A DNA stretch of 64,000 nt from Bacteroidota bacterium. Its GTDB lineage: Bacteria > Bacteroidota > Bacteroidia > NS11-12g > UBA9320. Where the stretch lies: contig WGNA01000007.1 in the NCBI GenBank assembly GCA_016124755.1, forward strand, positions 62,001 through 126,000. Direction: 5' to 3'. Position numbers and translations under genes: made by a program. Below are positions 1 to 64,000 of this stretch, piece by piece. Under the pieces are notes generated by a model. It did no database searches. It worked only from the letters and a program-made list of their open reading frames with translations, and had not been told where the DNA came from. Numbering within the stretch: position 1 is the stretch's first letter; every line of letters begins with the position of its first letter.

Positions 1-9
1 TTTTATTGA

Positions 10-99
10 GAAGGTTACCGATATGTTCGATTTTTAAAAGAACCCAATGAAACGTATTACCTTGAACAAATCTCAACCCGATTCTCTTTAAAATTTTAA
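10..99 (+). other. possible tail of an upstream gene, unresolved
   Basis: One frame is open from 10 to a TAA at 97-99 and ends in residues RFSLKF, which looks protein-like, with a terminal aromatic as in outer-membrane proteins. A TGA at 7-9 interrupts the frame at the window edge, so it is either chance or a frameshifted end. Nothing else is visible before the promoter of the next gene. Confidence 0.15.
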
Positions 100-145
100 A
101 CCGAAATCGCTTACCAGATTACTTCGACAAAAAGCAACGACAACT

Positions 146-153
146 TATATTTG
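146..153 (+). promoter_or_regulatory. -7 box (TATATTTG) of the giant surface protein
   Basis: Exact match to the Bacteroidota -7 consensus TAnnTTTG. It lies just before a TTG at 158, so transcription would start at or after that codon. This argues for the ATG at 200 as the translation start. No clear -33 TTG is visible. Confidence 0.55.
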
Positions 154-199
154 TCAGTTGCTGAAAACTATTCACAAGATTGAGCCTTCTCTGCTGCCA

Positions 200-3100
200 A
201 TGATTCGTTCAGTTTATACGCCGTTCAAATTTTTTCTGGTCTCAGCTGTTTTCTTTTTACCCTTCATTTCAATCGCCCAGAATAAAGTAAGTATTACCAC
301 TACCAACCCTTCGGCAATTCATCTTTGTGCAGAGAGTGAGTGGCTCGAAATCGACATCCGCAACATCACAACTTCCACGGTTTCATCCATCAAAGCTGAG
401 GTTGTTTTGCCAACCGGGATGCAATATGTATCCGGAACCATTTCCGGAACCGGTGTAAGCGAATCAAATATTTCAAATCTTCAAAAACCTGTTTTCAGTT
501 TACCCGATTTATCGCTGGCAAAATCATCCACTTTCCGATTAAAAATAATGGCAACCTGTTCCATGATTTCATGGTTGTCGTCGGGAGGACTACCTCAGAT
601 AAAAACGACTGCAACCTACTCCGGAGGTTCAACATCTGCCACTGGAACTCCTTTAACCATCTACCAACCTTCGGTAAAGATTACCGCCATCACGAATCAA
701 TTCGCAACCATTGACAGGGGAAAAGCAACCATCCGAAAAATCACGATTACCAATGGAGGTAAAGGAAATGTTGCGTCGCTGGTATTCCGGCAGATACACG
801 AAAAGGATTTGTCGCTTACCGGGGTTTCCGGAGGTTCCATCAGCAAGTCGGGTGATACTGCATGGTCTTCTTTTAACAAAGCTTTGTTTACTACAGTCGG
901 AAACAAAGACAGCTTCTTATCACAGGGAGAATCGGTTGAAATAATTGATACCGTTTATGCCATCGGGTGCTCTAAACTCAAAACCTATTTCAATGTCACC
1001 TGGGGTTGTAATGGTTCGGTTTGCTCACAGGATAATGCGTCTGCCAATATTTCGATAACGACCAAAGCCCCCAAACTTACGTACACCGCAAAATCTGCAA
1101 CTACTAATTGTCAGTCTGATGTGAACCATCATCTTCAGGAACTCACATTGGTAAATTCAGGAACAGACACTGCCCGAAAACTCGTCGTGAATATTTTTCA
1201 GGGTGTAAGTACAGGTTACTACCAGTACGAAATGTCGAGAATCGATGAATCCAATATTACCTATCAGATTGGTTCGTCTTCATTCTCCAAAATTTATTCA
1301 GGAAATACGCTCGGCACCTATACCGGTGGGGCGTATGCATGTCTGGGCAACAGCGCAGTCGGGAGCGTAGAATTATCGTTTGCAGATTTACCGCCTGGAG
1401 AATCCATTCACATAAAGTTTTATACCATTGGCTGTTGTCCCTCCGATTGCGGGGCATCCTTTTATGCTCACCGATGGAAATACAATGCGAGCTACAAAAA
1501 TCAATGCGGAACCACAATTACGGATGCTGAAAACTTCGGTTCACTCGGTATTTATCAGGGATTCGGAATGCTGTCGTACACACCTACTGACATCATCGAT
1601 AACCAGACGCTGGAATTAAATTATTCCATAACCGCCGCCAGCTTACTCACCCCCACATCCTCCGGAACATTTACCGCAATATTGAAACTTCCCGCCGGGT
1701 TAAGCCACTCCAAAAACAAGTCGGACTTCCTGATTGAAAATGAAAAAAACCAATCCTGGCAACCGACATCCATTTATCAAAAGAGTGATACCGTATTTGC
1801 CATTTTTAAAGGAACTCCAACCATTTCATTGGTAAGAAGTGAATTAAAAATAAAAGTTACGGGAGATTGTTCATCGACTTCGGCGAATAAGGAACAAAGC
1901 TATAGTCTCGACATTTTATATAACCCCGATCCTTCCTGTAGTTCGGCATGTGCGTATCATCTGTATTGTTTTAGTTCTAAAATCAGAATTCACTGTAACA
2001 AAACCTGCAATTCGGGACTTCGGTTCAGTGAATTCGACGCGAGACGAATCACATACGGAGAACCCGACAATAACAACGACGGTGAAGCCGATGCATCCGG
2101 AACTTTGGATATGTCGAGAATAAAACTGGAAAGGGTGATGGTTGGCGATACACTGCTCACCACCTTGCGCGGAAAAATTAATGCGGTAGGTTCCACAACA
2201 ACTTGGCGATATCTTAAAGCGGCGACCACGATGGATTACGGATATTACATGAAGGTCGCTGAAGTCCGGTTAAAAATTTATCGTGTTGGAAATTTGCTTT
2301 ATAACTGTAATGGCATTTCACACACCTATTCCACTTCGGGTTACAGCAAAACCTTCACTTTCGACATCGGTGTTTCGGCGTTGATCAGCGCTAAATGCCC
2401 TCTTTACAGCGGATTTCTTTTCACCACTAAAGACAGTGTTGAGCTGGAAGTGAAATACGTTTACGAAACCAATCCGGGTGGTGTGAACCGGGAGGTTTTG
2501 ATGAAAAACGAAATGTATCTGAGCACGGTCTCAAACCCAACGGCTGCCCAACGCTATCAATGCGACACCTTCGGCGGAAAATTTGTTCAGATCGGCTACT
2601 ACTTCACCAATTACGGTCGGGGAGTTTATTCCACTAATTCTTGTAACGAGTTTGAAGTTTCTCAGAACTACTACCTCGGTATCGGGGCGTGTTGTTCTAA
2701 TTATGCCGGTAACAATATTTTTCCGTATGAATACCGGAACTGGGCAATTGCCAAACGAAGTGTTCTCATTTTACCCGAAGGTTTCGATGTGGTGAATGCA
2801 CGTTTTTACCAATACCGGACAACCGGATCCGGATCTGCCTCATACACCTACAACGACAGCATTAAAAAGATATATGTTTCTCGAGACACGGTGGTTTATG
2901 ATCTCGAAAGTTACCACACTCCGAGTGGCGGAAATCTGATTCCGAGTGATGACGGATTTTACGGTGTGGTTTATTACAAGCTAAGAGCTAACTGTGCCGC
3001 AAGTCAGGGAGTGTCAACTGTAATGTATGATTTTGTGATGGACGGGCAAAATCAGTTGAGCAATGTGCTGGACACGGTTCAATCCCTCACCAACAGTGAC

Positions 3101-6100
3101 GATATTCAATACGAAAAACCAACGATGGTGTTGGGAGTCGAGCAGAACGACATCAAGGCAAAATCAGATACGGCAGAATGGAATATCCGGATTTCCAATT
3201 CATCCGGAGTTTCAAATGCCAAAAACGTTTGGATATCCTATGCTAAAAATAACAACACCCGAATAACCGAAATTAAATACCGTTACGGAGGCACAACCAT
3301 TAGTCCGACCAACGATATCTTCCGGTTGGGTGATTTGTATTACGGTGAAACAATTGATCTGGTGGTGCGGGCGGTTTTTTCTAAATGCGGGGCAGATAGT
3401 TTTCCGCTTTATGTGGGTTACGACTGCGTGGGTTATCCCGATTCATTTGCACAATTCCCATGTTCCCCGGTAGTAGAAGTTCTGAAATATACACCGGTAA
3501 ACACCCGACTTTCAGCCTCCGTAAAAGATTCTTTGAACAACATTGATCTTTGTGCCCAAGTTCCGTTTACGATTACGGTAACCAATGAAGGAGAAGCCCG
3601 TGTTTTCGATGTTTATGCCGATGTAATTATCCGGGAAGGAATGACCTTTTCAGATACGGCCTGGGGATTTGAACCCGGCACCAACGATTCGTTTCCGCTT
3701 GCCGATCCGTTGTTCATCGGAAACAATACCTATCGTTTTTATATCTCATCTGCTTCCACTTCATTAAAACAGAAAGGACTGGCCGGCTTCTCCACCAAAG
3801 AACCCAATGTGGTAAAAATGAAGTTTTACATGTTCACAGATTGTGACTTTGTGAGCTCTTCCTATTTTTTAGTGAGACCGGGAGGAAATCTTCGGTGCGG
3901 AATGCCGGTAATTACTTCTTACGGAGTTGGTCAGCCGATCAATATCAAAGGGGTTGAAAAACCATATTTCTCCAGTTTTAATATGAACATCGCGCCGTTA
4001 GACATTTGTAATTACGACGGCAAAATCAGAATTAAGTTCATTAATCTCGGACCCGACACCACCGGCAACAAGGATAAAATTCAACTGCTGTTGCCCGACG
4101 GGATATTCGTTGATACATCCTATCTCATTTCCATTCACAATTCACCTGCTTCAAAACCGGTAATTACCAACAACGGTCAATACAAGGCTGAATGGGATAT
4201 TCCCATGAACACCATTCCCGGAGATTCAAGTGAATTTGAAATTAATACTTATGTGGTTCCGGCACTTTTGCCATGCGGATATACACAAATCATCGGGCAG
4301 GCCGTGGTAAAACAACCGGCCTTGTGTGTCGCAACTAATACGATGTGTAACATTGATGTGGCGACCAGTTCACAATTGATAATCGATTCGATTCAAAAAT
4401 CAATCTATCAGTTAAGTCTCGTAAACGCGATCAGTGTACCGAATGGTAACCGGGAAAAAGTGACGCTGACATACAACCTTTCCAATTCGGGTTCACAGAA
4501 AATAGACGGAAATGCCCTTGTAGTAAAGTATCTCGACGACGTAAACGGAAATCTACATCAGGATGCAGGTGAGGCAATCGTGCATACCGATACCATCTGG
4601 CAAAAAGTGGATGTTTCAAACCCCGCGACCGTTAGTGCAACCTTTAACCTGAGAACTATTCAAAGTTGCAGACTGGTTTTATTAATTGATTCAACCAATT
4701 GTGTATGCGATGCGACGTCATTGCAGGTTCCGGGAATCCGAATCATTAATGCGGGAAGAGACACAGCTGCATGCGCTTATACGGATATTACCATTGGTAC
4801 GGCTTCCATTCCCGGATGCACGTATTCCTGGTCGCCCGCGAATCAGGTTTTATTTCCTGATTCTTCTTCATCCGTTTTCAATTACACTAATTTATCGGCA
4901 ACAGACAGTGCATTCAGATTAATTCTTACCACCGATAAAGGAAGTTGTAAAACTACAGATACTGCTTTTATCACCTTATTCCCCGCGATGCAAATGGATC
5001 TTGCCCCGGGTTACGATTTGTGCAGAAGTGATTCGGTAATTATCGGAGATCTGGTAAAAGGAGGAAAAGGTTTCAAGAGCTATCAATGGTCTCCGGACTA
5101 CGCGATCAACAATCCGAACAGCGTAAAAGTGTGGGCAAAACCCGATACAACAACCACTTATACAATTCGTGTTGCAGATGCCCGGGGATGCAAAATGGTT
5201 GACTCCACAACCGTGAGAGTTTTGGATATTCCGATCGCATCTTTCAGCATTCGTGATACCTGCGCCGGTGAACTCTTCCCGTTTGTTCAACATACAAAAA
5301 CCGGCCTCGTGGGATTAGATTCTGTTTCGTGGGAGTTTGGCAATTTGGGAACAAGTCAGGATTATGAACCTGTAATTTATATTGACTCGGCTCAACGAGT
5401 AGATGTGCGTTTGTTTGTTCGCGATTCTGCAGGTTGCTTCGACGACACGGTTTCCACAGTTACTTCCTATCCGATACCGGAAGCTTCCTTTACACCGGCA
5501 AACGGCTGCCAGTTCGATTCCGTTAAACTCATTAACACTTCTTCAATTGCTTCCGGAACTTTTACTTCACAATGGACAATTGAAGGATCTGTTCTAAAAA
5601 CAAAAGATGCTTCGTTTCGATCAGCAGATACGGGAATTGTGATTTCGGAATTAAAAGTAACCAGCAATTTTGGTTGTTCCGGTGTGTACAGTGATACGAG
5701 CTATATATATGCTAAACCGGTTCTAAAACTAAGTGTTAATGAAGTTTGCCTCGGAGACAGCACTAAATTTCAGTTGCAAAATATTTTCGGATCAGACATG
5801 CTTTCTTCCGTTCTGTGGAAACTCGGTGATGGTAATTCCGACACGCTCATTGAGTTCACACATGTTTTTGCAGATACGGGAAGTTTCTCCAACACGGCAA
5901 TTATCATAACCAACAAGGCATGTTCAGATACCGCGATGGTGCAAAATCGTGTTCACGAAATTCCGGTAGCATCCCTTTCGGCAATTGATGTATGCCTGTC
6001 TGAACCCAGCATGTATAAGAACAAATCGGTGTCGTATGTCGATTCCATTACATCGGTTTACTGGAATTCGGGCTCCGGGTATTTTAAAGGTTCCGATTCT

Positions 6101-7441
6101 CTGAGCATAATCTGGCCGGATACCGGGAACCATGTTACGAATCTGATTGCCGAAACTTCCTTTGGTTGCAGAGATACCGCACAAATTATTTCGCGGACGT
6201 TTTATAAGGAAATTCCGAATTATACCATCACAGGAAATTGCCAGTATTCTGAAATTGAATTTACCTATTCTCCGCAGTTTACGGATTCAATTAAAAGAAT
6301 TGAATGGAAAGTTAAACCCAATGATACATTAACCGGAAATGATGTTGTAACCGATTATGATTCGTATGGCAAGCAGAACATTACATTAATTATTACGACT
6401 AATCACAATTGTTTATCCGACACATCTTTTGAAATAACCATCGATCCGAAACCTTTTGCAGACTTCACAACCGATCTTCCCTGCCTCGATAACGAAAGCG
6501 AAATTTCAGATATCACCGATAATGGGTTGTCTCCGATAATATGGAGGAATTGGGATTTGGGTGACGGAACATACGAATCAACGGCAGATGTTCATCATGT
6601 GTACGACAGCATTAAAACCTATTCGCTCACACTTATGGTTGAGAATGATAAAGCTTGCCGCGACACGGTTTCCAAAGCTTTAACCATTGAAACCATCGTT
6701 CGGCCTGATTTTTCGATTGACAGTGTTTGTATATCCGACAGTGTGACCGTTAAATATCTCACCTCCGGTTTGCCAATGCCCGGTTATTACACGTTCGACA
6801 TGGGTGATGGATCAACGGTAAGCAATCAGCCGCAATTCAAACATTCATATTCAACTGACGGGACTTTTCAGGTGAAACTAACGGTTTCGACTTCCGCTGA
6901 TTGTTCTTACGACACCACAAAAACCACCGTACTGTATCCGCTACCGGTTCCGGGGTTTGATCTTGATCCACCTTCTTCCGATATTCTCAACAGCGACATC
7001 ACGATTATAAACCGAAGTACCGGTGCAAGTGAATATTACTATCTTTTATCAGATGGTTCTGAGTTTACGGATCCGGGTTTTACCTATCATTTTTCGGATA
7101 GCGGAACTTATGTTATTCATCAGTTGGTAACCAACCCGTTTGGTTGTAAAGACAGCACCGATAAATCACTCCACATTAATTATCTGGTTAATATTCTGAT
7201 TCCGAATTCATTTACTCCGAATGGAGACGGTCTCAATGAATTATTTCAGCCGGGCGGACTTGGAGTTGTTCAGTACGATTTGTCTATTTATAACCGCTGG
7301 GGAGAAATGATCTACCATTCGGATACACAACCCTGGGATGGCAAAGATGCTATGATGGGAGTTTACATGTATGCGTTGAAGGTTGTTGATTACAACGGCA
7401 AAACACATTTCATGTACGGTGAGGTTCACCTGATTCGATAA
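200..7441 (+). CDS. giant T9SS type B sorting-domain surface protein with PKD-like repeats (2,413 aa)
   Basis: Very large secreted protein. A signal peptide (residues 1-27, ending SIAQ) is followed by about 1,500 residues of Cys- and Ser/Thr-rich beta-sandwich sequence with repeated forms such as LVNSGTDTARKL and VTNEGEARVFDV that resemble DUF11/CARDB-like modules. From about residue 1700 come several PKD-like domains with the typical WxFGDG signature (for example WDLGDG near residue 2117 and FDMGDG near 2200). The last 80 residues (IPNSFTPNGDGLNE, YNRWGE, PWDGK) are the gliding-motility-associated C-terminal domain (CHU_C, T9SS type B sorting signal). The predicted role is a cell-surface adhesin or filament exported by T9SS; its ligand is unknown. 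The frame is also open from a TTG at 158, but the -7 box at 146-153 makes ATG 200 the better start. It is transcribed alone. Confidence 0.85.
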   Translation: MIRSVYTPFKFFLVSAVFFLPFISIAQNKVSITTTNPSAIHLCAESEWLEIDIRNITTSTVSSIKAEVVLPTGMQYVSGTISGTGVSESNISNLQKPVFSLPDLSLAKSSTFRLKIMATCSMISWLSSGGLPQIKTTATYSGGSTSATGTPLTIYQPSVKITAITNQFATIDRGKATIRKITITNGGKGNVASLVFRQIHEKDLSLTGVSGGSISKSGDTAWSSFNKALFTTVGNKDSFLSQGESVEIIDTVYAIGCSKLKTYFNVTWGCNGSVCSQDNASANISITTKAPKLTYTAKSATTNCQSDVNHHLQELTLVNSGTDTARKLVVNIFQGVSTGYYQYEMSRIDESNITYQIGSSSFSKIYSGNTLGTYTGGAYACLGNSAVGSVELSFADLPPGESIHIKFYTIGCCPSDCGASFYAHRWKYNASYKNQCGTTITDAENFGSLGIYQGFGMLSYTPTDIIDNQTLELNYSITAASLLTPTSSGTFTAILKLPAGLSHSKNKSDFLIENEKNQSWQPTSIYQKSDTVFAIFKGTPTISLVRSELKIKVTGDCSSTSANKEQSYSLDILYNPDPSCSSACAYHLYCFSSKIRIHCNKTCNSGLRFSEFDARRITYGEPDNNNDGEADASGTLDMSRIKLERVMVGDTLLTTLRGKINAVGSTTTWRYLKAATTMDYGYYMKVAEVRLKIYRVGNLLYNCNGISHTYSTSGYSKTFTFDIGVSALISAKCPLYSGFLFTTKDSVELEVKYVYETNPGGVNREVLMKNEMYLSTVSNPTAAQRYQCDTFGGKFVQIGYYFTNYGRGVYSTNSCNEFEVSQNYYLGIGACCSNYAGNNIFPYEYRNWAIAKRSVLILPEGFDVVNARFYQYRTTGSGSASYTYNDSIKKIYVSRDTVVYDLESYHTPSGGNLIPSDDGFYGVVYYKLRANCAASQGVSTVMYDFVMDGQNQLSNVLDTVQSLTNSDDIQYEKPTMVLGVEQNDIKAKSDTAEWNIRISNSSGVSNAKNVWISYAKNNNTRITEIKYRYGGTTISPTNDIFRLGDLYYGETIDLVVRAVFSKCGADSFPLYVGYDCVGYPDSFAQFPCSPVVEVLKYTPVNTRLSASVKDSLNNIDLCAQVPFTITVTNEGEARVFDVYADVIIREGMTFSDTAWGFEPGTNDSFPLADPLFIGNNTYRFYISSASTSLKQKGLAGFSTKEPNVVKMKFYMFTDCDFVSSSYFLVRPGGNLRCGMPVITSYGVGQPINIKGVEKPYFSSFNMNIAPLDICNYDGKIRIKFINLGPDTTGNKDKIQLLLPDGIFVDTSYLISIHNSPASKPVITNNGQYKAEWDIPMNTIPGDSSEFEINTYVVPALLPCGYTQIIGQAVVKQPALCVATNTMCNIDVATSSQLIIDSIQKSIYQLSLVNAISVPNGNREKVTLTYNLSNSGSQKIDGNALVVKYLDDVNGNLHQDAGEAIVHTDTIWQKVDVSNPATVSATFNLRTIQSCRLVLLIDSTNCVCDATSLQVPGIRIINAGRDTAACAYTDITIGTASIPGCTYSWSPANQVLFPDSSSSVFNYTNLSATDSAFRLILTTDKGSCKTTDTAFITLFPAMQMDLAPGYDLCRSDSVIIGDLVKGGKGFKSYQWSPDYAINNPNSVKVWAKPDTTTTYTIRVADARGCKMVDSTTVRVLDIPIASFSIRDTCAGELFPFVQHTKTGLVGLDSVSWEFGNLGTSQDYEPVIYIDSAQRVDVRLFVRDSAGCFDDTVSTVTSYPIPEASFTPANGCQFDSVKLINTSSIASGTFTSQWTIEGSVLKTKDASFRSADTGIVISELKVTSNFGCSGVYSDTSYIYAKPVLKLSVNEVCLGDSTKFQLQNIFGSDMLSSVLWKLGDGNSDTLIEFTHVFADTGSFSNTAIIITNKACSDTAMVQNRVHEIPVASLSAIDVCLSEPSMYKNKSVSYVDSITSVYWNSGSGYFKGSDSLSIIWPDTGNHVTNLIAETSFGCRDTAQIISRTFYKEIPNYTITGNCQYSEIEFTYSPQFTDSIKRIEWKVKPNDTLTGNDVVTDYDSYGKQNITLIITTNHNCLSDTSFEITIDPKPFADFTTDLPCLDNESEISDITDNGLSPIIWRNWDLGDGTYESTADVHHVYDSIKTYSLTLMVENDKACRDTVSKALTIETIVRPDFSIDSVCISDSVTVKYLTSGLPMPGYYTFDMGDGSTVSNQPQFKHSYSTDGTFQVKLTVSTSADCSYDTTKTTVLYPLPVPGFDLDPPSSDILNSDITIINRSTGASEYYYLLSDGSEFTDPGFTYHFSDSGTYVIHQLVTNPFGCKDSTDKSLHINYLVNILIPNSFTPNGDGLNELFQPGGLGVVQYDLSIYNRWGEMIYHSDTQPWDGKDAMMGVYMYALKVVDYNGKTHFMYGEVHLIR

Positions 7442-7512
7442 TTCAATTACTCGGACCACTGTTTTCGACAAATGGGCCGAAATACATTTAAATATTATTT
7501 TCAAACGGGTTC

Positions 7513-7974
7513 GTGCTCATGATTCCGGTTCTTATCTGGAATTTGATTTATACCGGTGCACTCCCAAAAGCATTTCAACCTGCAACATTTCAGAATGATA
7601 TCCCGGGTTACATCTCAATACCGGAAAATGTTTTGAGACTTCTGGTTTTTATGCTCGCGTTATTAATGCGCATTCGATTTGCCAAACCTTTACAGCGAAG
7701 TGCTGCTCTACTTTATTTTTTGGGTATTCTGCTGTATTTCGCTTCCTGGAAACTTTTAATGGATTCGCCTCAGGGATTATGGGCCAGGAGTCTGATAGGA
7801 TTTATGGCTCCCTCTTTCACACCGGTTATTTGGTTATTCGGTATTGGTTTGATGACGGACTCCTCCTATTTCAACCTGCCATTAAAAAAGTGGCATTTTC
7901 TCGTGACAGTCATACTGTTTCTATTTTTTCACAACTATCACGTCTGGATGATTTACAGCCGGATTATGAATTAA
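7513..7974 (+). CDS. hypothetical multi-pass membrane protein (153 aa)
   Basis: I do not recognise the family. The protein is strongly hydrophobic, with about four to five predicted membrane segments (around residues 2-18, 40-58, 64-82, 95-112 and 125-148). The C-terminal half contains the aromatic motif FHNYHVWMIY. The start is GTG at 7513 or ATG at 7519, since an in-frame stop lies at 7489-7491. It begins 71 bases after the giant protein and its end converges on the next gene with an 18-base gap. No promoter box is obvious, so it may be read through from upstream. It could be an integral-membrane partner of the surface protein, but only proximity supports that. Confidence 0.6.
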   Translation: MLMIPVLIWNLIYTGALPKAFQPATFQNDIPGYISIPENVLRLLVFMLALLMRIRFAKPLQRSAALLYFLGILLYFASWKLLMDSPQGLWARSLIGFMAPSFTPVIWLFGIGLMTDSSYFNLPLKKWHFLVTVILFLFFHNYHVWMIYSRIMN

Positions 7975-7992
7975 AAACTAAAGAATCAGAAG

Positions 7993-10900
7993 CTATCTCA
8001 GGATGTGAAGAGTTCCGGTATATTCATACTGACCACCGGTTTTACTGGTTGCTTCAATTCGATAAGCATATACGCCCACATCACATTTAACCCCATGGAA
8101 TTTCCCATCCCACGATTGATTGATATCGTTTGATTCGAATACGACTTCGCCCCAACGATTAATAATAAGGATGTGGAACGACTGAACATTATTCCCCTGA
8201 ACGTGGTAAACCTCCGTCATTTCAGGTCCCTTACCATTCGGTGTAAAGGCGTTCGGGATATAAAGACTGATGTCGTCGACAACCGAAACGGTTTTTGTTA
8301 CAGACGATGAACAACCGAATTGATTGGTTGCACTGAGTGTTACTTTATAATCGTCGATGTAGCCTATAAAATAATGAGTTGGTTCCCACTCGGTTGATGT
8401 ATCTTTTGAATTACCGGTTCCAAAATCCCAAAGCCATGTAATCTGTTGGCCGGTTGGCGATAAGTTTATAAAATGGAATTTCGGTAACCGAATAGAAACC
8501 GGTTCATCCGGATCTGTTGTAAAATCTAAAACAGGCGCCGGAAGCACTTCAATCAATGAAGGAAAACTGTCTTTGAATTTGCATCCATCGACGGTTTGAG
8601 TTTGAAGTTTTAAAGTATAAACACCTGCTTTTTTGTAAAGGTGATCCGGTTTTACATCGTGTGTATGGTTCAGTGCGCCACTTGCAGGATCGCCATAATC
8701 CCAATCTATCCAGGTTCCCGAAAGGTCATTACTTCCTTTTACCACATCGAAATTGGGTGAAAATTTATAGGGTTCACATCCTGAGTAATTCGGAAGTTTG
8801 GGTTTTAAAGAAACTGATTGTTTAATCGGGATCAACACATCCTTATGCAACGAAGGACAAGCACCCTTTCCATACATATCAAAACTGAGATTGATATATC
8901 CGTTGGCATAATTACGCCCGGTTAATGGAATTACAGGATTGGATACGTTGAGATCTTTGAACTCTCCCTGATAAGTTCCGCTCGAGATATAAAGTGTACC
9001 TTCTTTAACGGTAAGATTCGGTATTACCAACGGAGTACTATCACATAAAACCCGTGGAAGCAGATTGTGACTGTATTTCGGAGAAGGGAAAATCTCAATT
9101 ACATTTTTGTAATTGTAGGTACATCCATCAGAATGCACCTGATAGTTAACCAATGTTTTACCCAATAAATCTCCGACAATCAGATTTTTCCCCGATACAT
9201 TTTTTCCGGAAAATACACCGGGATCCGGGTTGGCTATTAGCTTAATTGTATCGATTGCGCTGCAAACTTCTGCCGGGATATTAAATTGAATATCGGGTTT
9301 GCATTTCACGTTTAATGTAAAGCTACCACTGGCAAAACAACCGTATTGATCGTAGGTATAGATGAGATCAATGCTGCCGCAGAAATCCGGATTGATATGA
9401 TTGTCGCTAATGTCGTCGTAGTTCGTCCAACTACTCCAAATACCACCGGGAGGATCAATACCCAGAAGGTCTGATAAATTGTCTGGTAACCCTTGACAAA
9501 GTGTAATCACACCATTGCTTTCGATTTCCAGTGAGTTAATTCTTTTGATATAAGTAGTATCCGTTTCCGAACAACCATATTCATTCGTCATCGTACAGCG
9601 AATGCTGTGTTTACCTTCGGTGAGTGATGCAATGTCGAACCAATATTTTCCATTGTCGAAAGTATAGGTTGCAGGAGAACCATCGAGCATCCAATCGATT
9701 TGGTAATTGTTAAGATCAATCGGCTGACTAATCAGATTCGTAAGGTTAAACAAACCCGATTCATTGCAAATTGATACCGGCGACATCTTCATTTGGGGAA
9801 TTGAATTCACCACAATACAAAGGGTGTCTTTGGATACACATCCTTTCACCGGATCTGTAACCTGATATGATTTACAAACCAATGCTGGGGCGCTGCGATC
9901 GATACTGTCTGTGATAACAATACTTCCCGGGCCAAAATCCTTTTGAACTTCTGCCCATATTCCTCCTGAAGGGAATACGTAATTGTTGAGATCAATGCTG
10001 GAAGTTGTGCAATAGCCGCCTGTATCAGGAGTAAATTTAATTTCCGGACCGGTATTAATTTTTAAGGGAACCGTGTATTCATTTCTGCATTGCAGTTTTC
10101 CATTTTTACCGGTTGCAATCACCTTTAATCCGTCGTCGAATTGCGATTTAGAAGAAAGCAACGGGTCATAACTAATTCCATTTTTCAGATGAGCGCCGCC
10201 ATTAAACCAGTCGATTGACAACAGTGTTGAAGGACTTCCAACTTTAAGGTGTGCAACATCTCCGAGACAAAAGGAAGAGTCTGAGATTAACTTTAATTTT
10301 AGTCCGTTGAGATCAGCCTGTGTTAGTTCGATTGTGTCTGTTTTGGTAGTAGAACAACCGTATTGGGAATGAACCGTATAGGCGGAAACATATTGACCGG
10401 GGATTCCGGTTTCCAAAAGTGAATCGATGTATTTACCGGTGGTGAGTAAATCACTTCCGTTTAAACTCCAATGATGTACGAGATTTTTAATTGTATCTGA
10501 TGATTTAATCTCAACCGAACTTTCGATTCCGCCACACCAAAGTACTTTCGACTTGGTGGTGAATTCGGGAGCAGAATGAACATAAACATTCAATTGAACG
10601 GTTGATCTTCCCAACAGGGGGCAATGGTTGTCGAAAGTAACGACCTGAATTTTATATGCAGCATCACGCACGTCGCTGCCTGCGGGCTCCCAGATAAACT
10701 TCAACTTGTTATACGGAGCCTGAGCGCTTGATTTAATATTTCCATTTAAACCGGAAATGTCGGAGTCCCAATCAAACGAAACTGTATGCTGATCGCCTTT
10801 CTGACCATCGGGAAATTGATAAGGGGCATCGGTTGCAGAAAGTTCTATGTCCCATCTTTCACCGGCACAAATGTGAAAATCTGTTTGGGATAATGACAGT

Positions 10901-11853
10901 TGTGGAATGTTGTTGCCCTGAAACACAGTTACCGTTTGAATATCTCTTCGGATCAAACTGATCAATTCCATGGAAGTCCCCTTCTTTCGATAGGTTAAGA
11001 CCTCAAAGACAAGTGTTGCTTTCTCGCTGTTTTGTGTTGGAGTAAATACAATTTCTCCGGTTTTAGAATTCACATAATAACCAATAGGCAGTGCAGCCGT
11101 AGGGTCAGGAGAACATGTACTGCTTCCGTTACAATATACCGAGAGTGGACGATCCTGTGTATAACCAGATTGGTATGCAATCTCCTGTTGAATATCCGAC
11201 ATGGGTCTGCCTGTTCTGAAAACAACCGAATCTCCGGGTTGAATAATTTTAGCAATCGTGGATCGAATTGGTTGATTTACCGCGAGAATTAATTCCGGAT
11301 TTGGATTGAAAACCGGTGAATTATGGACTTCAAAAGGTCGGATAAAACTATAAGTGCAAAAAGCCGGATCCGTTCCTTTAATGTTGTCTATATCATCAGC
11401 CCGGTCACTTGATTTAACATATAAATCAAACCCGCAACCTGCATAAGATGAGTATTTATCAAAATCGACTTCGACATAATAACGATGAGCTTCAACGCCA
11501 TATCCAAATCCGGCTTTGCCTGTATCGCAGGTTGTTATAGTTGAGGAACAAACCGGAATTATCTTTCGGTAGTCTGAAAAAGTGAGATTGTATTTTTCCA
11601 GAAAGGATTGACTACAGGTGTTTTTAGAAGACCGGTAAACCAAAAGATCAAATCCGTCGCATGATTTCGTGTTATTTCCGCCACCATTTCCATTCAACTT
11701 GCACTCGCTGCAATCTCTGTAAATGGTTACCCAAATTTTGTATTTAGAATTCCCCTGATTTTCATAGGTGACTTCTCCACCCAACAGATTTACAGCCTGC
11801 AACTGCGGAAGCCAGCTCAGTATCGCCAGGAATATGGTAATTAACCGCTTCAC
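7993..11853 (-). CDS. giant T9SS type B sorting-domain protein, paralogue of the next gene (1,286 aa)
   Basis: Secreted protein. The signal peptide is residues 1-20, starting with GTG at 11853. The N-terminal region (GGEVTYE, IYRDC, EAHRYYVEVDF) is clearly related to that of the protein encoded at 12011-16645, including the conserved Cys pairs and the GEIVFTP segment around residue 265. A long run of Ig/PKD-like modules follows, with PKD signatures WDYGDP near residue 1054 and WDFGTG near 1150. The last 85 residues (IPNAFTPNG, INRWGE, SWDGK) form the type B sorting domain. The predicted location is the outer surface after T9SS export. It is preceded by a terminator, so it is probably transcribed separately from the operon upstream. 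Function beyond a surface or adhesin role is not inferable. Confidence 0.85.
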   Translation of the reverse strand: MKRLITIFLAILSWLPQLQAVNLLGGEVTYENQGNSKYKIWVTIYRDCSECKLNGNGGGNNTKSCDGFDLLVYRSSKNTCSQSFLEKYNLTFSDYRKIIPVCSSTITTCDTGKAGFGYGVEAHRYYVEVDFDKYSSYAGCGFDLYVKSSDRADDIDNIKGTDPAFCTYSFIRPFEVHNSPVFNPNPELILAVNQPIRSTIAKIIQPGDSVVFRTGRPMSDIQQEIAYQSGYTQDRPLSVYCNGSSTCSPDPTAALPIGYYVNSKTGEIVFTPTQNSEKATLVFEVLTYRKKGTSMELISLIRRDIQTVTVFQGNNIPQLSLSQTDFHICAGERWDIELSATDAPYQFPDGQKGDQHTVSFDWDSDISGLNGNIKSSAQAPYNKLKFIWEPAGSDVRDAAYKIQVVTFDNHCPLLGRSTVQLNVYVHSAPEFTTKSKVLWCGGIESSVEIKSSDTIKNLVHHWSLNGSDLLTTGKYIDSLLETGIPGQYVSAYTVHSQYGCSTTKTDTIELTQADLNGLKLKLISDSSFCLGDVAHLKVGSPSTLLSIDWFNGGAHLKNGISYDPLLSSKSQFDDGLKVIATGKNGKLQCRNEYTVPLKINTGPEIKFTPDTGGYCTTSSIDLNNYVFPSGGIWAEVQKDFGPGSIVITDSIDRSAPALVCKSYQVTDPVKGCVSKDTLCIVVNSIPQMKMSPVSICNESGLFNLTNLISQPIDLNNYQIDWMLDGSPATYTFDNGKYWFDIASLTEGKHSIRCTMTNEYGCSETDTTYIKRINSLEIESNGVITLCQGLPDNLSDLLGIDPPGGIWSSWTNYDDISDNHINPDFCGSIDLIYTYDQYGCFASGSFTLNVKCKPDIQFNIPAEVCSAIDTIKLIANPDPGVFSGKNVSGKNLIVGDLLGKTLVNYQVHSDGCTYNYKNVIEIFPSPKYSHNLLPRVLCDSTPLVIPNLTVKEGTLYISSGTYQGEFKDLNVSNPVIPLTGRNYANGYINLSFDMYGKGACPSLHKDVLIPIKQSVSLKPKLPNYSGCEPYKFSPNFDVVKGSNDLSGTWIDWDYGDPASGALNHTHDVKPDHLYKKAGVYTLKLQTQTVDGCKFKDSFPSLIEVLPAPVLDFTTDPDEPVSIRLPKFHFINLSPTGQQITWLWDFGTGNSKDTSTEWEPTHYFIGYIDDYKVTLSATNQFGCSSSVTKTVSVVDDISLYIPNAFTPNGKGPEMTEVYHVQGNNVQSFHILIINRWGEVVFESNDINQSWDGKFHGVKCDVGVYAYRIEATSKTGGQYEYTGTLHILR

Positions 11854-11962
11854 TTTCGTAACAATTCACTAAAATAACATAAAACCTTCAAGTAATTGAA
11901 TGTGTGAATTAATAACACGGAAATGTGCTTAAAGTTGACTTGTTAAATTTCACGACATCTAT

Positions 11963-11997
11963 AAAAAAAGAAAGCAGCGGTAAGTACCGCTGCTTTC
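11963..11997 (-). terminator. rho-independent terminator downstream of the 1,544-aa surface protein
   Basis: A 13-bp perfect inverted repeat (11970-11982 with 11985-11997, loop of 2 bases, GC-rich core GCAGCGG) is followed on the minus strand by seven T residues (11969-11963). It sits 13 bases beyond the stop of the gene at 12011 and separates it from the next minus-strand gene. Confidence 0.85.
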
Positions 11998-12010
11998 AGA
12001 AATATTTTGA

Positions 12011-15000
12011 TTAACGAATCAGTGTAACTGTTCCGCTGTAAGAATATGGTTCTCCACTCCAGCTTACCACTTCCAGATAGTATGCATACACATCTTGCTG
12101 GCAGGGTTCACCTTTGTAGGTTCCGTCCCACTTGAGACTTCTGTCGGTAGTTTCGAACAAACGCTCACCCCATCGGTTGAAGATAATCATGTGATACGTT
12201 TGAACTCCGTCATTCACAATAGCTTTAAATCCATTGTTGTCTTGAGGTCCGCCTCCGTCTGGAGAGAAGGCATTCGGGATGAATACCAGAATGTCTGGAC
12301 CAATAATCACCGGATAGGTGAATTGATCTGTACATCCGTGATTAGTAGTCACCTTAAGCGTTACCGTATAACTTCCGGTATCAGACGGATAGAAGAATGT
12401 CGGATTAATCTTGGTTGATGTATCCTGAAGATCTGTCGGATCACCAAAATCCCATTCGTTGGTTTCGATGTAGGCCCCCAAAACATCATCCACTTTGGAC
12501 TGATTGTTAAATGTAAATCTCGGCAGTGCCGCAGTTGTACTGTTGTTCGGATTTGGAACAAACTGAGCAACCGGTATCGGATATACATCTACATTTAGTG
12601 ATAATGTTGTATCACAACCAAAAGCGGAAGTGAGTTTAAGAGTCGCGGTATTCGTTCCGTTAACCGTATACTGATGACTTGGGTTCTGCAAATTATCCGT
12701 TGCACCATCTGAATATGTCCATTCGTACGTCGCCGTTGTCGGATCAATTGTATTCAGCATTTGAGTGGTAATGGTTCCGGTATGAGGATTACATCCATCC
12801 GGATCATCAACCACAATATCGGCCTTTGGTCTTGGATGCACCGTTACGGTATAAAGATCATCCGTAAACGGGCAAGCATTACCCGGATCTGTCATCACAT
12901 AAAGATTAAGAGATTCTACAGAATCAGAATTGGTAGTAAAGGTATATTTCACTTTACCGGATTTCGGATTATCTACAGTTCCCTTTGTGAGCGGCACCCA
13001 GGTAATCGAATTCGTATTGCTATACTCCGCCTCTATATTGAGCGTCATACCACCTGCGACCCGACACATTGCCGTATCGTCATTGAGAATGTCTATCTTA
13101 GGTTTGGCTTCGATCTGCACCTCAACAGAATCCTGTCCCCTGCACCCTTTTATTGATACGAAGTCGTAGGTAATAAAGAACGGTGTGTTGGTTGGAGAGC
13201 TCTTCGGGTTGAAGGTATTGGAAGTCATCGCACCGGAATAAGGCGCCGACCAGGTTCCACCCGCCGGAATTCCGGAAAGTGCAATCGGATCCTGATTCTC
13301 ACAGAACAGATATGGAGGATTATTCTTCACAATCTGAAGCGGTGTTTCTATGATATTGGGTTTCGGCAGCGGATTTATAATAAGAACGGTGTCTTTATAT
13401 ATCGGACAACCCGAACGATCGTGATAGTACCGCATATAATATGTGTACGCATTCGGATATGTCGGCTCCGGAGTGAGCAGGGTATTTAATGTATCCTCCT
13501 GCAAAGCTCCGTTATTAAGACCCTGATTAAGATCCTTGGCCGGTCTGTAGGTTCCAGGCATAGTATCGTAAGCATACCAGTATCCGTCAACCGGCGTTAC
13601 GTTGCTCAATTTTTTCAACTCAACCGGACCTTCATCCCAACACAATTCAGGGAATCCTGCAAAACTGATTTTCGGAACTTTAGTGATCGCAATGGAAGAA
13701 GTATCTCTGTTGTAGCAACCAAACTGGCTCCTGTAAACAAATTCGATTTTAATTGTATCTGCGGCTTTTGTTCCCAACGGAATGGTTTGCTCATCAATAA
13801 CAAGTTTGAATTTCTGAGGTGCTCCCGGTCCACCGCTTCCTTCATCAACAATTATCTTTTTAGGATCATACGTTTTACAATCAACACAGTTGAATGCCTG
13901 TCGCCCAAGATCCGGATTCCCCGGTAGTTTGATGATTTTATCATCTTTCAGATAAACCACCTGTTTGTACTGACAGAAATAACCATCCCTGAGTTCAACC
14001 TGCGGAAGCGGGTTCACTTTAATATCGAAAGAATCATTCTTAACACAACCCGTCTTCGCATCTATAAATTTATAGGAAACTTTGTGTGTTTTGGTAGCCG
14101 GTGCACAGGCAAGTGCTGTTTCGAATATGTATCCACTGGAAACGTAGGTAGGATTAACCTTATCAGACCACACTCCTCCTTTGGCATTCGGATCTTCAAG
14201 CAGTCTGAGATTCACCACACCCGCATCACAACATATTTCCATGTTACCCGGCATCTTTACAATTGGCAACGGGTTCACCGTGATCTTAACCGTATCATCA
14301 TCGAAACATGTAGTTGTGTCTTCTGTGATATAAAGTTCGAGTCGGAAATCTGTGGATGCCTTGATGTTATAGGAAACCGTATCCATGGTTCCGAGATAGG
14401 TCGGAGGCGCGGTCGACTGGTCGTACCAACGATAGGTTCCGGTTTGATACGTTTTAGTTGCCGTATCTAAACCGCCGGCAGGAAGAATCAACAAATCGTT
14501 CCAACACAAAACCTGATCGGGACCTGCTTTGGCCTCGACATGATCATTCACATCCAGATACATCGAATCTTCCGCGAAACAACCCAGACTGTCAATTACC
14601 TTTATTGAATACCAACCTTCGTTGAAGACGGTAACATTTGTATCGCGGCTGAATAAGGCATCTTTATAATACCACTCTTTTATAAGAGAGTCTCCTTGTC
14701 TGATTCTGTATTCTGAAGTATCCCTCGGATCATCCCAATAAGCTAAAGAGTCATTAGGAATGATGGTGATGGAATCGTAATCACATATTCTTCGATCCGG
14801 GCCGATTTTTACAATCGGATTCGGTCGCAGGAATACAGTGACGCTATCCCATGCTGTACATTTATTCTTATCGGTGATTTCAACATAGAAACTTGTATCG
14901 GGATTCCAGTTCGGCACTCTTACATCCAAATAATCGGTCGTATCACCTGTTCCCCATTTATATTTAATAGGAAACAACCCATTAAGCACATTCGCTTTTA

Positions 15001-16645
15001 GTTTAAGTGTTTGACCCGCACAAACAAAGGTGTCGTTACCTAAGGCTAATGCGACTTCCAGTAATGGTGGCACAATGAGCGTATCGTAATAGTCATTCGG
15101 ACAATTCGATTTATTATTAATTGTGTGTTGAATAATATAGGTTCCCCCTCTTCTGAATTGAAGAGTATCGTGTTGTTTAGAACTGATGTATGAGCCATTA
15201 CTCTTGAAATAAACAATCTTTCTATCAATGATCAGTGCGCCTTTTCCGTCCCTGACCTGCCAAGTATATTTTGCCGGTGTTTTGAAGTTAGCGGTCGGGA
15301 CACTGGTTACCGTGTATTTACCACACTCAAGGGTATCCACATCTCTTTCGGTTTCAGCAATTGGTTTAACCAAAACTGAAAACGCACGAACCGTTACAGC
15401 GTTGAGCGGACAAGCATTATCACGTGCAGTTACTGTGAATGAATACGGAAGATCACTTGCAGTACCTGCCGGCGGAGTCCAGCAAAAACGCCCGGATTGG
15501 TGAAGCGCGGTCGGATTCGGGATCGTGAAACTTGCCCCCGGAATACCGCGGTTCCACTTAACGGTAACCGTATCGGGATCCGGTGTTGGAAGCGGAGGTG
15601 CGGGGACCTTCACTTTATCATCGGTCGTAATGGTAAAACACAACTGAGATCCTTCGCAGACATTGTATGAATAGGGCCCGTTAATAATTGGCGGGTTATT
15701 CCCGGGACATGTCTTCGTTATAAACTGCATATCCCTCCTGGTAATACCAATTAATTCATAAGTCCCGGATTTATTTTTTCGCCATTCTTTTACTTCCAGA
15801 ACACCAACTGTTTTTTCATCACATTTGGTTGGAGTAAAGATCAAGTCACCTGTTTCCGGATCGAGGTATAAACCAATCGGAGTTGCAGCATTTGGATTTA
15901 CTACTCCTTTACCGGTTGGGTCATATACCTGAAAAGGTTTGTTTTTAGAATAATTACCGCTGTAGCCGATAGCACTTCCCTGACCTTTCAAAGGATCGGA
16001 AAACGAATAAGAAAGTGAGTCGAAGTTGGATGTATCCGACGCACCATTGTTATAGTAAAAAGGCTGGTTACAGCAGAGGAATGCGATTGGTTCGGTAGTA
16101 AGTGCCGGAGAAGAGTTACACGGAGCTTTGCAAATATCAATCATCGCATAAGTGTAGAAGTTTTGATTGGCCGCTCCAGTCGTGATGTCTGAGTTTCTGC
16201 AACACTGACCGGTTTCAATAATGAACTGGCAACATTTACTGCTACCGCTACCAATTAAACTTGAATAAGGCGATTTATTAAAATCGATAGTTGTTGTGTA
16301 CGTATGTTCTTCAATTCCCTCACCTGTTCCATACGTATTTTTTGGATTACAAGGTTTTCCGGAAGTTGCACATACCGGTGTAACATCGCGTATTCCCTGA
16401 AGTGAGAGACTCACGCTGGCAGAACTACCGCCGCTGGCACACTTCACACGTGTTTCACTGCTCGGGTTTGAAAAAGACACCCCCTGACAACTACGATAAT
16501 ATTTTACCGTAAATTCAAATTTGAGCGTGTCGATACATTTGTAGGTGATATCCGCCCCCATAACGTGAGTGGCCCTTGCGATTTGAACATTCGCAAAAAA
16601 GGATAATCCTAAAATGGCCAACAGGCTGATTACAAGTTGTTTCAT
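12011..16645 (-). CDS. giant T9SS type B sorting-domain surface protein (1,544 aa)
   Basis: Secreted protein with signal peptide residues 1-26 (ending ARATH) when started at ATG 16645. An in-frame ATG at 16678 would put eleven charged residues before the signal peptide, so 16645 is preferred. The N-terminal module (HVMGADITYKC, YYRSCQG) has many Cys pairs and matches the paralogue at 7993-11853. Repeated Ig-like modules follow, each with a Cys-containing question-like pattern (for example GPDRRICDYDS and GPDQVLCWND). PKD signatures occur near residues 1315 and 1400, and the sorting domain (IPNAFSPDGG, FNRWGER, KWDG) covers residues 1453-1544. It lies 93 bases downstream of the type A protein and the sigma/anti-sigma pair and ends at a strong terminator. 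It may therefore be the last gene of that operon, although a separate promoter cannot be excluded. Confidence 0.85.
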   Translation of the reverse strand: MKQLVISLLAILGLSFFANVQIARATHVMGADITYKCIDTLKFEFTVKYYRSCQGVSFSNPSSETRVKCASGGSSASVSLSLQGIRDVTPVCATSGKPCNPKNTYGTGEGIEEHTYTTTIDFNKSPYSSLIGSGSSKCCQFIIETGQCCRNSDITTGAANQNFYTYAMIDICKAPCNSSPALTTEPIAFLCCNQPFYYNNGASDTSNFDSLSYSFSDPLKGQGSAIGYSGNYSKNKPFQVYDPTGKGVVNPNAATPIGLYLDPETGDLIFTPTKCDEKTVGVLEVKEWRKNKSGTYELIGITRRDMQFITKTCPGNNPPIINGPYSYNVCEGSQLCFTITTDDKVKVPAPPLPTPDPDTVTVKWNRGIPGASFTIPNPTALHQSGRFCWTPPAGTASDLPYSFTVTARDNACPLNAVTVRAFSVLVKPIAETERDVDTLECGKYTVTSVPTANFKTPAKYTWQVRDGKGALIIDRKIVYFKSNGSYISSKQHDTLQFRRGGTYIIQHTINNKSNCPNDYYDTLIVPPLLEVALALGNDTFVCAGQTLKLKANVLNGLFPIKYKWGTGDTTDYLDVRVPNWNPDTSFYVEITDKNKCTAWDSVTVFLRPNPIVKIGPDRRICDYDSITIIPNDSLAYWDDPRDTSEYRIRQGDSLIKEWYYKDALFSRDTNVTVFNEGWYSIKVIDSLGCFAEDSMYLDVNDHVEAKAGPDQVLCWNDLLILPAGGLDTATKTYQTGTYRWYDQSTAPPTYLGTMDTVSYNIKASTDFRLELYITEDTTTCFDDDTVKITVNPLPIVKMPGNMEICCDAGVVNLRLLEDPNAKGGVWSDKVNPTYVSSGYIFETALACAPATKTHKVSYKFIDAKTGCVKNDSFDIKVNPLPQVELRDGYFCQYKQVVYLKDDKIIKLPGNPDLGRQAFNCVDCKTYDPKKIIVDEGSGGPGAPQKFKLVIDEQTIPLGTKAADTIKIEFVYRSQFGCYNRDTSSIAITKVPKISFAGFPELCWDEGPVELKKLSNVTPVDGYWYAYDTMPGTYRPAKDLNQGLNNGALQEDTLNTLLTPEPTYPNAYTYYMRYYHDRSGCPIYKDTVLIINPLPKPNIIETPLQIVKNNPPYLFCENQDPIALSGIPAGGTWSAPYSGAMTSNTFNPKSSPTNTPFFITYDFVSIKGCRGQDSVEVQIEAKPKIDILNDDTAMCRVAGGMTLNIEAEYSNTNSITWVPLTKGTVDNPKSGKVKYTFTTNSDSVESLNLYVMTDPGNACPFTDDLYTVTVHPRPKADIVVDDPDGCNPHTGTITTQMLNTIDPTTATYEWTYSDGATDNLQNPSHQYTVNGTNTATLKLTSAFGCDTTLSLNVDVYPIPVAQFVPNPNNSTTAALPRFTFNNQSKVDDVLGAYIETNEWDFGDPTDLQDTSTKINPTFFYPSDTGSYTVTLKVTTNHGCTDQFTYPVIIGPDILVFIPNAFSPDGGGPQDNNGFKAIVNDGVQTYHMIIFNRWGERLFETTDRSLKWDGTYKGEPCQQDVYAYYLEVVSWSGEPYSYSGTVTLIR

Positions 16646-16738
16646 CTTAGGTTTTCTCTGGAGTAAAGCTGCATTCATACTAAAAACGGGCTAATTTACA
16701 ATTTTTAAGGTTTGTTAAACGGGTGGTTGACTATCGCT

Positions 16739-18280
16739 TTAAATTCTCTTTACTATTAATCTTTGAGTGAATATTCCACTTTCTGTTAAGACACTCATTT
16801 GGTAGATACCCTCACTTAATTGTTCGCTGCATCTCACCAAAATTTTTTCATGATTTACATATTCATATTCTGGCTGGGCGATTTCTCTGCCCTGCAAATC
16901 AGTTATTATTATAGAATGGATGGTACATAAACCTGTGATAAAAAGATTCTCACCTGCATTCGCCGGATTCGGATATAATCTGATTTCTGATGCTAATGCC
17001 GATTCTGTAACTCCAAGGTGTGTATTATAATGTTGTAGCACTTCATCTGCAAGATTTGCTGCTACCGTTCCGCCGGTTTGCGATCCGGTTGCAACAGAGT
17101 AAGCAACATCTAATTTCATTATGGCACCGGGTTTTACATTTAAAAAGTAACCGAGCATCAACATGTTTTTATGGCCAGCTTCTTCATCAACCCAATTTTC
17201 CGAACTGAAATCCGGATCGCTGGTTCCGGAATATAAAAAGGGGGTTGCCGGATTCTGCAGATCTGTTCCGGTATTTCCCCGGCTGCGGCGACGACCGTTC
17301 TGCCAGTATCCTTTCATCACATTGTACAATTGTGCTGTATCGGATGGCAGCGACCTTGTTAAGTCTGATTGATTGAAGCCAACAGTTCCAACCAATTTCT
17401 GATTCAAAAACACAACCGTCGCCGTGGGGAGTTCTTTTCCATAACCATTTTCGCCTTCATCGTTATCATCGGCATTATATCCGTAAACTGCATTTCTGCT
17501 TACGTCTGTTCCCACCAGATTATCGGTGTCATTTCCCAGAATAAAATCGGTAAACACACCATAATACAAGGTGTCGTAAACAAAGGAAGACCGGTTAATG
17601 AGATAAGTTGACTTAATCAGAATGTGATTTTTTTCATCCGAATTCAGCGTGTAATTCATCGACCGAACTTCCATGCGAAGCGGGTTACTCGTGTTTATTA
17701 CCTTGTGCTCTTCAGCTGCAACATCATTATAAATGGTATAAGCATTTTCATTTCCGGGAACCAATGGGTAATCTCCTGTTTCCGGTGAATATTTTCCATC
17801 TTTATCCCAGTCGGCAAAGGGTGCCTGAACCGGATTAATATCTTTTTCCTTTGAGCGGGCCGGCCAGTTTTGAATCGTCAGCGGCATCTGGTAATCCGGT
17901 TTATTGAAATTCTGAACGTGATAATTAATATCTGTTCTGGAAACTTCCCATACAGAATTCCAGTCTTCAGGGCTTTTCGCAATAATTTTTACAGTGTCAA
18001 TCGGCCCTGGCCAGAATTCGGTTTTAGACGATGAAATACTTACAGCACTGTGTATCTGGGAACCATTTAATCCCAACAGCCATAATCCGCTATGGGCAAA
18101 CATCATTTTATTACTTCCTGCCGGGAACTCAGCAATGGCTCCGGTTGGTGTCGAAAACAAACTTCCATTGGATTGAACCACAGAAGACAATCCGGTGTGC
18201 CCAACAACCGATGTATCCCATTGCGGGTAAGCCCACAACGAGGGAATGATCATTAAATATAAAACAAGAAGCCGTTTCAT
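16739..18280 (-). CDS. secreted T9SS type A sorting-domain protein (513 aa)
   Basis: The signal peptide is residues 1-20 (ending WAYPQ). The mature part has Asp-rich turns such as DWDKDGKYSPETGDYP (about residues 155-170), which resemble dockerin/EF-hand type calcium loops, and no enzyme motif that I recognise. The last 80 residues (IRLYPNPANAGENLFI, IIITDLQGREI, LSEGIYQMSV) form a classic type A T9SS sorting domain. It starts 19 bases after the stop of the anti-sigma-like gene and is probably co-transcribed with it. It is a candidate target, or a sensed component, of the sigma system. Outer-membrane or secreted location is predicted. Confidence 0.8.
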   Translation of the reverse strand: MKRLLVLYLMIIPSLWAYPQWDTSVVGHTGLSSVVQSNGSLFSTPTGAIAEFPAGSNKMMFAHSGLWLLGLNGSQIHSAVSISSSKTEFWPGPIDTVKIIAKSPEDWNSVWEVSRTDINYHVQNFNKPDYQMPLTIQNWPARSKEKDINPVQAPFADWDKDGKYSPETGDYPLVPGNENAYTIYNDVAAEEHKVINTSNPLRMEVRSMNYTLNSDEKNHILIKSTYLINRSSFVYDTLYYGVFTDFILGNDTDNLVGTDVSRNAVYGYNADDNDEGENGYGKELPTATVVFLNQKLVGTVGFNQSDLTRSLPSDTAQLYNVMKGYWQNGRRRSRGNTGTDLQNPATPFLYSGTSDPDFSSENWVDEEAGHKNMLMLGYFLNVKPGAIMKLDVAYSVATGSQTGGTVAANLADEVLQHYNTHLGVTESALASEIRLYPNPANAGENLFITGLCTIHSIIITDLQGREIAQPEYEYVNHEKILVRCSEQLSEGIYQMSVLTESGIFTQRLIVKRI

Positions 18281-18299
18281 TAATGAACTACCCGAAGCA

Positions 18300-19817
18300 T
18301 CAGAATTTGTAACTTAAACCTGCTCGGAAACCATAGATCAGATCACTCTGACGAATTGCATTTGATCCAAAAGTGACAGATGCATTCGGTCTGAAATACT
18401 TGTTGGTATTGAGCTCTCCAATCAGACTGAAACGCTGATTGAGATTATATGTAGCGCCTGCGGTAAAGTTTACCGAGCAAGCCATTTTATACCTCGAATA
18501 TGCTGAAGTGTTCAAGTTCATTTCATTTCCAACTGGGTTCAGAATAAAGCCGTTGTTTCGGGTTCCGATAAGTATAGCTACAGAGGAACCGGCAAATGCA
18601 CTCCACTTATTTGTGTACAGGAAAGAATATCTCAGACCGATCGGAAGATTAAGATATGAGTAGGTATTCACACCTTTAATGTTACTGGTCACCTGAATGT
18701 TCTGATACGTCGTATCATAAGTGGTTACTGTCTTTGGAGGCAACACAGGATCATATACGGTTACTTCGTGTGAATTGACATCCATAGTTTTAAACTCCCT
18801 TGTTCTATCGTAATTCAACTGCTCTTTTCGCTGAGTAAAGCTGAGCCCTAAGGTTCCTTCCCATCTGGTTGAGAATTCATAATTGGCTCTGATTACGGCC
18901 TGTGATGAAATTGCGGGGCTTTCGCTACGATTGCGAAGGGTACTCCAGTTTGCATTTGAACCAGAAAGAGTTCGGTCTCCATAAGCAACTCCTGCCAAAA
19001 CATCAACAGACCATTTGCGAATCGGTGGATTGTCGGGAAGATCTGTATGATGGCCTTCGGTTTTGGAATCTGAATCAACATCCTCTGGAATTTCCCGGTT
19101 TGCAGGTGTTTCTGTTTGATTTGCTAATTCTTTTGCCTGATCAGATGAAGTCTTATCATCCGGATTTTCACCATTTCTTCCTAAACCGTCAACCGTGTTT
19201 TCATGAGATGGCTTGTCTGCCAGTTCTTTCGAATGGTTGAGATCGGCCGTGTTTTCAGTTTGTGATTCCTGTGATTTATTTAACACATCAGTATATCCGG
19301 GAGTCTCTGTCGCAACTGGATTTTCTCCGGGCAATTCATTTTCTCCAAAACCGTCATGGTTATTATTCATTTCTCCATTGTTTTTGTTTGAAGAAGGATT
19401 CGGATGACCGCCAATTACGTTTGAGGTACTTTGATTATTATTTTGAGTAGTTGCCCCATTTTCACGGATTTCTGATGAATGGTTTTCTTCAGAATTCTGA
19501 TCATTTTGCTGTGGGCTAATGGCTGATTCGGTTTTTTGATGAATTGTATGTTGACTAATTACAGGTGATTTTGTGGATTCTCCGGCAAGGGATTGACGAT
19601 CATTCTTAATATCACCGAACCACCAAACAGAAGCAATAATTAACATTAAAGCGGCGGCACCGGAGATTATTCTGAGTTTGTGAATGATCAAACGGTTCTT
19701 AAATACATGCCAAGTACCTCTTTGGGCAAATATCCCGTCGGCAAGAGGAGCCGCTTCTTCGTGATTCAGAAGTTTATCCTTAAGCAGGTCTTCCCAATTG
19801 TTCGTATTCTGGTTCAT
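18300..19817 (-). CDS. anti-sigma-like protein predicted to span both membranes (505 aa)
   Basis: The architecture is visible in the sequence. A short acidic/basic cytoplasmic head (residues 1-48, with NWEDLLKDKL) is followed by one membrane segment (49-68, ISGAAALMLIIASVWWFG). A long low-complexity linker rich in Asn, Gln, Glu and Ser comes next (about 70-265). The C-terminal part (266-505) has beta-barrel features: alternating strands, a start WSVDVLAGVAYG and a terminal Phe (GLSYKF). The stop of the sigma-factor gene overlaps its start codon (TAATG), so the two are translationally coupled. From memory, a family of dual-membrane-spanning anti-sigma factors with this layout has been described in Bacteroides thetaiotaomicron; membership here is inferred from layout and not tested. 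The role would be to pass outer-membrane state to the ECF sigma factor. Confidence 0.75.
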   Translation of the reverse strand: MNQNTNNWEDLLKDKLLNHEEAAPLADGIFAQRGTWHVFKNRLIIHKLRIISGAAALMLIIASVWWFGDIKNDRQSLAGESTKSPVISQHTIHQKTESAISPQQNDQNSEENHSSEIRENGATTQNNNQSTSNVIGGHPNPSSNKNNGEMNNNHDGFGENELPGENPVATETPGYTDVLNKSQESQTENTADLNHSKELADKPSHENTVDGLGRNGENPDDKTSSDQAKELANQTETPANREIPEDVDSDSKTEGHHTDLPDNPPIRKWSVDVLAGVAYGDRTLSGSNANWSTLRNRSESPAISSQAVIRANYEFSTRWEGTLGLSFTQRKEQLNYDRTREFKTMDVNSHEVTVYDPVLPPKTVTTYDTTYQNIQVTSNIKGVNTYSYLNLPIGLRYSFLYTNKWSAFAGSSVAILIGTRNNGFILNPVGNEMNLNTSAYSRYKMACSVNFTAGATYNLNQRFSLIGELNTNKYFRPNASVTFGSNAIRQSDLIYGFRAGLSYKF

Positions 19818-20353
19818 TACTTTTTCTCTGCCTGTGCTTTTTCTAAAAGGTTGATCAGGTATTTTCTTGCTCTCGCATATTGCGAACGGGAAGTACTTTC
19901 ATTAATCCCAAGCATGTTTCCAATCTCCTTATGATTATATCCTTCAACCGCACAGAGTTGAAAGACGAGTTTATATCCTTCAGGCATTTGCCCGATTAAA
20001 TTCATAATTTCTTTAACCCCCATGGAACCGATAATGGTAGGTAGAGTTGATGGTTCATCCACATCCTCGATATCACCCGGTTCAAACTTCAGCGCTCTTT
20101 TATCGCGGCTTCGAAGTGCGGTGTTCACCATTATTCTTCGCATCCAGCCTTCAAAAGATCCTTCGCCACGGAAGTACGATATCTTGTCAAAGATTTTAAT
20201 AAAAGCATCCTGCAGAACATCTTCTGCTTCCTCTCTTGTATTGCTGTATCTGAGACAAACTGCGAACATCTTGTTTGCGTACTTATTATATAGCTTTCCC
20301 TGGCAGTCCCGGTCTTCGCGAATACAACCTTCTATCAGCTCCTCTTCGCTCAT
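19817..20353 (-). CDS. ECF-type RNA polymerase sigma factor (178 aa)
   Basis: A sigma-70 family, extracytoplasmic-function regulator. Region 2 is clear (ALRYSN-type segment AVCLRYSNTREEAEDVLQD, then FEGWMRRIMVNTALR), and region 4 shows the helix-turn-helix EGYNHKEIGNMLGINESTSRSQYARARKYL. There is a short linker between the two. ATG 20353 (MSEEELIEGC) matches the usual family start. A longer frame from TTG 20395 is possible, but it overlaps a near -7 box (TTGATTTG). The stop overlaps the start of the anti-sigma-like gene by one base. Downstream genes encode T9SS cargo, so the sigma factor may control surface-protein expression or envelope stress. Confidence 0.9.
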   Translation of the reverse strand: MSEEELIEGCIREDRDCQGKLYNKYANKMFAVCLRYSNTREEAEDVLQDAFIKIFDKISYFRGEGSFEGWMRRIMVNTALRSRDKRALKFEPGDIEDVDEPSTLPTIIGSMGVKEIMNLIGQMPEGYKLVFQLCAVEGYNHKEIGNMLGINESTSRSQYARARKYLINLLEKAQAEKK

Positions 20354-20535
20354 CGCGGGATCCTCTTCAGTTCTCTGTGGTTTTTGGGTTTTCAAATCAA
20401 TGACTCACGCAAATGACTAAGTGATGCACGTACCGGTTAAAATTGATGAATATTTTGAAAGTCAACTTTCAAAGTTTTGAATTTCAATCAGATGTATTCC
20501 AGAGATTTTTTGAATTTCCGGCTTTACGACTCCTA

Positions 20536-20543
20536 TATCTTTG
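20536..20543 (+). promoter_or_regulatory. -7 box (TATCTTTG) of the Ldh-family gene
   Basis: Exact TAnnTTTG match, 14 bases before ATG 20558. A TTTG at 20509-20512 could serve as the -33 element with a spacer of 23. It excludes the upstream in-frame ATG at 20477 as the start. Confidence 0.6.
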
Positions 20544-20557
20544 CACAAAAAAAGAAA

Positions 20558-21664
20558 ATGTCTGCAGTTTACCACGTCGTTTCTCCCGAAAAACTAAAAG
20601 AACTCACGATCGCTATCTTTTCTAAAATGGGATGTTCCGAAAGTGATGCCCATTTGGCGGCCGATGTTCTTATTTCTGCGGATATGCGCGGGATCGATTC
20701 TCATGGAGTTGCGCGACTCAGTGGTTACGTACGTTTGTGGAAGGCTGGTAGAATCAATGCTAAAGCCAGTCCCAAACTGATTTACGAAAACCCGACAACC
20801 GGAACCTTTGACGGCGACAGCGGACTCGGACTTACCAACGCGGCAAAAGCTATGGATATCGCTATCCAAAAAGCGGAACAATTCGGCAGCGGATGGATCG
20901 CCATTAAAAATTCGAATCATTTCGGAATCGCAGCATATCACGCTATGAAAGCTCTTCCGAAAAACATGATCGGAATGGCTCTCACCAATGCTTCTCCGTT
21001 GGTTTCCCCTACTTATTCTAAAGAACGGTTGCTCGGCACAAATCCGATTTGCTATGCCATTCCCGCCGGTGAAGAATCACCTGTGATTATCGATATGGCA
21101 ACCTCAGCCGCGGCCAACGGAAAATTAGAAATCGCTCAGCGAAAAGGAGAACTCATTCCGGAAGGTTGGTTACAGGATTCGCTTGGTAGAATCACCAACA
21201 AACCTGAAGATCTGAAAGGCGGTGGAAGTCTTCTCCCTTTAGGTAGTATTAAAGAAACCGGTAGTCATAAGGGGTATGCCCTCTCTGCTTTTGTTGATAT
21301 TTTTTCCGGGGTATTGTCCGGGGCGAATTATGGTCCGTGGGTTCCGCCATTTGTGAGTTTTCTTCCGCTTGCTCCGGATATGCCGGGTGAGGGAATCGGA
21401 CATTTTGTGGGAGCCATGCGTGTTGATGGATTCCGGCCATTAGAAGAATTTCAAAAAAATATGGATCAATGGATTCGTAGGTTCAAAGCCGCTGAAACCG
21501 TTCCCGGCCAACCCGAAGTAATTATCCCCGGGGAACCGGAAGCCCGACTGGAAAAAGAACGAGTGGTAACCGGCATCCCGTTGATTGATGCGGTGTATAA
21601 TGATCTCGAAAGCCTATGCACTGAATTTCAGATCACAATGCCAGACCTTTCTTTCCGTCACTGA
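20558..21664 (+). CDS. Ldh-family NAD(P)-dependent oxidoreductase (malate/L-lactate/ureidoglycolate dehydrogenase type), 368 aa
   Basis: Type 2 malate/lactate dehydrogenase family, unrelated to the Rossmann-fold enzymes. Family landmarks are DMRGIDSHGVARLSGYV (about residues 45-60), the catalytic-His segment NSNHFGIAAYHAM (about 125), GTNPICYAIPA (about 160) and KGYALSAFVDIFSG (about 240). The family reduces 2-oxoacids or oxidises 2-hydroxyacids with NAD(P)H; the substrate here cannot be read from sequence. Length fits the family (330-370). The gene is transcribed divergently from the sigma factor operon with 204 bases between starts, and is followed by the dipeptidyl peptidase after 87 bases. 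Confidence 0.88.
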   Translation: MSAVYHVVSPEKLKELTIAIFSKMGCSESDAHLAADVLISADMRGIDSHGVARLSGYVRLWKAGRINAKASPKLIYENPTTGTFDGDSGLGLTNAAKAMDIAIQKAEQFGSGWIAIKNSNHFGIAAYHAMKALPKNMIGMALTNASPLVSPTYSKERLLGTNPICYAIPAGEESPVIIDMATSAAANGKLEIAQRKGELIPEGWLQDSLGRITNKPEDLKGGGSLLPLGSIKETGSHKGYALSAFVDIFSGVLSGANYGPWVPPFVSFLPLAPDMPGEGIGHFVGAMRVDGFRPLEEFQKNMDQWIRRFKAAETVPGQPEVIIPGEPEARLEKERVVTGIPLIDAVYNDLESLCTEFQITMPDLSFRH

Positions 21665-21751
21665 TTCTTTTGATTTTATTCAAATCATTTTTTTGCTTTG
21701 CACGACATGTTGCCGGCGAACGCATTGCCTTTAACATGAAATTTTCAACTT

Positions 21752-23827
21752 ATGAAAAAGAGCATACAACTTTTATCCGCTTCCATCATTGCTGTAACCA
21801 TGGTGAGTTGCGCAAAAAAAACAGAGAAAAAACCACCGGTTGAAGAAAAACCGGTTGAAGAAGTTTTTGAAGTTAAACTGGATCGTTTCGCTGATCTCCA
21901 GATTTTGCGATATCAGGTTCCCGGTTTGGAAAACCTTTCAGCGAAACAAAAAGAATTAGTTTACTATTTGTCGCAGGCAGCCTTGAGTGGAAGGGATATT
22001 ATTTATGCTTCGAATTACAAACACAACATTCAAATCCGCCGAACGCTCGAACAGATTTACGAAAAATATTCAGGTGAACGTTCCGGTGCCGATTGGGACA
22101 ACTTTGTGGTTTATCTGAAACGCATCTGGTTCAGCAATGGAATTCATCATCATTATTCTGAGAAAAAAATAATGCCGGAATTCAGTCAGGAATATTTCAA
22201 GCAATTAATCGCGAATACAAAGGATGCAAACTGGCCGGTTCTGGAAGGAGAAACTCCCGAACAGATGATTTCGAAACTGACTCCGGTTCTGTTTGATCCG
22301 AAAATCGATGCTAAAAAAGTTAATAAAGACAAAGGAGTTGACAAGGTTAAAGCCTCAGCCAACAATTATTATGGTGACGGAATTTCAGAAAGCGAAGCAG
22401 AAGCCTTTTATAAAAAGCAAATGGTTGCCGGAGATTCCACTCCGGTTGAATTCGGACTCAATTCTAAGCTGGTTAAAGAAAACGGAAAACTTGTAGAACT
22501 CACGTATAAATCCGGTGGCCGGTACGGCGCTGCGATGGACAAGATGATTTTCTGGCTTGAGAAAGCGAAAGGCGTTGCAGAAAATGAAGCACAAGCCAAA
22601 CACCTCGGAATGCTCATCGAATATTTCAGAACCGGTGATCTTAAAAAGTGGGATGAAACCAACATCCAATGGGTTGCAACAACAGAAGGCGATATCGATT
22701 TTATTCTCGGCTTTATTGAAGTGTACGGAGATGCCATGAGTTATAAAGGTGCATTCGAAGGAGTTATTGAAATAAAAGACTTCGACGCATCAAAACGAAT
22801 GAAGGTGATGAGCGACAATGCTCAGTGGTTCGAAGACAACAGCCCGATTATGGCAGAACACAAAAAGAAAAATGTTGTAGGCGTAAGTTATAAAGTTGTG
22901 AATGCGGCGATGGAATCGGGCGACGCAGCACCAAGTACACCAATCGGAGTAAACCTGCCAAACTCAAACTGGATTCGCTCAACCCATGGTTCAAAATCCG
23001 TTAGTCTTGGCAACATCGTTCAATCATACAATGATGCAAGTGGAGAAGGTTCTATTGATGAATTTTATCTGCGCGAAGATTCCAGAGAACGAATTAAAAA
23101 GTACGGCAAGTTATCCGGCAAACTGCATACAGCAATGCACGAGGTAATCGGACATGCTTCCGGTAAAATCAATCCGGGCGTGGGTACTCCAAAAGAGACT
23201 TTAAAAAATTATTCGAATACACTTGAAGAAGCCCGCGCCGATCTGGTTGCCCTTTATTATATCTACGATCAGAAGCTGGTTGATCTGGGTCTGATGGAAA
23301 GTTTAGATGTTGGAAAAGCAGAATTCGATGGTTACATCATGAACGGAATGATGCTCCAACTTCGAAGACTTGAGCCGGGAGAAAACGTGGAAGAAGATCA
23401 CATGAGAAACCGACAACTCATTGCTCAGTGGTGTTACGCAAAAGGCAAAGACAAAAATGTAATTGAGAAAATTGAAGAGAACGGAAAAACCTATTTCGTT
23501 GTGAACGACTATGATGCTTTGCGAACTCTTTTCGGTGAATTACTTCGCGAAATCCAGCGTATTAAATCAGAAGGCGATTACAAGAGTGCAGAAAAATTGG
23601 TTGAGACTTATGGCGTAATTGCCGATCAGGACTTGATGAAACAAGTGAAAGAACGATACGAGAAATTTAACCTTGCTCCGTATTCCGGCTTCCTTCAACC
23701 GACACTCACTCCGGTAATGAACGACGGAGCGTTTACCGATCTCAAAGTTTCGTACGACTCCACTTTTGCTGAGCAAATGATGCGATACGCTAAAGACTAC
23801 AGCTTCCTCGGTAACGATGGAAATTAA
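21752..23827 (+). CDS. dipeptidyl peptidase III, lipoprotein (family M49), 691 aa
   Basis: Zinc metallopeptidase that removes dipeptides from the N-terminus of short peptides. The M49 zinc motif is present as HEVIGH (about residue 463), and the second glutamate motif appears as EEARAD (about 493). The N-terminus MKKSIQLLSASIIAVTMVSC is a lipoprotein signal with lipobox VSC, so the enzyme is probably anchored in the periplasm or outer membrane. That suits scavenging of imported peptides. A near -7 box (TTGCTTTG, 21693-21700) lies 51 bases upstream. Its stop overlaps the ATG of the small membrane protein that follows (TAATG), so the two are likely co-translated. Confidence 0.92.
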   Translation: MKKSIQLLSASIIAVTMVSCAKKTEKKPPVEEKPVEEVFEVKLDRFADLQILRYQVPGLENLSAKQKELVYYLSQAALSGRDIIYASNYKHNIQIRRTLEQIYEKYSGERSGADWDNFVVYLKRIWFSNGIHHHYSEKKIMPEFSQEYFKQLIANTKDANWPVLEGETPEQMISKLTPVLFDPKIDAKKVNKDKGVDKVKASANNYYGDGISESEAEAFYKKQMVAGDSTPVEFGLNSKLVKENGKLVELTYKSGGRYGAAMDKMIFWLEKAKGVAENEAQAKHLGMLIEYFRTGDLKKWDETNIQWVATTEGDIDFILGFIEVYGDAMSYKGAFEGVIEIKDFDASKRMKVMSDNAQWFEDNSPIMAEHKKKNVVGVSYKVVNAAMESGDAAPSTPIGVNLPNSNWIRSTHGSKSVSLGNIVQSYNDASGEGSIDEFYLREDSRERIKKYGKLSGKLHTAMHEVIGHASGKINPGVGTPKETLKNYSNTLEEARADLVALYYIYDQKLVDLGLMESLDVGKAEFDGYIMNGMMLQLRRLEPGENVEEDHMRNRQLIAQWCYAKGKDKNVIEKIEENGKTYFVVNDYDALRTLFGELLREIQRIKSEGDYKSAEKLVETYGVIADQDLMKQVKERYEKFNLAPYSGFLQPTLTPVMNDGAFTDLKVSYDSTFAEQMMRYAKDYSFLGNDGN

Positions 23828-23985
23828 TGAGCATGAATAATCCGGCATCCCAACGAAAAAAAATTATTGCTCTGCTAATCTTCGTTGGCATTCTCGGACT
23901 CACTTCCTGGTATTTGTTTAATCTGCTGGTGAAGCCAAGTCCGTATTATCCCAAAACAGAACAAACCACGGATGGCGGAGATTAA
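23827..23985 (+). CDS. small single-pass membrane protein (52 aa)
   Basis: Short gene starting inside the stop of the peptidase gene (TAATG, one-base overlap) and ending 14 bases inside the uracil-DNA glycosylase gene. A basic N-terminus (SQRKK) is followed by one hydrophobic segment (about residues 13-34, with LIFVGILGLTSWYLFNLL), then a short hydrophilic tail ending TTDGGD. The tight coupling at both ends supports real translation. I do not recognise a family. The topology would place the C-terminal tail in the periplasm. It may assist the neighbouring lipoprotein peptidase, but only position suggests this. Confidence 0.65.
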   Translation: MSMNNPASQRKKIIALLIFVGILGLTSWYLFNLLVKPSPYYPKTEQTTDGGD

Positions 23986-24673
23986 ACTCGAACCATCCTG
24001 GTTAAAAGAATTACACGACGAGTTCGGCAAAGCCTATTTTGCCGAACTCAGTCATTTTATAAAGTCTGAGAAACAACAAGGGAAAAAACTCTATCCGCCC
24101 GGAAATCTCATTTTCGCTGCACTCGACAATTGTCCGATCGACAAGGTTAAAGTGGTAATTATTGGTCAGGATCCGTATCACGGTTATCAGCAGGCAAACG
24201 GTCTCTGTTTTTCGGTAACCGATGGAATTCCCAAGCCGCCTTCTTTGATTAATATTTTCCAAGAGCTTAAAAAAGATGTTGGAATCGAAATTCCGGAAAC
24301 CGGTGATTTATTACCGTGGGCTAAACAAGGCGTGCTGCTACTTAATGCAACGTTAACCGTGGAAGCGAACAAAGCCGGATCACATCAGAATAAAGGCTGG
24401 GAGATTTTTACCGACAGAATTATTGAAGTGTTGAATGCCCAAAAAGAACATCTGGTATTTATGCTTTGGGGCGGATATGCAAAAAAGAAAGGAAGTCGCA
24501 TTGACCGTTCAAAACATCTGGTTTTGGAATCGGGTCACCCGAGTCCTTTAAGTGCCAATAAAGGTCACTGGTTTGGAAACCGGCATTTTTCGAAATGCAA
24601 TTCCTATTTAGTTCAAAATGGAATCGAACCGGTTAAATGGGATCTCAATACTCGCTTATCGACATCATTATAA
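23972..24673 (+). CDS. ung: uracil-DNA glycosylase, family 1 (233 aa)
   Basis: Removes uracil from DNA as the first step of base excision repair in the cytoplasm. The water-activating motif GQDPYHG is at about residues 68-74, the uracil-binding FSVTDG and PPSL segments follow, and the DNA-intercalating loop HPSPLS is near residue 190. Length matches the family (220-230). The start ATG 23972 lies within the end of the small membrane protein gene. The 3' end overlaps the convergent haloperoxidase-like gene by 6 bases with no terminator between them. Confidence 0.95.
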
Positions 24674-27184
24674 TTTCATAAAGCGAACCGACCAGCTCTC
24701 GCCTGAATCGTTAGTCATTGTAATAAAGTACAAACCTGACGTAAGCGGGCGAACATCGATATCTAAAAATCCGGCTTTCACTAATGCATCGTAATTGAGC
24801 AATTCAATTCCCTGTGCGTCCGAAATTTTAACGGTTACCTCCGCCACCTTCTCCTTAAATGTATGCAGAATATCATCCTCAACAGGATTTGGCCAAACGA
24901 TCAGATTATCTGTAGCATCAAATCCGCTGCAATCTTCATCAATGTGATTGTCGTAGATTTCTTTTTTCCCCGGAAATACATTCGCATTCGAATCATCACA
25001 GTCACCCGAAACAGAGGAAAAACCTTTGGGAATACTGGTTAAACACGTGCTGATGCTGTCGGTTAATGAACCAAAACCATCGTGATCCCGATCCGAATAA
25101 TAGGTGTAAAACGGGATGTGATTGTCGATAATGCCGTCGCAGTCGTTGTCTTTATTGTCGCAAAGTTCGGGAGCGCCTTTATACACTGTGGGGTCGTGAT
25201 CATCGCAGTCGATGTTGCTCAGAACACCGTCGTTGTCGTCGTCTTTATAAAATAATTTCTCAGCAAAAGTCACCACTTCGGTACCGATCTTTTTGCCCAT
25301 TCTTCTGCCCGGGATATCGTCGATCGGAGGATGAATGCCTCCCCAAATTCTGGACAAGGCGCTCTGTGTTGCCGCATCGCGATACGTTGCCCATTGAAGA
25401 TGAAAATCAACCGAGGGGCCTTCTTCAAAAACCAGAAACTCATTTTTTGCAATCGGAAATTCCCCGAGTCCTCCCGGAAAATAGGGATCACCGGTAAGGT
25501 TTTCCAACACCATCGCTCCGGCCATTGAATAGGTTGAATGGCCCGAGACATATCCGGCAAATGGAGGTGTTACGAAAGTAGGTCGCTGATACGGCCACCA
25601 GTCTTCTGCCAGAATCCATCCGACTCCGGCTTCATCCACTTTCGGATCTTTAATAAAGTCGTGGCCTTTCCATGTGTACAATTTGATTTTATACAAATTG
25701 ATATTTCCGGCACCGGCTAACGTATCTCCGGGCATTACCAATTCAATTTGCCCCGGAATGAGTTGAATGCCGCTCACATTATAATTGGGCAACGAAGGAT
25801 TGCTGCTTTGTCCGAGATGTGCGAGATAGCGGATGGCAGAAATCGGGCGGATCAAATCGTAATAACCTTTAACACCCCAGGCAGAAATCGCCACATCGTG
25901 CATCGCCCCTCCCATCATTAAATAACTTTTAACATCCCATTCCAATGCATTTTTAACATCGAACTCTCCTCTGAATTTCCGAACTAAAGTAGGTCGTGTA
26001 TTTACGTAGTTGAGAATGGTAAACCAATGCCCGGGAGGTGTTTCAGAGTCGGGACCATCTGCCCAGAACTCGGCCAGAGCTCGGGTAAAGTCACCACGCG
26101 GAACAATGTTTTTAGCGTAAGGCTGACCGGTTTTCGGATTAACGGAATAACCGTTTCCGAAATAATTCATGGAATCAAGATCGTAGAATTTCACAAAGCC
26201 GGGATAGTTGGCAGGCAATGTATCCGGACAAGAAATTGCGCCGGGAGAAATATCCCACATCACACCATCATGCGGATCCAACTGACCGCCAAATCTCGCT
26301 ACCAGACAAAATGCCCATTTGAAAAATTCGGAACTGTCGGTTGTAACATTCGGTTTAAAATGAGGAGGTGCACCGGGATCATTATACACCCACCAGGTAT
26401 GCCCGTCGCGATTGTATTTGTGTAAATCCTTTGAAGACAAGGAGAACGGGACAACCTCTCCCCATTCAGGTCCGAGAAATTCAGGGATAGAACCCGAAAT
26501 AACATTTCCGCTCTGATCAACAAAAACCGAAAGACCGAGTTGTTGCCAGCGATTCGGATCTACCAAAGTTGGTGTTTTAATTACCTCCGGGTAAAATGGT
26601 TCATTGATGGGTTCATAATATCTATTCTTATAAACGTTCTGTTCGTTTGAACCGTCGGTCAACCCGAAATTTATGTATTCCTGAGCGATGTAATTTCCGA
26701 CGGCGAATGCATTTCCGGTTGAATAATCCGTCGAGGTTAATACCGTATCATAACCATACTTAGCCATCAGATCGTTGATGATTTTTCGGGTCGAATCCCA
26801 ATCAGGTGATTTGGCAAAGCGATGTTTTATAAGTCTGTAAATTGCGTAACTAATGGCTTCTTCCCTCGCTTTTTCCACATCGGAAGGTGTTGGAATTCCA
26901 GTGAAGCTACTGGTATAGGTTCCCACTTTTTTGCCGATCAGAAAAGTGGATGCAACGGTGTCGTAAACAGCCCAGGCATCGTACATAGCCGCCGAAGTAT
27001 GAAAGAGATTTCGGGCATGAACATTCGGGCGGGCAAAATCATTCCGGATGGAAGCCAATACGGCAAGATTCCATTCCATTGCAACACTGGTTTGTGCAAT
27101 GAGAGCCGAAGGAAGAGAAGTAAAAAACAATAAAGAAAAAAGAAAGATCCGAAGATTCCGGAATCGTGTGGCTTTAGAAATCAT
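24668..27184 (-). CDS. secreted vanadium-haloperoxidase/PAP2-type enzyme with MopE-like and T9SS type A domains (838 aa)
   Basis: The signal peptide (residues 1-31, ending ALIAQ) is followed by a large all-alpha PAP2/vanadium haloperoxidase domain. The full phosphate/vanadate signature is present in order: KGYYDLIRP (K-x6-RP), YVSGHS (about residue 548) and [12 protein letters not shown] (SR-x5-H-x3-D, about 611). Then come Asp- and Cys-rich repeats of the MopE/thrombospondin-3 type ([15 protein letters not shown] and DNKDNDCDG, about 648-750), which probably bind metal, and a type A T9SS sorting domain (VWPNPVEDD to the end). It could be a haloperoxidase or a phosphatase; the motifs do not decide. 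The start is ATG 27184 because the -7 box at 27188-27195 overlaps the alternative TTG 27190. Confidence 0.85.
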
Positions 27185-27187
27185 ACT

Positions 27188-27195
27188 CAAAATTA
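27188..27195 (-). promoter_or_regulatory. -7 box (TAATTTTG) of the haloperoxidase-like gene
   Basis: Exact TAnnTTTG on the minus strand, ending 3 bases before ATG 27184. The transcript would be leaderless or nearly so. Confidence 0.6.
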
Positions 27196-27284
27196 ATCGG
27201 AGACCAACAGTAGTTCTGAATCAAATGTTAACATCTGACCGCTTTCAACCACACATTTCAAATTCCGTTATCAGTTGGTTGCAG

Positions 27285-27292
27285 TAGATTTG
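27285..27292 (+). promoter_or_regulatory. -7 box (TAGATTTG) of ftsE
   Basis: Exact TAnnTTTG ending 4 bases before ATG 27297, so a leaderless transcript is likely. No convincing -33 TTG at the usual distance. Confidence 0.55.
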
Positions 27293-27296
27293 CCTC

Positions 27297-27983
27297 ATGT
27301 CGAACCAACCGGTAATTTCCATTCAGAACGCTTTTATTTTTCAAAGCAACGCCTCATTAGTATTGCACGACATCAGTCTTTCCATTCAAAAAAGTGAATT
27401 CGCTTATTTGATTGGTAAAACCGGTTCCGGGAAATCATCTCTTCTGAAAACTCTGTATGGCGAGTTGCCGTTGCGCGAGGGAGAAGGTTCTGTTGCCGGT
27501 ATGAATCTTCGGGAACTCAACCGAAAATCAATTCCCCAGCTCCGACGAAAAATCGGAATTGTATTTCAGGATTTTCAGTTGCTCAGCGACCGGTCGGTTT
27601 TAGACAATCTTCTTTTTGTTTTAAAAGCAACCGACTGGAAAGACAAAACTAAAATGGATAAGCGAGCTAAAGAGGTTTTGGAATTAGTGGGTCTGGGTTC
27701 TAAAGATTACAAGTATCCGCATGAACTTTCCGGAGGAGAACAGCAAAGGGTTGTGGTTGCGCGGGCACTTCTCAATTCTCCGGAAGTGATACTCGCCGAC
27801 GAGCCGACAGGTAACCTCGACCCGGATGTTTCGGATGACATTATGCATTTGCTTCACGACATCTGCGATAAAGGAACTGCTATTCTGATGGCCACGCACG
27901 ACTATCGAATCATCAACAAATTTCCGGGAACGATTTTTCAATGTGCCGAGCAAACGATTTCGAGGAAAGAGGCGATTATTTGA
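27297..27983 (+). CDS. ftsE: FtsE-like cell-division ABC transporter ATPase (228 aa)
   Basis: ABC ATPase. Walker A is GKTGSGKSS (about residues 40-48), the Q-loop is IVFQDFQLL, the signature is LSGGEQQRVVVARALL (about 142-157) and Walker B is VILADEPTGNLDP. The MATHDY switch histidine follows. The sequence pattern (FAYLIGKTGSGKSSLLKTLYG, DRSVLDNLLFVLKAT) fits the Bacteroidota FtsE group, which works with FtsX to control peptidoglycan hydrolases at the septum. No ftsX lies next to it; the only FtsX-family permease in the window is at 31182-32402, and it looks more like LolC/E. An unrelated LolD-type role remains possible. Confidence 0.85.
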   Translation: MSNQPVISIQNAFIFQSNASLVLHDISLSIQKSEFAYLIGKTGSGKSSLLKTLYGELPLREGEGSVAGMNLRELNRKSIPQLRRKIGIVFQDFQLLSDRSVLDNLLFVLKATDWKDKTKMDKRAKEVLELVGLGSKDYKYPHELSGGEQQRVVVARALLNSPEVILADEPTGNLDPDVSDDIMHLLHDICDKGTAILMATHDYRIINKFPGTIFQCAEQTISRKEAII

Positions 27984-28103
27984 ATTGTTAAAGGCCTAGT
28001 TTTATTGAATTTTATTTCTAATTAATAATCATTTCAACCCTTTGTATTTAGTAACAATTAAGTACTTAATGTTGGTTTGAAATTCCACACCGTTGAGAAT
28101 AAA

Positions 28104-28309
28104 TTCCGATCTTTCGACTGGGGAGGGGTGGCTTTAGCCCGGCAGGTTTTCGCTGTAACTTAATTCATACAATTTATCTCAAAATTGAGAATATGATACC
28201 CGAGTTTCTCTGGAATAAATTTCCAATTCCAACTCTCCGCGTTCTCAAAATACAAACCGCACCAACATTTCTAAATGTAATTAATCTGCGCTCTCTGCGT
28301 GAAAAATTA
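28104..28309. repeat. intergenic repeat, copy 1 (206 bp)
   Basis: First of two long direct copies. It begins TTCCGATCTTTCGACTGGGG and ends in CTCTCTGCGTGAAA. Inside are a hairpin-forming core GGCTTTAGCC and the inverted repeat ACATTTCTAAATGT. Compared with copy 2 it lacks an 11-base insert near the middle. It lies between ftsE and the convergent methyltransferase gene. Confidence 0.9.
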
Positions 28310-28350
28310 AACGCTTAATTAAATCAATTCCAGATTTGTTAATCAAACAT

Positions 28351-28567
28351 TTCCGATCTTTCGACTGGGGAGGGGTGGCTATAGCCCGGCAGGTTTTCGC
28401 TGTAACTTAATTCATACAATTTATCTCAAAATTGAGAATATGATACCCGAGTTTCTCTGGAATAAATAAGCGTCGTTTTTCCAATTCCAACTCTCCGCGT
28501 TCTCAAAATACAAACCGCACCAACATTTCTAAATGTAATTAAACTGCGCTCTCTGCGTGAAACATTG
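28351..28567. repeat. intergenic repeat, copy 2 (217 bp)
   Basis: Nearly identical to copy 1 apart from an 11-base insertion (AAGCGTCGTTT, about 28468-28478) and a few substitutions. Its core is the perfect palindrome GGCTATAGCC, where copy 1 has GGCTTTAGCC. Copies 1 and 2 start 247 bases apart. Confidence 0.9.
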
Positions 28568-28649
28568 ATTCATTTTTAAGTTCGGCAATTGCACCTAAAA
28601 ATTAAGTGTTTAAAACACTACGGTTTTTTGCATAGCCCGTTAATGAACT

Positions 28650-28695
28650 CGATCTTTCGACTGGGGAGGGGCGGCTATAGCCCGGCAGGTTTTCG
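28650..28695. repeat. intergenic repeat core, copy 3 (46 bp, truncated)
   Basis: Only the first 46 bases of the repeat are present (CGATCTTTCGACTGGGG to CAGGTTTTCG), again with the palindrome GGCTATAGCC. The change GGGGTGG to GGGGCGG is the only other difference in the core. That the core survives alone suggests it is the conserved functional or mobile unit. No coding sequence is evident in the whole stretch 27984-28823. Confidence 0.85.
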
Positions 28696-28823
28696 TATGC
28701 TCGTTTTGAGTCCGAACAATTCAGATTCATACTTATAAAATCTGATATAGTATCATTCCAACCGAAAAACCTCCTTATTGAAACTAAAAAAATACTATTG
28801 ATAAAAATTAGAAATAAAAACCC

Positions 28824-29558
28824 TTATTTCTTAATACCGGAAATAACAATATTCGGAGTAAATACCACGTCGTGCCAGGTGCGGGCGGTCGCGAACAGAA
28901 TTATCTTCATCCAGGTTTTATATTTCCACCAGATGATTTTTCTAAAAAATTCTTTCAACGGATTTTCAATAAACATATAACCCTCATCCACCTTCACATT
29001 CGTAAATCCGCATGAAGACATTACTTGCATTGAACTGTTTTTATTGAGAAAAACTTCGTGGGTAAAATCGGCAAAGGCAAAAACAGATGCCTGCGGAGAA
29101 TCCATATTCGGAGTTCTGAAAATCGCCTTGCCCCCATCTTTTAATGCACCTCTCACCAGACCCAGAAATTCAACCAGTTCGTCTTTCGATAAATGTTCAA
29201 TCAGGTCGATGGCGGTTATTACATCAAATGAATTTTGATGACTGCCAAGAAATTCCAACGCGTTTGCCAGCTCCACATTTTTAACTCCAAATGTCGAAGC
29301 CATCTGAACCTGCTCGGGACTCAGGTCAATTCCCCGTGCATTTGTATATCCAAGGTCTTCCGTAGCTTTTAGAAATGAGCCTGTTCCGCAACCCACATCC
29401 AACAGTTGAATGGATTTATCATCGGGAAGATGTTTTTCAAATTCTCTTCTGAAGTATCGTCGTTGTTGTTCGAAGTGAACAAAACGAGCCTTATCACCAT
29501 CCACACCTGAGTGCGTGGAATAATAATTTTCGTAAAGTGTTTTCCGGTAATTGAACAT
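28824..29558 (-). CDS. class I SAM-dependent methyltransferase (244 aa)
   Basis: Rossmann-fold methyltransferase. Motif I is LLDVGCGTGSFL (about residues 52-63), motif II is the acidic end of ARGIDLSPEQV, motif IV is FDVITAIDLIEHL and the post-motif is GGKAIFRTPN. The C-terminal 40 residues (EFFRKIIWWKYKTWMKIILFATART) are hydrophobic/amphipathic and may touch the membrane, as in lipid or glycan O-methyltransferases of the UbiG/Coq3 group. The substrate is unknown. The start was placed at ATG 29558 because the upstream ATG at 29579 sits inside a -7 box. It is divergent from rnhB. Confidence 0.85.
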   Translation of the reverse strand: MFNYRKTLYENYYSTHSGVDGDKARFVHFEQQRRYFRREFEKHLPDDKSIQLLDVGCGTGSFLKATEDLGYTNARGIDLSPEQVQMASTFGVKNVELANALEFLGSHQNSFDVITAIDLIEHLSKDELVEFLGLVRGALKDGGKAIFRTPNMDSPQASVFAFADFTHEVFLNKNSSMQVMSSCGFTNVKVDEGYMFIENPLKEFFRKIIWWKYKTWMKIILFATARTWHDVVFTPNIVISGIKK

Positions 29559-29572
29559 CCGCAGAGGGTGGG

Positions 29573-29580
29573 CAAACATA
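29573..29580 (-). promoter_or_regulatory. -7 box (TATGTTTG) of the methyltransferase gene
   Basis: Exact TAnnTTTG on the minus strand, 14 bases before ATG 29558. It is separated by only two bases from the divergent rnhB -7 box at 29583-29590. Confidence 0.55.
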
Positions 29581-29582
29581 GC

Positions 29583-29590
29583 TATTTTTG
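29583..29590 (+). promoter_or_regulatory. -7 box (TATTTTTG) of rnhB
   Basis: Exact TAnnTTTG ending 3 bases before ATG 29594. The longer frame starting with TTG 29588 lies inside the box and is rejected. Confidence 0.55.
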
Positions 29591-29593
29591 CCT

Positions 29594-30202
29594 ATGCTTC
29601 TCCCGTCTTTTCAAAGTGAACTGATCGAAGCCGGATGCGATGAAGCAGGCCGCGGTTGTCTGGCAGGTCCGGTTTGCGCTGCCGCAGTTATTCTTCCCTC
29701 CGACTTTCAGAACGAGCTGTTAAACGACAGTAAAAAGTTGAAAGTGAACGATCGGAATGAACTCCGGAAAATAATTGAAAAAGAAGCAACTTCCTGGGCA
29801 GTGGCCATGGTGGATCACGAAGAAATCGACCGGATAAACATTCTCTGGGCTTCCATTAAAGCCATGCATTTAGCTCTCGATCAATTGAAAATTATTCCCG
29901 GATTTATTTCAATAGACGGAAACCGATTTAAGCCGTGGAAGGATGTCCCCTTTCAAACGGTTGTTAAAGGAGACGGGAAATTTATGAACATCGCTGCCGC
30001 CTCCGTTTTAGCCAAAACCCATCGCGATGAATACATGGAAAACCTGCACTTTGAACATCCCGAATACGACTGGATTCAGAACAAAGGATATCCCACTCCA
30101 AAACATATTGCCGCCATTGGTAAAATCGGATATTCGGATCACCACAGAAAATCTTTTAAATTGAAATCAAAACAACTCAGTTTATGGCCCGCAAACTCCT
30201 GA
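29594..30202 (+). CDS. rnhB: ribonuclease HII (202 aa)
   Basis: Cleaves the RNA strand of RNA-DNA hybrids and removes single ribonucleotides from DNA. The catalytic start motif AGCDEAGRGCLAGPV (about residues 11-25) carries the Asp-Glu pair and the GRG that recognises the ribonucleotide junction. The later acidic residues are in FISIDGNRFKP (about 107) and in AKTHRDEYM (about 139). Length is typical for the family. Its 3' end overlaps the start of the outer-membrane protein gene by 19 bases in another frame, so the two probably form an operon. Confidence 0.95.
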   Translation: MLLPSFQSELIEAGCDEAGRGCLAGPVCAAAVILPSDFQNELLNDSKKLKVNDRNELRKIIEKEATSWAVAMVDHEEIDRINILWASIKAMHLALDQLKIIPGFISIDGNRFKPWKDVPFQTVVKGDGKFMNIAAASVLAKTHRDEYMENLHFEHPEYDWIQNKGYPTPKHIAAIGKIGYSDHHRKSFKLKSKQLSLWPANS

Positions 30203-30942
30203 TCTTCTTTTTTGCCGTGCTAAATTCAACGACCATTTGGGGTCAGAACCAGTATTTCTTCGGATTGGATCTCGGGCCAAAAGTAGATGTATATCACATG
30301 GCCACGGGCTATGCAAAACCCTATTCCCCAAACATGAAAATTCACAACGACGTCGGTGCATTATTCGGAGTAACCGGCGGCGTTTTGCTCGACAACAAAT
30401 ACGTTCTTGAAACCGGACTTTACCGCTCAAACTATCGGGCAACCTTTGAACTGTTCGATGAAAAAGGAAGATTGTATTTCCGGCACACTCCGGTAAATAC
30501 CTTTACCGCCTATTACTTGCCTGTAATTTTATATCAGCGAAAAAAAATCGGAAAACTACCCAACATGTTTATTCAGTATGGTGGAGGATTTTCAACCATT
30601 GTCGGGGCTAAAGTCGGATTGCAAACTCCTTATTATTCGCAGGAAGTTCCACTCAATGAGGCGGACCTCACAGAAGGTTATATCTCATACACCGTAGTCA
30701 ACAATTCCTTTGATGCTAAAATAATCACGCTCAATATGAATGTTTCGCTTCATTACCCGGTTAATGAAGTGGTGGTTGCGAGTTTAACCGCCAGCGGAAG
30801 ATTTGGAATTTCCGGAAACAATTATGTCGACATCGAACACACAACTCCGGATCATTACAAAGTGCAGAATTCGCTTTTTACGAAAGGTGGTGGTTTTCAA
30901 TTGCAGTTCGGCTTCCGGTATTTTCTGGAAAAAGAGCAGTGA
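30184..30942 (+). CDS. outer-membrane beta-barrel protein, PorT-like fold (252 aa)
   Basis: The signal peptide is residues 1-20 (ending TIWGQ). The mature part has repeated amphipathic strands and ends FGFRYFLEKEQ, consistent with an 8- to 10-stranded barrel of the porin/PorT superfamily seen widely in Bacteroidota. I see no motif that points to a specific substrate. The ATG overlaps the end of rnhB, so translation may be coupled. PorT itself is a T9SS part, but the sequence does not allow me to claim that identity. Confidence 0.75.
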   Translation: MARKLLIFFFAVLNSTTIWGQNQYFFGLDLGPKVDVYHMATGYAKPYSPNMKIHNDVGALFGVTGGVLLDNKYVLETGLYRSNYRATFELFDEKGRLYFRHTPVNTFTAYYLPVILYQRKKIGKLPNMFIQYGGGFSTIVGAKVGLQTPYYSQEVPLNEADLTEGYISYTVVNNSFDAKIITLNMNVSLHYPVNEVVVASLTASGRFGISGNNYVDIEHTTPDHYKVQNSLFTKGGGFQLQFGFRYFLEKEQ

Positions 30943-31003
30943 TTTAATTACCTCAGAACTTTTTGAACGCTTTTCGGTTAAAGCGAAGAATGACCTTCCG
31001 ACA

Positions 31004-31180
31004 ATGAGTGAAGATTTTTATTTCGATAAAAACGGATTAATGGTGATGACTGAAAAGTATCATCTCAAACGAGGTTGTTGCTGTGGCAACGGATGCCGCC
31101 ATTGTCCGTATCAATACAGTGGAGTTGGAAATGAAAAGCTGCGCGACAAACTGAATTCAAACCGAAACCACAAACGGTAA
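31004..31180 (+). CDS. DUF5522 family small Cys-rich protein (58 aa)
   Basis: Short protein with the family signature: LMVMTEKYHLKRGCCCGNGCRHCPY. Four or five cysteines plus a histidine resemble a zinc or iron-sulfur site. The function of the family is unknown. The frame stays open upstream, with residues SELFERFSVKAKNDLP before ATG 31004 but no plausible ATG/GTG/TTG after the previous gene's stop except at 30803 and 30824, inside that gene. The start is therefore uncertain by about 20 codons. It stops one base before the convergent permease stop. Confidence 0.75.
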   Translation: MSEDFYFDKNGLMVMTEKYHLKRGCCCGNGCRHCPYQYSGVGNEKLRDKLNSNRNHKR

Positions 31181-31181
31181 A

Positions 31182-32402
31182 TCAGTTAAACCGTATGGCC
31201 CGAACCGGTGTAATTCTTCGCACCAGTAAAGCCGGAATCAACAGCATTAAAAAGCAAATGATCAGAGTTCCGATGTTCAGAAACAGAATATCATGTAAAC
31301 TAATCTCAACCGGAACCACCGACATGTAATACGTTTCTTCCGGAAGAGTAAAAATGCCGAAATGCTGCTGTAGTCGCGCCAAACCCAGCCCCAGAACATT
31401 TCCGATTAGCAGGCCCGGAATAATCATCATTAAACCATTAACCAGAAAAATACCCACGACTTGCCGGTTGGCAGCACCCAGACTTTTAAGAATACCGATC
31501 ATTCGAGTTCGGTTTAAAATTAAAATGAGAAACGCCGTGATTAGATTTATTACCGCTACTATAGTCATTAAAACGATAATAATAACAGCGTTCGAATCCA
31601 CAATTTCGAGCCATTGAAAAATTACGGGATGCAGGTCGTCCACTCTTTCCGCCCGCAGATTAATCGGTATTTGTTCATCCACTTTTTCGGAAAGCGAATT
31701 GAGTTTCGTGAGGTCATCAATATAAACTTCATAACCACTCACCTGACTGTAATCGGTTGCATAAATCCGCTGGATAACGCGTATGTCGGTAAAGCAAACG
31801 GTGCGGTCAAATTCACCCAAACCCGTATTAAAAATCCCGACTAATTTAAATCTTCGTTGCCGCACCTTTCCGTCGTGAATAAAAAAGACATCGATTTTCT
31901 GACCGGTATCAACCCTTATTCTGTCGGCGATTGCGGAGCTCAGCATTAGTTCATACGTGTCGGCTGTGTCGGAAAAAACCGGTAATCGTCCGCGCTTTAA
32001 ATAGGATGTTAAAAATTGCCAGTTGTAATCAGACGGAACACCTTTAAACAACATTCCTTCGATTTCACTTCCCGTATTAATGATTCCCGTTTTATTACAA
32101 AAAGCATTGATTCGGGATACTCCGCGAATTTTAAGAACAGCATTGCTAAAGACCGAATCTTTATCGATCATGGCGAGTTCGCTGCTCTGATTCATATCCA
32201 ATTTCCGGATCTGAATATGCCCTTCAAAACCCACCACTTTCTCGCGAATCTGATTCTGGAAACCTTTTACAATTCCCACCGCCAGCAACATCACAGTGAG
32301 GCTGATTCCGATACCGGCAATGGCCAGACGAATGATCACCGTTGTAAAAGAACGGTGATTCGAGAAGGCCAGACGTTTGCCGACAAACAGGCTAAAATCC
32401 AT
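31182..32402 (-). CDS. FtsX-family ABC transporter permease, LolC/E-like (406 aa)
   Basis: Inner-membrane permease with the MacB/FtsX topology. TM1 is near residues 21-45, a large periplasmic domain follows to about 265, and three TM segments come at about 275-300, 318-345 and 370-395. The short conserved cytoplasmic loop RTRMIGILKSLGAANRQV between TM2 and TM3 is the usual ATPase-coupling helix. The N-terminal FVGKRLAFSN and the layout resemble lipoprotein-releasing LolC/E. No ATPase gene is adjacent; it is expected to use a LolD-type ATPase encoded elsewhere. It is divergent from namZ with only 28 bases between start codons. Confidence 0.82.
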   Translation of the reverse strand: MDFSLFVGKRLAFSNHRSFTTVIIRLAIAGIGISLTVMLLAVGIVKGFQNQIREKVVGFEGHIQIRKLDMNQSSELAMIDKDSVFSNAVLKIRGVSRINAFCNKTGIINTGSEIEGMLFKGVPSDYNWQFLTSYLKRGRLPVFSDTADTYELMLSSAIADRIRVDTGQKIDVFFIHDGKVRQRRFKLVGIFNTGLGEFDRTVCFTDIRVIQRIYATDYSQVSGYEVYIDDLTKLNSLSEKVDEQIPINLRAERVDDLHPVIFQWLEIVDSNAVIIIVLMTIVAVINLITAFLILILNRTRMIGILKSLGAANRQVVGIFLVNGLMMIIPGLLIGNVLGLGLARLQQHFGIFTLPEETYYMSVVPVEISLHDILFLNIGTLIICFLMLLIPALLVRRITPVRAIRFN

Positions 32403-32430
32403 ATTTTCGAGGCGGTTTCAGCGTTCAAAA

Positions 32431-33678
32431 ATGCACAAAATACTCCTCTTCATTTCCACCGTCTTTGCATTGTCTTCCACCCGATGTCCCGGAAGTTCCG
32501 GAAATGAAAAAATTGCTGTTCAACCGGAGGTAGATACGCTACACCTTACGGAGACTCAAGTACAGCAGGAAGTGGTTGTCGGTGCGGAAAGAATGAATGA
32601 ATACCTTCCGATTATCGCCGGTAAAAAAATCGCACTGATGGTGAATCAAACAAGTCTGGTTGGTAAGGTTCATCTTGTGGATACCCTCCACAGCATCGGT
32701 GCCGACATCCGCAGAATTTTCGCACCGGAACATGGTTTTCGCGGAGATCACAGCGCCGGAGCACATGTCGATAATTCGAAAGATGAAAAGACCGGCATTG
32801 CCATAACATCACTTTACGGCAACACTAAGAAACCAACTCCTGAAATGCTCAAGGATGTTGACGTTCTGATTTTTGATATTCAGGATGTGGGAGTTCGTTT
32901 TTACACCTACATCTCGAGCATGCATTATCTCATGGAAGCCTGCGCAGAGCAAAACAAAAAACTGATCATACTCGACCGGCCGAACCCCAACGGTCATTAT
33001 GTTGACGGTCCGGTGCTGGATCTCAAATACAAATCTTTTGTGGGCATGCATCCGGTTCCATTAGTTCACGGAATGACGGTGGGCGAATTTGCCCAGATGA
33101 TAAATGGAGAAGGCTGGTTGAAGGATGCTGAAAAATGCGAATTAATGATTGTGAAATGTGCAAACTATAATCATCTGGTTCACTACAAACTTCCGGTTCG
33201 CCCCTCCCCCAACCTCCCGACCATGGCATCTGTTTATTTGTATCCATCTTTGGGTTTGTTTGAAGGAACAAATGTGAGTGTGGGCAGAGGCACCGAGAAG
33301 CCGTTCGAAATGTTGGGTCGACCGGGATTAAAACAGGGAAATATTTCCTTTACACCTGTTTCGATTCCCGGAGTTGCCGATCACCCGAAATACGAGAATG
33401 TTACATGCAGTGGTTTTGTACTTTCCGAATTTGCCAATACATGGGTTTTGGCTAAAAAGAGAATTTACCTCGACTGGCTTTATCTCTTTTATCAGTCAAA
33501 TTCTGATACAGCGAACACCGATTATTTTCTTCCGGTTTTCACAAAGCTCGCCGGTAATGAAATTTTGCAAAAGCAGATTGAGAACAACACTCCGGTGAAC
33601 GAGGTGTATAAAAGTTGGGAACCCGGACTCGAGGCGTTTCGAAAAATCAGAAGTAAATATTTGTTGTATCTGGAATAA
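32431..33678 (+). CDS. namZ: exo-beta-N-acetylmuramidase NamZ family (DUF1343), 415 aa
   Basis: DUF1343 enzymes release terminal N-acetylmuramic acid from peptidoglycan fragments and serve cell-wall recycling. Family signatures are KIALMVNQTSLVG (about residues 68-80), FAPEHGFRGDHSAG (about 104-117), VDVLIFDIQDVGVRFYTYISSM (about 145-166) and LDRPNPNGHYVDGP. An N-terminal signal peptide starts at ATG 32431; the Cys in SSTRCPGSS is not a good lipobox (Arg at -1), so it may be a soluble periplasmic enzyme. A longer frame from 32377 would run into the divergent permease gene. It is followed by porQ with only 66 bases between. Confidence 0.88.
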   Translation: MHKILLFISTVFALSSTRCPGSSGNEKIAVQPEVDTLHLTETQVQQEVVVGAERMNEYLPIIAGKKIALMVNQTSLVGKVHLVDTLHSIGADIRRIFAPEHGFRGDHSAGAHVDNSKDEKTGIAITSLYGNTKKPTPEMLKDVDVLIFDIQDVGVRFYTYISSMHYLMEACAEQNKKLIILDRPNPNGHYVDGPVLDLKYKSFVGMHPVPLVHGMTVGEFAQMINGEGWLKDAEKCELMIVKCANYNHLVHYKLPVRPSPNLPTMASVYLYPSLGLFEGTNVSVGRGTEKPFEMLGRPGLKQGNISFTPVSIPGVADHPKYENVTCSGFVLSEFANTWVLAKKRIYLDWLYLFYQSNSDTANTDYFLPVFTKLAGNEILQKQIENNTPVNEVYKSWEPGLEAFRKIRSKYLLYLE

Positions 33679-33744
33679 TTGAAACCCGACTTCAAAATAT
33701 CCCGGAAACCCCTCCGTTCACAATGCGTAAAACCAGTTAAGCGA

Positions 33745-34809
33745 ATGCGTCACTTCGTTATTTCTCTCATTATTTCTTTTTTTCTGTTGGCTGATTCTTC
33801 CTTCGCTCAGTTGGGCGGAAGCTATTCCTTTTCGGTATTGAACATTGCTCCAACTGCGAGAATGGCGGCTTTGGGAAACAGCACCAATGCCACCACCGGA
33901 ACGGATGTCGGAATGGCGTTTTATAATCCCGCACTGAGTGTAGATTCAATGCACCAGCACATCATGTTGTCGTATCAGAATTATCTGGCGGATATTAATA
34001 TCGGTTACGTCGGCTATGCCTGGAAACTCCGGAAATATGGCACGCTCAGCGGTCATATTTTGTACAACGATTTCGGAACTTTTGTTAAAACCGATATTAC
34101 CGGAAAGTCTTATGGAACCTTTCATCCGAGTGATCTTATTTTTCAAATATCATACGGACAGGTTCACCCAAAAGACGATCGCTTTACGGTAGGCGGAAGC
34201 ATTAAATTTTTATATTCTAATTACGAGCGGTACATCGCAACGGTATTTGCCATTGATGCCGGGGCGGCTTTTCACAATCCTGAAAAACTTTTTAATGCTG
34301 CCGTGCTAATCCGAAATGCCGGCTGGAATGCGATCCCGTACGATAACGTTCGATCTCCACTACCATTCGATATTCAACTCGGCTTATCCAAAAAACTCGC
34401 CCACAATCCGCTCCGGTTTACCATGGTTGCACACAATCTTCAACAGTTCGACATCACGTATGTGAACACCAATCTGCGGAATAAAAATATCGATTTGTCT
34501 ACCGGTCAGGTGCAATATGAAAAAGCATCGTTCGGCGAAAAGATGATGCGGCATTTCAACTTTGGTGCGGAGCTGGTTTTCTCTCCGAATTTTCAATTGC
34601 GCGGCGGTTACAATTATCAACGCCGGAAAGAACTTTCACCGGAAAGCGGGAAAGGTTCCGCCGGATTTTCATGGGGTCTCGGTATTGGTATTAAAAAATT
34701 CACCCTCGATTACGCCATGGTTTGTTACTTCCCCGGCTTATGGACTTCCACTTTTACCGTTTCCAAAAACATTCAGGATTTTAAAAGAATAAAACCGGTG
34801 AACATGTAG
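33745..34809 (+). CDS. porQ: type IX secretion system protein PorQ (354 aa)
   Basis: Outer-membrane beta-barrel of the PorQ family, which in Porphyromonas gingivalis works with PorZ to anchor the T9SS attachment complex that processes cargo. Visible features are a signal peptide (residues 1-21, ending SSFAQ) and the family start LGGSYSFSVLNIAPTARMAALGNS. The FYNPAL segment and repeated barrel strands follow. The start is ATG 33745; a TTG at 33679 gives a charged extension before the signal peptide and is less likely. In other Flavobacteriia porQ often neighbours cmk; here cmk is about 19 kb away. It supplies a machine part for the T9SS cargo in this window. Confidence 0.88.
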   Translation: MRHFVISLIISFFLLADSSFAQLGGSYSFSVLNIAPTARMAALGNSTNATTGTDVGMAFYNPALSVDSMHQHIMLSYQNYLADINIGYVGYAWKLRKYGTLSGHILYNDFGTFVKTDITGKSYGTFHPSDLIFQISYGQVHPKDDRFTVGGSIKFLYSNYERYIATVFAIDAGAAFHNPEKLFNAAVLIRNAGWNAIPYDNVRSPLPFDIQLGLSKKLAHNPLRFTMVAHNLQQFDITYVNTNLRNKNIDLSTGQVQYEKASFGEKMMRHFNFGAELVFSPNFQLRGGYNYQRRKELSPESGKGSAGFSWGLGIGIKKFTLDYAMVCYFPGLWTSTFTVSKNIQDFKRIKPVNM

Positions 34810-34893
34810 AATTTCATTCTGATTTTCTGCCGGTTAGAATATTTTTCAATCTTCTTTGCGATAATTTTCTTCCTCAACCGACTTCAGTTTTGA

Positions 34894-35463
34894 ATGGAAG
34901 GAATTATTATTTCCGAAAACGTGGAACGGGAAAGAAACCGGAAGCTTGAAACCATTGTTCGGGAGAATTCCCCGAAGTTGCTGTCTTTCATCCGACGTCA
35001 GGTGAACGACACGATGGAAGCCGAGGATGTACTTCAGGATGTCTTTGCCCACCTCACATCCGGAATTCCTTCTATCGACGATGTAGAATCGGTAAGCGGC
35101 TGGCTTTACCGGGTTGCGCGAAACAAAATCACTGATCTTTTCAGAAAAAAGAAAAACCGGTCTTTCTCGGAACTCGACTCCGGAACCGACCGCCAGTATA
35201 TTGAATCCGCGCAGTCTTCTAAAAGCAGTGCCATCGACGATTTGTGGAATGAATCAGTGGCAATTGCCATTGAAGAAGCTTTGCTGGAACTCCCGGCAGA
35301 GCAGCGGGAAGTGTTTCTGTTGTATGAAATCGAAGGTCTCAGTTTTCGTGAGATCGCGGAATTAACAGGAGAAAATATCTCGACGCTTATTTCCAGAAAA
35401 CAATATGCGGTGCGGCTCATGCGGGAATTGCTATCCGATTTCTACGAAGAACTGAACGATTAA
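34894..35463 (+). CDS. ECF-type RNA polymerase sigma factor (189 aa)
   Basis: Second ECF sigma factor in the window, not closely similar to the one at 19817-20353. Region 2 contains AEDVLQDVFAHL and SGWLYRVARNKITDLFRKK (about residues 42-90). The linker is Ser-rich, and region 4 has LPAEQREVFLLYEIEGLSFREIAELTGENISTLISRKQYAVRLMRELL (about 132-180). It starts at ATG 34894, preceded by the weak -7-like CAGTTTTG. It is followed after 16 bases by a small His-rich membrane protein, with which it likely forms a two-gene operon; that neighbour is the candidate regulator. Confidence 0.88.
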   Translation: MEGIIISENVERERNRKLETIVRENSPKLLSFIRRQVNDTMEAEDVLQDVFAHLTSGIPSIDDVESVSGWLYRVARNKITDLFRKKKNRSFSELDSGTDRQYIESAQSSKSSAIDDLWNESVAIAIEEALLELPAEQREVFLLYEIEGLSFREIAELTGENISTLISRKQYAVRLMRELLSDFYEELND

Positions 35464-35479
35464 AATTTTAAAAAACATT

Positions 35480-35920
35480 ATGAATCCTGAAAGTAAATTC
35501 AATCAATCATGGGGATGGCGAATCGCCACATTCTTTAAGTTTCTGTTTTTTGCTCTGTTAATTTCCGTATTCGCCGGCGGCATTGTGATGCTGCTATGGA
35601 ATAATACTGTGAGCGCAATCTTTGGTTTCCCTGAAATCAGTTATCTACAGGGATTCGGCATTCTGTTACTGAGCCGGATTCTGTTTGGAAGTTGGGGAGG
35701 TGGTCATCGACATCACGATGGTCGGCACCCCATGCATCACTGGAAAAATGAAATGCGCCACAAACTTCGTCACATGACACCCGAGCAAAAAGCTGAGTTT
35801 AAAGACAAACTCAGAAACCGGATGCGCAACCGACACGAATGCGGAAACTGGTACGAATTCTTTGAAGAAGACTCCGAAACCGGTGAAGAGAAAAAAGAAA
35901 ATCCTACTGATCAGCCCTGA
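35480..35920 (+). CDS. small His-rich membrane protein paired with the ECF sigma factor (146 aa)
   Basis: Two predicted membrane segments (about residues 16-42 and 52-68) are followed by a hydrophilic tail. The tail opens with a His-rich stretch (GGHRHHDGRHPMHHW) and continues with HMTPEQKAEFKDKLRNRM, which resembles the LTxxQ-type helix of CpxP/Spy-like metal and stress sensors. No known domain name can be assigned. Its position directly after a sigma factor suggests an anti-sigma or metal-sensing partner. The last bases, including the stop TGA at 35918-35920, lie inside the direct repeat shared with the metallo-hydrolase gene. The ancestral arrangement was therefore probably convergent with that gene. 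Confidence 0.75.
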   Translation: MNPESKFNQSWGWRIATFFKFLFFALLISVFAGGIVMLLWNNTVSAIFGFPEISYLQGFGILLLSRILFGSWGGGHRHHDGRHPMHHWKNEMRHKLRHMTPEQKAEFKDKLRNRMRNRHECGNWYEFFEEDSETGEEKKENPTDQP

Positions 35921-36082
35921 ACATACGGATTGCGTTCTTTTTCAAAACCAATTTCCGTTGCAGGGCCATGACCGGGATATACGATGTAATAATCGGGAAG
36001 TGTGAACAATTGCGTGCGAATCGAATCGAGCAAAGTCTGATGATCTCCGCCGGGTAAATCGGTTCTTCCGATACTGAGTTGG
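35911..36082. repeat. direct repeat copy A (172 bp)
   Basis: Matches 40734-40905 in the same orientation with 5 mismatches and no gaps. Two mismatches change an amino acid in the encoded C-terminus; three are silent. Together the copies bracket the FG-GAP gene; a crossover between them would release a circle of 4,823 bp. Confidence 0.95.
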
Positions 36083-36105
36083 TACATTACAAAAGCTTCT
36101 ATCAC
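35911..36105 (-). pseudogene. 3' relic of the metallo-beta-lactamase-fold hydrolase gene
   Basis: Encodes only the last 56-60 residues of the hydrolase found intact at 40734-41375 (YQLSIGRTDLPGGDH to NPYVQG). Just before the 172-bp identity block, residues EAFVM align with EDFVI of the intact protein. Five codons (including GGD, whose Asp is a metal ligand) are missing in frame. All N-terminal metal ligands are absent, so no active enzyme can be made. A 64-codon frame with its own ATG remains open, but I regard it as debris from a duplication or an integration event. Confidence 0.85.
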
Positions 36106-36116
36106 TGAATGTAAAA

Positions 36117-39100
36117 TTATTGGTTATGCGAAACACAAAGTTTTTTTCGCCAATATGACTGACCGTTTGCATTCACCACTTCAACTATATACATACCGGT
36201 TTCCAGATTTGAAATATTGAGTGCAATATCACTCCGGTTTGTTTCGATTGGTTCTATTGCCATGGTTCCATCCAGTCTGTAAATCGAAATACTCCGGAGA
36301 TTCTGATCAGCTACGATTCGGATGTTAGTACAGGCAGGATTTGGAATAATAAAGAATCCGGAAACTCCTGAAGCGATGTCAAATTGCACCATCCGAATCA
36401 CAGAGTATTTGAAATTTCCATCGAAATCTACCTGCTTTAACCGATAGTAATTTGTGCCCTTTACAGGATTTTCATCCGTAAAGGAATAGTCCTGTTGGTT
36501 TGTCGAGGTACCATGTCCGGGCACATCTCCCAGTTGAATCCAGTTGCCGTTGTTTGTTCTTCTCTGAATGATAAATTTATCATTGTTGACTTCGGAGGCT
36601 GTTTTCCAGGTTAACAGGACATCGTCATTCAACTTAACGGCGTCAAATTGAATAAGTTCAACCGGAAGGGGAGTTTGCGACATCCCATTGATTCCATTGG
36701 TAAAATATCGCCACGGACCATAAACCTGACCTGTTATCGATGTTACCTTATCGTATTCAACTCTTGCGCGTACGGTGTGAGATGAAGAAACAATCGGAGT
36801 CATTTTTTTCAAAACAGTGCCCGAAGTAGTGAGATCGGTAAAATCACCGGTATCTGAAGCATAAACACTGTTAGAAAGTTCACCGTTGCTTCCGGAATGC
36901 AGGGCATCTCCGGCACCTACAACTTCAAAAACCAGTCGCCCCTGTTGTCTTCCTAAATAAGATTTCTGGTTCAGTCCTACCGCAAAGCTGTCGTTTGATA
37001 AATATCCCACGGTTAATCTTGAAGAAGATAAATCATCGTAAAACCTCAACTGATTGGGCAATCCATCGGCTTCGCCGCCGTGATAAACAAACACAGCTCC
37101 TTCATCTGTGTCGCCATTGTCATACGTACAAGCACCTACGATTACATCGCTAAAGCCATCTCCATTTACATCGCCGGCGCCTGCAACCGTTATTCCGAAA
37201 TTAGCACTCGCCTGGTCTGCTTCAAGCATCACATCTGCCGTAGTTGATAAGCCGGAAGATGAACCAAGGTAAATAAAAGCAGCTCCTTCTTCTGTCTCAC
37301 CGTTTGTGTAATACCTGGCACCCACAATGATGTCACTATATCCATCGCCGTTCACATCACCGGCCGACGAAACTGAATGACCAAAATATGCACCTGCCTG
37401 GTCTTCTTCCAATGTGTCTGTGGCTATCGAATCAATTCCGGAAGACGATCCGTGATAAACAAAGACAACGCCTTCGTTGGTTTCACCATTATTATACTTA
37501 TTAGCACCTACGACTACATCACTATAACCATCACCATTCACATCGCCAGCCGTAGCGACAAACTGACCAAACTGTGAATTCGCCTGGTTTGATTCAAGAC
37601 TGGTAGCAGCCGTTGTACCGATGCCCGAAGATGATCCGTGATAAATATAGACACCACCTTCATTTGACTGACCATTCGAATAATTATCTGCACCAACGAT
37701 AACATCACTATACCCATCACCGTTCACATCGCCGGCATGTCCTACATTACAACCTAGATGTGCATCTGCTATGTTTATTTCAAGTCTGACGGTAAATGTA
37801 GAGTCAATTCCTGAAGATGAGCCGTGGTAGACAAAAGCGGCACCTTCATCGGTTTGTCCTTTGTTAAATAAATACGCGCCCACAATAACATCGCTGTATC
37901 CATCGCCGTTGACATCGCCGGCTGTGGAGACGGAGTATCCGTAATGTGCACTTGCTTGATTTTGTTCTAATGTTGTGGTTGCCGTTGTAGAAACCCCGGA
38001 AGAGGATCCGTGAAAGACAAACGCAGCACCCTCATTACTTTGTCCGTTGTCGTACTTATGTGCTCCAACAATAACATCATCGTAACCATCACCATTGACA
38101 TCGCCTGCTCCTGAACATGAATAGCCAAAATCAGAACCTATTTGGTTTGCTTCCAGTAACGTGGCTGCGGTGGTTGATAATCCAGTAGAAGAGCCGTGAT
38201 AAACAAATGCAACACCTTCATCGTATTCTCCATTATCGTAGTATCGTGCACCAACGATGACGTCGCTATATCCATCGGCATTTACATCACCTGCACTGGA
38301 AACGGAATAGCCAAAATAGGCGTTAAATTGATCGCCTTCCATAGACGCTTTAACTGTTGAAGAAACACCGGTTGGAGAACCGTGATAGACAAAAGCAAGA
38401 CCTTCGTCAGCTTGACCACTTCCATTGTCGTAATATGGAGCCCCCACAATTACATCACTGTATCCGTCACCATTCACATCGCCGGCACAGGCAACTGAAT
38501 AGCCCAGTTCAGCGTAGCTTTGTACTTTGGTAAGTTGAGTTGAATATGTAGAGTTAATCCCGGAGGCTGAACCATGATAAACCCTTGCCACACCGCGGCC
38601 TACTGTTCCACCCCCACTATAACCGTATCCACCAACAACCACATCACTGTATCCATCACCATTCACATCTCCGGCACAAGCTACAGAGGCCCCCAAATAT
38701 GCATTTAATGCATTGCCTTCCAATGTTACTGAGGAACTTGTGCTCACACCTGAGGCAGAGCCGTGAAAGACAAACGCACAACCTTCGCCATTCGTACCAT
38801 TGGTGTAGTTTCTCACACCCACTATTACATCACTGTATCCATCGCCATTCACATCACCTGCTGAAGACACAGAATAACCAAGCTCTGCACCTGATTCATT
38901 TTTTTCAATTTGAGTCGTGGCGGTGGTTGATAATCCACCTGAAGAACCGTGGTAGATAAAGGCCGCACCCTCCGAGGTTTGACCATTGGTAAAATTATAT
39001 GCACCTACAATTACATCACTGTAACCATCGCCATTCACATCACCTGCTGAGGCCACTGAGTACCCAAAATCTGAATTCGAGTTATTTTCTTCTAACCGAG

Positions 39101-40409
39101 TTGCAGCGGTTGTAGATATACCGGAGCTGGAGCCATGAAACACAAAAGCAGCTCCCTCATCTGTTTGCCCGTTTTGATATTCAATTGCACCCACAACGAC
39201 ATCGCTATACCCATCACCATTTACGTCTCCTGCACCGGCTACGCTCCGACCAAAGTATGCATTTGCCTGGTTGATTTCTAGTATGGTTGAACTATTAAAT
39301 CTGGAACCATTTCCATAATAAACGAATGCCGCACCTTCATCCGTTTGCCCATTTGTATAATGTGCTGCACCAACAATTACATCACTATAACCATCTCCAT
39401 TGACGTCTCCGGCATACGCTACCGACCAGCCAAACTCAGCGCCTGAAATGTTTCGCTGGATGGTTTGTGCACTTGAGCTAGAAACCCCGGTAGCGGAGCC
39501 TAAATATAAAAATACCACGCCTTCATTGGATTGCCCATTATCGTAATCAGGTGCTCCTATAATCACATCACCATATCCATCACCATTTACATCTCCTGCA
39601 GAAGAAACACTCCATCCAAGGAGAGCGCTTGCTTGATTCGATTCCAGAGTTGTGCTTGACGAAGTACTAATCGGATCAATTGTAATAGGATACTTGAAAC
39701 CACTAGTATTCTCCAAGAGAATGCGCACCTCATTTTTTGATACCTCAAAATGCGCACTAATCTTTTGGTTGTTGGCGTCCCAACAGTTCAGGTCCTTATA
39801 AATGATTTGTGTTTCGAGCTTGCCTTGTTGGCGTTGGCACAAATGAATTTCGGAATCATGTACCTTATTTGGGATAAGTCCGGTTATGTTTAACCGCACT
39901 TCAATTTTGTTTATATCGGTTGGACCATGTTTTAAAATGAAGTTTTGTCGCACACCTTCTTTGTTGTTGATGTACTCTTCCTGAAAATATGGGTAATCGA
40001 ACACAACGCGATTATCGCCTGCGTTTATTTTAACTTGGTTCGAAGGTTCTGGCGAATAAAGTTTTATGCCATCGGCATAAAAACCTTCCAGACGAATAGA
40101 TGCTTTCCAGTCGCCCAGCGAGTCAAGGCGAGGTTGCATTTCGAAGTTACCGGGCTGTACAAATGCAACTATGTCGTTTGCCCGGTTTGGAGCGCGATAG
40201 GTAATTTGATCTTCCGACGAAAAGTGATACTCGCGTTGTTCGATATCCTTTTGTACTTCCGACCACCAGTTACCCGAAACGTTTTCCGGCAACTGTACAT
40301 CGGAGGTTTGGCTTAATCCAAGTGAAGTGAAGCATGTAAGAAAGATACATAAAACAAGGGAGTTAATAGATGTTGGGCGTTTATACCCCAGCAGAAGTAA
40401 GTGGTTCAT
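36117..40409 (-). CDS. secreted FG-GAP (integrin alpha-type) beta-propeller protein with 14 repeats and T9SS type A domain (1,430 aa)
   Basis: Signal peptide near residues 15-34 (start ATG 40409; an alternative ATG lies at 40439). A 230-residue N-terminal domain without a recognised motif is followed by 14 FG-GAP repeats of about 62 residues (about residues 260-1120). Each repeat has the calcium loop GDVNGDGYSDVIVGA (GDVNADGY in one), then a Tyr/Asn-Gly spacer, EGAAFVYHG and SSGxSTTA. Fourteen repeats would make two seven-bladed propellers. A fibronectin-like segment (PLPVELIQFDAVKLNDDVLLTWKTA) and a type A T9SS sorting domain (FIIPNPACTNIRI to the end) finish the protein. A calcium-dependent adhesin is the likely role. 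The gene is bracketed by the 172-bp direct repeats, which marks it as a probable late addition. Confidence 0.88.
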   Translation of the reverse strand: MNHLLLLGYKRPTSINSLVLCIFLTCFTSLGLSQTSDVQLPENVSGNWWSEVQKDIEQREYHFSSEDQITYRAPNRANDIVAFVQPGNFEMQPRLDSLGDWKASIRLEGFYADGIKLYSPEPSNQVKINAGDNRVVFDYPYFQEEYINNKEGVRQNFILKHGPTDINKIEVRLNITGLIPNKVHDSEIHLCQRQQGKLETQIIYKDLNCWDANNQKISAHFEVSKNEVRILLENTSGFKYPITIDPISTSSSTTLESNQASALLGWSVSSAGDVNGDGYGDVIIGAPDYDNGQSNEGVVFLYLGSATGVSSSSAQTIQRNISGAEFGWSVAYAGDVNGDGYSDVIVGAAHYTNGQTDEGAAFVYYGNGSRFNSSTILEINQANAYFGRSVAGAGDVNGDGYSDVVVGAIEYQNGQTDEGAAFVFHGSSSGISTTAATRLEENNSNSDFGYSVASAGDVNGDGYSDVIVGAYNFTNGQTSEGAAFIYHGSSGGLSTTATTQIEKNESGAELGYSVSSAGDVNGDGYSDVIVGVRNYTNGTNGEGCAFVFHGSASGVSTSSSVTLEGNALNAYLGASVACAGDVNGDGYSDVVVGGYGYSGGGTVGRGVARVYHGSASGINSTYSTQLTKVQSYAELGYSVACAGDVNGDGYSDVIVGAPYYDNGSGQADEGLAFVYHGSPTGVSSTVKASMEGDQFNAYFGYSVSSAGDVNADGYSDVIVGARYYDNGEYDEGVAFVYHGSSTGLSTTAATLLEANQIGSDFGYSCSGAGDVNGDGYDDVIVGAHKYDNGQSNEGAAFVFHGSSSGVSTTATTTLEQNQASAHYGYSVSTAGDVNGDGYSDVIVGAYLFNKGQTDEGAAFVYHGSSSGIDSTFTVRLEINIADAHLGCNVGHAGDVNGDGYSDVIVGADNYSNGQSNEGGVYIYHGSSSGIGTTAATSLESNQANSQFGQFVATAGDVNGDGYSDVVVGANKYNNGETNEGVVFVYHGSSSGIDSIATDTLEEDQAGAYFGHSVSSAGDVNGDGYSDIIVGARYYTNGETEEGAAFIYLGSSSGLSTTADVMLEADQASANFGITVAGAGDVNGDGFSDVIVGACTYDNGDTDEGAVFVYHGGEADGLPNQLRFYDDLSSSRLTVGYLSNDSFAVGLNQKSYLGRQQGRLVFEVVGAGDALHSGSNGELSNSVYASDTGDFTDLTTSGTVLKKMTPIVSSSHTVRARVEYDKVTSITGQVYGPWRYFTNGINGMSQTPLPVELIQFDAVKLNDDVLLTWKTASEVNNDKFIIQRRTNNGNWIQLGDVPGHGTSTNQQDYSFTDENPVKGTNYYRLKQVDFDGNFKYSVIRMVQFDIASGVSGFFIIPNPACTNIRIVADQNLRSISIYRLDGTMAIEPIETNRSDIALNISNLETGMYIVEVVNANGQSYWRKKLCVSHNQ
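37100..39640 (-). repeat. tandem coding repeat, about 14 units of about 186 bp
   Basis: The DNA behind the FG-GAP repeats is itself repetitive. The block encoding GDVNGDGYSDVIVGA recurs every 180-190 bases with few changes. Such arrays can expand or contract by slippage or recombination. Confidence 0.85.
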
Positions 40410-40588
40410 TCCAATTTGGTTGTCCAAAAGGAACATCAAAATCCGAAAACAGAGCCTGAGATGATGAATCCCCTGGTGATTTTAGTTCAATCCAAAAGCA
40501 CAATTTTTATTAAACCGCACTTTTTGCAATTCAATTCTATAAAAAAAATTAAACCGCGTCAAGTTTGAATGGATTTTTGAGTGCAGTG

Positions 40589-40675
40589 CTATTTGACTAA
40601 CATCACCCAACCGAACACAACCAGCAAAAATGAGAGAACTAATAAAACCACATCTTCAACAAATTGGATTAACAT
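40589..40675 (-). CDS. possible 28-aa hydrophobic microprotein
   Basis: An ATG at 40675 opens a 28-codon frame that is almost wholly one membrane helix (VVLLVLSFLLVVFGWVMLV) and ends with Lys before TAG. It fills part of the otherwise empty gap between the FG-GAP gene and the metallo-hydrolase. A one-mismatch -7 box (TCAGTTTG) lies 23 bases upstream. Chance cannot be excluded because such AT-rich frames arise easily. Confidence 0.3.
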   Translation of the reverse strand: MLIQFVEDVVLLVLSFLLVVFGWVMLVK

Positions 40676-40733
40676 CGATTCGCAGACTTGAAAATTAACC
40701 AAACTGAAAACTGATAAATCACAGAAAGTACTT

Positions 40734-40905
40734 TCAGCCCTGAAGATACGGATTGCGTTCTTTTTCAAAACCAATTTCCGTTGCAGGGCCATGACCGGGA
40801 TATACGATGTAATAATCGGGAAGTGTGAACAATTGCGCGCGAATCGAATCGAGCAAAGTCTGATGATCTCCACCAGGCAAATCGGTTCTTCCGATACTGA
40901 GTTGG
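40734..40905. repeat. direct repeat copy B (172 bp)
   Basis: Second copy of the repeat at 35911-36082, here forming the true 3' end of the intact metallo-hydrolase gene. Confidence 0.95.
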
Positions 40906-41375
40906 AACAACACATCACCCCCGATTACAAAATCTTCCTGATCGGCAATAAAACAAACACTTCCGGGAGAATGACCGGGCGTAAACCGAACCTCCATTTC
41001 CGACTCACCAAATGTTAAAATATCCTTCTCACTGATGAATTCATCTGCAGGTGGCGACATCTCATACTGCACACCAAACATTAGGGCCGATGAGCTCGCT
41101 GCCTGCAAAACCGGAACATCAAGAGCGTGATGAACAAATGGAATATCCCATGTTCGTTTGCAAAATGCGATGCCAAAAACGTGGTCAATGTGGCAATGGG
41201 TATTAACAATCTTAACCGGCTTCAACCCCGAATCTTCAATAAAACTCTTTAGCTCATCCTGTTCATGTTCGTTGTAACAACCGGGATCGATAATGATGCA
41301 TTCTTTGGTTTCATCCCACAAAACATAGGTATTCTCCTGAAAAGGGTTGAATGTAAAAAAATGAAGCTGGATCAT
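40734..41375 (-). CDS. metallo-beta-lactamase-fold hydrolase, glyoxalase II-like (213 aa)
   Basis: The zinc ligands of the fold are present in order: HCHIDH (about residues 60-65), GHSPGSVCF (His near 134), GGDVLF (bridging Asp near 153) and YPGHGP (His near 196). The length and the C-terminal TEIGFEKERNPYLQG are typical of the short GloB-like hydrolases that act on thioesters such as S-lactoylglutathione or related substrates; the exact substrate is unknown. A one-mismatch -7 box (TACCATTG) lies directly before the ATG. Its last 172 bases are duplicated at 35911-36082. Confidence 0.9.
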   Translation of the reverse strand: MIQLHFFTFNPFQENTYVLWDETKECIIIDPGCYNEHEQDELKSFIEDSGLKPVKIVNTHCHIDHVFGIAFCKRTWDIPFVHHALDVPVLQAASSSALMFGVQYEMSPPADEFISEKDILTFGESEMEVRFTPGHSPGSVCFIADQEDFVIGGDVLFQLSIGRTDLPGGDHQTLLDSIRAQLFTLPDYYIVYPGHGPATEIGFEKERNPYLQG

Positions 41376-41451
41376 ACAATGGTAACTAACCTGTTGGGTA
41401 ATTGAACAACTTGTGCTGGATAGTCGGGACCAATTCCGAAAGAGCTCTTAT

Positions 41452-42837
41452 TTACAAGTGGATTACCTCGTCGTATGCCGCAGCAGCAGCTTCCATCACG
41501 GCTTCACTCATGGTCGGGTGCGGGTGAACCGTTTTTATAATCTCGTGTCCTGTTGTTTCTAATTTGCGGGCAGCAACTACTTCGGCGATCATTTCTGTTA
41601 CATTCATCCCGATCATGTGTGCACCGAGGAACTCACCATATTTCGCATCGAAAATTACTTTCACGAAACCTTCTTTCGCACCGGCAGCACTGGCTTTTCC
41701 GCTGGCTGAAAACGGAAACTTCCCGACTTTGATTTCGTATCCGGCTTCTTTGGCTTTGGCTTCTGTATAACCAACCGAGGCAATTTCAGGAGTACAATAG
41801 GTACATCCGGGAATGTTATTGTAGTCTAATGGCTCCGGATGATGTCCGGCGATTTTCTCAACGCAGATAATTCCTTCTGCACTTGCCACGTGAGCGAGCG
41901 CAGGACCGTGAACGATGTCACCAATGGCGTAAACTCCCGCAACATTGGTTTGGTAATAATCATCCACCACAACTTTTCCTTTATCGGTTTTAACACCCAT
42001 GGTTTCCAGTCCGATTCCTTCGAGATTTGTCTGAATTCCCACCGCGCTCAACACCACTTCGCAGTTCACCGTTTCTTCACCTTTGGCCGTTTTAATGCTA
42101 ACCACGCAATCTTTACCGGAGGTATCAACTTTTTCGACCGAGGAAGAAGTCATTACTTTAATTCCTTGTTTTTTGAATTCTTTGGCGAGTGCTTTCGACA
42201 CTTCTTCGTCTTCATTCGGAACGATGTTCGGCATAAATTCAACGAGGGTTACTTCGGTTCCCATCGAATTATAGAAGTACGCGAATTCACTTCCGATGGC
42301 ACCACTTCCAACCACTACCATCGATTTGGGTAGCGAAGGAAGAACCATCGCTTCATGGTATCCAATGATTTTCTTCTTATCGATTTTGAGGTTTGGTAAT
42401 TCCCTTTCGCGGGCACCTGTGGCGAGAATAATGTGTTTCGCTTCCACGGTGGTTTTGCTTCCGTTGTTATCAACTTCCACTTTTCCTTTACCCACTAATT
42501 TTCCGAATCCCTGATGAATTTCAATTTTATTTTTCTTCATCAGAAACTGCACACCCTTGCTCATTCCGTCAGCCACTCCGCGTGATCGTTTTACCACTGC
42601 TTCGAAATTAGCATTGGCCTCGCTCACTTCGATTCCGTAGTCAGACGCGTGTTTGATATATTGAAAAACCTGTGCAGATTTTAAAAGGGCTTTGGTTGGA
42701 ATACATCCCCAGTTCAGACAAACGCCTCCCAGTTCTGCTTTTTCAACCACACCAACCTTTAATCCGAGTTGAGAAGCTCTGATGGCGGCTACATATCCAC
42801 CCGGGCCGCTACCGATTACCAAAACATCTAATGCCAT
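41452..42837 (-). CDS. lpdA: dihydrolipoyl dehydrogenase (461 aa)
   Basis: FAD enzyme (E3) that reoxidises lipoamide in pyruvate, 2-oxoglutarate and branched-chain dehydrogenase complexes and in glycine cleavage. FAD-binding GSGPGGYVAAIRA (about residues 9-21), redox-active CLNWGC (about 40-45), the NAD motif VVGSGAIGSEFAYFY (about 177-191), the second FAD motif VYAIGDIVHGPALAH (about 305-320) and the catalytic HPHPTMSE (about 440) are all visible. The frame is open to 43050, but the first 71 codons lie upstream of the promoter and overlap the next gene, so ATG 42837 is the start. It is not next to E1 or E2 genes. Confidence 0.95.
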   Translation of the reverse strand: MALDVLVIGSGPGGYVAAIRASQLGLKVGVVEKAELGGVCLNWGCIPTKALLKSAQVFQYIKHASDYGIEVSEANANFEAVVKRSRGVADGMSKGVQFLMKKNKIEIHQGFGKLVGKGKVEVDNNGSKTTVEAKHIILATGARERELPNLKIDKKKIIGYHEAMVLPSLPKSMVVVGSGAIGSEFAYFYNSMGTEVTLVEFMPNIVPNEDEEVSKALAKEFKKQGIKVMTSSSVEKVDTSGKDCVVSIKTAKGEETVNCEVVLSAVGIQTNLEGIGLETMGVKTDKGKVVVDDYYQTNVAGVYAIGDIVHGPALAHVASAEGIICVEKIAGHHPEPLDYNNIPGCTYCTPEIASVGYTEAKAKEAGYEIKVGKFPFSASGKASAAGAKEGFVKVIFDAKYGEFLGAHMIGMNVTEMIAEVVAARKLETTGHEIIKTVHPHPTMSEAVMEAAAAAYDEVIHL

Positions 42838-42863
42838 ATTCGTCAAGCTATAATTTTCCGGCG

Positions 42864-42871
42864 CAAAAGTA
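42864..42871 (-). promoter_or_regulatory. -7 box (TACTTTTG) of lpdA
   Basis: Exact TAnnTTTG on the minus strand, 26 bases before ATG 42837. It leaves a short leader and decides the start of lpdA. Confidence 0.55.
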
Positions 42872-42913
42872 ATCCAAGCAATTATAAATGACAGACGAAT
42901 CGAACAACGCTGG

Positions 42914-43597
42914 TTATTTATTAAAAGAGAACAGCAACCAGATTCTTGTTCCGGTTTGTTGCATATCAATGCTTTTGGAAAGCTCGTCGAGTTTTGGATA
43001 TGTGGTGTTGATGAGATTGGTGGCAACCGTGTACGTCTGAAGCTCATCATTCACCAATCCTGCACCAAGACTCAACACCAGATCCGTATCAAAACCCAAA
43101 GCAAATCGATCCGAAAATTTATACCGCAAACCCGCCAGATATCCCAGTCCCAGATTTACATTCTGAACTACATGACTGTTATAAAAAATACTGGTAGAAC
43201 CGCCGAACAAGGAAGTTGATTCCGAATAATTATAATTCGCATAAAACATGAGTCCGTGGTAAAAGTCGAACCCTTCGGCCAACCGGTGATATTTTTCCTT
43301 AACATTTCGATAGGTTAAGTTGAGGTTGTTGTTGATATTGGATCTGAAATCCAGCGGAACGGTTGTTTCCCCGATCTTTCCATCGAATGCGGTTTGATGA
43401 AAATTCGGACTTACCATTAGATCAATCCTGCGCCAGGCATTTTCTTTTTTCTGAACTCTGTACAACATGTGCAGCGATCCGCCAAGCCATAAACTCCGGA
43501 TGTTGATACCGAGTTCCCGGTTTTCTTTTTCCTGACTAAAAGCCTGACCCGCAAACATGAAAACGCCTAACAGTAATGCAGAGATTATTTTTTTCAT
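42914..43597 (-). CDS. outer-membrane beta-barrel protein (227 aa)
   Basis: The signal peptide is residues 1-21 (ending QAFSQ). The rest alternates in the manner of an outer-membrane barrel, with strands such as SLHMLYRV, GLMFYANYNY and AGLRYKFSDRFALGFDTD, and ends WLLFSFNK. No family-specific motif is recognised. The gene lies 76 bases upstream of lpdA on the same strand, and lpdA has its own -7 box. Confidence 0.72.
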   Translation of the reverse strand: MKKIISALLLGVFMFAGQAFSQEKENRELGINIRSLWLGGSLHMLYRVQKKENAWRRIDLMVSPNFHQTAFDGKIGETTVPLDFRSNINNNLNLTYRNVKEKYHRLAEGFDFYHGLMFYANYNYSESTSLFGGSTSIFYNSHVVQNVNLGLGYLAGLRYKFSDRFALGFDTDLVLSLGAGLVNDELQTYTVATNLINTTYPKLDELSKSIDMQQTGTRIWLLFSFNK

Positions 43598-43737
43598 ATG
43601 GTTGAATTATTAGGTGGTGAAAATAACCCATCAGAGAGAAGTTTCGAATTGATACGGATGAAATCCGGAAAAACGGGATGAAAAACCAATTCGATTTGTG
43701 ATCTTGAAATTAGTCTGGTGTTAAGTGCGAACACCTT

Positions 43738-43766
43738 TTTGCACTGGCTTAAGATTTCTATCTTTG
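43738..43766 (+). promoter_or_regulatory. promoter of the DUF4160-DUF2442 pair (TTTG, 17-base spacer, TATCTTTG)
   Basis: Both Bacteroidota elements are visible: TTTG at 43738-43741 and TATCTTTG at 43759-43766. The box ends 4 bases before ATG 43771. Confidence 0.65.
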
Positions 43767-43770
43767 TTTG

Positions 43771-44022
43771 ATGCCTACCGTACTTTTTATTTCGGGTTGG
43801 CGGTTGTTCTTTTATTCTAATGAAGGATCTGAACCCATTCACATTCATGCTGAAAAAGCGGAAATGGAATGTAACTATTGGTTAAACGTTGATGAAATAG
43901 GTATTCAGGAAGCATTCTCCTACAATATGACTTCAAGCGAAAAAAGAGCAATCAAGAAAATAATTTATCAGCACTTTGATATGATCGTGAATACATGGAA
44001 TAATTACTTTCAACACAAATAG
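43771..44022 (+). CDS. DUF4160 domain protein (83 aa)
   Basis: Small protein of the DUF4160 family. The signature segments are the GWRLFFYSNEGSEPIHIHAEK stretch (about residues 8-28) with an HIH motif, and the C-terminal helix SSEKRAIKKIIYQHFDMIVNTWNNYF. The family is usually found next to DUF2442 proteins, as here with a two-base gap, and the pair is often discussed as a possible toxin-antitoxin module; the activity is unproven. The first codon of the longer frame (TTG 43768) is rejected in favour of the adjacent ATG. Confidence 0.85.
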   Translation: MPTVLFISGWRLFFYSNEGSEPIHIHAEKAEMECNYWLNVDEIGIQEAFSYNMTSSEKRAIKKIIYQHFDMIVNTWNNYFQHK

Positions 44023-44024
44023 AA

Positions 44025-44258
44025 ATGATCGCAACACATCACATAGACAAAATATTTTTTAACGATTCTATGATGACCCTGAACATTGATGGTGAAGAAT
44101 TTCAATTTGAACTCAGTAAAGTTTCGAACAAGTTATTTCAGGCCACTGAAATGGAAAGAAGTTTATATAAAATTTCACCGTCTGGTTATGGTATCCACTG
44201 GCCCCTTATTGACGAAGATCTTTCTGTTGATGCGCTTTTGAAGAGTAAGATTGGGTAA
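44025..44258 (+). CDS. DUF2442 domain protein (77 aa)
   Basis: DUF2442 family. The LNIDGEEFQFELSKVSNKLFQAT segment and the C-terminal GYGIHWPLIDEDLSVDALL (about residues 54-72) are characteristic. It starts two bases after the DUF4160 stop, so the two are co-transcribed. If the pair is a toxin-antitoxin module, I cannot tell from sequence which member would be the toxin. Confidence 0.85.
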   Translation: MIATHHIDKIFFNDSMMTLNIDGEEFQFELSKVSNKLFQATEMERSLYKISPSGYGIHWPLIDEDLSVDALLKSKIG

Positions 44259-44477
44259 TCCATAAAAGAAAAATCAAATTATTTCCAGTTGACTCAGAAC
44301 CGCTTTTAATTTAAAAATTCAAACAACCAATCCAATACTATTTTTTGATTGTTGGCCGTGACGGCGGAGAAAGAAATTTGATATGTTCACGATTCAATTG
44401 ATCTTTCCCAGAAATCAATTAACCGCTTGCCTTCAATCCATTTCATTCAACACCTTTGCAGCACCAAAAAAGTCATC

Positions 44478-45743
44478 ATGCTTCAGACTCAGATTGTACG
44501 CAACGAAACGGAACGCATCCTCAAGGGTTTGTCTAAAAGAGGCAAGTCGTTCGATACCGAAATCAACCGCATTATTCAACTCGACGATGAGCGTCGGAAC
44601 ACACAAACGCAACTTGATGGTCTGTTGGCGGAGATGAATTCCATTGCCCGGGAAATCGGTCAGCTTTTTAGGGAAAAGAAAACGGAAGAAGCGGAAATCA
44701 AAAAAGCGAGAACCGGTGAGTTAAAGCAATCGATTCAGGAATTAGAAGAAAAACTCCGCACGGCCGAAAGTGATCTTTTCAACGCATTAACCGCCGTTCC
44801 AAATGTTCCGCATCATTCGGTTGCACCCGGCAAATCTGCGGAAGACAATGAAATTGTTTATACCTGGGGAGAAGCTCCTATTCTCAACAATCCGCTGCCG
44901 CATTGGGAACTCACCAAAAAATACGACCTCATCGATTTTGATCTCGGAGTGAAAGTAACCGGCGCCGGATTTCCGGTTTACAAAGGAAAAGGTGCACGGC
45001 TTCAACGGGCGTTAATCAACTTCTTTTTGGATGAAGCACTAAAGGCCGGTTACCGGGAAATTCAACCGCCCATTTTTATTAATGCCGACTCCGGTTTCGG
45101 AACGGGACAGCTTCCGGATAAAGAAGGTCAGATGTACTTTATGACCGAGGATAATTTGTACGCAATTCCCACCGCCGAAGTTCCGATCACCAATCTCTAT
45201 CGCGATGTAATTCTTCAGGCCGATGAGCTTCCCGTTAAAAATGTAGGTTACACTCCCTGTTTCCGACGAGAGGCCGGCAGCTACGGAAAAGACGTTCGCG
45301 GCTTAAATCGTTTGCACCAGTTCGATAAAGTTGAAATTGTGCAGATCAATAAACCGGATACATCGTACGATACGCTTGAAGAAATGTCGGCGTATGTTCA
45401 GGGACTTCTTCGCAAACTCGGACTTCATTACCGCGTACTAAAATTATGCGGCGGAGACATGGGATTCACCAGCGCTCTCACCTACGATATGGAAGTGTAT
45501 TCTGCTGCTCAGGAAAGATGGTTGGAAGTGAGTTCCGTTTCCAATTTCGAAACCTATCAGAGCAACCGTTTGAAACTCCGGTTTAAAAACGATGCCGGTA
45601 AAAACGAATTAGCCCACACGCTCAACGGCAGTGCTTTGGCTCTTCCACGAATCGTTGCGGCGCTGTTAGAAAACAATCAGACCGAAGACGGAATCGAAAT
45701 GCCGGAAGTGTTAAGACCCTATCTTGGCTTCGACAGAATCTAA
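44478..45743 (+). CDS. serS: seryl-tRNA synthetase (421 aa)
   Basis: Class II synthetase that charges tRNA-Ser (and tRNA-Sec). It has the N-terminal coiled-coil arm that grips the tRNA (about residues 25-105). Then come motif 1 around KGKGARLQRALINFFLDEA, the TAEVPITNLYRD serine-binding motif, motif 2 CFRREAGSYGKDVRGLNRLHQFDKVE and motif 3 TLNGSALALPRIVAALLENNQ. The upstream ATG at 44427 is rejected because the likely -7 box (CACCTTTG, 44451-44458, with TTG at 44427-44429) lies between it and ATG 44478. Confidence 0.95.
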   Translation: MLQTQIVRNETERILKGLSKRGKSFDTEINRIIQLDDERRNTQTQLDGLLAEMNSIAREIGQLFREKKTEEAEIKKARTGELKQSIQELEEKLRTAESDLFNALTAVPNVPHHSVAPGKSAEDNEIVYTWGEAPILNNPLPHWELTKKYDLIDFDLGVKVTGAGFPVYKGKGARLQRALINFFLDEALKAGYREIQPPIFINADSGFGTGQLPDKEGQMYFMTEDNLYAIPTAEVPITNLYRDVILQADELPVKNVGYTPCFRREAGSYGKDVRGLNRLHQFDKVEIVQINKPDTSYDTLEEMSAYVQGLLRKLGLHYRVLKLCGGDMGFTSALTYDMEVYSAAQERWLEVSSVSNFETYQSNRLKLRFKNDAGKNELAHTLNGSALALPRIVAALLENNQTEDGIEMPEVLRPYLGFDRI

Positions 45744-45765
45744 CGGGTTTCATCCCGATCATTTG

Positions 45766-45773
45766 TATTTTTG
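45766..45773 (+). promoter_or_regulatory. -7 box (TATTTTTG) of the Kazal-domain gene
   Basis: Exact TAnnTTTG ending 6 bases before GTG 45780. It covers the TTG at 45771, which is therefore not the start. Confidence 0.55.
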
Positions 45774-45779
45774 ACCACG

Positions 45780-46259
45780 GTGATTAAATTTCTATTAACA
45801 ATTGGTTTTGTATTAACGGCGTGGTTTGCTCACGCGCAAATTCAGAATCAATGTGTGGACTCAAGCCGGATCGATCCTTATTTTCAATGCAACGACCCGA
45901 CATTTTATCCGGTTTGCGGTTGTAACGGTCATACCTATCGCAACGAATGTGTTGCGTTCCGGAATGCCGGCATTAACCAGATCGCCTATCAGGGTGTTTG
46001 CATGGAGGAATTCTTTTTCACATCCGCATACCCGAATGTGGTGACAGCCGAATTAAATTTATACGTTCAATTCTATCAGCTCTCACCGGCGAGTATTCAA
46101 ATCCGCGACGTGTATGGCAAATTGATGTATAGCCAGAATTACCTGAATATCGACTCGCGACAATTCACATTTCAGGTGAGTGATTACCGGCCGGGAATTT
46201 ATTTTATTTCCCTGCATTCCGGGGAAGTGTTCACGTACGTAAAGTTCATTAAGATTTAA
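45780..46259 (+). CDS. secreted Kazal-type protease inhibitor with T9SS type A sorting domain (159 aa)
   Basis: GTG start, signal peptide of about 20 residues (ending FAHAQ), then one Kazal domain (about residues 25-75). The domain shows the expected Cys pattern, with PVCGCNGHTYRNECVAFRNAGI as its core and a final GVC. The rest (about 80-159; PNVVTAELNLYVQF, IQIRDVYGKLMYS, YRPGIYFISL) is a type A sorting domain, so the inhibitor should be displayed on or released from the cell surface. Kazal domains inhibit serine proteases by presenting a reactive loop. It lies 36 bases after serS but has its own promoter, and is followed by a metallo-hydrolase after 9 bases. Confidence 0.85.
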   Translation: MIKFLLTIGFVLTAWFAHAQIQNQCVDSSRIDPYFQCNDPTFYPVCGCNGHTYRNECVAFRNAGINQIAYQGVCMEEFFFTSAYPNVVTAELNLYVQFYQLSPASIQIRDVYGKLMYSQNYLNIDSRQFTFQVSDYRPGIYFISLHSGEVFTYVKFIKI

Positions 46260-46268
46260 ACCGGATCT

Positions 46269-47114
46269 ATGAGATTAGAAGTAATTAATACGGGTTATTT
46301 TAAACTCGATGGTGGCGCCATGTTCGGTGTGGTTCCGAAAAGCATCTGGAATCGGATTAACCCGGCCGACGACAACAACATGTGCAATTGGGCTATGCGA
46401 TGTTTGTTGGTGGAAGACGGCAACCGGCTAATGCTGATCGACAACGGAATCGGCGACAAACAGAGCGAAAAATTCTTTAGTTATTATTATCTCAATGGCG
46501 ACGACTCCTTAGAAAAGTCTCTTCACAAAGCCGGAGTTGATTTCGGTGATATTACCGACGTTGTTCTCACCCACCTGCATTTTGATCATTGTGGCGGAAG
46601 CGTGAAAAGAACCCGAGACGGAAATGCCTTTGAACCGGTTTTCCCGAACGCTGTTTACTGGACACATCGCGATCACTGGCAACATGCCATTAGCCCGAAC
46701 CCGAGAGAGAAAGCTTCTTTTCTAAAGGAAAATTTTGAACCGATTGAACAATCAGGCCAACTCAGATTCATTGGCGACGATCTTCGTATTTCCGATAATG
46801 TGGAAGTGATATTGGCAAACGGTCATACCGAAAAAATGATGTGCCCTAAAATCAATACCGGTAATCAAACCCTGATTTATTGCGCAGATTTAATTCCTTC
46901 AACCGGCCACATTCCCCCGCATTATGTAATGGCGTACGACATCCGTCCGCTGGAAAGCATGCGTGAATCTGAAGCCTTTCTAAAGGAGGTAGTTGCCAAT
47001 AATTACCTGTTGATGTTTGAACACGATGCGGTAATTGAATGTGCAACCATCGAACAAACTGAGCGCGGTTTTAAAGCAAATCACTCCGGCGCGCTCCGGG
47101 AATTATTAGCCTGA
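46269..47114 (+). CDS. metallo-beta-lactamase-fold hydrolase, AHL-lactonase-like group (281 aa)
   Basis: The dinuclear zinc motif HLHFDHCGG is at about residues 103-111. The later ligands are in NGHTEKM (about 186), YCADLIPSTGHIP (bridging Asp near 202) and FEHDAVIE (His near 252). The domain resembles the group that contains N-acyl homoserine lactonases and other lactone or phosphodiester hydrolases; the substrate is unknown. There is no signal peptide, so it is cytoplasmic. It follows the Kazal gene by 9 bases and is probably co-transcribed with it. It is not closely related to the hydrolase at 40734-41375. Confidence 0.85.
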   Translation: MRLEVINTGYFKLDGGAMFGVVPKSIWNRINPADDNNMCNWAMRCLLVEDGNRLMLIDNGIGDKQSEKFFSYYYLNGDDSLEKSLHKAGVDFGDITDVVLTHLHFDHCGGSVKRTRDGNAFEPVFPNAVYWTHRDHWQHAISPNPREKASFLKENFEPIEQSGQLRFIGDDLRISDNVEVILANGHTEKMMCPKINTGNQTLIYCADLIPSTGHIPPHYVMAYDIRPLESMRESEAFLKEVVANNYLLMFEHDAVIECATIEQTERGFKANHSGALRELLA

Positions 47115-47170
47115 TAATTCCTCTTTCCGGCATTCACGCCGATTTATTAACTTCGATGGTGGTTTCCGCC

Positions 47171-49867
47171 ATGAAAAATTTCATCGTTATTCTGTTATTC
47201 CTGATTTCAGGCTTATCGGCATTCGCTCAGCGGGAATTTTATCAATGGCGATTCGGTCAATACGGTAGTCTGGATTTTAACACCGGAACGGCTGTTCAAT
47301 CTTCGGGCAGCGACATGGCGACCAATTATGCCTGTGCTTCGATTGCAGACTCCGCCGGAAGTTTACTTTTCTACACCGATGGTACTAAAATCTGGAACCG
47401 GGAGAATGTACTGATGGATAATGGCATTAACCTCCGATCCGGAAATGGTGGTGCCCAGAACGTTTTTATCTCAAAGTCTCCCGGAAAAAATCAGTACTAT
47501 GTTTTCACCGCTTATTGCTATAAAAGCAGTTCGGTCTATCTGGGTGGATTATATTATTCTATTGTGGATATGGACAGTTCCGGCGGATTGGGAAAAGTCA
47601 CCGAACTCAACACGAAAATCAGTGGTTATCCGACATCGAAAATTGCCGGAATAAAACACGCAAACGGCAGCGATTTCTGGATTCTTTCGCACGAATATGA
47701 AACCGATTCCATGGAAGTTTTCCGGTTATCTGCCTCGGGTTTGTCTGCTCCACAGCGCCTGAAAACCAACTGTTCTTTTACGCATGAAGGTCAGATGAAA
47801 CTATCACCCGACGGAAGCAAACTGGCAATTGCCTATCCGTTCGTTATGCCTTTCGGCGGATTGGCACTTTTCGATTTTAACCGGAATACAGGACGAATCA
47901 GCAACCGAAAATTTTATGACCGGATCGAAAGTGTTTACGGAATTGAATTTTCTCCATCATCCGAAATTTTATACTTCACAGATCTGAAAAGCGGGAGTCT
48001 TCACCAACTTGAACTGAAGAACTTTACCGCAGATGCATCCTTTCCTACCCTTTCGAAAAAAATTTACGGAACTCCCGGAATTAGCATTGGAAGTCTGCAA
48101 TTTGCACCCGATCGAAAAATCTATATGGCGATTAACGGGGCTCCGTCTCTGGCCGTGATTGAACAACCGGATTTCGTTGGATCTGCCTGTGATTTTAAGG
48201 CTTCGGGTGTTACGCTTACCTGGAGTTATAGTGGTTTGGGTTTGCCGGTTTTTGATCCTTCTTCCATTTATATTGAAAATATTTCCGCCGTTGGCAACTG
48301 TGCGAAACAGGAAGTTGCAAATACCATTATTGCCTATAAAGCAGACAGTATTCGCTGGTTGTTTGGTGATGGCAATACCGAATTATCTGCGGGAAACATC
48401 AGTCATTATTACCAAACTAAAGGGAATTATCTGGTTAAAGCAGTTGTGTTCAGGAAGAATCAGATTGATACGCTTTATCATCCGCTAACCATTTACTCAG
48501 TTAAAAAACCGGATCTCGGCAAAGACAGTATATTATGCACGGGCGATTCGATTTATGTTGATTTAAGTGCATCGGATTGGGAGATGGTATTCTGGCTTGA
48601 TGGCGATTCCTCCAAAGTGAGGAACATTGGAGGATCCGGATTTTATGAAGTTGAAGTTTCCAATCACGGATGCGTAGATAAAGACACGGTAGAATTCCGT
48701 ACGACCGGATGCGTTTTACAGGCCGATAATTTTTGTGTGAACGACACTACCCTTTTAAGTCTGCCCTTTACTAAGGCGGATTCATTTCATTGGGATTTCG
48801 GAGATGGTAACTATCTGAATAATGATAAACCCTTTGCATACCACATTTACTCCAACAAGGGCAACATCCCGGTTTCTGTCACCTATTATCTCGATCAGTT
48901 TCAAAAAACACTTTACGACACAATTCAGATGATTGAGATTCCTGTTCCGGATATTGGCAACGATGTATTTTTATGCGCCGGAGACACTTCCGTTATTTCT
49001 GCGTGGCGAAAAGAATATGAGGGTTACGAATGGAGCACCGGGCAAACTGATTCTGCCATTAAGGTTTGGGAGCCGGGAATGATCTGGGTTAAAGTACATA
49101 TCGGTGAATGTATTGCCGGTCGGGTAATACAACTTGACACTATTGATTGTGGCATCCGGGCGAATCCGGTTTGTGTTGGCGACACTATGTTTATTAGTTT
49201 AAATCACGTTGGATTCGACAGTGTTAACTGGACCTTCCCCGATGGCTTTTCTAAATCGGGAAATCGAATTGCCACTCACTCTTTTAATAATAACGGGAAG
49301 TTTGAAATTGCCGCAGATGCCTGGAAATCAGATTTTCATTTTAAAATGAATGATCTGGTGGAAGTAAAAGGCGTACCGCATCCGGGAATTCACGGCCCGC
49401 TGGAAGCCTGTGATTCAACTTTTCTAACAACCCGATTCGGAGAAACTTTACCCGGAATGAAGTTCCAATGGAATAATGGTTCCGACCGTGACGGTATTCA
49501 TATTAAAGAAAGCGGCACATATTCGGTTCGCGTGGAATATGAAGGCTGTATCGCTGAAGATTCTGTTGATGTGATAATCCGATCGTGCGAATGTGCCCTG
49601 TTTTTCCCGAATGCCTTTACCCCGAATCAGAATAATTTGAATGAAACTTTTGGACCGATGAGCAATTGCAATTGGAGCACATTTGAATTTGTAATGTTCA
49701 ATCGCTGGGGAGAAATCATTTTCAAATCCGATAACCCTTCATTGCAATGGGATGGAAAATATCTGAAAGAATTGTGTGCAACCGGAGTTTTTGGCTATCA
49801 ATTCAGAGGTGTTAATGAATTTGGGAAATTGGTAACTGAATCCGGCACTGTGCATCTGCTTCGTTAA
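47171..49867 (+). CDS. T9SS type B sorting-domain surface protein with N-terminal propeller-like region (898 aa)
   Basis: The signal peptide is residues 1-21 (ending SAFAQ). Residues about 22-380 form repeats that look like a beta-propeller (YTDGTKIWNRENVLM, VFTAYCYKSSS, LSPDGSKLAIAYPF, FSPSSEILYFTD, FAPDRKIYMAING). PKD-like modules follow with RWLFGDGN near residue 397 and HWDFGDGN near 543. The end (about 807-898; FFPNAFTPNQNN, FNRWGEI, QWDGK) is a type B sorting domain. A cell-surface location is predicted. An ATG at 47156 directly abuts a near -7 box (TAACTTCG, 47148-47155), so ATG 47171 is preferred. Confidence 0.85.
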   Translation: MKNFIVILLFLISGLSAFAQREFYQWRFGQYGSLDFNTGTAVQSSGSDMATNYACASIADSAGSLLFYTDGTKIWNRENVLMDNGINLRSGNGGAQNVFISKSPGKNQYYVFTAYCYKSSSVYLGGLYYSIVDMDSSGGLGKVTELNTKISGYPTSKIAGIKHANGSDFWILSHEYETDSMEVFRLSASGLSAPQRLKTNCSFTHEGQMKLSPDGSKLAIAYPFVMPFGGLALFDFNRNTGRISNRKFYDRIESVYGIEFSPSSEILYFTDLKSGSLHQLELKNFTADASFPTLSKKIYGTPGISIGSLQFAPDRKIYMAINGAPSLAVIEQPDFVGSACDFKASGVTLTWSYSGLGLPVFDPSSIYIENISAVGNCAKQEVANTIIAYKADSIRWLFGDGNTELSAGNISHYYQTKGNYLVKAVVFRKNQIDTLYHPLTIYSVKKPDLGKDSILCTGDSIYVDLSASDWEMVFWLDGDSSKVRNIGGSGFYEVEVSNHGCVDKDTVEFRTTGCVLQADNFCVNDTTLLSLPFTKADSFHWDFGDGNYLNNDKPFAYHIYSNKGNIPVSVTYYLDQFQKTLYDTIQMIEIPVPDIGNDVFLCAGDTSVISAWRKEYEGYEWSTGQTDSAIKVWEPGMIWVKVHIGECIAGRVIQLDTIDCGIRANPVCVGDTMFISLNHVGFDSVNWTFPDGFSKSGNRIATHSFNNNGKFEIAADAWKSDFHFKMNDLVEVKGVPHPGIHGPLEACDSTFLTTRFGETLPGMKFQWNNGSDRDGIHIKESGTYSVRVEYEGCIAEDSVDVIIRSCECALFFPNAFTPNQNNLNETFGPMSNCNWSTFEFVMFNRWGEIIFKSDNPSLQWDGKYLKELCATGVFGYQFRGVNEFGKLVTESGTVHLLR

Positions 49868-49898
49868 ATTTCAACAGACAACCAATCCGTAATTATTT

Positions 49899-49906
49899 TA
49901 AGTTCG
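49899..49906 (+). promoter_or_regulatory. variant -7 box (TAAGTTCG) of the acetyltransferase gene
   Basis: One mismatch from TAnnTTTG, ending 4 bases before ATG 49911. That is the same spacing as the leaderless-type starts elsewhere in the window. Confidence 0.4.
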
Positions 49907-49910
49907 GCCG

Positions 49911-50354
49911 ATGGAAATAGCTTTCCGCGAGATACGGCACATGAGTATCGACTACCACAAATCGGTAGCATTGCGACAGGATATATTGAGAACACCTCTC
50001 GGTTTAAAATTTAATTCTGTCGAATTATTAGAAGAAAATAATCAGTTTCATCTCGGCGCCTTTTCCGGAGATGAAGTGGTCGGAATTCTTTTGCTAAAAC
50101 CGATGGCGGATAAAACTGATGTGATAAAAATGCGGCAGGTGGCTGTTTCGTCTAATTTGCAATCCGCTGGAATCGGAAAAGGTCTTGTGAACTTTGCAGA
50201 ATCGTTTGTAACGGACAAAGGATTTAAGAAGATTGAATTACACGCCCGAATAACTGCGAGAGAATTCTATCTGAAACTCGGATACGAAACAGACTATATA
50301 ATTTTTGAAGAAGTTTCGATTCCACACATCAGGATGTGGAAATATCGTGCATAG
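49911..50354 (+). CDS. GNAT-family N-acetyltransferase (147 aa)
   Basis: Transfers an acetyl group from acetyl-CoA to an amine. Motif A, which binds the pantetheine pyrophosphate, is visible as MRQVAVSSNLQSAGIGKGLVNFAE (about residues 75-98). The motif B region ARITAREFYLKLGY (about 111-124) follows. The overall form (IREIRHMSIDYHKSVALRQDILRTPLGL) resembles the ElaA/YitI-like single-domain group. The substrate is unknown. The gene ends inside the convergent cyclase gene (26-base overlap). Confidence 0.85.
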   Translation: MEIAFREIRHMSIDYHKSVALRQDILRTPLGLKFNSVELLEENNQFHLGAFSGDEVVGILLLKPMADKTDVIKMRQVAVSSNLQSAGIGKGLVNFAESFVTDKGFKKIELHARITAREFYLKLGYETDYIIFEEVSIPHIRMWKYRA

Positions 50355-51858
50355 ACTTGCTGGCAGCTTTTTGAATATTCTTCTTGCGACCGGTTAGAAA
50401 ATACATTTCCAACTGACCTTTATTCTTGGCTTCCACAACTCCTCTTGCCTCAAATTCGTAATGGTTTCGGGCAAGGTCGTACACGGTTTTGGAAACATTG
50501 ATTTTTCCGGGTTCACCGTTTTGTTCCATTCGTGCTGCGGTATTTACCGTATCGCCCCAAACATCGTAAACGAATTTTTTAGAACCCACAACCCCGGCTA
50601 CAAGCGGGCCGCAGTGAATTCCGATACGCATTCTGAAATACAACTTACCCTGTCGTTCTCTTTCTTCGGCCAGCCGGTTCATCAAATCACGGATCTCAAG
50701 AGCTGCATCTAAAATTTCAAAAACATGGCGATCATACGGAACCGGAAGCCCGCTGGCGCACATGTATGCATCCCCGATGGTTTTTATTTTCTCAATGTGG
50801 TATTTCGAAATAATCTGGTCGAACTCCCGGAAACAGTAATCAATTTCGTTAACCAGTGCGATAGGAGAAAGCTGTTCGGCAATTCTGGTGAACGACTGAA
50901 AATCGGTAAACAACACGGTAACGTTTTCGTAGTTGCGCGGGATCGTTTTTCCATTTTCCTTCAACTCTTCCGCAACCGGACCGGGGAGGATGTTCAAAAG
51001 CAACTCGTCCGATTTTTCTCTTTCCCTTTCAATCTCCTCGTTTTGTGCGGCAAGTTTTCGGTTTGCTTTTCGGTTCTGCATAAATGCGAAGAGCATAAAA
51101 GCGAGCAATAACGCAATTCCAATCACACCGGCGATTAACCGGTTTCTTTTATTCTTCTCATCACTCAACATTCTGCCCAGCCTTTCCTGCTCAAGTTTGA
51201 GTTTTTCTTCGTTGTATTTTTTTGTGGTGATTTCAAGATCAGCAGCAAGTTTTTCTTTGCTCACCGAATCCAATAAAGCTTTCGTGTTGGAGTTCTGAAC
51301 CTCAAGATTGCCAATTCTTTCATTTTTATCGGCAACATCCTTTTGGGTTTTTTCTAATGATCTCGAAAGTTCCTGTGCCTTCAGGTGGATTTTATTCTCT
51401 TCCAGATCCGTGTATTTCTTATAATAATTTAGTGCGGTTTGCGACTGATTGATCGCCGCATACTCTTCCGCCAATCGCTTGTAGGTAGACATTAAACCGT
51501 TTTTGTCGCCCGACATCTCAGCGAAAACAGCAGCCTTTTCAAATGCGGTAATGGCCGCTTTGGGTTGCAAAACCGATCGCTTGTCCTGATTAATAAGTCC
51601 GAGCAAATACGAGGATTCGAAAGCAATGCGATAATTCTTGGCTTTCTCGGCTATTTTCACCGCATCCTCCGCTGCATCAAGCGCGCGTTTGCGGTCGGTG
51701 TACCGGTATTTTTCCGCTTCCTGATATTTCAGAATGGCATGTTCGGTTAATTCTTCGGGCGTTACATTCGCCTTGTCCAGAATTTCCAAACGCTCTTTTC
51801 TGGCTTCCACCTGAAGCACCGAAAACATGATTAGCAGGGTTAAAACGACCGGTCTCAT
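50329..51858 (-). CDS. membrane-bound class III adenylate cyclase with TPR repeats (509 aa)
   Basis: A signal/anchor at the N-terminus is followed by TPR-like helices (about residues 30-160) and a coiled coil. One membrane segment (about 239-262, AGVIGIALLLAFMLFAFM) and another coiled coil (REREKSDELLLNILP) precede the class III cyclase domain (about 310-460). Metal-binding Asp residues lie in LFTDFQSFT and IGDAYM; adenine-specific Lys and Asp in KIKTIGDA and YDVWGD; Asn and Arg for transition-state binding in NTAARM. All key residues are intact, which favours cAMP synthesis. The N-terminal TPR part would be periplasmic and sense a protein or peptide. ATG 51858 is preferred to GTG 51864 because a near -7 box (TAAACTTG, 51866-51873) abuts the GTG. 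Confidence 0.88.
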   Translation of the reverse strand: MRPVVLTLLIMFSVLQVEARKERLEILDKANVTPEELTEHAILKYQEAEKYRYTDRKRALDAAEDAVKIAEKAKNYRIAFESSYLLGLINQDKRSVLQPKAAITAFEKAAVFAEMSGDKNGLMSTYKRLAEEYAAINQSQTALNYYKKYTDLEENKIHLKAQELSRSLEKTQKDVADKNERIGNLEVQNSNTKALLDSVSKEKLAADLEITTKKYNEEKLKLEQERLGRMLSDEKNKRNRLIAGVIGIALLLAFMLFAFMQNRKANRKLAAQNEEIEREREKSDELLLNILPGPVAEELKENGKTIPRNYENVTVLFTDFQSFTRIAEQLSPIALVNEIDYCFREFDQIISKYHIEKIKTIGDAYMCASGLPVPYDRHVFEILDAALEIRDLMNRLAEERERQGKLYFRMRIGIHCGPLVAGVVGSKKFVYDVWGDTVNTAARMEQNGEPGKINVSKTVYDLARNHYEFEARGVVEAKNKGQLEMYFLTGRKKNIQKAASKSMHDISTS

Positions 51859-51978
51859 TCGCACACAAGTTTACACATTAATATGCATTGTGGAAAAAGT
51901 ATTTATGCGACGGTTTGTATTAATAAGTTTACCACTTCCGGTAATTGAAAAGCAGAACCACTATTTATTTGCACTTCA

Positions 51979-53700
51979 ATGTTGCCGGAAATTCATTCAC
52001 CTGAAGATCTCAGAAAATTAAATAAAGAAGACCTGCCCGCTTTCCGGGACGAACTCCGCAAATTTCTGATTGAAAAAATACGGGAATACGGCGGGCATTT
52101 CAGCGCAAATCTCGGAACGGTTGAGCTCACGATTGTTCTGCACTACGTCTTCAATACTCCCGAAGATCAGCTCGTTTGGGATGTCGGGCATCAGTCGTAT
52201 GGCCATAAAGTACTCACCGGAAGAAAAGAGCTTTTTCATACCATCCGAAAAAAAGAAGGTATCAGCGGGTTCCCGAATCCCCTGGAAAGCGAATACGATG
52301 TTTTTGTTGCCGGCCACTCTTCCACTTCCATCAGTGCTGCGCTGGGAATGGCAGAAGCAGACCGACTGTTAGGAATTAAAAGAAAACACATCGCCGTAAT
52401 CGGTGACGGAAGTCTTACTGCCGGAATGGCCTGGGAAGCCTTAAATAATGCCGCCGTCAGTAAGTCGGATTTACTCATTATTATAAATGATAATCAAATG
52501 GGAATCGATCCAAACCAGGGCGGATTAGGTCCTTATCTCGCCGGATTGAAATCCACATCAAACAACTTCTTTTCTGATTTGGGATTTCAGTATTTCGGTC
52601 CGGACGACGGACACAATCTCTCTGAAATGCTCAACCGGGCGGAAGCATTAAAACAAATCAGCGCTCCGGTAATCTGGCACATTCGCACCATAAAAGGAAA
52701 AGGTTTCCCGCCGGCAGAAGCCGAACAAACCAAGTGGCATGCAGTAAAATACGCAAAGGTTTCGGGAGATTCTGAACCAAAGGATAAAGGAATAAAATTT
52801 CAGGAGGTTTTCGGGCAAACTCTCACCGAATTAGCCCGAATCGAAAAACGAATAGTGGCTGTAACACCCGCCATGCCTACCGGTTCGTCTTTAACCCGAA
52901 TGATGGCTGAATTTCCCGACCGCGTCTTCGATGTGGGAATCGCAGAACAACACGCCGTTACTTTCTCAGCCGGTTTGGCAAAAAATGGATTAAAACCCTA
53001 TTGCTGCATCTACAGTACTTTTTTGCAACGGGGATTTGATCAGGTGATTCACGATGTGTGTATCCAGAAACTACCGGTGGTACTGTGCATCGACCGGGCC
53101 GGGGCGGTTGGAGAAGACGGTGTAACGCATCAGGGTATTTATGATATTGCCTTTTTAAGATGCATTCCCAACCTCATTATCTCAGCTCCGTCCGGATTGT
53201 CTGAATTAAAGAACCTGCTTTTTACAGCTAAAAATATTGATCAGCCAATTGCCATCCGGTACCCGAAAGATTTTGGTACTTCCGAAGATCTGAACGAAGA
53301 ATTTACCACCGTAGAAATTGGTAAAGGAATTCAGGTCAGGGACGGGAAAGAGTTAGCCATTTTAAATTTCGGCCCGTTGCTGAGTGATGTTCTAAATGCG
53401 GCAAAAGAAGCGAATGTCGCGGTATTCGATATGCGATTTGCGAAGCCGATTGATCGCGATTTAGTTCTTGAAATAAGTAAACAATTTAAAACGGTAATGA
53501 CAATTGAAGACGGTTGTATTGCCGGAGGATTTGGTTCTGCAATCGGAGAAGAATTAGCCCGGCTGAACTACACCGGAAGATTCATTCAATTAGGATATCC
53601 CGACGAAATGGTTGAACATGCCAATCGTTCAGAACAGCTCGAACAATATGGTTTGAGTGAAACCGGAATCCGAAAAACGATAACCGATTTATTACGCTGA
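51979..53700 (+). CDS. dxs: 1-deoxy-D-xylulose-5-phosphate synthase (573 aa)
   Basis: Thiamine-diphosphate enzyme that condenses pyruvate and glyceraldehyde 3-phosphate in the first step of the MEP isoprenoid pathway. The opening GGHFSANLGTVELT with its catalytic His, WDVGHQSYGHK, the TPP motif GDGSLTAGMAWEALNNA through NDNQMGID, and the acidic EQHAVTFSAG (about residue 327) are intact. At 573 residues it is somewhat short for the family (about 580-640). The 3' end overlaps the convergent cmk gene by 9 bases. Confidence 0.95.
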   Translation: MLPEIHSPEDLRKLNKEDLPAFRDELRKFLIEKIREYGGHFSANLGTVELTIVLHYVFNTPEDQLVWDVGHQSYGHKVLTGRKELFHTIRKKEGISGFPNPLESEYDVFVAGHSSTSISAALGMAEADRLLGIKRKHIAVIGDGSLTAGMAWEALNNAAVSKSDLLIIINDNQMGIDPNQGGLGPYLAGLKSTSNNFFSDLGFQYFGPDDGHNLSEMLNRAEALKQISAPVIWHIRTIKGKGFPPAEAEQTKWHAVKYAKVSGDSEPKDKGIKFQEVFGQTLTELARIEKRIVAVTPAMPTGSSLTRMMAEFPDRVFDVGIAEQHAVTFSAGLAKNGLKPYCCIYSTFLQRGFDQVIHDVCIQKLPVVLCIDRAGAVGEDGVTHQGIYDIAFLRCIPNLIISAPSGLSELKNLLFTAKNIDQPIAIRYPKDFGTSEDLNEEFTTVEIGKGIQVRDGKELAILNFGPLLSDVLNAAKEANVAVFDMRFAKPIDRDLVLEISKQFKTVMTIEDGCIAGGFGSAIGEELARLNYTGRFIQLGYPDEMVEHANRSEQLEQYGLSETGIRKTITDLLR

Positions 53701-54378
53701 AAGAATAACTCCTTTAGCCCAGGTGAGAGCGATGCGTGCCTGTTCGTCGCGGGTCATGTCGGTGTTGTTGAGAACAATTGCATCCGGTGCCTGAATGAGC
53801 GGACTGTTTTCCCGGGTGCTGTCGAGCAGATCGCGGTCCTGAATGTTTTTCAGAATGTCTTCAAAGTCTGCAGGAATGCCTTTTTCCTGAAGTTCGAGAT
53901 ATCTTCTTTGGGCACGAACCCTAGCATCGGCAGTCATAAAGATCTTGAGTTCGGCATCTGGAAAAACAACAGTTCCGATGTCGCGACCATCCATCACCAC
54001 ACCTTTATCTTTCCCCATTTTTTGTTGCTGACGAACAAGAAATTCCCGGATTTCCTTTACAGCGCTCACTTCCGAAACCCTTTTAGAAATTTCCATTCCG
54101 CGGATAAGGGTTTCTACATTCTCGCCATTTAGCATGGTAAAATAGAAACCTTCGTCTTCGTCGAACTGAAATGAAATATGAATATCGTCGAGGAGATTCG
54201 GGTTTTGCTTAACCTCATCCAGATTGATCTGATTTCGTATTAAGTATAAAGTTACCGCCCGGTACATGGCTCCGGAATCGATAAAAAGATAATGCAGACT
54301 TTTCGCCAGATTTTTAGCCAGTGTACCTTTTCCGCAACTTGAATGTCCGTCGATGGCGATATTGATTTTTCCTCCCAA
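53692..54378 (-). CDS. cmk: cytidylate kinase (228 aa)
   Basis: Phosphorylates CMP and dCMP with ATP. P-loop AIDGHSSCGKGTLAK (about residues 8-22), CMP-binding IDSGAMYRAVTL (about 33-44), GVVMDGRDIGTVVFPDAELKIFM (about 125-147) and the lid RAQRRYLELQEKG are clear. The start is a TTG at 54378, directly followed by GGAGGA; there is no ATG at the position where the family normally begins. In many Flavobacteriia cmk neighbours porQ; here they are separated. Confidence 0.93.
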   Translation of the reverse strand: MGGKINIAIDGHSSCGKGTLAKNLAKSLHYLFIDSGAMYRAVTLYLIRNQINLDEVKQNPNLLDDIHISFQFDEDEGFYFTMLNGENVETLIRGMEISKRVSEVSAVKEIREFLVRQQQKMGKDKGVVMDGRDIGTVVFPDAELKIFMTADARVRAQRRYLELQEKGIPADFEDILKNIQDRDLLDSTRENSPLIQAPDAIVLNNTDMTRDEQARIALTWAKGVILSA

Positions 54379-54683
54379 AACTTTGTGATTACCTACCGCG
54401 GCAATATAAAGGAAGATTTATAAAAACAACCCAAAGTGTTATACCGATGCCGATTCAGTTTTAGTGAGATGTACAAAACAGATCGGCATGGGAGCATAAA
54501 CTAATTATCTCTTAAGCCCCGAATATCAATAAGTTTTGTGTTGAACAATGTCGCTCTTTTCAAGAATCACATTATTAGAAGAATTGTCAAAAATCTTGTT
54601 GAAAAGGATGGAAGGTTTTTGTGATTGAAACCGAAGTTTAGTAATCCCGGATTAAAGAAACGTGACCAACTTTAAAACTGCGA
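54379..54683. other. intergenic stretch between divergent cmk and the paaN-like gene, no gene seen
   Basis: No open frame of credible length on either strand. One weak inverted repeat (ATGCCGAT at 54447-54454 and ATCGGCAT at 54482-54489) is separated by 27 bases. The next gene's promoter begins at 54684. Confidence 0.6.
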
Positions 54684-54712
54684 TTGTGAATTAACCGGCA
54701 TCACTAAATTTG
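54684..54712 (+). promoter_or_regulatory. promoter of the paaN-like gene (TTG, 18-base spacer, TAAATTTG)
   Basis: TTG at 54684-54686 and the exact -7 box TAAATTTG at 54705-54712, ending 7 bases before ATG 54720. Spacing is within the range reported for Flavobacterium promoters. Confidence 0.65.
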
Positions 54713-54719
54713 CCGCACT

Positions 54720-56378
54720 ATGACAGAATTGGCAACACTCGAAACCAAACATGCGCAATTGTTGAAAGACGCAATTCAGGCAATTCACGCACGAACTTTC
54801 TATACTCCTTATCCTGAACACCCAAAAGCATACGCTGAGGATGCAGACTCTAAAGGCCGTGACGCATTCGCACTTCGAATGAATGAACCGTACACAGAGC
54901 TTCAGGTAGAAAGTGAAAAGTGGATCGGAGAAGAAGTTTCTCCATATCTTCAAACAGGTATTGGAGTTATGTATCCTCAGTTAAGTGTTGAACAATTAAT
55001 TTCAAATGCAGATGGGGCAAAATCATGGAAGGATATACCAGCGGGTGAGCGAGCGGGAATTCTTATCGAATCGCTTGAGCGGGTTGCCAACCGGTACTTT
55101 GAAATTGCGTATGCCACCATGCATACTACCGGTCAAAGTTTTATGATGGCATTTCAGGCGTCCGGGCCGCATGCGAATGACCGCGCATTGGAAGCAATCG
55201 CGATGGGATACGAAGAATTAACGAGATTCCCGAATGAGGTGGATTGGGTAAAACCGATGGGCAAATTTGATCTCACCCTGCACAAAAACTGGAAGGCAGT
55301 TCCCAAAGGGATCGGACTTGTAATCGGGTGTTCAACCTTTCCTACCTGGAACACCGTGCCGGGCATGTACGCCAGTTTGATGACGGGTAATCCGGTTATT
55401 GTTAAACCCCATCCGAAATCCATTCTTCCCATTGCCATTGTTATTTCGGAATTGCGAAACGTGCTTCGGGAGAATAAACTCAACCCGGATATTATTCAGC
55501 TTGCAGTTGATACGGTTTCGGAGCCAGTAACCAAACAACTGGCAGACAACGCAGCAATTACCTTAATCGACTATACCGGCGGCAATGCTTTCGGAGATTA
55601 CATTGAATCGTTACATAAAACCACGTTTACCGAAAAAGCCGGTGTGAACAGTATTATTCTCGATTCGGTTAAAGATCTGAATGCGGTTGCCCAGAACATT
55701 GCTTTTGCGGCCTCACTTTATTCGGGACAGATGTGTACCGCTCCGCAAAACGTATTTGTTCCGGCAGACGGAATTGATGCAGAAGACGGTCATAAAACTT
55801 TTGATGAAATTGCCGATGCAATCACCAATGCCATTAACGGAATTGCGGATCATCCTAAAATGGGGGCCGGAACTTTAGGTGGAATACAAAACGACCAGAC
55901 CGTTAAGAGAATTAAAGACGGAGGCAACTTCGGCGGCTCCCTGATGGCAGAAGGACATACGGTTTCTAATGCTGAATTTGAACACGCAAGAGTTATGAGT
56001 TTAACAGTTGTTAAAACTGGTTGGGAGAATAAGGAAGCGTATGGTCACGAATGTTTTGGTCCGATGGTATTTGTTGTTAAAACCAAAGACCGGAATCATT
56101 CGGTTGAAATTGCGGCTGATCTGGCGGCTACAAAAGGAGCGATTACGTGTTCGGCATATTGCACCGACGCCGGAATGCAAAATACCATTGAAGATAAAAT
56201 GAATTCGGTTTTCACTCCGGTATCTTTCAACTTTGGCGGAGCGGCTTTCGTAAATCAGCACGCGGCATTCAGTGACTTCCATGTTACCGGAGGCAATCCG
56301 GCAGGCAATGCGAGTTTTACCAATCCGGAATACATTAATAAGCGATTCGTGTGGGTTGGCAACCGATATATGGCTTAA
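54720..56378 (+). CDS. paaN: PaaN-type aldehyde dehydrogenase (552 aa)
   Basis: Aldehyde dehydrogenase superfamily member of the group annotated as phenylacetic acid degradation protein PaaN. The central part has VIGCSTFPTWNTVPGMYASLMTGNPVIVKPHP (NAD-binding region, about residues 200-232), DYTGGNAFGDYI, and the catalytic-Cys segment LYSGQMCTAPQNVFVP (about 336-351; Cys 342 region). Near the end is FNFGGAAFVNQHAAFSDFHVTGGNPAG. Length (552) fits this group and not ordinary 480-residue dehydrogenases. It would oxidise an aldehyde or semialdehyde during aromatic acid breakdown. No other paa genes are nearby, so the pathway context cannot be confirmed. Confidence 0.85.
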   Translation: MTELATLETKHAQLLKDAIQAIHARTFYTPYPEHPKAYAEDADSKGRDAFALRMNEPYTELQVESEKWIGEEVSPYLQTGIGVMYPQLSVEQLISNADGAKSWKDIPAGERAGILIESLERVANRYFEIAYATMHTTGQSFMMAFQASGPHANDRALEAIAMGYEELTRFPNEVDWVKPMGKFDLTLHKNWKAVPKGIGLVIGCSTFPTWNTVPGMYASLMTGNPVIVKPHPKSILPIAIVISELRNVLRENKLNPDIIQLAVDTVSEPVTKQLADNAAITLIDYTGGNAFGDYIESLHKTTFTEKAGVNSIILDSVKDLNAVAQNIAFAASLYSGQMCTAPQNVFVPADGIDAEDGHKTFDEIADAITNAINGIADHPKMGAGTLGGIQNDQTVKRIKDGGNFGGSLMAEGHTVSNAEFEHARVMSLTVVKTGWENKEAYGHECFGPMVFVVKTKDRNHSVEIAADLAATKGAITCSAYCTDAGMQNTIEDKMNSVFTPVSFNFGGAAFVNQHAAFSDFHVTGGNPAGNASFTNPEYINKRFVWVGNRYMA

Positions 56379-56478
56379 TCCAGTTCTAATTAATTTACTA
56401 CCGTTCATGAATTGTTGATCTTCAATTCATACTAATAGAAGGTCGAATTCATTAATATTGCCCAGCAGTTTAAAAGCT

Positions 56479-57027
56479 ATGACGAATACTATTCTGAAAA
56501 TCGTTTTAACGATTCTTGCTGTTTTTCTTGCCTACGAGGTTTACGAATCAATTGCAAGTGAGTTGCGTTACCGTGCTGAAGTGGAAAAGGTTGAAGAACA
56601 GGTTATCAGCAAACTTGACAACATTCGCCTTGCGGAACTCACGTACAAGGATGTTAATGGAAAGTTTACCAACGACTACGACACCCTGATTAACTTTTTG
56701 AAAACCGGTAAACTGAGAATTACCAAACAGTACGGAGATAAGGATGATTCTACTACCGTATTCCGCGAAGAAGTTCTGTATATCCCTATTCTGGATACCT
56801 TATTTAAAGGCATTAATGTGGATTCGTTAGCATTTGTTCCACCTTTTGATACGGCCAGATTTGAATTGTATGCAATGACCATTACTCAAAATAATGTGGA
56901 AGTTCCCGTATTTAAGGTAGTGGATCCGCATCCTTTCGATAAGCAGAGACGAAATCCAAAGCATCCGAAGCAACCTCTTCAGGTAGGCTCACTCTCGGAA
57001 GCCAGTTATTCCGGAAACTGGAAGTAA
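56479..57027 (+). CDS. single-pass membrane protein with a pseudopilin-like N-terminus (182 aa)
   Basis: Family name not known to me; the pattern seems conserved in Bacteroidota. One N-terminal membrane helix (about residues 5-25) runs into a long helix (YRAEVEKVEEQVISKLDNIRLAELTYKDVNGKFTNDYDTLINFLKTGK). A soluble domain without Cys pairs follows. The helix-plus-(AExxYKxxxGKFTxDYDxLIxF) layout is reminiscent of type II/IV pseudopilins. The start is ATG 56479; a near -7 box (TAATATTG, 56451-56458) excludes the longer frame. The next gene's -7 box overlaps its stop. Neighbours are DUF3822, rsmD and coaD. Confidence 0.7.
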   Translation: MTNTILKIVLTILAVFLAYEVYESIASELRYRAEVEKVEEQVISKLDNIRLAELTYKDVNGKFTNDYDTLINFLKTGKLRITKQYGDKDDSTTVFREEVLYIPILDTLFKGINVDSLAFVPPFDTARFELYAMTITQNNVEVPVFKVVDPHPFDKQRRNPKHPKQPLQVGSLSEASYSGNWK

Positions 57028-57032
57028 GTTTG
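57025..57032 (+). promoter_or_regulatory. -7 box (TAAGTTTG) of the DUF3822 gene
   Basis: Exact TAnnTTTG whose first three bases are the TAA stop of the preceding gene. It ends 4 bases before GTG 57037. Confidence 0.55.
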
Positions 57033-57036
57033 AAGG

Positions 57037-57807
57037 GTGGCAAACAACTACCACCATTCTGTTTCGAACCGGCTCATTCTTGAATACTCCAACGGAGCAT
57101 TAAGATGGGTCGTTACCGATAAGCAATATAATCTGCTTGCCGATGGTACTTTCACCTTGGTTGACGATGAAATTCTGAGTACTCAGTTCCGGGATCACCG
57201 AATCTTTAATGAGATATTTTCTTCCATTCAGGTATTAACCGGACAGTCTTCATTTGTCTGCCTGCCGGAAGAACTTGCCGATCCGACTTCAGCCCGCAAA
57301 CTATTCTTTCTGCAGCATGAACTTTCGAAGGAAGATGTTCTGATGCGAGGTGTACTAACTACAGACATTGCGGTTATGTATGCCATTCCTCAGTATTTAA
57401 GAGATCAGGTAAAGCAGAAATTTCCGATTGCCGAATTTGAACATGAAGCCGTTACATTTTACCGTTGGGTGAATGCGCGTTTTAAAACCATTGCCACGAA
57501 CATTATTGTAAGTCACAGAGAAAACGGCATTCTGGCAATCGTTCAGAAAGACGGCGAATTCAAGCTGTGCAATGAATATCCGGCGAATAATCCGGAGGAA
57601 ATTTTCTTTTACATAATGACACTGGTTGAACAACTGGAACTCGATCCCGAACAAACAACTTTGTCGTGGGTCGGACATACATCCAAAGATCAAAAAACGA
57701 TTTTCGATACGTTTGAGCCATACATTCAAAAAGTGAATTTTATATCAGATGACTTTCTTTCCGAATATTCAGATTTGATCAACTTCTATCTGAAATGCGC
57801 ATCATAG
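57037..57807 (+). CDS. DUF3822 family protein (256 aa)
   Basis: Conserved Bacteroidota protein usually encoded just before rsmD, as here (13-base overlap). It has no signal peptide or membrane segment. The beginning (RLILEYSNGALRWVVTDKQYNLLADGTF) and the late segment (FFYIMTLVEQLELDPEQTTLSWVGHTSKD) are compatible with an actin-like (ASKHA) fold of the PilM/GspL kind; that is my inference, not an established function. The start is GTG 57037. The membrane protein just upstream may be its partner. Confidence 0.85.
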   Translation: MANNYHHSVSNRLILEYSNGALRWVVTDKQYNLLADGTFTLVDDEILSTQFRDHRIFNEIFSSIQVLTGQSSFVCLPEELADPTSARKLFFLQHELSKEDVLMRGVLTTDIAVMYAIPQYLRDQVKQKFPIAEFEHEAVTFYRWVNARFKTIATNIIVSHRENGILAIVQKDGEFKLCNEYPANNPEEIFFYIMTLVEQLELDPEQTTLSWVGHTSKDQKTIFDTFEPYIQKVNFISDDFLSEYSDLINFYLKCAS

Positions 57808-58325
57808 GAGGCGAACTAAAAGGGCTTCAGATTCCCATGCCTAAAAACGGAATCATCAGACCCACGACTGATAAAGCACGCGAAGCACTTTTTAATATTC
57901 TCAACAACCGCATTGACTATCCGGATTTATCTGTGCTTGATTTATTCACCGGAACCGGAGCCATGAGTCTTGAATTTATTTCACGAGGTGCGAAGTATGT
58001 TACTGCCGTAGAATTAAACCGGAGAGTTGCCAAACAGATTCAGGCATTTATTATTGAGAAAAACATCGACCTGCTTGACATTCAGGTCGCAGATGTTTTT
58101 AAATGGATTGCCAAACAGACTGAAAGTTATGATCTCATTTTTGCCGATCCGCCTTATGCTCACGCCAAAATTCCGGAACTACCGGAAATGATTTTCAATG
58201 CGCAGTTATTAAACAAAAACGGTTTGTTGATTATTGAGCATCCGGCACAAATCAAATTTCGCAATCACGAAGCGGATGAAATTCGTGTTTACGGTCAATC
58301 TGCCTTTAGCTTCTTCTCAAATTAA
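57795..58325 (+). CDS. rsmD: 16S rRNA (guanine(966)-N(2))-methyltransferase RsmD (176 aa)
   Basis: Methylates G966 of 16S rRNA during 30S assembly. The start MRIIGGELKGLQI, the RPTTDKAREALFNIL segment, the SAM motif LDLFTGTGAMSLEFISRGA (about residues 48-66) and the amino-methyltransferase catalytic motif DPPY (about 116-119) are all typical. It overlaps DUF3822 by 13 bases and is followed after 14 bases by coaD. Confidence 0.95.
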   Translation: MRIIGGELKGLQIPMPKNGIIRPTTDKAREALFNILNNRIDYPDLSVLDLFTGTGAMSLEFISRGAKYVTAVELNRRVAKQIQAFIIEKNIDLLDIQVADVFKWIAKQTESYDLIFADPPYAHAKIPELPEMIFNAQLLNKNGLLIIEHPAQIKFRNHEADEIRVYGQSAFSFFSN

Positions 58326-58327
58326 AG

Positions 58328-58335
58328 TACTTTTG
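58328..58335 (+). promoter_or_regulatory. -7 box (TACTTTTG) of coaD
   Basis: Exact TAnnTTTG ending 4 bases before ATG 58340. It suggests coaD can be transcribed independently of rsmD as a leaderless mRNA. Confidence 0.55.
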
Positions 58336-58339
58336 GTTT

Positions 58340-58816
58340 ATGCCAAAAATTGCCGTTTTCCCAGGAACCTTCGACCCTTTCTCAAATGGACATCGCGACA
58401 TTGTTGAAAAAGGATTAAAAATGTTCGACGAAGTGATAATTGCCATCGGGGTGAACGCACTTAAAAAAACCATGTTTCCGCTTGAGAAACGGGTCGAATG
58501 GATTCGCAATACCTACACAAATGAGCCAAGGGTTCGGGTTGAAACGTATTCAGGCCTCACCATAAAATATTGCGCAGAAGTAAACGCGGGTTTTATTTTA
58601 AGAGGATTGAGAACTGTGGCAGATTTTGAATATGAAAAACAAATTGCGTTGGTGAATTCAGATCAGAATCATGCCATACAAAGTGTGTTTGTTTTGAGTG
58701 AGCAGAAGTACACGGCGGTAAGTTCGACGGTTATCCGAGATTTGATTTTGAATGGAGGTGATTACTCACTTTATCTGCCGCAAACCGTTGAAGTTCATAC
58801 AGCACTTCCCGAATAG
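58340..58816 (+). CDS. coaD: phosphopantetheine adenylyltransferase (158 aa)
   Basis: Joins 4'-phosphopantetheine and ATP to dephospho-CoA in coenzyme A synthesis. The nucleotidyltransferase motif TFDPFSNGHRDIV (about residues 10-22, T/SxGH), the substrate motif RGLRTVADFEYE (about 90-101) and YTAVSSTVIRD (about 125-135, SST-type motif) are intact. Its last 86 bases overlap the convergent Nudix gene. Confidence 0.95.
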   Translation: MPKIAVFPGTFDPFSNGHRDIVEKGLKMFDEVIIAIGVNALKKTMFPLEKRVEWIRNTYTNEPRVRVETYSGLTIKYCAEVNAGFILRGLRTVADFEYEKQIALVNSDQNHAIQSVFVLSEQKYTAVSSTVIRDLILNGGDYSLYLPQTVEVHTALPE

Positions 58817-59384
58817 AGCGGTACGTTTCTAAATTCTCAATATCCAGCGTTTCGATGTTCACCCATTTAATATCATCAATGTCTTCTTCCAGTTGCGGTT
58901 TTGCTTTGTCAAACTTTTCACTGTTCATGGCAAACCAGTAAGTTTGTTTGATCATCCACTTCTTTTGAAAATAAATGTGGTAGGTGGTTGATAACTCTTC
59001 AAGAATTGTGAGTTTGTGAACATTGCATTCTTCTTCCACTTCCCGCATACTTCCATTGTAAGGTGATTCCCCTTTCTCGAGTTTGCCTTTTGGAAGATCC
59101 CAGTTTCCGAGCCGATGAATTAAGAGAAGTTTTCCTTTCGAATTAAAAACTCCCCCTCCTGCTGCTTTCACTACTTTAAAATAGGTAAGAAACTCGGAAT
59201 AAGCTCCGGGTTGCCGGATGAGAATTGTTTTCGGTGTTTTAAGACGTCGCAAATGAGTAAAGAGCGACTTAATCACGGTCTTGTTCATGTGGCTGATTAC
59301 GGTGTCGGCCTTACCGTGAAACACGCTCTCATCCTGAAAGATCAGGACATGCCTCCGGAAGAATATTTTATAATTTTGCCTCAT
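58731..59384 (-). CDS. Nudix hydrolase (217 aa)
   Basis: An N-terminal small domain (MRQNYKIFFRRHVLIFQDESV) is followed by a Nudix domain. The Nudix box is GKLEKGESPYNGSMREVEEECNV (about residues 107-129). The catalytic Glu cluster is complete, but the usual Gly near the end is Asn. Substrate unknown; most members cleave nucleoside diphosphate derivatives. ATG 59384 is chosen because the family begins at this YKIFF segment. Its start codon overlaps that of divergent pyrE by two bases (TCATGA). The 3' end overlaps coaD by 86 bases, an unusually long convergent overlap. Confidence 0.85.
   Translation of the reverse strand: MRQNYKIFFRRHVLIFQDESVFHGKADTVISHMNKTVIKSLFTHLRRLKTPKTILIRQPGAYSEFLTYFKVVKAAGGGVFNSKGKLLLIHRLGNWDLPKGKLEKGESPYNGSMREVEEECNVHKLTILEELSTTYHIYFQKKWMIKQTYWFAMNSEKFDKAKPQLEEDIDDIKWVNIETLDIENLETYRSIREVLYELQRFAADKVSNHLHSKSNLG
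59371..59378 (+). promoter_or_regulatory. -7 box (TAATTTTG) of pyrE
   Basis: Exact TAnnTTTG ending 4 bases before ATG 59383. It lies within the first codons of the divergent Nudix gene. Confidence 0.6.
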
Positions 59385-60024
59385 GAATACCGGATCCAAA
59401 TTAGCGGAATATTTATTAGAAATAAAAGCTGTAAAGCTTAGTCCTGCCGAGCCATTTACATGGTCAAGCGGTTGGAAATCACCTATCTATTGTGATAACA
59501 GAATTACACTTTCTTATCCACACATCCGAATGTTTATTAAAGAAGAGCTGGCATCACTCATAAAATCTAAATATCCGGAAGCAGGGGCAATATGCGGAGT
59601 TGCAACAGCCGGAATCGCTATCGGAGCTTTGGTCGCCGATAGTTTAAATCTGCCATTTTCGTATTGCCGGCCAAAACCAAAAGAACATGGAATGAAAAAT
59701 CAACTTGAAGGAGAAATCCGGAAAGGACAGCAAGTGGTAGTGATTGAAGATTTAATTTCAACCGGAGGAAGCAGTCTGCAGGTTGTTCGATATCTCCGCG
59801 AACAAGGGTACGAAATTGCCGGAATGGCCGCCATTTTCACTTACGAATTCGACAAGGCAACAGAAGCCTTTGAATCTGAAAACTGTTCGGTGTTCACGTT
59901 GGGAACTTATTCCGACACGATTGCGATGGCGGCAAAAAACGGATATGTTGAAAAATCGGATCTTGAACAACTCGCACTATGGCGGGAAGAACCGTCGATG
60001 TGGAACCCGGTTTCACAACTTTGA
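59383..60024 (+). CDS. pyrE: orotate phosphoribosyltransferase (213 aa)
   Basis: Joins orotate and PRPP to orotidine 5'-phosphate in pyrimidine synthesis. The start LAEYLLEIKAVKLSPAEPFTWSSGWKSPIYCDNR is diagnostic. The PRPP-binding loop VVVIEDLISTGGSSLQVV (about residues 114-131) and the flexible loop with catalytic Lys (RPKPKEHGMKNQLEGE, about 97-112) are present. It ends at a bidirectional terminator shared with ahcY. Confidence 0.95.
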   Translation: MNTGSKLAEYLLEIKAVKLSPAEPFTWSSGWKSPIYCDNRITLSYPHIRMFIKEELASLIKSKYPEAGAICGVATAGIAIGALVADSLNLPFSYCRPKPKEHGMKNQLEGEIRKGQQVVVIEDLISTGGSSLQVVRYLREQGYEIAGMAAIFTYEFDKATEAFESENCSVFTLGTYSDTIAMAAKNGYVEKSDLEQLALWREEPSMWNPVSQL

Positions 60025-60048
60025 AGGAAACCTAAAAATGAAAAACAT

Positions 60049-60080
60049 AAAAAAAGGCCATCGAATGATGGCCTTTTTTT
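60049..60080. terminator. bidirectional rho-independent terminator between pyrE and ahcY
   Basis: Perfect 14-bp inverted repeat (60049-60062 with 60067-60080), loop GAAT, core GGCCATC, with A and T tracts on each side so it can work for both convergent genes. Confidence 0.9.
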
Positions 60081-60097
60081 ATTATTCGATATAGAAA

Positions 60098-61408
60098 TTA
60101 ATATCTGTAATGATCTGATTTGTACGGACCCTGTTTCTCAACCCCGATATATTCTGCCTGAGTATCGTTGAGTTCTTCAAGTTCTACTCCGATTTTAGCA
60201 AGGTGTAATCTCGCTACTTTTTCATCGAGGTGCTTTGGAAGAGTGTAAACCAGATTTTCATAATTGGATGCATTGTTCCAAAGTTCAATCTGAGCTAAAG
60301 TCTGATTGGTAAAGGAATTAGACATCACAAAGGATGGGTGGCCGGTTGCACATCCAAGATTTACGAGTCTGCCTTCGGCAAGTACGATAATTTCATTCCC
60401 GTTCACATTGTACACATCCACCTGAGGTTTCACTTCGTATCGTGAAGATCCATGATTTTTGTTCAACCATGCCATGTCAATTTCGTTATCGAAGTGCCCG
60501 ATGTTACAAACGATAGTTTTATCGTGCATCATTTTAAAATGCTCTTCGGTAATAATATCCCGGTTTCCTGTGGCAGTTATTACAATATCTGCACGTGGAA
60601 TTGCGGTCGACATTTTCTTAACTTCAAAACCATCCATAGCTGCTTGCAATGCACATATCGGATCAATTTCCGTAACGATAACTCTGGCACCCGCACCTCT
60701 TAAAGATTGAGCAGTTCCCTTTCCAACGTCACCATAACCGGCAACCACGGCAACTTTACCAGCCATCATGATATCGGTAGCTCGGCGAATTGCATCTACA
60801 GCAGATTCACGACAACCATACTTATTATCAAATTTCGATTTTGTAACCGAGTCATTGATATTAATTGCAGGAACCGGAAGACTGCCTTTTTTAACACGAT
60901 CATAAAGTCTTAAAACACCGGTGGTTGTTTCCTCTGAAACACCGCGAATGTTCTGCACTAATTCCGGAAAGCGATCCAGAACCATATTGGTTAGGTCTCC
61001 GCCGTCATCAAGAATCATATTCAAAGGTTCGCCACCTTCAAAAGCGGTGAGGGTTTGTTCGATGCACCAGTCAAATTCCTGTTCATTCATACCTTTCCAT
61101 GCGAACACCGGAACGCCGGTGGCAGCAATCGCCGCGGCAGCATGATCCTGAGTTGAAAAAATGTTACAGGAAGACCAGGTAACTTCTGCTCCGAGAGCTG
61201 TGAGTGTTTCAATTAACACAGCTGTTTGAATTGTCATATGAAGACATCCGGCGATTCTCGCACCTTTGAGTGGTTGTGACTCACCAAATTCTTCCCGCAA
61301 TGCCATTAGTCCTGGCATTTCTGCTTCCGCAAGTTTGATCTCTTTTCTTCCCCAATCTGCGAGGGAGATGTCTTTTACTTTGTAATTCTCTGTTGCCAAA
61401 GTTGTCAT
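60098..61408 (-). CDS. ahcY: adenosylhomocysteinase (436 aa)
   Basis: Splits S-adenosylhomocysteine into homocysteine and adenosine, which relieves product inhibition of methyltransferases. The NAD-binding motif [29 protein letters not shown] (about residues 218-246) and the substrate segments [20 protein letters not shown] and [13 protein letters not shown] (about 183-195) are clear. The C-terminal KSDHYRY tail completes the active site of the neighbouring subunit. No SAH riboswitch is apparent in the 151-base upstream gap. Confidence 0.96.
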
Positions 61409-61559
61409 TCTTTGAAAATTTGTTTGGGATTCAATAATAGGCCGCGAAGTTAACCTTTGCTTTTAGCATTTTAAAACCAACAGCACGCTGGTTTGTTCAG
61501 ATGAGGTAAGAAAATATAATTTCGCAAACCCATTATTGATTTATTAAAGAAAATTAGAA

Positions 61560-61973
61560 ATGTATCCCGAAGAATTAGTTCGTCCAATGAGAGCCCAGTT
61601 AACCAACGAAGGTTTTCATGAATTAAAGAATGCCGAAGAAGTAGACGACGCATTCTCAAATAATGAAGGCACAATGTTGCTGGTAGTAAATTCTGTTTGT
61701 GGTTGTGCCGCCGGTACCGCCCGTCCAGGTGTATTGCTTTCTCTCACTGGTAATAAAAAACCAGACAATCTGGTAACTGTTTTCGCTGGTCAGGATTCTG
61801 AAGCTACTGCCCGTGCACGTGAGAATTTACTTCCTTATCCACCCTCATCTCCGGCTATTGGATTATTTAAAAACGGAGAGTTGGTACATATGGTTGAACG
61901 CCATCACATTGAAGGAAGAAGTGCAGAAATGATTGCCGCTAATTTGATGCAGGCATACGAGAGTTATTGTTAA
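61560..61973 (+). CDS. bacilliredoxin BrxA/BrxB family (DUF1094), 137 aa
   Basis: Thioredoxin-fold protein of the YphP/YqiW family. The active-site segment VVNSVCGCAAGTARPG (CxC, about residues 49-64) and the family start MYPEELVRPMRAQLTNEGF are diagnostic. In Firmicutes these proteins remove bacillithiol from oxidised proteins; in Bacteroidota they accompany bacillithiol-like chemistry. It is cytoplasmic. It is divergent from ahcY and ends at a shared terminator with gldJ. Confidence 0.93.
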   Translation: MYPEELVRPMRAQLTNEGFHELKNAEEVDDAFSNNEGTMLLVVNSVCGCAAGTARPGVLLSLTGNKKPDNLVTVFAGQDSEATARARENLLPYPPSSPAIGLFKNGELVHMVERHHIEGRSAEMIAANLMQAYESYC

Positions 61974-62020
61974 TTCCAGAATCTCTTTGAAATAAGAAAG
62001 GTTCTGAAGAGTACCGAAAT

Positions 62021-62054
62021 AAAAAAAGCGCTTAGTTGACTAAGCGCTTTTTTT
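62021..62054. terminator. bidirectional rho-independent terminator between the bacilliredoxin gene and gldJ
   Basis: Perfect 15-bp inverted repeat (62021-62035 with 62040-62054), loop TTGA, core GCGCTTAG, flanked by A and T tracts. Confidence 0.9.
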
Positions 62055-62074
62055 ATTTTTATTCTTAAACTGAA

Positions 62075-63493
62075 TCAAGGTGCTCCAACTCTGTGCATCG
62101 CACATCGGAAACCAAGAGTTGAAAGTGATTGTTCTTCATCAAGGAATCTTCTTGTTCCGGGTGACATCCAATAAGCTCTGTCATTCCATGAAGCTCCCTT
62201 ATAAACATGTGCCTTGTTATTTACTAGTGAAGTAACACCATAGTCGTACTGCTCCTCTCCACCATTGTAATATTCTTCATCGAGATATCCAATGTTGTCC
62301 GCCTTCTTGTAGTTTCTTCTGTTCACGTTATCCCGATCTTCAACCGGAACGTATTGAATTCTACCCAAGCTGTCTTTGAGGTCAATTACACCGTCCTCGT
62401 CAAGTTTCTTTTTGGTATAAACATTTCCCCGGTAAGGATTGAAGTCTGTAACATCATCATAAGTGAGAACACGATAAACATCCATCACCCACTCGCTCAC
62501 ATTACCACTCATATTGTAGAGGCCATAGTCGTTAGGCCAGTACGCTTTAACTTCGGTTGTAATCAGTGCTCCGTCGTTTAACCAGGCGGCAATACCACCC
62601 TGATCACCTTTTCCTCTTTTAAAGTTTGCGTTAATCAAACCTCTGTCTTTTTCTGAACCACCGTGATGCCGAACGGTTAAACCACCCCAGCTGTAGATCT
62701 TTTTGTTATTAACGTTTTCGTATTGCGATGCTCCAATGTTAGCAGTAGCTGCATATTCCCATTCCGCTTCAGTTGGCAAACGATAATCCGGTAAGAAGAT
62801 ACCATCCTCCATTCTTACGTTTCGGGTACCTTTTTTAACATTAATATCTTTTATCAGATGCTTGCCGTCTTTACCTTGAAACTGACCTGCGAGATAAGCT
62901 CCCTGGTTGAAATTTTCCTCGTTCATCTGATCAATATCCGGTTGAAGAATTCCTTCCCGGATAAGGATCATTTCATTAACCCGGTCGCTTCTCCATGCGG
63001 CATACGCGGTAGCTTGCAACCAATTAACACCAACTACAGGATAATTTTTGTACGCAGGATGTCGAAGGTAATACTCAACATACGGCTCGTTATAAGCAAG
63101 TTTATCGCGCCAGCAATTAGTATCAGGTAATGCAGTTTCCCATACTTCGGGATAATCAACGTAAACCCTTCTCAACCAATGAAGATATTCCAGGTAATTA
63201 AGGTTGCTGATCTCGCATTCATCCATATAAAAGGAGTGTACGGATACCTTTCGCTCGATGTTATCGTGTTCGTAAAGAACATCGTGTTCAGAAGATCCCA
63301 TTGTAAACTGACCTCCTTTAACATACACGAGACCCGGTCCTGTTTCCTGACCTGCATAGTCATACGTTTCAAAACCTCCCCACTTCGAATCGTTGTAATT
63401 CCAGCCTGTAACAGCCGACTTTTCCTTCTTACAAGAAGTTACGAAAAGCGCGGTAGACGCAGCCAATAAAACGATAGATAACTTTCTGTTCAT
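62075..63493 (-). CDS. gldJ: gliding-motility lipoprotein GldJ-like, SUMF1/FGE-fold (472 aa)
   Basis: Lipoprotein (MNRKLSIVLLAASTALFVTSC, lipobox TSC) with a formylglycine-generating-enzyme-like domain. The matching features to Flavobacterium GldJ are QETGPGLVYVKGGQFTMG (about residues 50-67), RHPAYKNYPVVGVNWLQATAYAAWR, FLPDYRLPTEAEWEYAA, YGLYNMSGNVSEWVMDVYR and the end GFRCAMHRVG. GldJ supports gliding and stabilises GldK in the T9SS complex. At 472 residues it is shorter than the roughly 560 of F. johnsoniae GldJ, mainly between the GNVSEW block and the C-terminal VYKGASW block. The start is the second of two tandem ATGs (63496, 63493) or ATG 63511. Confidence 0.88.
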   Translation of the reverse strand: MNRKLSIVLLAASTALFVTSCKKEKSAVTGWNYNDSKWGGFETYDYAGQETGPGLVYVKGGQFTMGSSEHDVLYEHDNIERKVSVHSFYMDECEISNLNYLEYLHWLRRVYVDYPEVWETALPDTNCWRDKLAYNEPYVEYYLRHPAYKNYPVVGVNWLQATAYAAWRSDRVNEMILIREGILQPDIDQMNEENFNQGAYLAGQFQGKDGKHLIKDINVKKGTRNVRMEDGIFLPDYRLPTEAEWEYAATANIGASQYENVNNKKIYSWGGLTVRHHGGSEKDRGLINANFKRGKGDQGGIAAWLNDGALITTEVKAYWPNDYGLYNMSGNVSEWVMDVYRVLTYDDVTDFNPYRGNVYTKKKLDEDGVIDLKDSLGRIQYVPVEDRDNVNRRNYKKADNIGYLDEEYYNGGEEQYDYGVTSLVNNKAHVYKGASWNDRAYWMSPGTRRFLDEEQSLSTLGFRCAMHRVGAP

Positions 63494-63655
63494 CATATCT
63501 GTGATGGTCATTTTTCTAAGAACTTACAAGTTTAAACTTTTATTGCTTATAGAAAACCCTACAAAAAAAATTAGTTTAAATGAAAGCATTCGGTACGAAA
63601 AAGTTTCATCCATCATTCACCTAAACTTGCCAAACTGATCGGAATGCTATTGATT

Positions 63656-63913
63656 TCATAATGCCGGGACACAGCGAGAAACTGTATTCTCAAGGATGGA
63701 ATTCAAGCCCTTCAGAATTGATGTACTAAACGAAACTTCTCCAAAGCAATCTGCAAAATGTTGCTGATTGTTATAGAAAGGTCTTCTGATCAGTGATAAC
63801 ATGATTTTGGAATCTTTGAAAAGACAAGCTACAGATACCGCCGAGAGCCAACGAGTATCCTTTGAAACTGAAACAGATGTTGAATGAATAAGAACTTGAT
63901 TTGTGGAGATCAC
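63656..63913 (-). CDS. uncertain hypothetical ORF at the right edge (85 aa or more)
   Basis: The minus-strand frame is open from 63988 to a TGA at 63656-63658 and has coding-like codon choice, with residues YHWLSFKFGTEKQ before the first GTG (63913). I recognise no family and see no promoter. It may be the 3' part of a gene that is broken by the TAG at 63989-63991, or a chance frame. The region 63512-63655 between it and gldJ holds only a near -7 box for gldJ (TAAACTTG). Confidence 0.3.
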   Translation of the reverse strand: MISTNQVLIHSTSVSVSKDTRWLSAVSVACLFKDSKIMLSLIRRPFYNNQQHFADCFGEVSFSTSILKGLNSILENTVSRCVPAL

Positions 63914-64000
63914 CTGTTTTTCCGTACCGAATTTGAACGATAGCCAATGATAACGCAGTAATGCATTAACAGCCTTTGCGTCAAACTGCTATTGATTAAA

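Follow-up and report, generated by a model that had tools for sequence, protein, structure and literature searches.

Gene arrangement at the locus

The window (the whole stretch of 64,000 nucleotides that was analysed) carries on its reverse strand a gene for an ECF sigma factor (19817-20353), which codes for 178 aa from the ATG and matches Pfam Sigma70_r2 with 54 bits and Sigma70_r4_2 with 49 bits. Three further genes follow on the same strand. The first of them (18300-19817) encodes a protein of 505 aa, a predicted Dma-type dual-membrane anti-sigma factor, and its start overlaps the stop of the sigma gene in the sequence TAATG, with a shared A. After a gap of 19 nt comes typA (16739-18280), coding for a T9SS type A surface protein of 513 aa, and 60 nt behind it lies typB1 (12011-16678), the gene of a giant T9SS type B protein of 1555 aa. 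The coordinates of the reading frames, the TAATG overlap, the type A gene within 19 bases and the giant type B gene next to it are exactly as claimed in an earlier note on this DNA.

Directly after the typB1 stop codon, at 11997-11970 on the reverse strand, there is a strong intrinsic terminator (11970-11997) consisting of a 12-pair stem with 7 G-C pairs, a loop of 4 and the run TTTTTTT. No structure comparable to this one was found in the gaps between the four genes. The natural reading of the sequence is that the sigma, Dma, typA and typB1 genes constitute a four-gene operon, which would be expressed as a single transcript. A conserved neighbour, the gene of a second type B protein (7993-11853, reverse strand; 1286 aa, CHU_C 52 bits), lies beyond the terminator. 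Since the terminator stands right after typB1, this gene is downstream of the operon and probably makes up its own unit; the earlier note had taken the genes of 7993-16645 together, a grouping that the terminator divides. The region upstream of the second type B gene (L259) contained no match to the promoter motif described below. The strand opposite to the sigma-Dma-typA-typB1 genes carries the gene at 158-7441.

Architecture of the predicted dual-membrane protein

The structure of the 505-residue protein was modelled with AlphaFold2 from 26 sequences, i.e. the window protein and those of 25 related loci. The head (residues 1-47; 19677-19817) is the predicted cytoplasmic, sigma-binding part, with helices at 8-16 and 27-34 modelled at low confidence. 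It carries a motif, D..F...L....P...W..I, which is common to the partners of homologous sigma factors throughout the phylum. The predicted inner-membrane helix (about residues 48-68; 19614-19676) corresponds to a hydrophobic stretch preceded by positive residues and contained in a modelled helix of residues 36-68. The following periplasmic linker of approx. 198 residues (about residues 69-266; 19020-19613) is predicted to be disordered, as the pLDDT is mostly below 50 for residues about 69-262, and it is poorly conserved between relatives.

The C-terminal part (residues 266-505; 18303-19022) was predicted with high pLDDT as an OmpA-like outer-membrane barrel. Most ten-residue blocks of the barrel (269-504) have pLDDT values of 88-98, and eight strands could be counted. 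In structure alignments the barrel matched OmpA with a Z score of 18.3 (rmsd 4.1, 177 residues) and the OmpA structure 9fzc_A with 17.1 (rmsd 2.8, 166 residues), followed by NspA (Z 17.0), OmpW (Z 15.9) and OprF (Z 15.7); PagL could also be aligned. The Pfam family OMP_b-brl hit this domain below its cut-off only. The insertion of the barrel into the outer membrane would follow from its modelled fold, and the protein is predicted to span both membranes. The architecture suggested by the earlier note, a head, one helix, a disordered linker of roughly 195 residues and a C-terminal barrel, is borne out by the prediction, and the closed barrel expected there in residues 266-505 appears as a confident eight-strand one. 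As the C-terminal domain was modelled as a barrel of the outer-membrane type, the contrary possibility of a soluble periplasmic sandwich finds no support in the model.

The T9SS cargo genes

The typA product reached 30.4 bits against TIGR04183 (cut-off 23), which assigns it to the T9SS type A proteins; in case of Pfam PF18962 its score was 25.7 bits, just below the cut-off of 27. Its C-terminal sorting domain covers residues 435-511. The typB1 product scored above the cut-offs both for CHU_C (41.5 bits versus 27) and for TIGR04131 (37.8 versus 35) and is therefore of type B. It is built of a conserved N-terminal 'HVMGADITY..C' domain, PKD repeats and CHU_C. SprA was detected in the window's own genome with 2395 bits. 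The AlphaFold2 model of the typA product, obtained with three sequences, had a mean pLDDT of 44.7 and was too poor to use. When solved structures were searched by sequence, typA was matched through its sorting domain only and no match was obtained for the N-terminal domain of typB1. On contig C20 of the same genome a second sigma-Dma pair overlaps the gene of an 820-residue T9SS type A protein (Por_Secre_tail 42.7 bits), thus both of the sigma-Dma pairs seen in this genome adjoin cargo.

Conservation of the arrangement

A protein search found the Dma-like gene in 28 of 58 genomes, the window's own included. In 19 neighbourhoods of the best relatives in other genomes the sigma-Dma-typA-typB1 genes stand in the same order and on the same strand as far as the contigs extend; tblastn recovered two sigma genes and a typA that were absent from the ORF selection in these neighbourhoods. 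L083 and L085, two named metagenome-assembled genomes, show the sigma-Dma-typA arrangement too, the former together with typB1. Coordinates from 65 genomes of the order gave 30 standalone typA genes, of which 28 have a Dma gene directly upstream, the exceptions being G011:C27 and G000:C6. The sigma factors of 16 relatives are 47-72% identical to that of the window, while the identities are 25-33% for typA relatives and 15-25% for Dma relatives. The order recurs in about ten genera of two families, which argues that the arrangement is more than chance. Elsewhere in the phylum, most sigma-Dma pairs have no T9SS cargo directly after them.

Promoter motif upstream of the sigma gene

The pattern GCA[AGT]C[AG]-N16-[AGT]GTC[AT] was found with identical spacing upstream of 16 of the 17 sigma genes, that of the window included, and the consensus in the relatives is GCARCR-N16-NGTCWT. 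The matrix derived from these sites also detected the sigma-gene site in L037 and L048, both outside the training set, and only 25 of the 630,614 positions in the fetched loci reached a score of at least 10. In the window, the putative autoregulated ECF promoter (20398-20430, reverse strand) has GCATCA as -35 element (20427-20422), N16 and AGTCAT as -10 element (20405-20400). This site is diverged, with a leave-one-out score of 3.5 on the full matrix; on the -35/-10 core alone, with the window outside the training, it scored 12.0, the best value in the 64 kb, the next being 10.7. ECF operons are usually autoregulated, and we infer that the sigma factor drives its own operon from this site.

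Matches 76-149 nt upstream of typB1 in L032, L033, L035, L043, L045, L046 and L048 were considered as a second promoter and rejected, since they coincide with the codons of the typA sorting domain (C-N/S-x6-G-V-Y) and are broken in the window and in L031 by a change of GTC to ATC. In the G007 locus, the only site scoring at least 10 sits between typA and typB1.

Unlinked candidate targets of the motif

The pattern GCARCR-N16-DGTCWT was searched in 14 genomes, genes with the typB1 N-terminal domain were searched independently, and the coordinates were compared. A backwards-read pattern is an unfair control, and coordinate coincidence, antisense strands and shuffles were used. In the 14 genomes, 12 of the 133 strict matches lay on the sense strand at 0-150 nt before one of the 59 domain genes, against 0.016 expected. 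In G007 typB1 itself accounts for one of these matches, and the rest belong to unlinked paralogues. In the reverse test, a site scoring at least 10 was present in 14 of 60 regions upstream of domain genes, mostly 0-80 nt before the N-terminal domain. On the antisense strand 1 of 60 regions had such a site, and of 300 shuffles, which preserve base composition only, none did. The motif is absent from many type B paralogues.

Three more targets in G009 were chosen by the motif before the identity of the genes was known. They are without the typB1 N-terminal domain, and all end in T9SS sorting domains, of type A in L279 (40.8 bits) and CHU_C in L280 (64.0 bits) and L281 (45.4 bits). Furthermore, the -35 element of the sigma promoter covaries by genus with that of the unlinked targets: in g3 it is mostly GCAGCG at the sigma gene and at the targets, and in g4 and g13 it is GCAACA/G at both (Fisher p 0.0014 by our own tabulation; P values are uncorrected for the shared ancestry of orthologous targets, and since such targets are not independent, the value overstates the evidence). 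Such covariation is expected if one sigma factor reads both the sigma promoter and the targets.

The case for a regulon is weaker in the window's own genome than in the relatives. Eleven domain genes were checked here, of which one is a clear target and one or two are weak. The clear site (G000:C18, core score 12.2) belongs to a type B protein of 1569 residues; a weak one (G000:C5, core 7.8) lies 19 nt before the domain, and a third match (L254, 11.2) stands at 192 nt upstream. The top full-matrix match seen in this genome (21.3) lies in front of the gene for a di-haem cytochrome c peroxidase and not in front of cargo. A search of the same genome for the GCATCR variant of the motif yielded no additional intergenic site.

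Comparison with known systems

In the FecR/FecI system an inner-membrane anti-sigma factor relays a signal from the outer membrane, and FecR requires a separate TonB-dependent receptor. The present locus would share with it the relay by an inner-membrane anti-sigma factor; the difference is that here the predicted barrel is fused to the putative anti-sigma factor itself. The PorXY-SigP system of Porphyromonas gingivalis (PMC7712824) would be alike in being an autoregulated ECF sigma factor tied to the T9SS, with a CTD protein, PorA, upstream. SigP, however, acts through a two-component system and drives genes of the T9SS machinery (PMC7712824), whereas here the partner is a predicted dual-membrane anti-sigma factor and the candidate targets are cargo genes.

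The closest likeness in domain architecture is to Dma1/Das1 and Dma2/Das2 of Bacteroides thetaiotaomicron (Pardue et al. 2024 PNAS, cited in PMC13088901; Pardue et al. 2026, PMC13088901). Dma1 and Dma2 have an N-terminal anti-sigma domain, one TM helix, a long disordered tether and a C-terminal barrel; an ECF21 sigma gene is adjacent in the same operon, the operon's own genes rise upon deletion of dma2, and the outputs reported are nigD1, vesicles and polysaccharide loci (PMC13088901). With the same architecture and an adjacent sigma gene, the 505-aa protein agrees with the Dma family in those architectural features that could be tested, and its inhibition of the sigma factor would be by analogy. 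The score of the sigma factor against NCBIfam NF058625 was 84 bits, below the cut-off of 130. In contrast to Bacteroides thetaiotaomicron, the operon and the predicted regulon here consist of T9SS type A and type B surface proteins. Bacteroides thetaiotaomicron is not known to possess a T9SS.

The earlier note regarded the tie to T9SS cargo as new relative to the role of Dma in Bacteroides, and this agrees with the text of PMC13088901, where the term 'type IX' is absent (0 occurrences). When full texts were searched for T9SS together with anti-sigma factors that span membranes, the only result was a citation within an off-topic paper; most subscription papers lie outside the scope of this search, so that it is no proof of novelty.

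Proposed mechanism and alternative explanations

We consider it likely that the locus encodes a Dma-type sigma/anti-sigma switch which has the supply of T9SS surface proteins as its output. By analogy with Dma1/Dma2 (PMC13088901), the head would hold the ECF sigma factor in the cytoplasm, while the linker would cross the periplasm to the predicted OmpA-like barrel in the outer membrane. When the barrel end registers a change in the outer membrane, the sigma factor would be released. The freed sigma factor would then transcribe its own operon of sigma, Dma, typA and typB1, giving more cargo and restoring the brake; with both in one operon, cargo would be made in a burst and the brake protein renewed at the same time. 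It would also transcribe unlinked giant type B genes through GCARCR-N16-NGTCWT, as indicated in silico for the relatives and weakly for this genome. As far as sequence evidence goes, the cargo link as output of the switch is strongly supported, and the promoter that the operon shares with unlinked type B genes extends this support beyond the locus. What the earlier note guessed about T9SS cargo has thereby been strengthened considerably, the conserved Dma-typA order pointing the same way.

The typA-Dma linkage (28 of 30) is tighter than chance, which would also suit a different role of the cargo, namely as part of the input: exported typA or typB1 protein would contact the barrel and report the status of secretion, and the switch would respond when export fails. 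The precedent of PorA, the CTD protein upstream of PorXY-SigP in Porphyromonas gingivalis (PMC7712824), is in line with this, as is the pairing of homologous sigma factors elsewhere with anti-sigma-like proteins that bear a T9SS sorting domain. However, co-regulation explains the tight linkage as well, and we regard a part of the cargo in the input as rather unlikely. The T9SS genes might also be mere passengers in the operon of an ordinary Dma pair with a role in vesiculation or polysaccharides, as in Bacteroides thetaiotaomicron. The architecture is indeed the same as that of Dma1/Dma2, and bt_1555-1557 provide an example of co-operonic genes which rise in the dma2 mutant yet are dispensable for its vesicle phenotype (PMC13088901). 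Nevertheless, the promoter shared with unlinked T9SS genes and the retention of typA and typB1 while Dma diverged deeply speak against passengers and make this quite improbable; vesicles may be co-regulated as well as cargo. Finally, the GCARCR-N16-NGTCWT promoter was assigned to this sigma factor because ECF operons usually regulate themselves. As several ECF factors may be present per genome, another sigma factor could read it and govern both the operon and the type B genes. This seems very improbable, given that almost all relatives have the motif at their sigma gene and that, from genus to genus, it varies in step with the targets.

A switch with surface-protein supply as its output would bear on how Bacteroidota adjust the supply of giant surface proteins to the condition of their outer membrane and T9SS. 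The ECF-T9SS link in the literature searched (PorXY-SigP) governs the machinery, and the present system is a compact, conserved candidate for the cargo. The defined promoter and the list of targets make the question of supply testable, and the Dma family gains a predicted output besides vesicles and polysaccharide loci.

The wider sigma group

In a sigma profile search of named genomes the best 80 homologues were taken. Among these 80, the gene that follows usually codes for a partner which shares the head motif of the Dma-like protein and has a single predicted helix. The outer part of the partner varies, being a barrel, a short tail followed by a separate gene for an outer-membrane-like product, or a portion with PKD and CHU_C. 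CHU_C exceeded its cut-off in 8 of 10 partners tested (31.6-63.6 bits), and TIGR04131 did so in the partners L101, L121, L123 and L127. Putative anti-sigma factors ending in a T9SS sorting domain would tie this sigma group to the T9SS in a second way; the literature searched yielded no description of them. It may be speculated, tentatively, that Bacteroidota possess one-protein envelope gauges, in which a common anti-sigma head is joined to a barrel or to a T9SS sorting domain, so as to read barrel assembly or engagement of the secretion machine directly and to set the transcription of giant T9SS surface proteins. In a gut member of the Bacteroidales, Candidatus Merdivivens (L118), the partner protein matches profile A1 at 9e-13.

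Anti-sigma-like proteins encoded beside homologous sigma genes

Immediately 3' of homologous ECF sigma genes, eight proteins were found that carry at their C-terminus a CHU_C T9SS sorting domain scoring above the Pfam cut-off; all share the head motif of Dma in the window, and most have one helix. Their genes lie at L101:7542-8681 (Crocinitomix catalasitica), L106:10528-11400, L112:10527-11474, L114:10548-11864, L121:10537-11625, L123:10534-11514, L127:6631-7620 and L136:10512-11360 in the fetched loci. These proteins are putative anti-sigma factors with a T9SS signal. In eight other loci (L108, L111, L116, L128, L132, L135, L143 and L150) the anti-sigma-like protein 3' of the sigma match is only about 230-260 residues long and a separate outer-membrane-protein-like gene comes next, an arrangement that is possibly a split form of Dma. 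A second sigma-Dma pair was observed in the own genome (G000:C20, L050:5625-9944), overlapping the gene of an 820-residue T9SS type A protein that contains DUF7619.

Cargo proteins and the sigma promoter motif

In several genera the codons for C-N/S-x6-G-V-Y in the typA sorting domain constitute a match to the sigma promoter motif with the N16 spacing kept. These codons occupy 16801-16833 (minus strand) in the window, with equivalents in L032, L033, L035, L043, L045, L046 and L048, and represent either a coincidence of coding or a hidden second typB1 promoter.

The N-terminal domain of typB1 (window 15779-16678) is Cys-rich ('HVMGADITY.C...YRDC'), and the paralogue search across genomes revealed several giant proteins per genome with the same domain. 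No Pfam match to it was obtained in the window protein, and no solved-structure relative by sequence search.

In G037 (L283:436-631, motif score 23.0) and G049 (L284:3228-3030, score 19.8) the sigma promoter motif is followed after about 60 nt by a reading frame of 35 residues that is conserved, its G037 version being MAQKPEIQPHNNVRKGVQKPQRVSDRGFEQKAAGV; neither locus has a larger gene directly 3' of the motif on the same strand. At L285:663-1911 (G000:C31), the top full-matrix motif match seen in the own genome (score 21.3) lies about 65 nt 5' of a di-haem cytochrome c peroxidase gene, the product of which gives 168.8 bits with PF03150.

Follow-up and report, generated by a model that had tools for sequence, protein, structure and literature searches.

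The repeats near 28 kb of the window, by which we mean the whole 64,000-nucleotide stretch of Bacteroidota DNA that was analyzed, form a composite intergenic array built around a bipartite site of fixed geometry, a palindromic box followed by a G-rich core. Box and core change slowly, homogenization within arrays is centered on the core, payloads between the sites are shared by different arrays, and the arrays are biased toward gene ends. Judging from the sequences, we give about an even chance to the reading that the site is bound by a protein and that recombination at the core reshuffles the arrays.

Two long copies of the repeat in the window, of 206 nt (28104-28309) and 217 nt (28351-28567), are identical at 202 of 206 aligned bases; besides the four substitutions, copy 2 has 11 extra bases, TAAGCGTCGTT, at 28467-28477. 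A third copy (28650-28695) has only the 46-base core in common with them, at 98% identity. The earlier note had described this arrangement, i.e., two near-identical copies told apart by an 11-base insert and a third consisting of the core alone, and it had also placed the motifs GGCTATAGCC (GGCTTTAGCC in copy 1), CTCCGCGTTCTC, and CTCTCTGCGTGAAA correctly. The coordinates given there omit a part of the unit, the palindromic box TAARYRYTTA upstream of each core. The features of the array and its neighbors are as follows.

27297-27983, + strand: left neighbor, ABC transporter ATPase gene, 3' end toward the array (top NCBIfam score FtsE, below its cut-off)
28059-28068, + strand: box 1, palindromic TAARYRYTTA element, TAAGTACTTA, at -49 from core 1
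28104-28309, + strand: copy 1 of the earlier note, core and long payload
28108-28140, + strand: core 1, 33 nt, GATCTTTCGACTGGGGAGGGGTGGCTTTAGCCC (model match C25:90057-90142)
28235-28246, + strand: CTCCGCGTTCTC motif of payload 1
28291-28304, + strand: CTCTCTGCGTGAAA motif at the end of payload 1, the slowest-changing part of the payloads
28308-28317, + strand: box 2, TAAACGCTTA, at -47 from core 2
28351-28567, + strand: copy 2 of the earlier note, core and long payload
28355-28387, + strand: core 2, 33 nt (model match C25:90306-90389)
28467-28477, + strand: 11-base insert of copy 2, TAAGCGTCGTT
28493-28504, + strand: CTCCGCGTTCTC motif of payload 2
28549-28562, + strand: CTCTCTGCGTGAAA motif at the end of payload 2
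28603-28612, + strand: box 3, TAAGTGTTTA, at -48 from core 3
28651-28683, + strand: core 3, the closing core, without payload, its right flank soon unique (model match C25:90601-90685)
28824-29579, - strand: right neighbor, SAM-dependent methyltransferase gene, 3' end toward the array

The array occupies the convergent gap between the ABC transporter ATPase and SAM-dependent methyltransferase genes. A search with 15 core bases and up to three mismatches matched the window three times, always at these copies, versus 0.37 matches expected; together with the 87 genome copies at E<0.01, this excludes chance. The likeness of copies 1 and 2 does not extend over a whole unit. Their payloads are ~99% alike (2 of 159 compared bases differ), whereas beyond the payloads neither box nor spacer is related between the two, the spacers differing at 17 of 31 bases. 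Payload and spacer therefore do not always move together, and tandem duplication of whole units was rejected as the sole process in the window.

The complete site is ~81 nt long and consists of the box TAARYRYTTA, ~38 unconserved bases, and the 33-base core with consensus GAACTTTCATCCGGGGAGGGGTGGCTATAGCCC. The box starts exactly 48 bases ahead of the core in 71 of 77 copies, at -49 in three copies, and at -47 in one; it is absent in the remaining two, and no box at any other offset was found within 75 bases upstream of the core in these 77 sites. Two of the three boxes in the window thus depart from the usual spacing by one base (box 2 being the only one at -47), a point against the reading given above. 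When the 77 sites are aligned by the core, information is confined to the box, the core, and a weak TTTTTG block between them (-26 to -21). The spacers of first sites are mostly unrelated between arrays, with a mean identity of 0.35 versus 0.27 for shuffled sequences and a few related groups. Core bases 20-23 read GTGG in 48 copies, GCGG in 24, GTAG in 2, and otherwise in 3. The pattern of box plus TTTTTGC was found 15 times in the source genome, all of the matches listed being at arrays, and at most once per genome in 96 relatives. Since the spacing is fixed while the spacer sequence is free, box and core are probably contacted by a protein.

A family model derived from sequence alone (R1, built from 49 sites) yielded 89 core matches at E up to 1 in its own genome, 87 of them at E<0.01. 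For the underlying alignment A1, sites had to have the box at -48 and be less than 85% alike, which left 49 of 77. The earlier note had proposed an intergenic repeat family, which further copies in the genome should bear out, and these are plentiful. The 87 copies form 27 clusters on 17 contigs of the 4.05-Mb genome, including 7 single copies and 20 clusters with 2 to 11 copies; some clusters are at or near contig ends (C39, C35, C4, and C26), and the assembly may undercount copies. With copy 2 as query, BLASTN found 94 matches in the same assembly at E up to 10, and 28 regions around BLASTN matches were read to define the arrays.

Outside the source genome, the exact core pattern was found in none of the other genomes searched (1/97 in total), and a core with up to three mismatches was present in 2 of 108 genomes of the order, namely the source genome and G008 (one copy). 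By these patterns the core family appears almost private to the source genome. A looser core pattern searched against genome_contigs matched two records, contig JAHEKB010000146.1 of G008 (MAG Bacteroidetes bacterium isolate Ww572) and one Granulosicoccus contig, the latter taken for a chance match; a tighter pattern had no match there. The core in G008 lacks the box at -48, and the second model match in that genome is weak (E 0.003). Because G008 is 88% complete with 6% contamination, its single core is thin evidence. A viral, plasmid, or phage origin was rejected, as the core pattern was found in 0 viral contigs and blastn of 28104-28567 retrieved no plasmid or phage record. Literature searches on mosaic and intergenic repeats and on CTCTGCG strings found no published description of the box-core family.

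Arrays run head-to-tail, opening with box, spacer, and core; every further unit contributes a payload followed by those three elements. They start and finish with the same core, the usual end being a core that gives way to unique sequence within a few bases. Unit lengths are near 100 and between 220 and 335 nt, with a few longer units. The payloads (65-300 nt) are mostly gene-free: short ones leave ~65 nt before the next spacer, producing the 100-nt units, and long ones contain CTCTGCGAACTC and CTGCGTCTCTGCGTGAAA. Payload clustering yielded sets inside single arrays as well as sets common to different arrays, and a chimera at L041 fuses one long payload type to the tail of another near the CTCTGCG motifs. 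CTCTGCG arrays without core are also present in the source genome (L052, with 150-nt units, and L046), and the long payloads thus appear to be a different repeat that the arrays have acquired as filler. Strings of the CTCTGCGT type, which the earlier note linked to intergenic repeats of Flavobacterium, were found in core-free arrays of the source genome and in arrays elsewhere in the order, with 14 matches in genome G079.

Several loci show variants of this layout. L052 (G000:C23:43.4-43.9 kb) contains four tandem units of ~150 nt with CTCTGCG motifs and neither core nor box, and L046 (G000:C33:21500-29000) is a core-free CTGCGTCTCTGCGTGAAA...CACAACGACACAAAGCC array around genes for a Fic-domain protein and a small nucleotidyltransferase. 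L053 (G000:C30:40.2-41.0 kb) has three units of ~305 nt with a diverged core, GGGGAAGGGGTTGGCGTAAGCCC, and the box in its usual place. In G079, which belongs to another family of the order, CTCTGCG/CGCAAAG arrays adjoin arrays of GACCCGGCCTTCCCGGGTC palindromes (L090, L094, L103, L105, L106, and L109) similar in layout to the core arrays and unrelated in sequence. A second, longer intergenic repeat of ~340 nt at L041:2160-2506, with AAAGTAAGCAAAAAATCAAGTCGG and CCGGGGCTATCCCGCC, matches 11-12 further loci at 77-96% and is often located beside core arrays. Head-to-head array pairs with cores on opposite strands are found at L037:3884-4075 and L038:2032-2216; their start regions overlap, ~120-150 bp apart, and between the two loci the array starts agree at 82-84%. 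A 194-aa secreted-looking ORF without a Pfam match (L049:2921-3505) is located inside a core array, where it replaces the stretch from mid-spacer to mid-payload. At L034, genes for an ArsR-type regulator and an AHSA1 protein are located between two cores, and this locus may represent two single sites flanking an operon.

Mismatch rates across nine sets of homologous units were 0.42 for the spacer, 0.18 for the payload, 0.095 for the core, 0.091 for the box, and 0.030 for the CTCTGCG motifs, the last rate being biased low because the motif was scored wherever one sequence matched. The comparison covers 39 of 53 units, i.e., those in homologous-payload sets or of the 100-nt type, the latter assigned by length and location instead of BLAST. 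The spacer rate exceeded the payload rate in all nine sets, and the core rate was below the payload rate in six; the exceptions are the small sets L036 and L044, where the core changes as fast as the payload or faster, and the one-pair W set. The slow change of box and core could result from gene conversion alone, without selection.

Sites with unrelated spacers are more alike within the same array than between arrays at core positions 8-11 (0.889 versus 0.600, permutation p 0.0005), over the 8 bases preceding the core (p 0.0005), and over bases 37-44 after it (p 0.004); the likeness at -15 to -9 is not significant (permutation p 0.13). When first sites were compared with internal ones across 19 arrays in an independent test, one of five blocks gave a signal, namely -8 to -1 (p 0.005; the other four, p 0.24-0.40). 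The homogenization of core variants and ~8 flanking bases within arrays has the look of a gene-conversion footprint: with the signal extending to either side, gene conversion seeded at the core, or unequal exchange there, fits better than one-sided target duplication.

Among 24 gaps that contain an array and have a gene on either side, 13 are convergent, 10 tandem, and 1 divergent, compared to 18, 101, and 25, respectively, among 144 array-free gene pairs of the same DNA. Convergent gaps are enriched (Fisher p 2e-5, or 7e-4 when weighted by intergenic length), and divergent gaps tend to be rarer (p 0.08 by pairs, 0.01 by length). Genes in this count are plain ORFs of at least 100 aa called without a gene finder, and none of six array-overlapping ORFs had a Pfam match. 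Removal of a core-like match to the looser pattern, located inside a gene of the window near 10 kb and judged a chance match, and merging of the tandem row of L049 into its cluster are both part of the change in the count from 14/11/1 to 13/10/1. The contig-end clusters C39, C35:80 kb, and C4, as well as C2, were left out as having no usable flanking pair, and C20:77-79 kb was counted as two gaps. The cores in tandem gaps face both directions. The bias toward gene ends would also be the outcome of plain promoter avoidance.

It is possible, if doubtful, that the repeat is a non-autonomous mobile element of the MITE or REP kind, with a transposase encoded elsewhere in the genome and arrays formed by repeated insertions beside the core. 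The dispersal to 27 places on 17 contigs would suit such an element, as would the unrelated first-site spacers, by which the sites are not simple copies of one block, and the array-specific 8 bases before the core resemble a short target duplication. However, the homogenization extends to both sides of the core, not one. A precise target duplication was not found; a small one may underlie these 8 bases. Terminal inverted repeats as in MITEs were not found around the copies (27800-29000 contains only two distant short inverted pairs), and collections of viruses, phages, and plasmids do not contain the core. The search for a linked transposase was negative; the three Y1-transposase loci (PF01797) have neither core nor CTCTGCG within the surrounding 3.2-3.3 kb. 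A REP/RAYT assignment was rejected, as a consistent GTAG/CGTC tag is lacking and the PF01797 loci are without core. We consider unlikely a topoisomerase or terminator role at gene ends, by which the arrays would absorb supercoils or stop read-through between convergent genes, a role that gyrase-bound BIME-2 arrays of E. coli may have. The excess of convergent gaps, the rarity of divergent ones, and the fixed bipartite geometry are what one might expect of it, and E. coli gyrase is reported to cleave these BIME-2 repeats in vivo (PMC6379681). Nonetheless, the two-way orientation of cores in tandem gaps speaks against it, and terminator prediction over 27500-29300 made a single call, which is inside the upstream gene, with none in the array or next to it.

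We regard as very improbable that each unit is transcribed into a small RNA or RNA-stability element. The Bacteroidetes -7 element has the consensus TAnnTTTG. Of 77 copies, 44 have a TTTG at -24 to -21 that might be reminiscent of it, but TA is at the expected place in only one of these 44; the TTTTTG at -26 to -21 was therefore rejected as a -7 box, and with it a promoter. Positions 24 and 29 of the core, the third pair of a GGC/GCC stem, show a two-sided, pair-preserving change in 7 of 77 copies but are broken in 10, a weak hint of an RNA element. The RNA-stability element suggested in the earlier note found no support: eight unit stretches fold no better than their shuffles (z -1.5 to +1.2), RNAalifold detected no covariation, and no Rfam match came near threshold (one reached 16 bits versus a threshold of 140). 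Equally little probability attaches to integron-like cassettes, in which box and core would be a tyrosine recombinase site and the payloads cassettes. The array topology (a first site, then payload and site repeated), the exchange of payloads between arrays, the two-part site of fixed length, the 194-aa gene inside the L049 array, and an Xer- or integron-integrase-like recombinase in the genome all recall such a system. That recombinase, however, scores 197 bits versus a cut-off of 265 for integron integrase (TIGR02249) and 217 versus 220 for NF040815. The five Phage_integrase genes (two XerC/XerD-like, this one below the cut-offs, and two remote) have neither core nor CTCTGCG in the surrounding 4-5 kb (0/5 loci); on contig C34, an array is ~3 kb from one Phage_integrase gene. 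Further, the payloads of 65-300 nt mostly lack genes, and crossovers are observed in payloads as well as at cores. As to attC-type folded ends, RNAalifold showed no conserved fold in the box-core site. An integron was rejected on the sub-threshold score of the best integrase and the lack of a linked core. A further reading, a host-run cassette system with an Xer-like recombinase lacking integron parts, in which mostly non-coding cassettes and occasionally a gene would be inserted into and swapped between chromosomal arrays, seems to us quite improbable; if true, the arm box, the fixed 38-base spacer, and the core would serve as its recombination site.

Among described repeats, the closest in build are the neisserial NIMEs, in which a short repeat separates exchangeable sequence families of 30-160 bp in arrays of 200-2700 bp, the repeat dRS3 being a single 20-bp inverted repeat, ATTCCC(N8)GGGAAT, with ~700 copies (PMC3898611). 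The box-core arrays are likewise intergenic and alternate one short repeat with exchangeable families. As far as the cited description extends, they differ in the bipartite site with fixed spacer, a core that is not a dRS3-type inverted repeat, the number of copies (87), and unrelated sequence; ATTCCC(N8)GGGAAT is absent from the core alignment A1 and the profile. The box-core array is NIME-like in working and is not a NIME. BOX elements of Streptococcus pneumoniae are modular, with variable tandem internal modules, distinct ends (boxA and boxC), and a predicted RNA fold, and are dispersed between genes (PMC3049150). Modularity, variable number of tandem modules, and intergenic dispersal are common to both, whereas in our arrays, set against that account, every module has the same site, no fold is supported, and there is no boxA-boxB(n)-boxC order. 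REPs are short palindromes with a GTAG or CGTC tag (PMC3733652); the family studied here resembles REPs and BIMEs in being small, abundant, lineage-private, extragenic, and clustered at gene ends, but, compared with REPs as characterized in that source, its units are long and directly oriented, there is no consistent tag, and RAYT-type genes are unlinked. Integron cassette arrays have the same topology of sites and exchangeable inserts; the box-core arrays differ in having no integrase above cut-off, no conserved attC-like fold by RNAalifold, and mostly gene-free payloads. From these sequence comparisons we file the box-core repeat as a kind of intergenic mosaic repeat, since its build resembles the neisserial mosaic elements, with no sequence in common with them as they are presented in the cited source; it shows no consistent REP tag, no terminal inverted repeats of MITEs, no BOX order of modules, and no integron integrase above cut-off.

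In the preferred reading, of a protein-bound bipartite site reshuffled by recombination, a host DNA-binding protein or complex would read box and core together at gene 3' ends, by analogy with nucleoid or topoisomerase factors that read other gene-end repeats. The direct repeats of the core would let adjacent units recombine, so that arrays would expand and contract; the same recombination would homogenize the cores inside each array, and payloads, including the separately existing CTCTGCG repeat, would be swapped between arrays. The recombination enzymes, as well as any benefit to the host, we infer. The family also shows that, from unrelated sequence, Bacteroidota have come to carry mosaic arrays of the Neisseria type, and that such arrays appear to incorporate other repeats, here CTCTGCG, as filler. 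If the site is protein-bound, these arrays would be lineage-private, self-multiplying sets of binding sites at gene ends, each with a molecular clock of its own in its free spacer sequence, as opposed to the fixed spacing, and they would allow a test of whether mosaic repeats persist by function or by recombinational copying alone.
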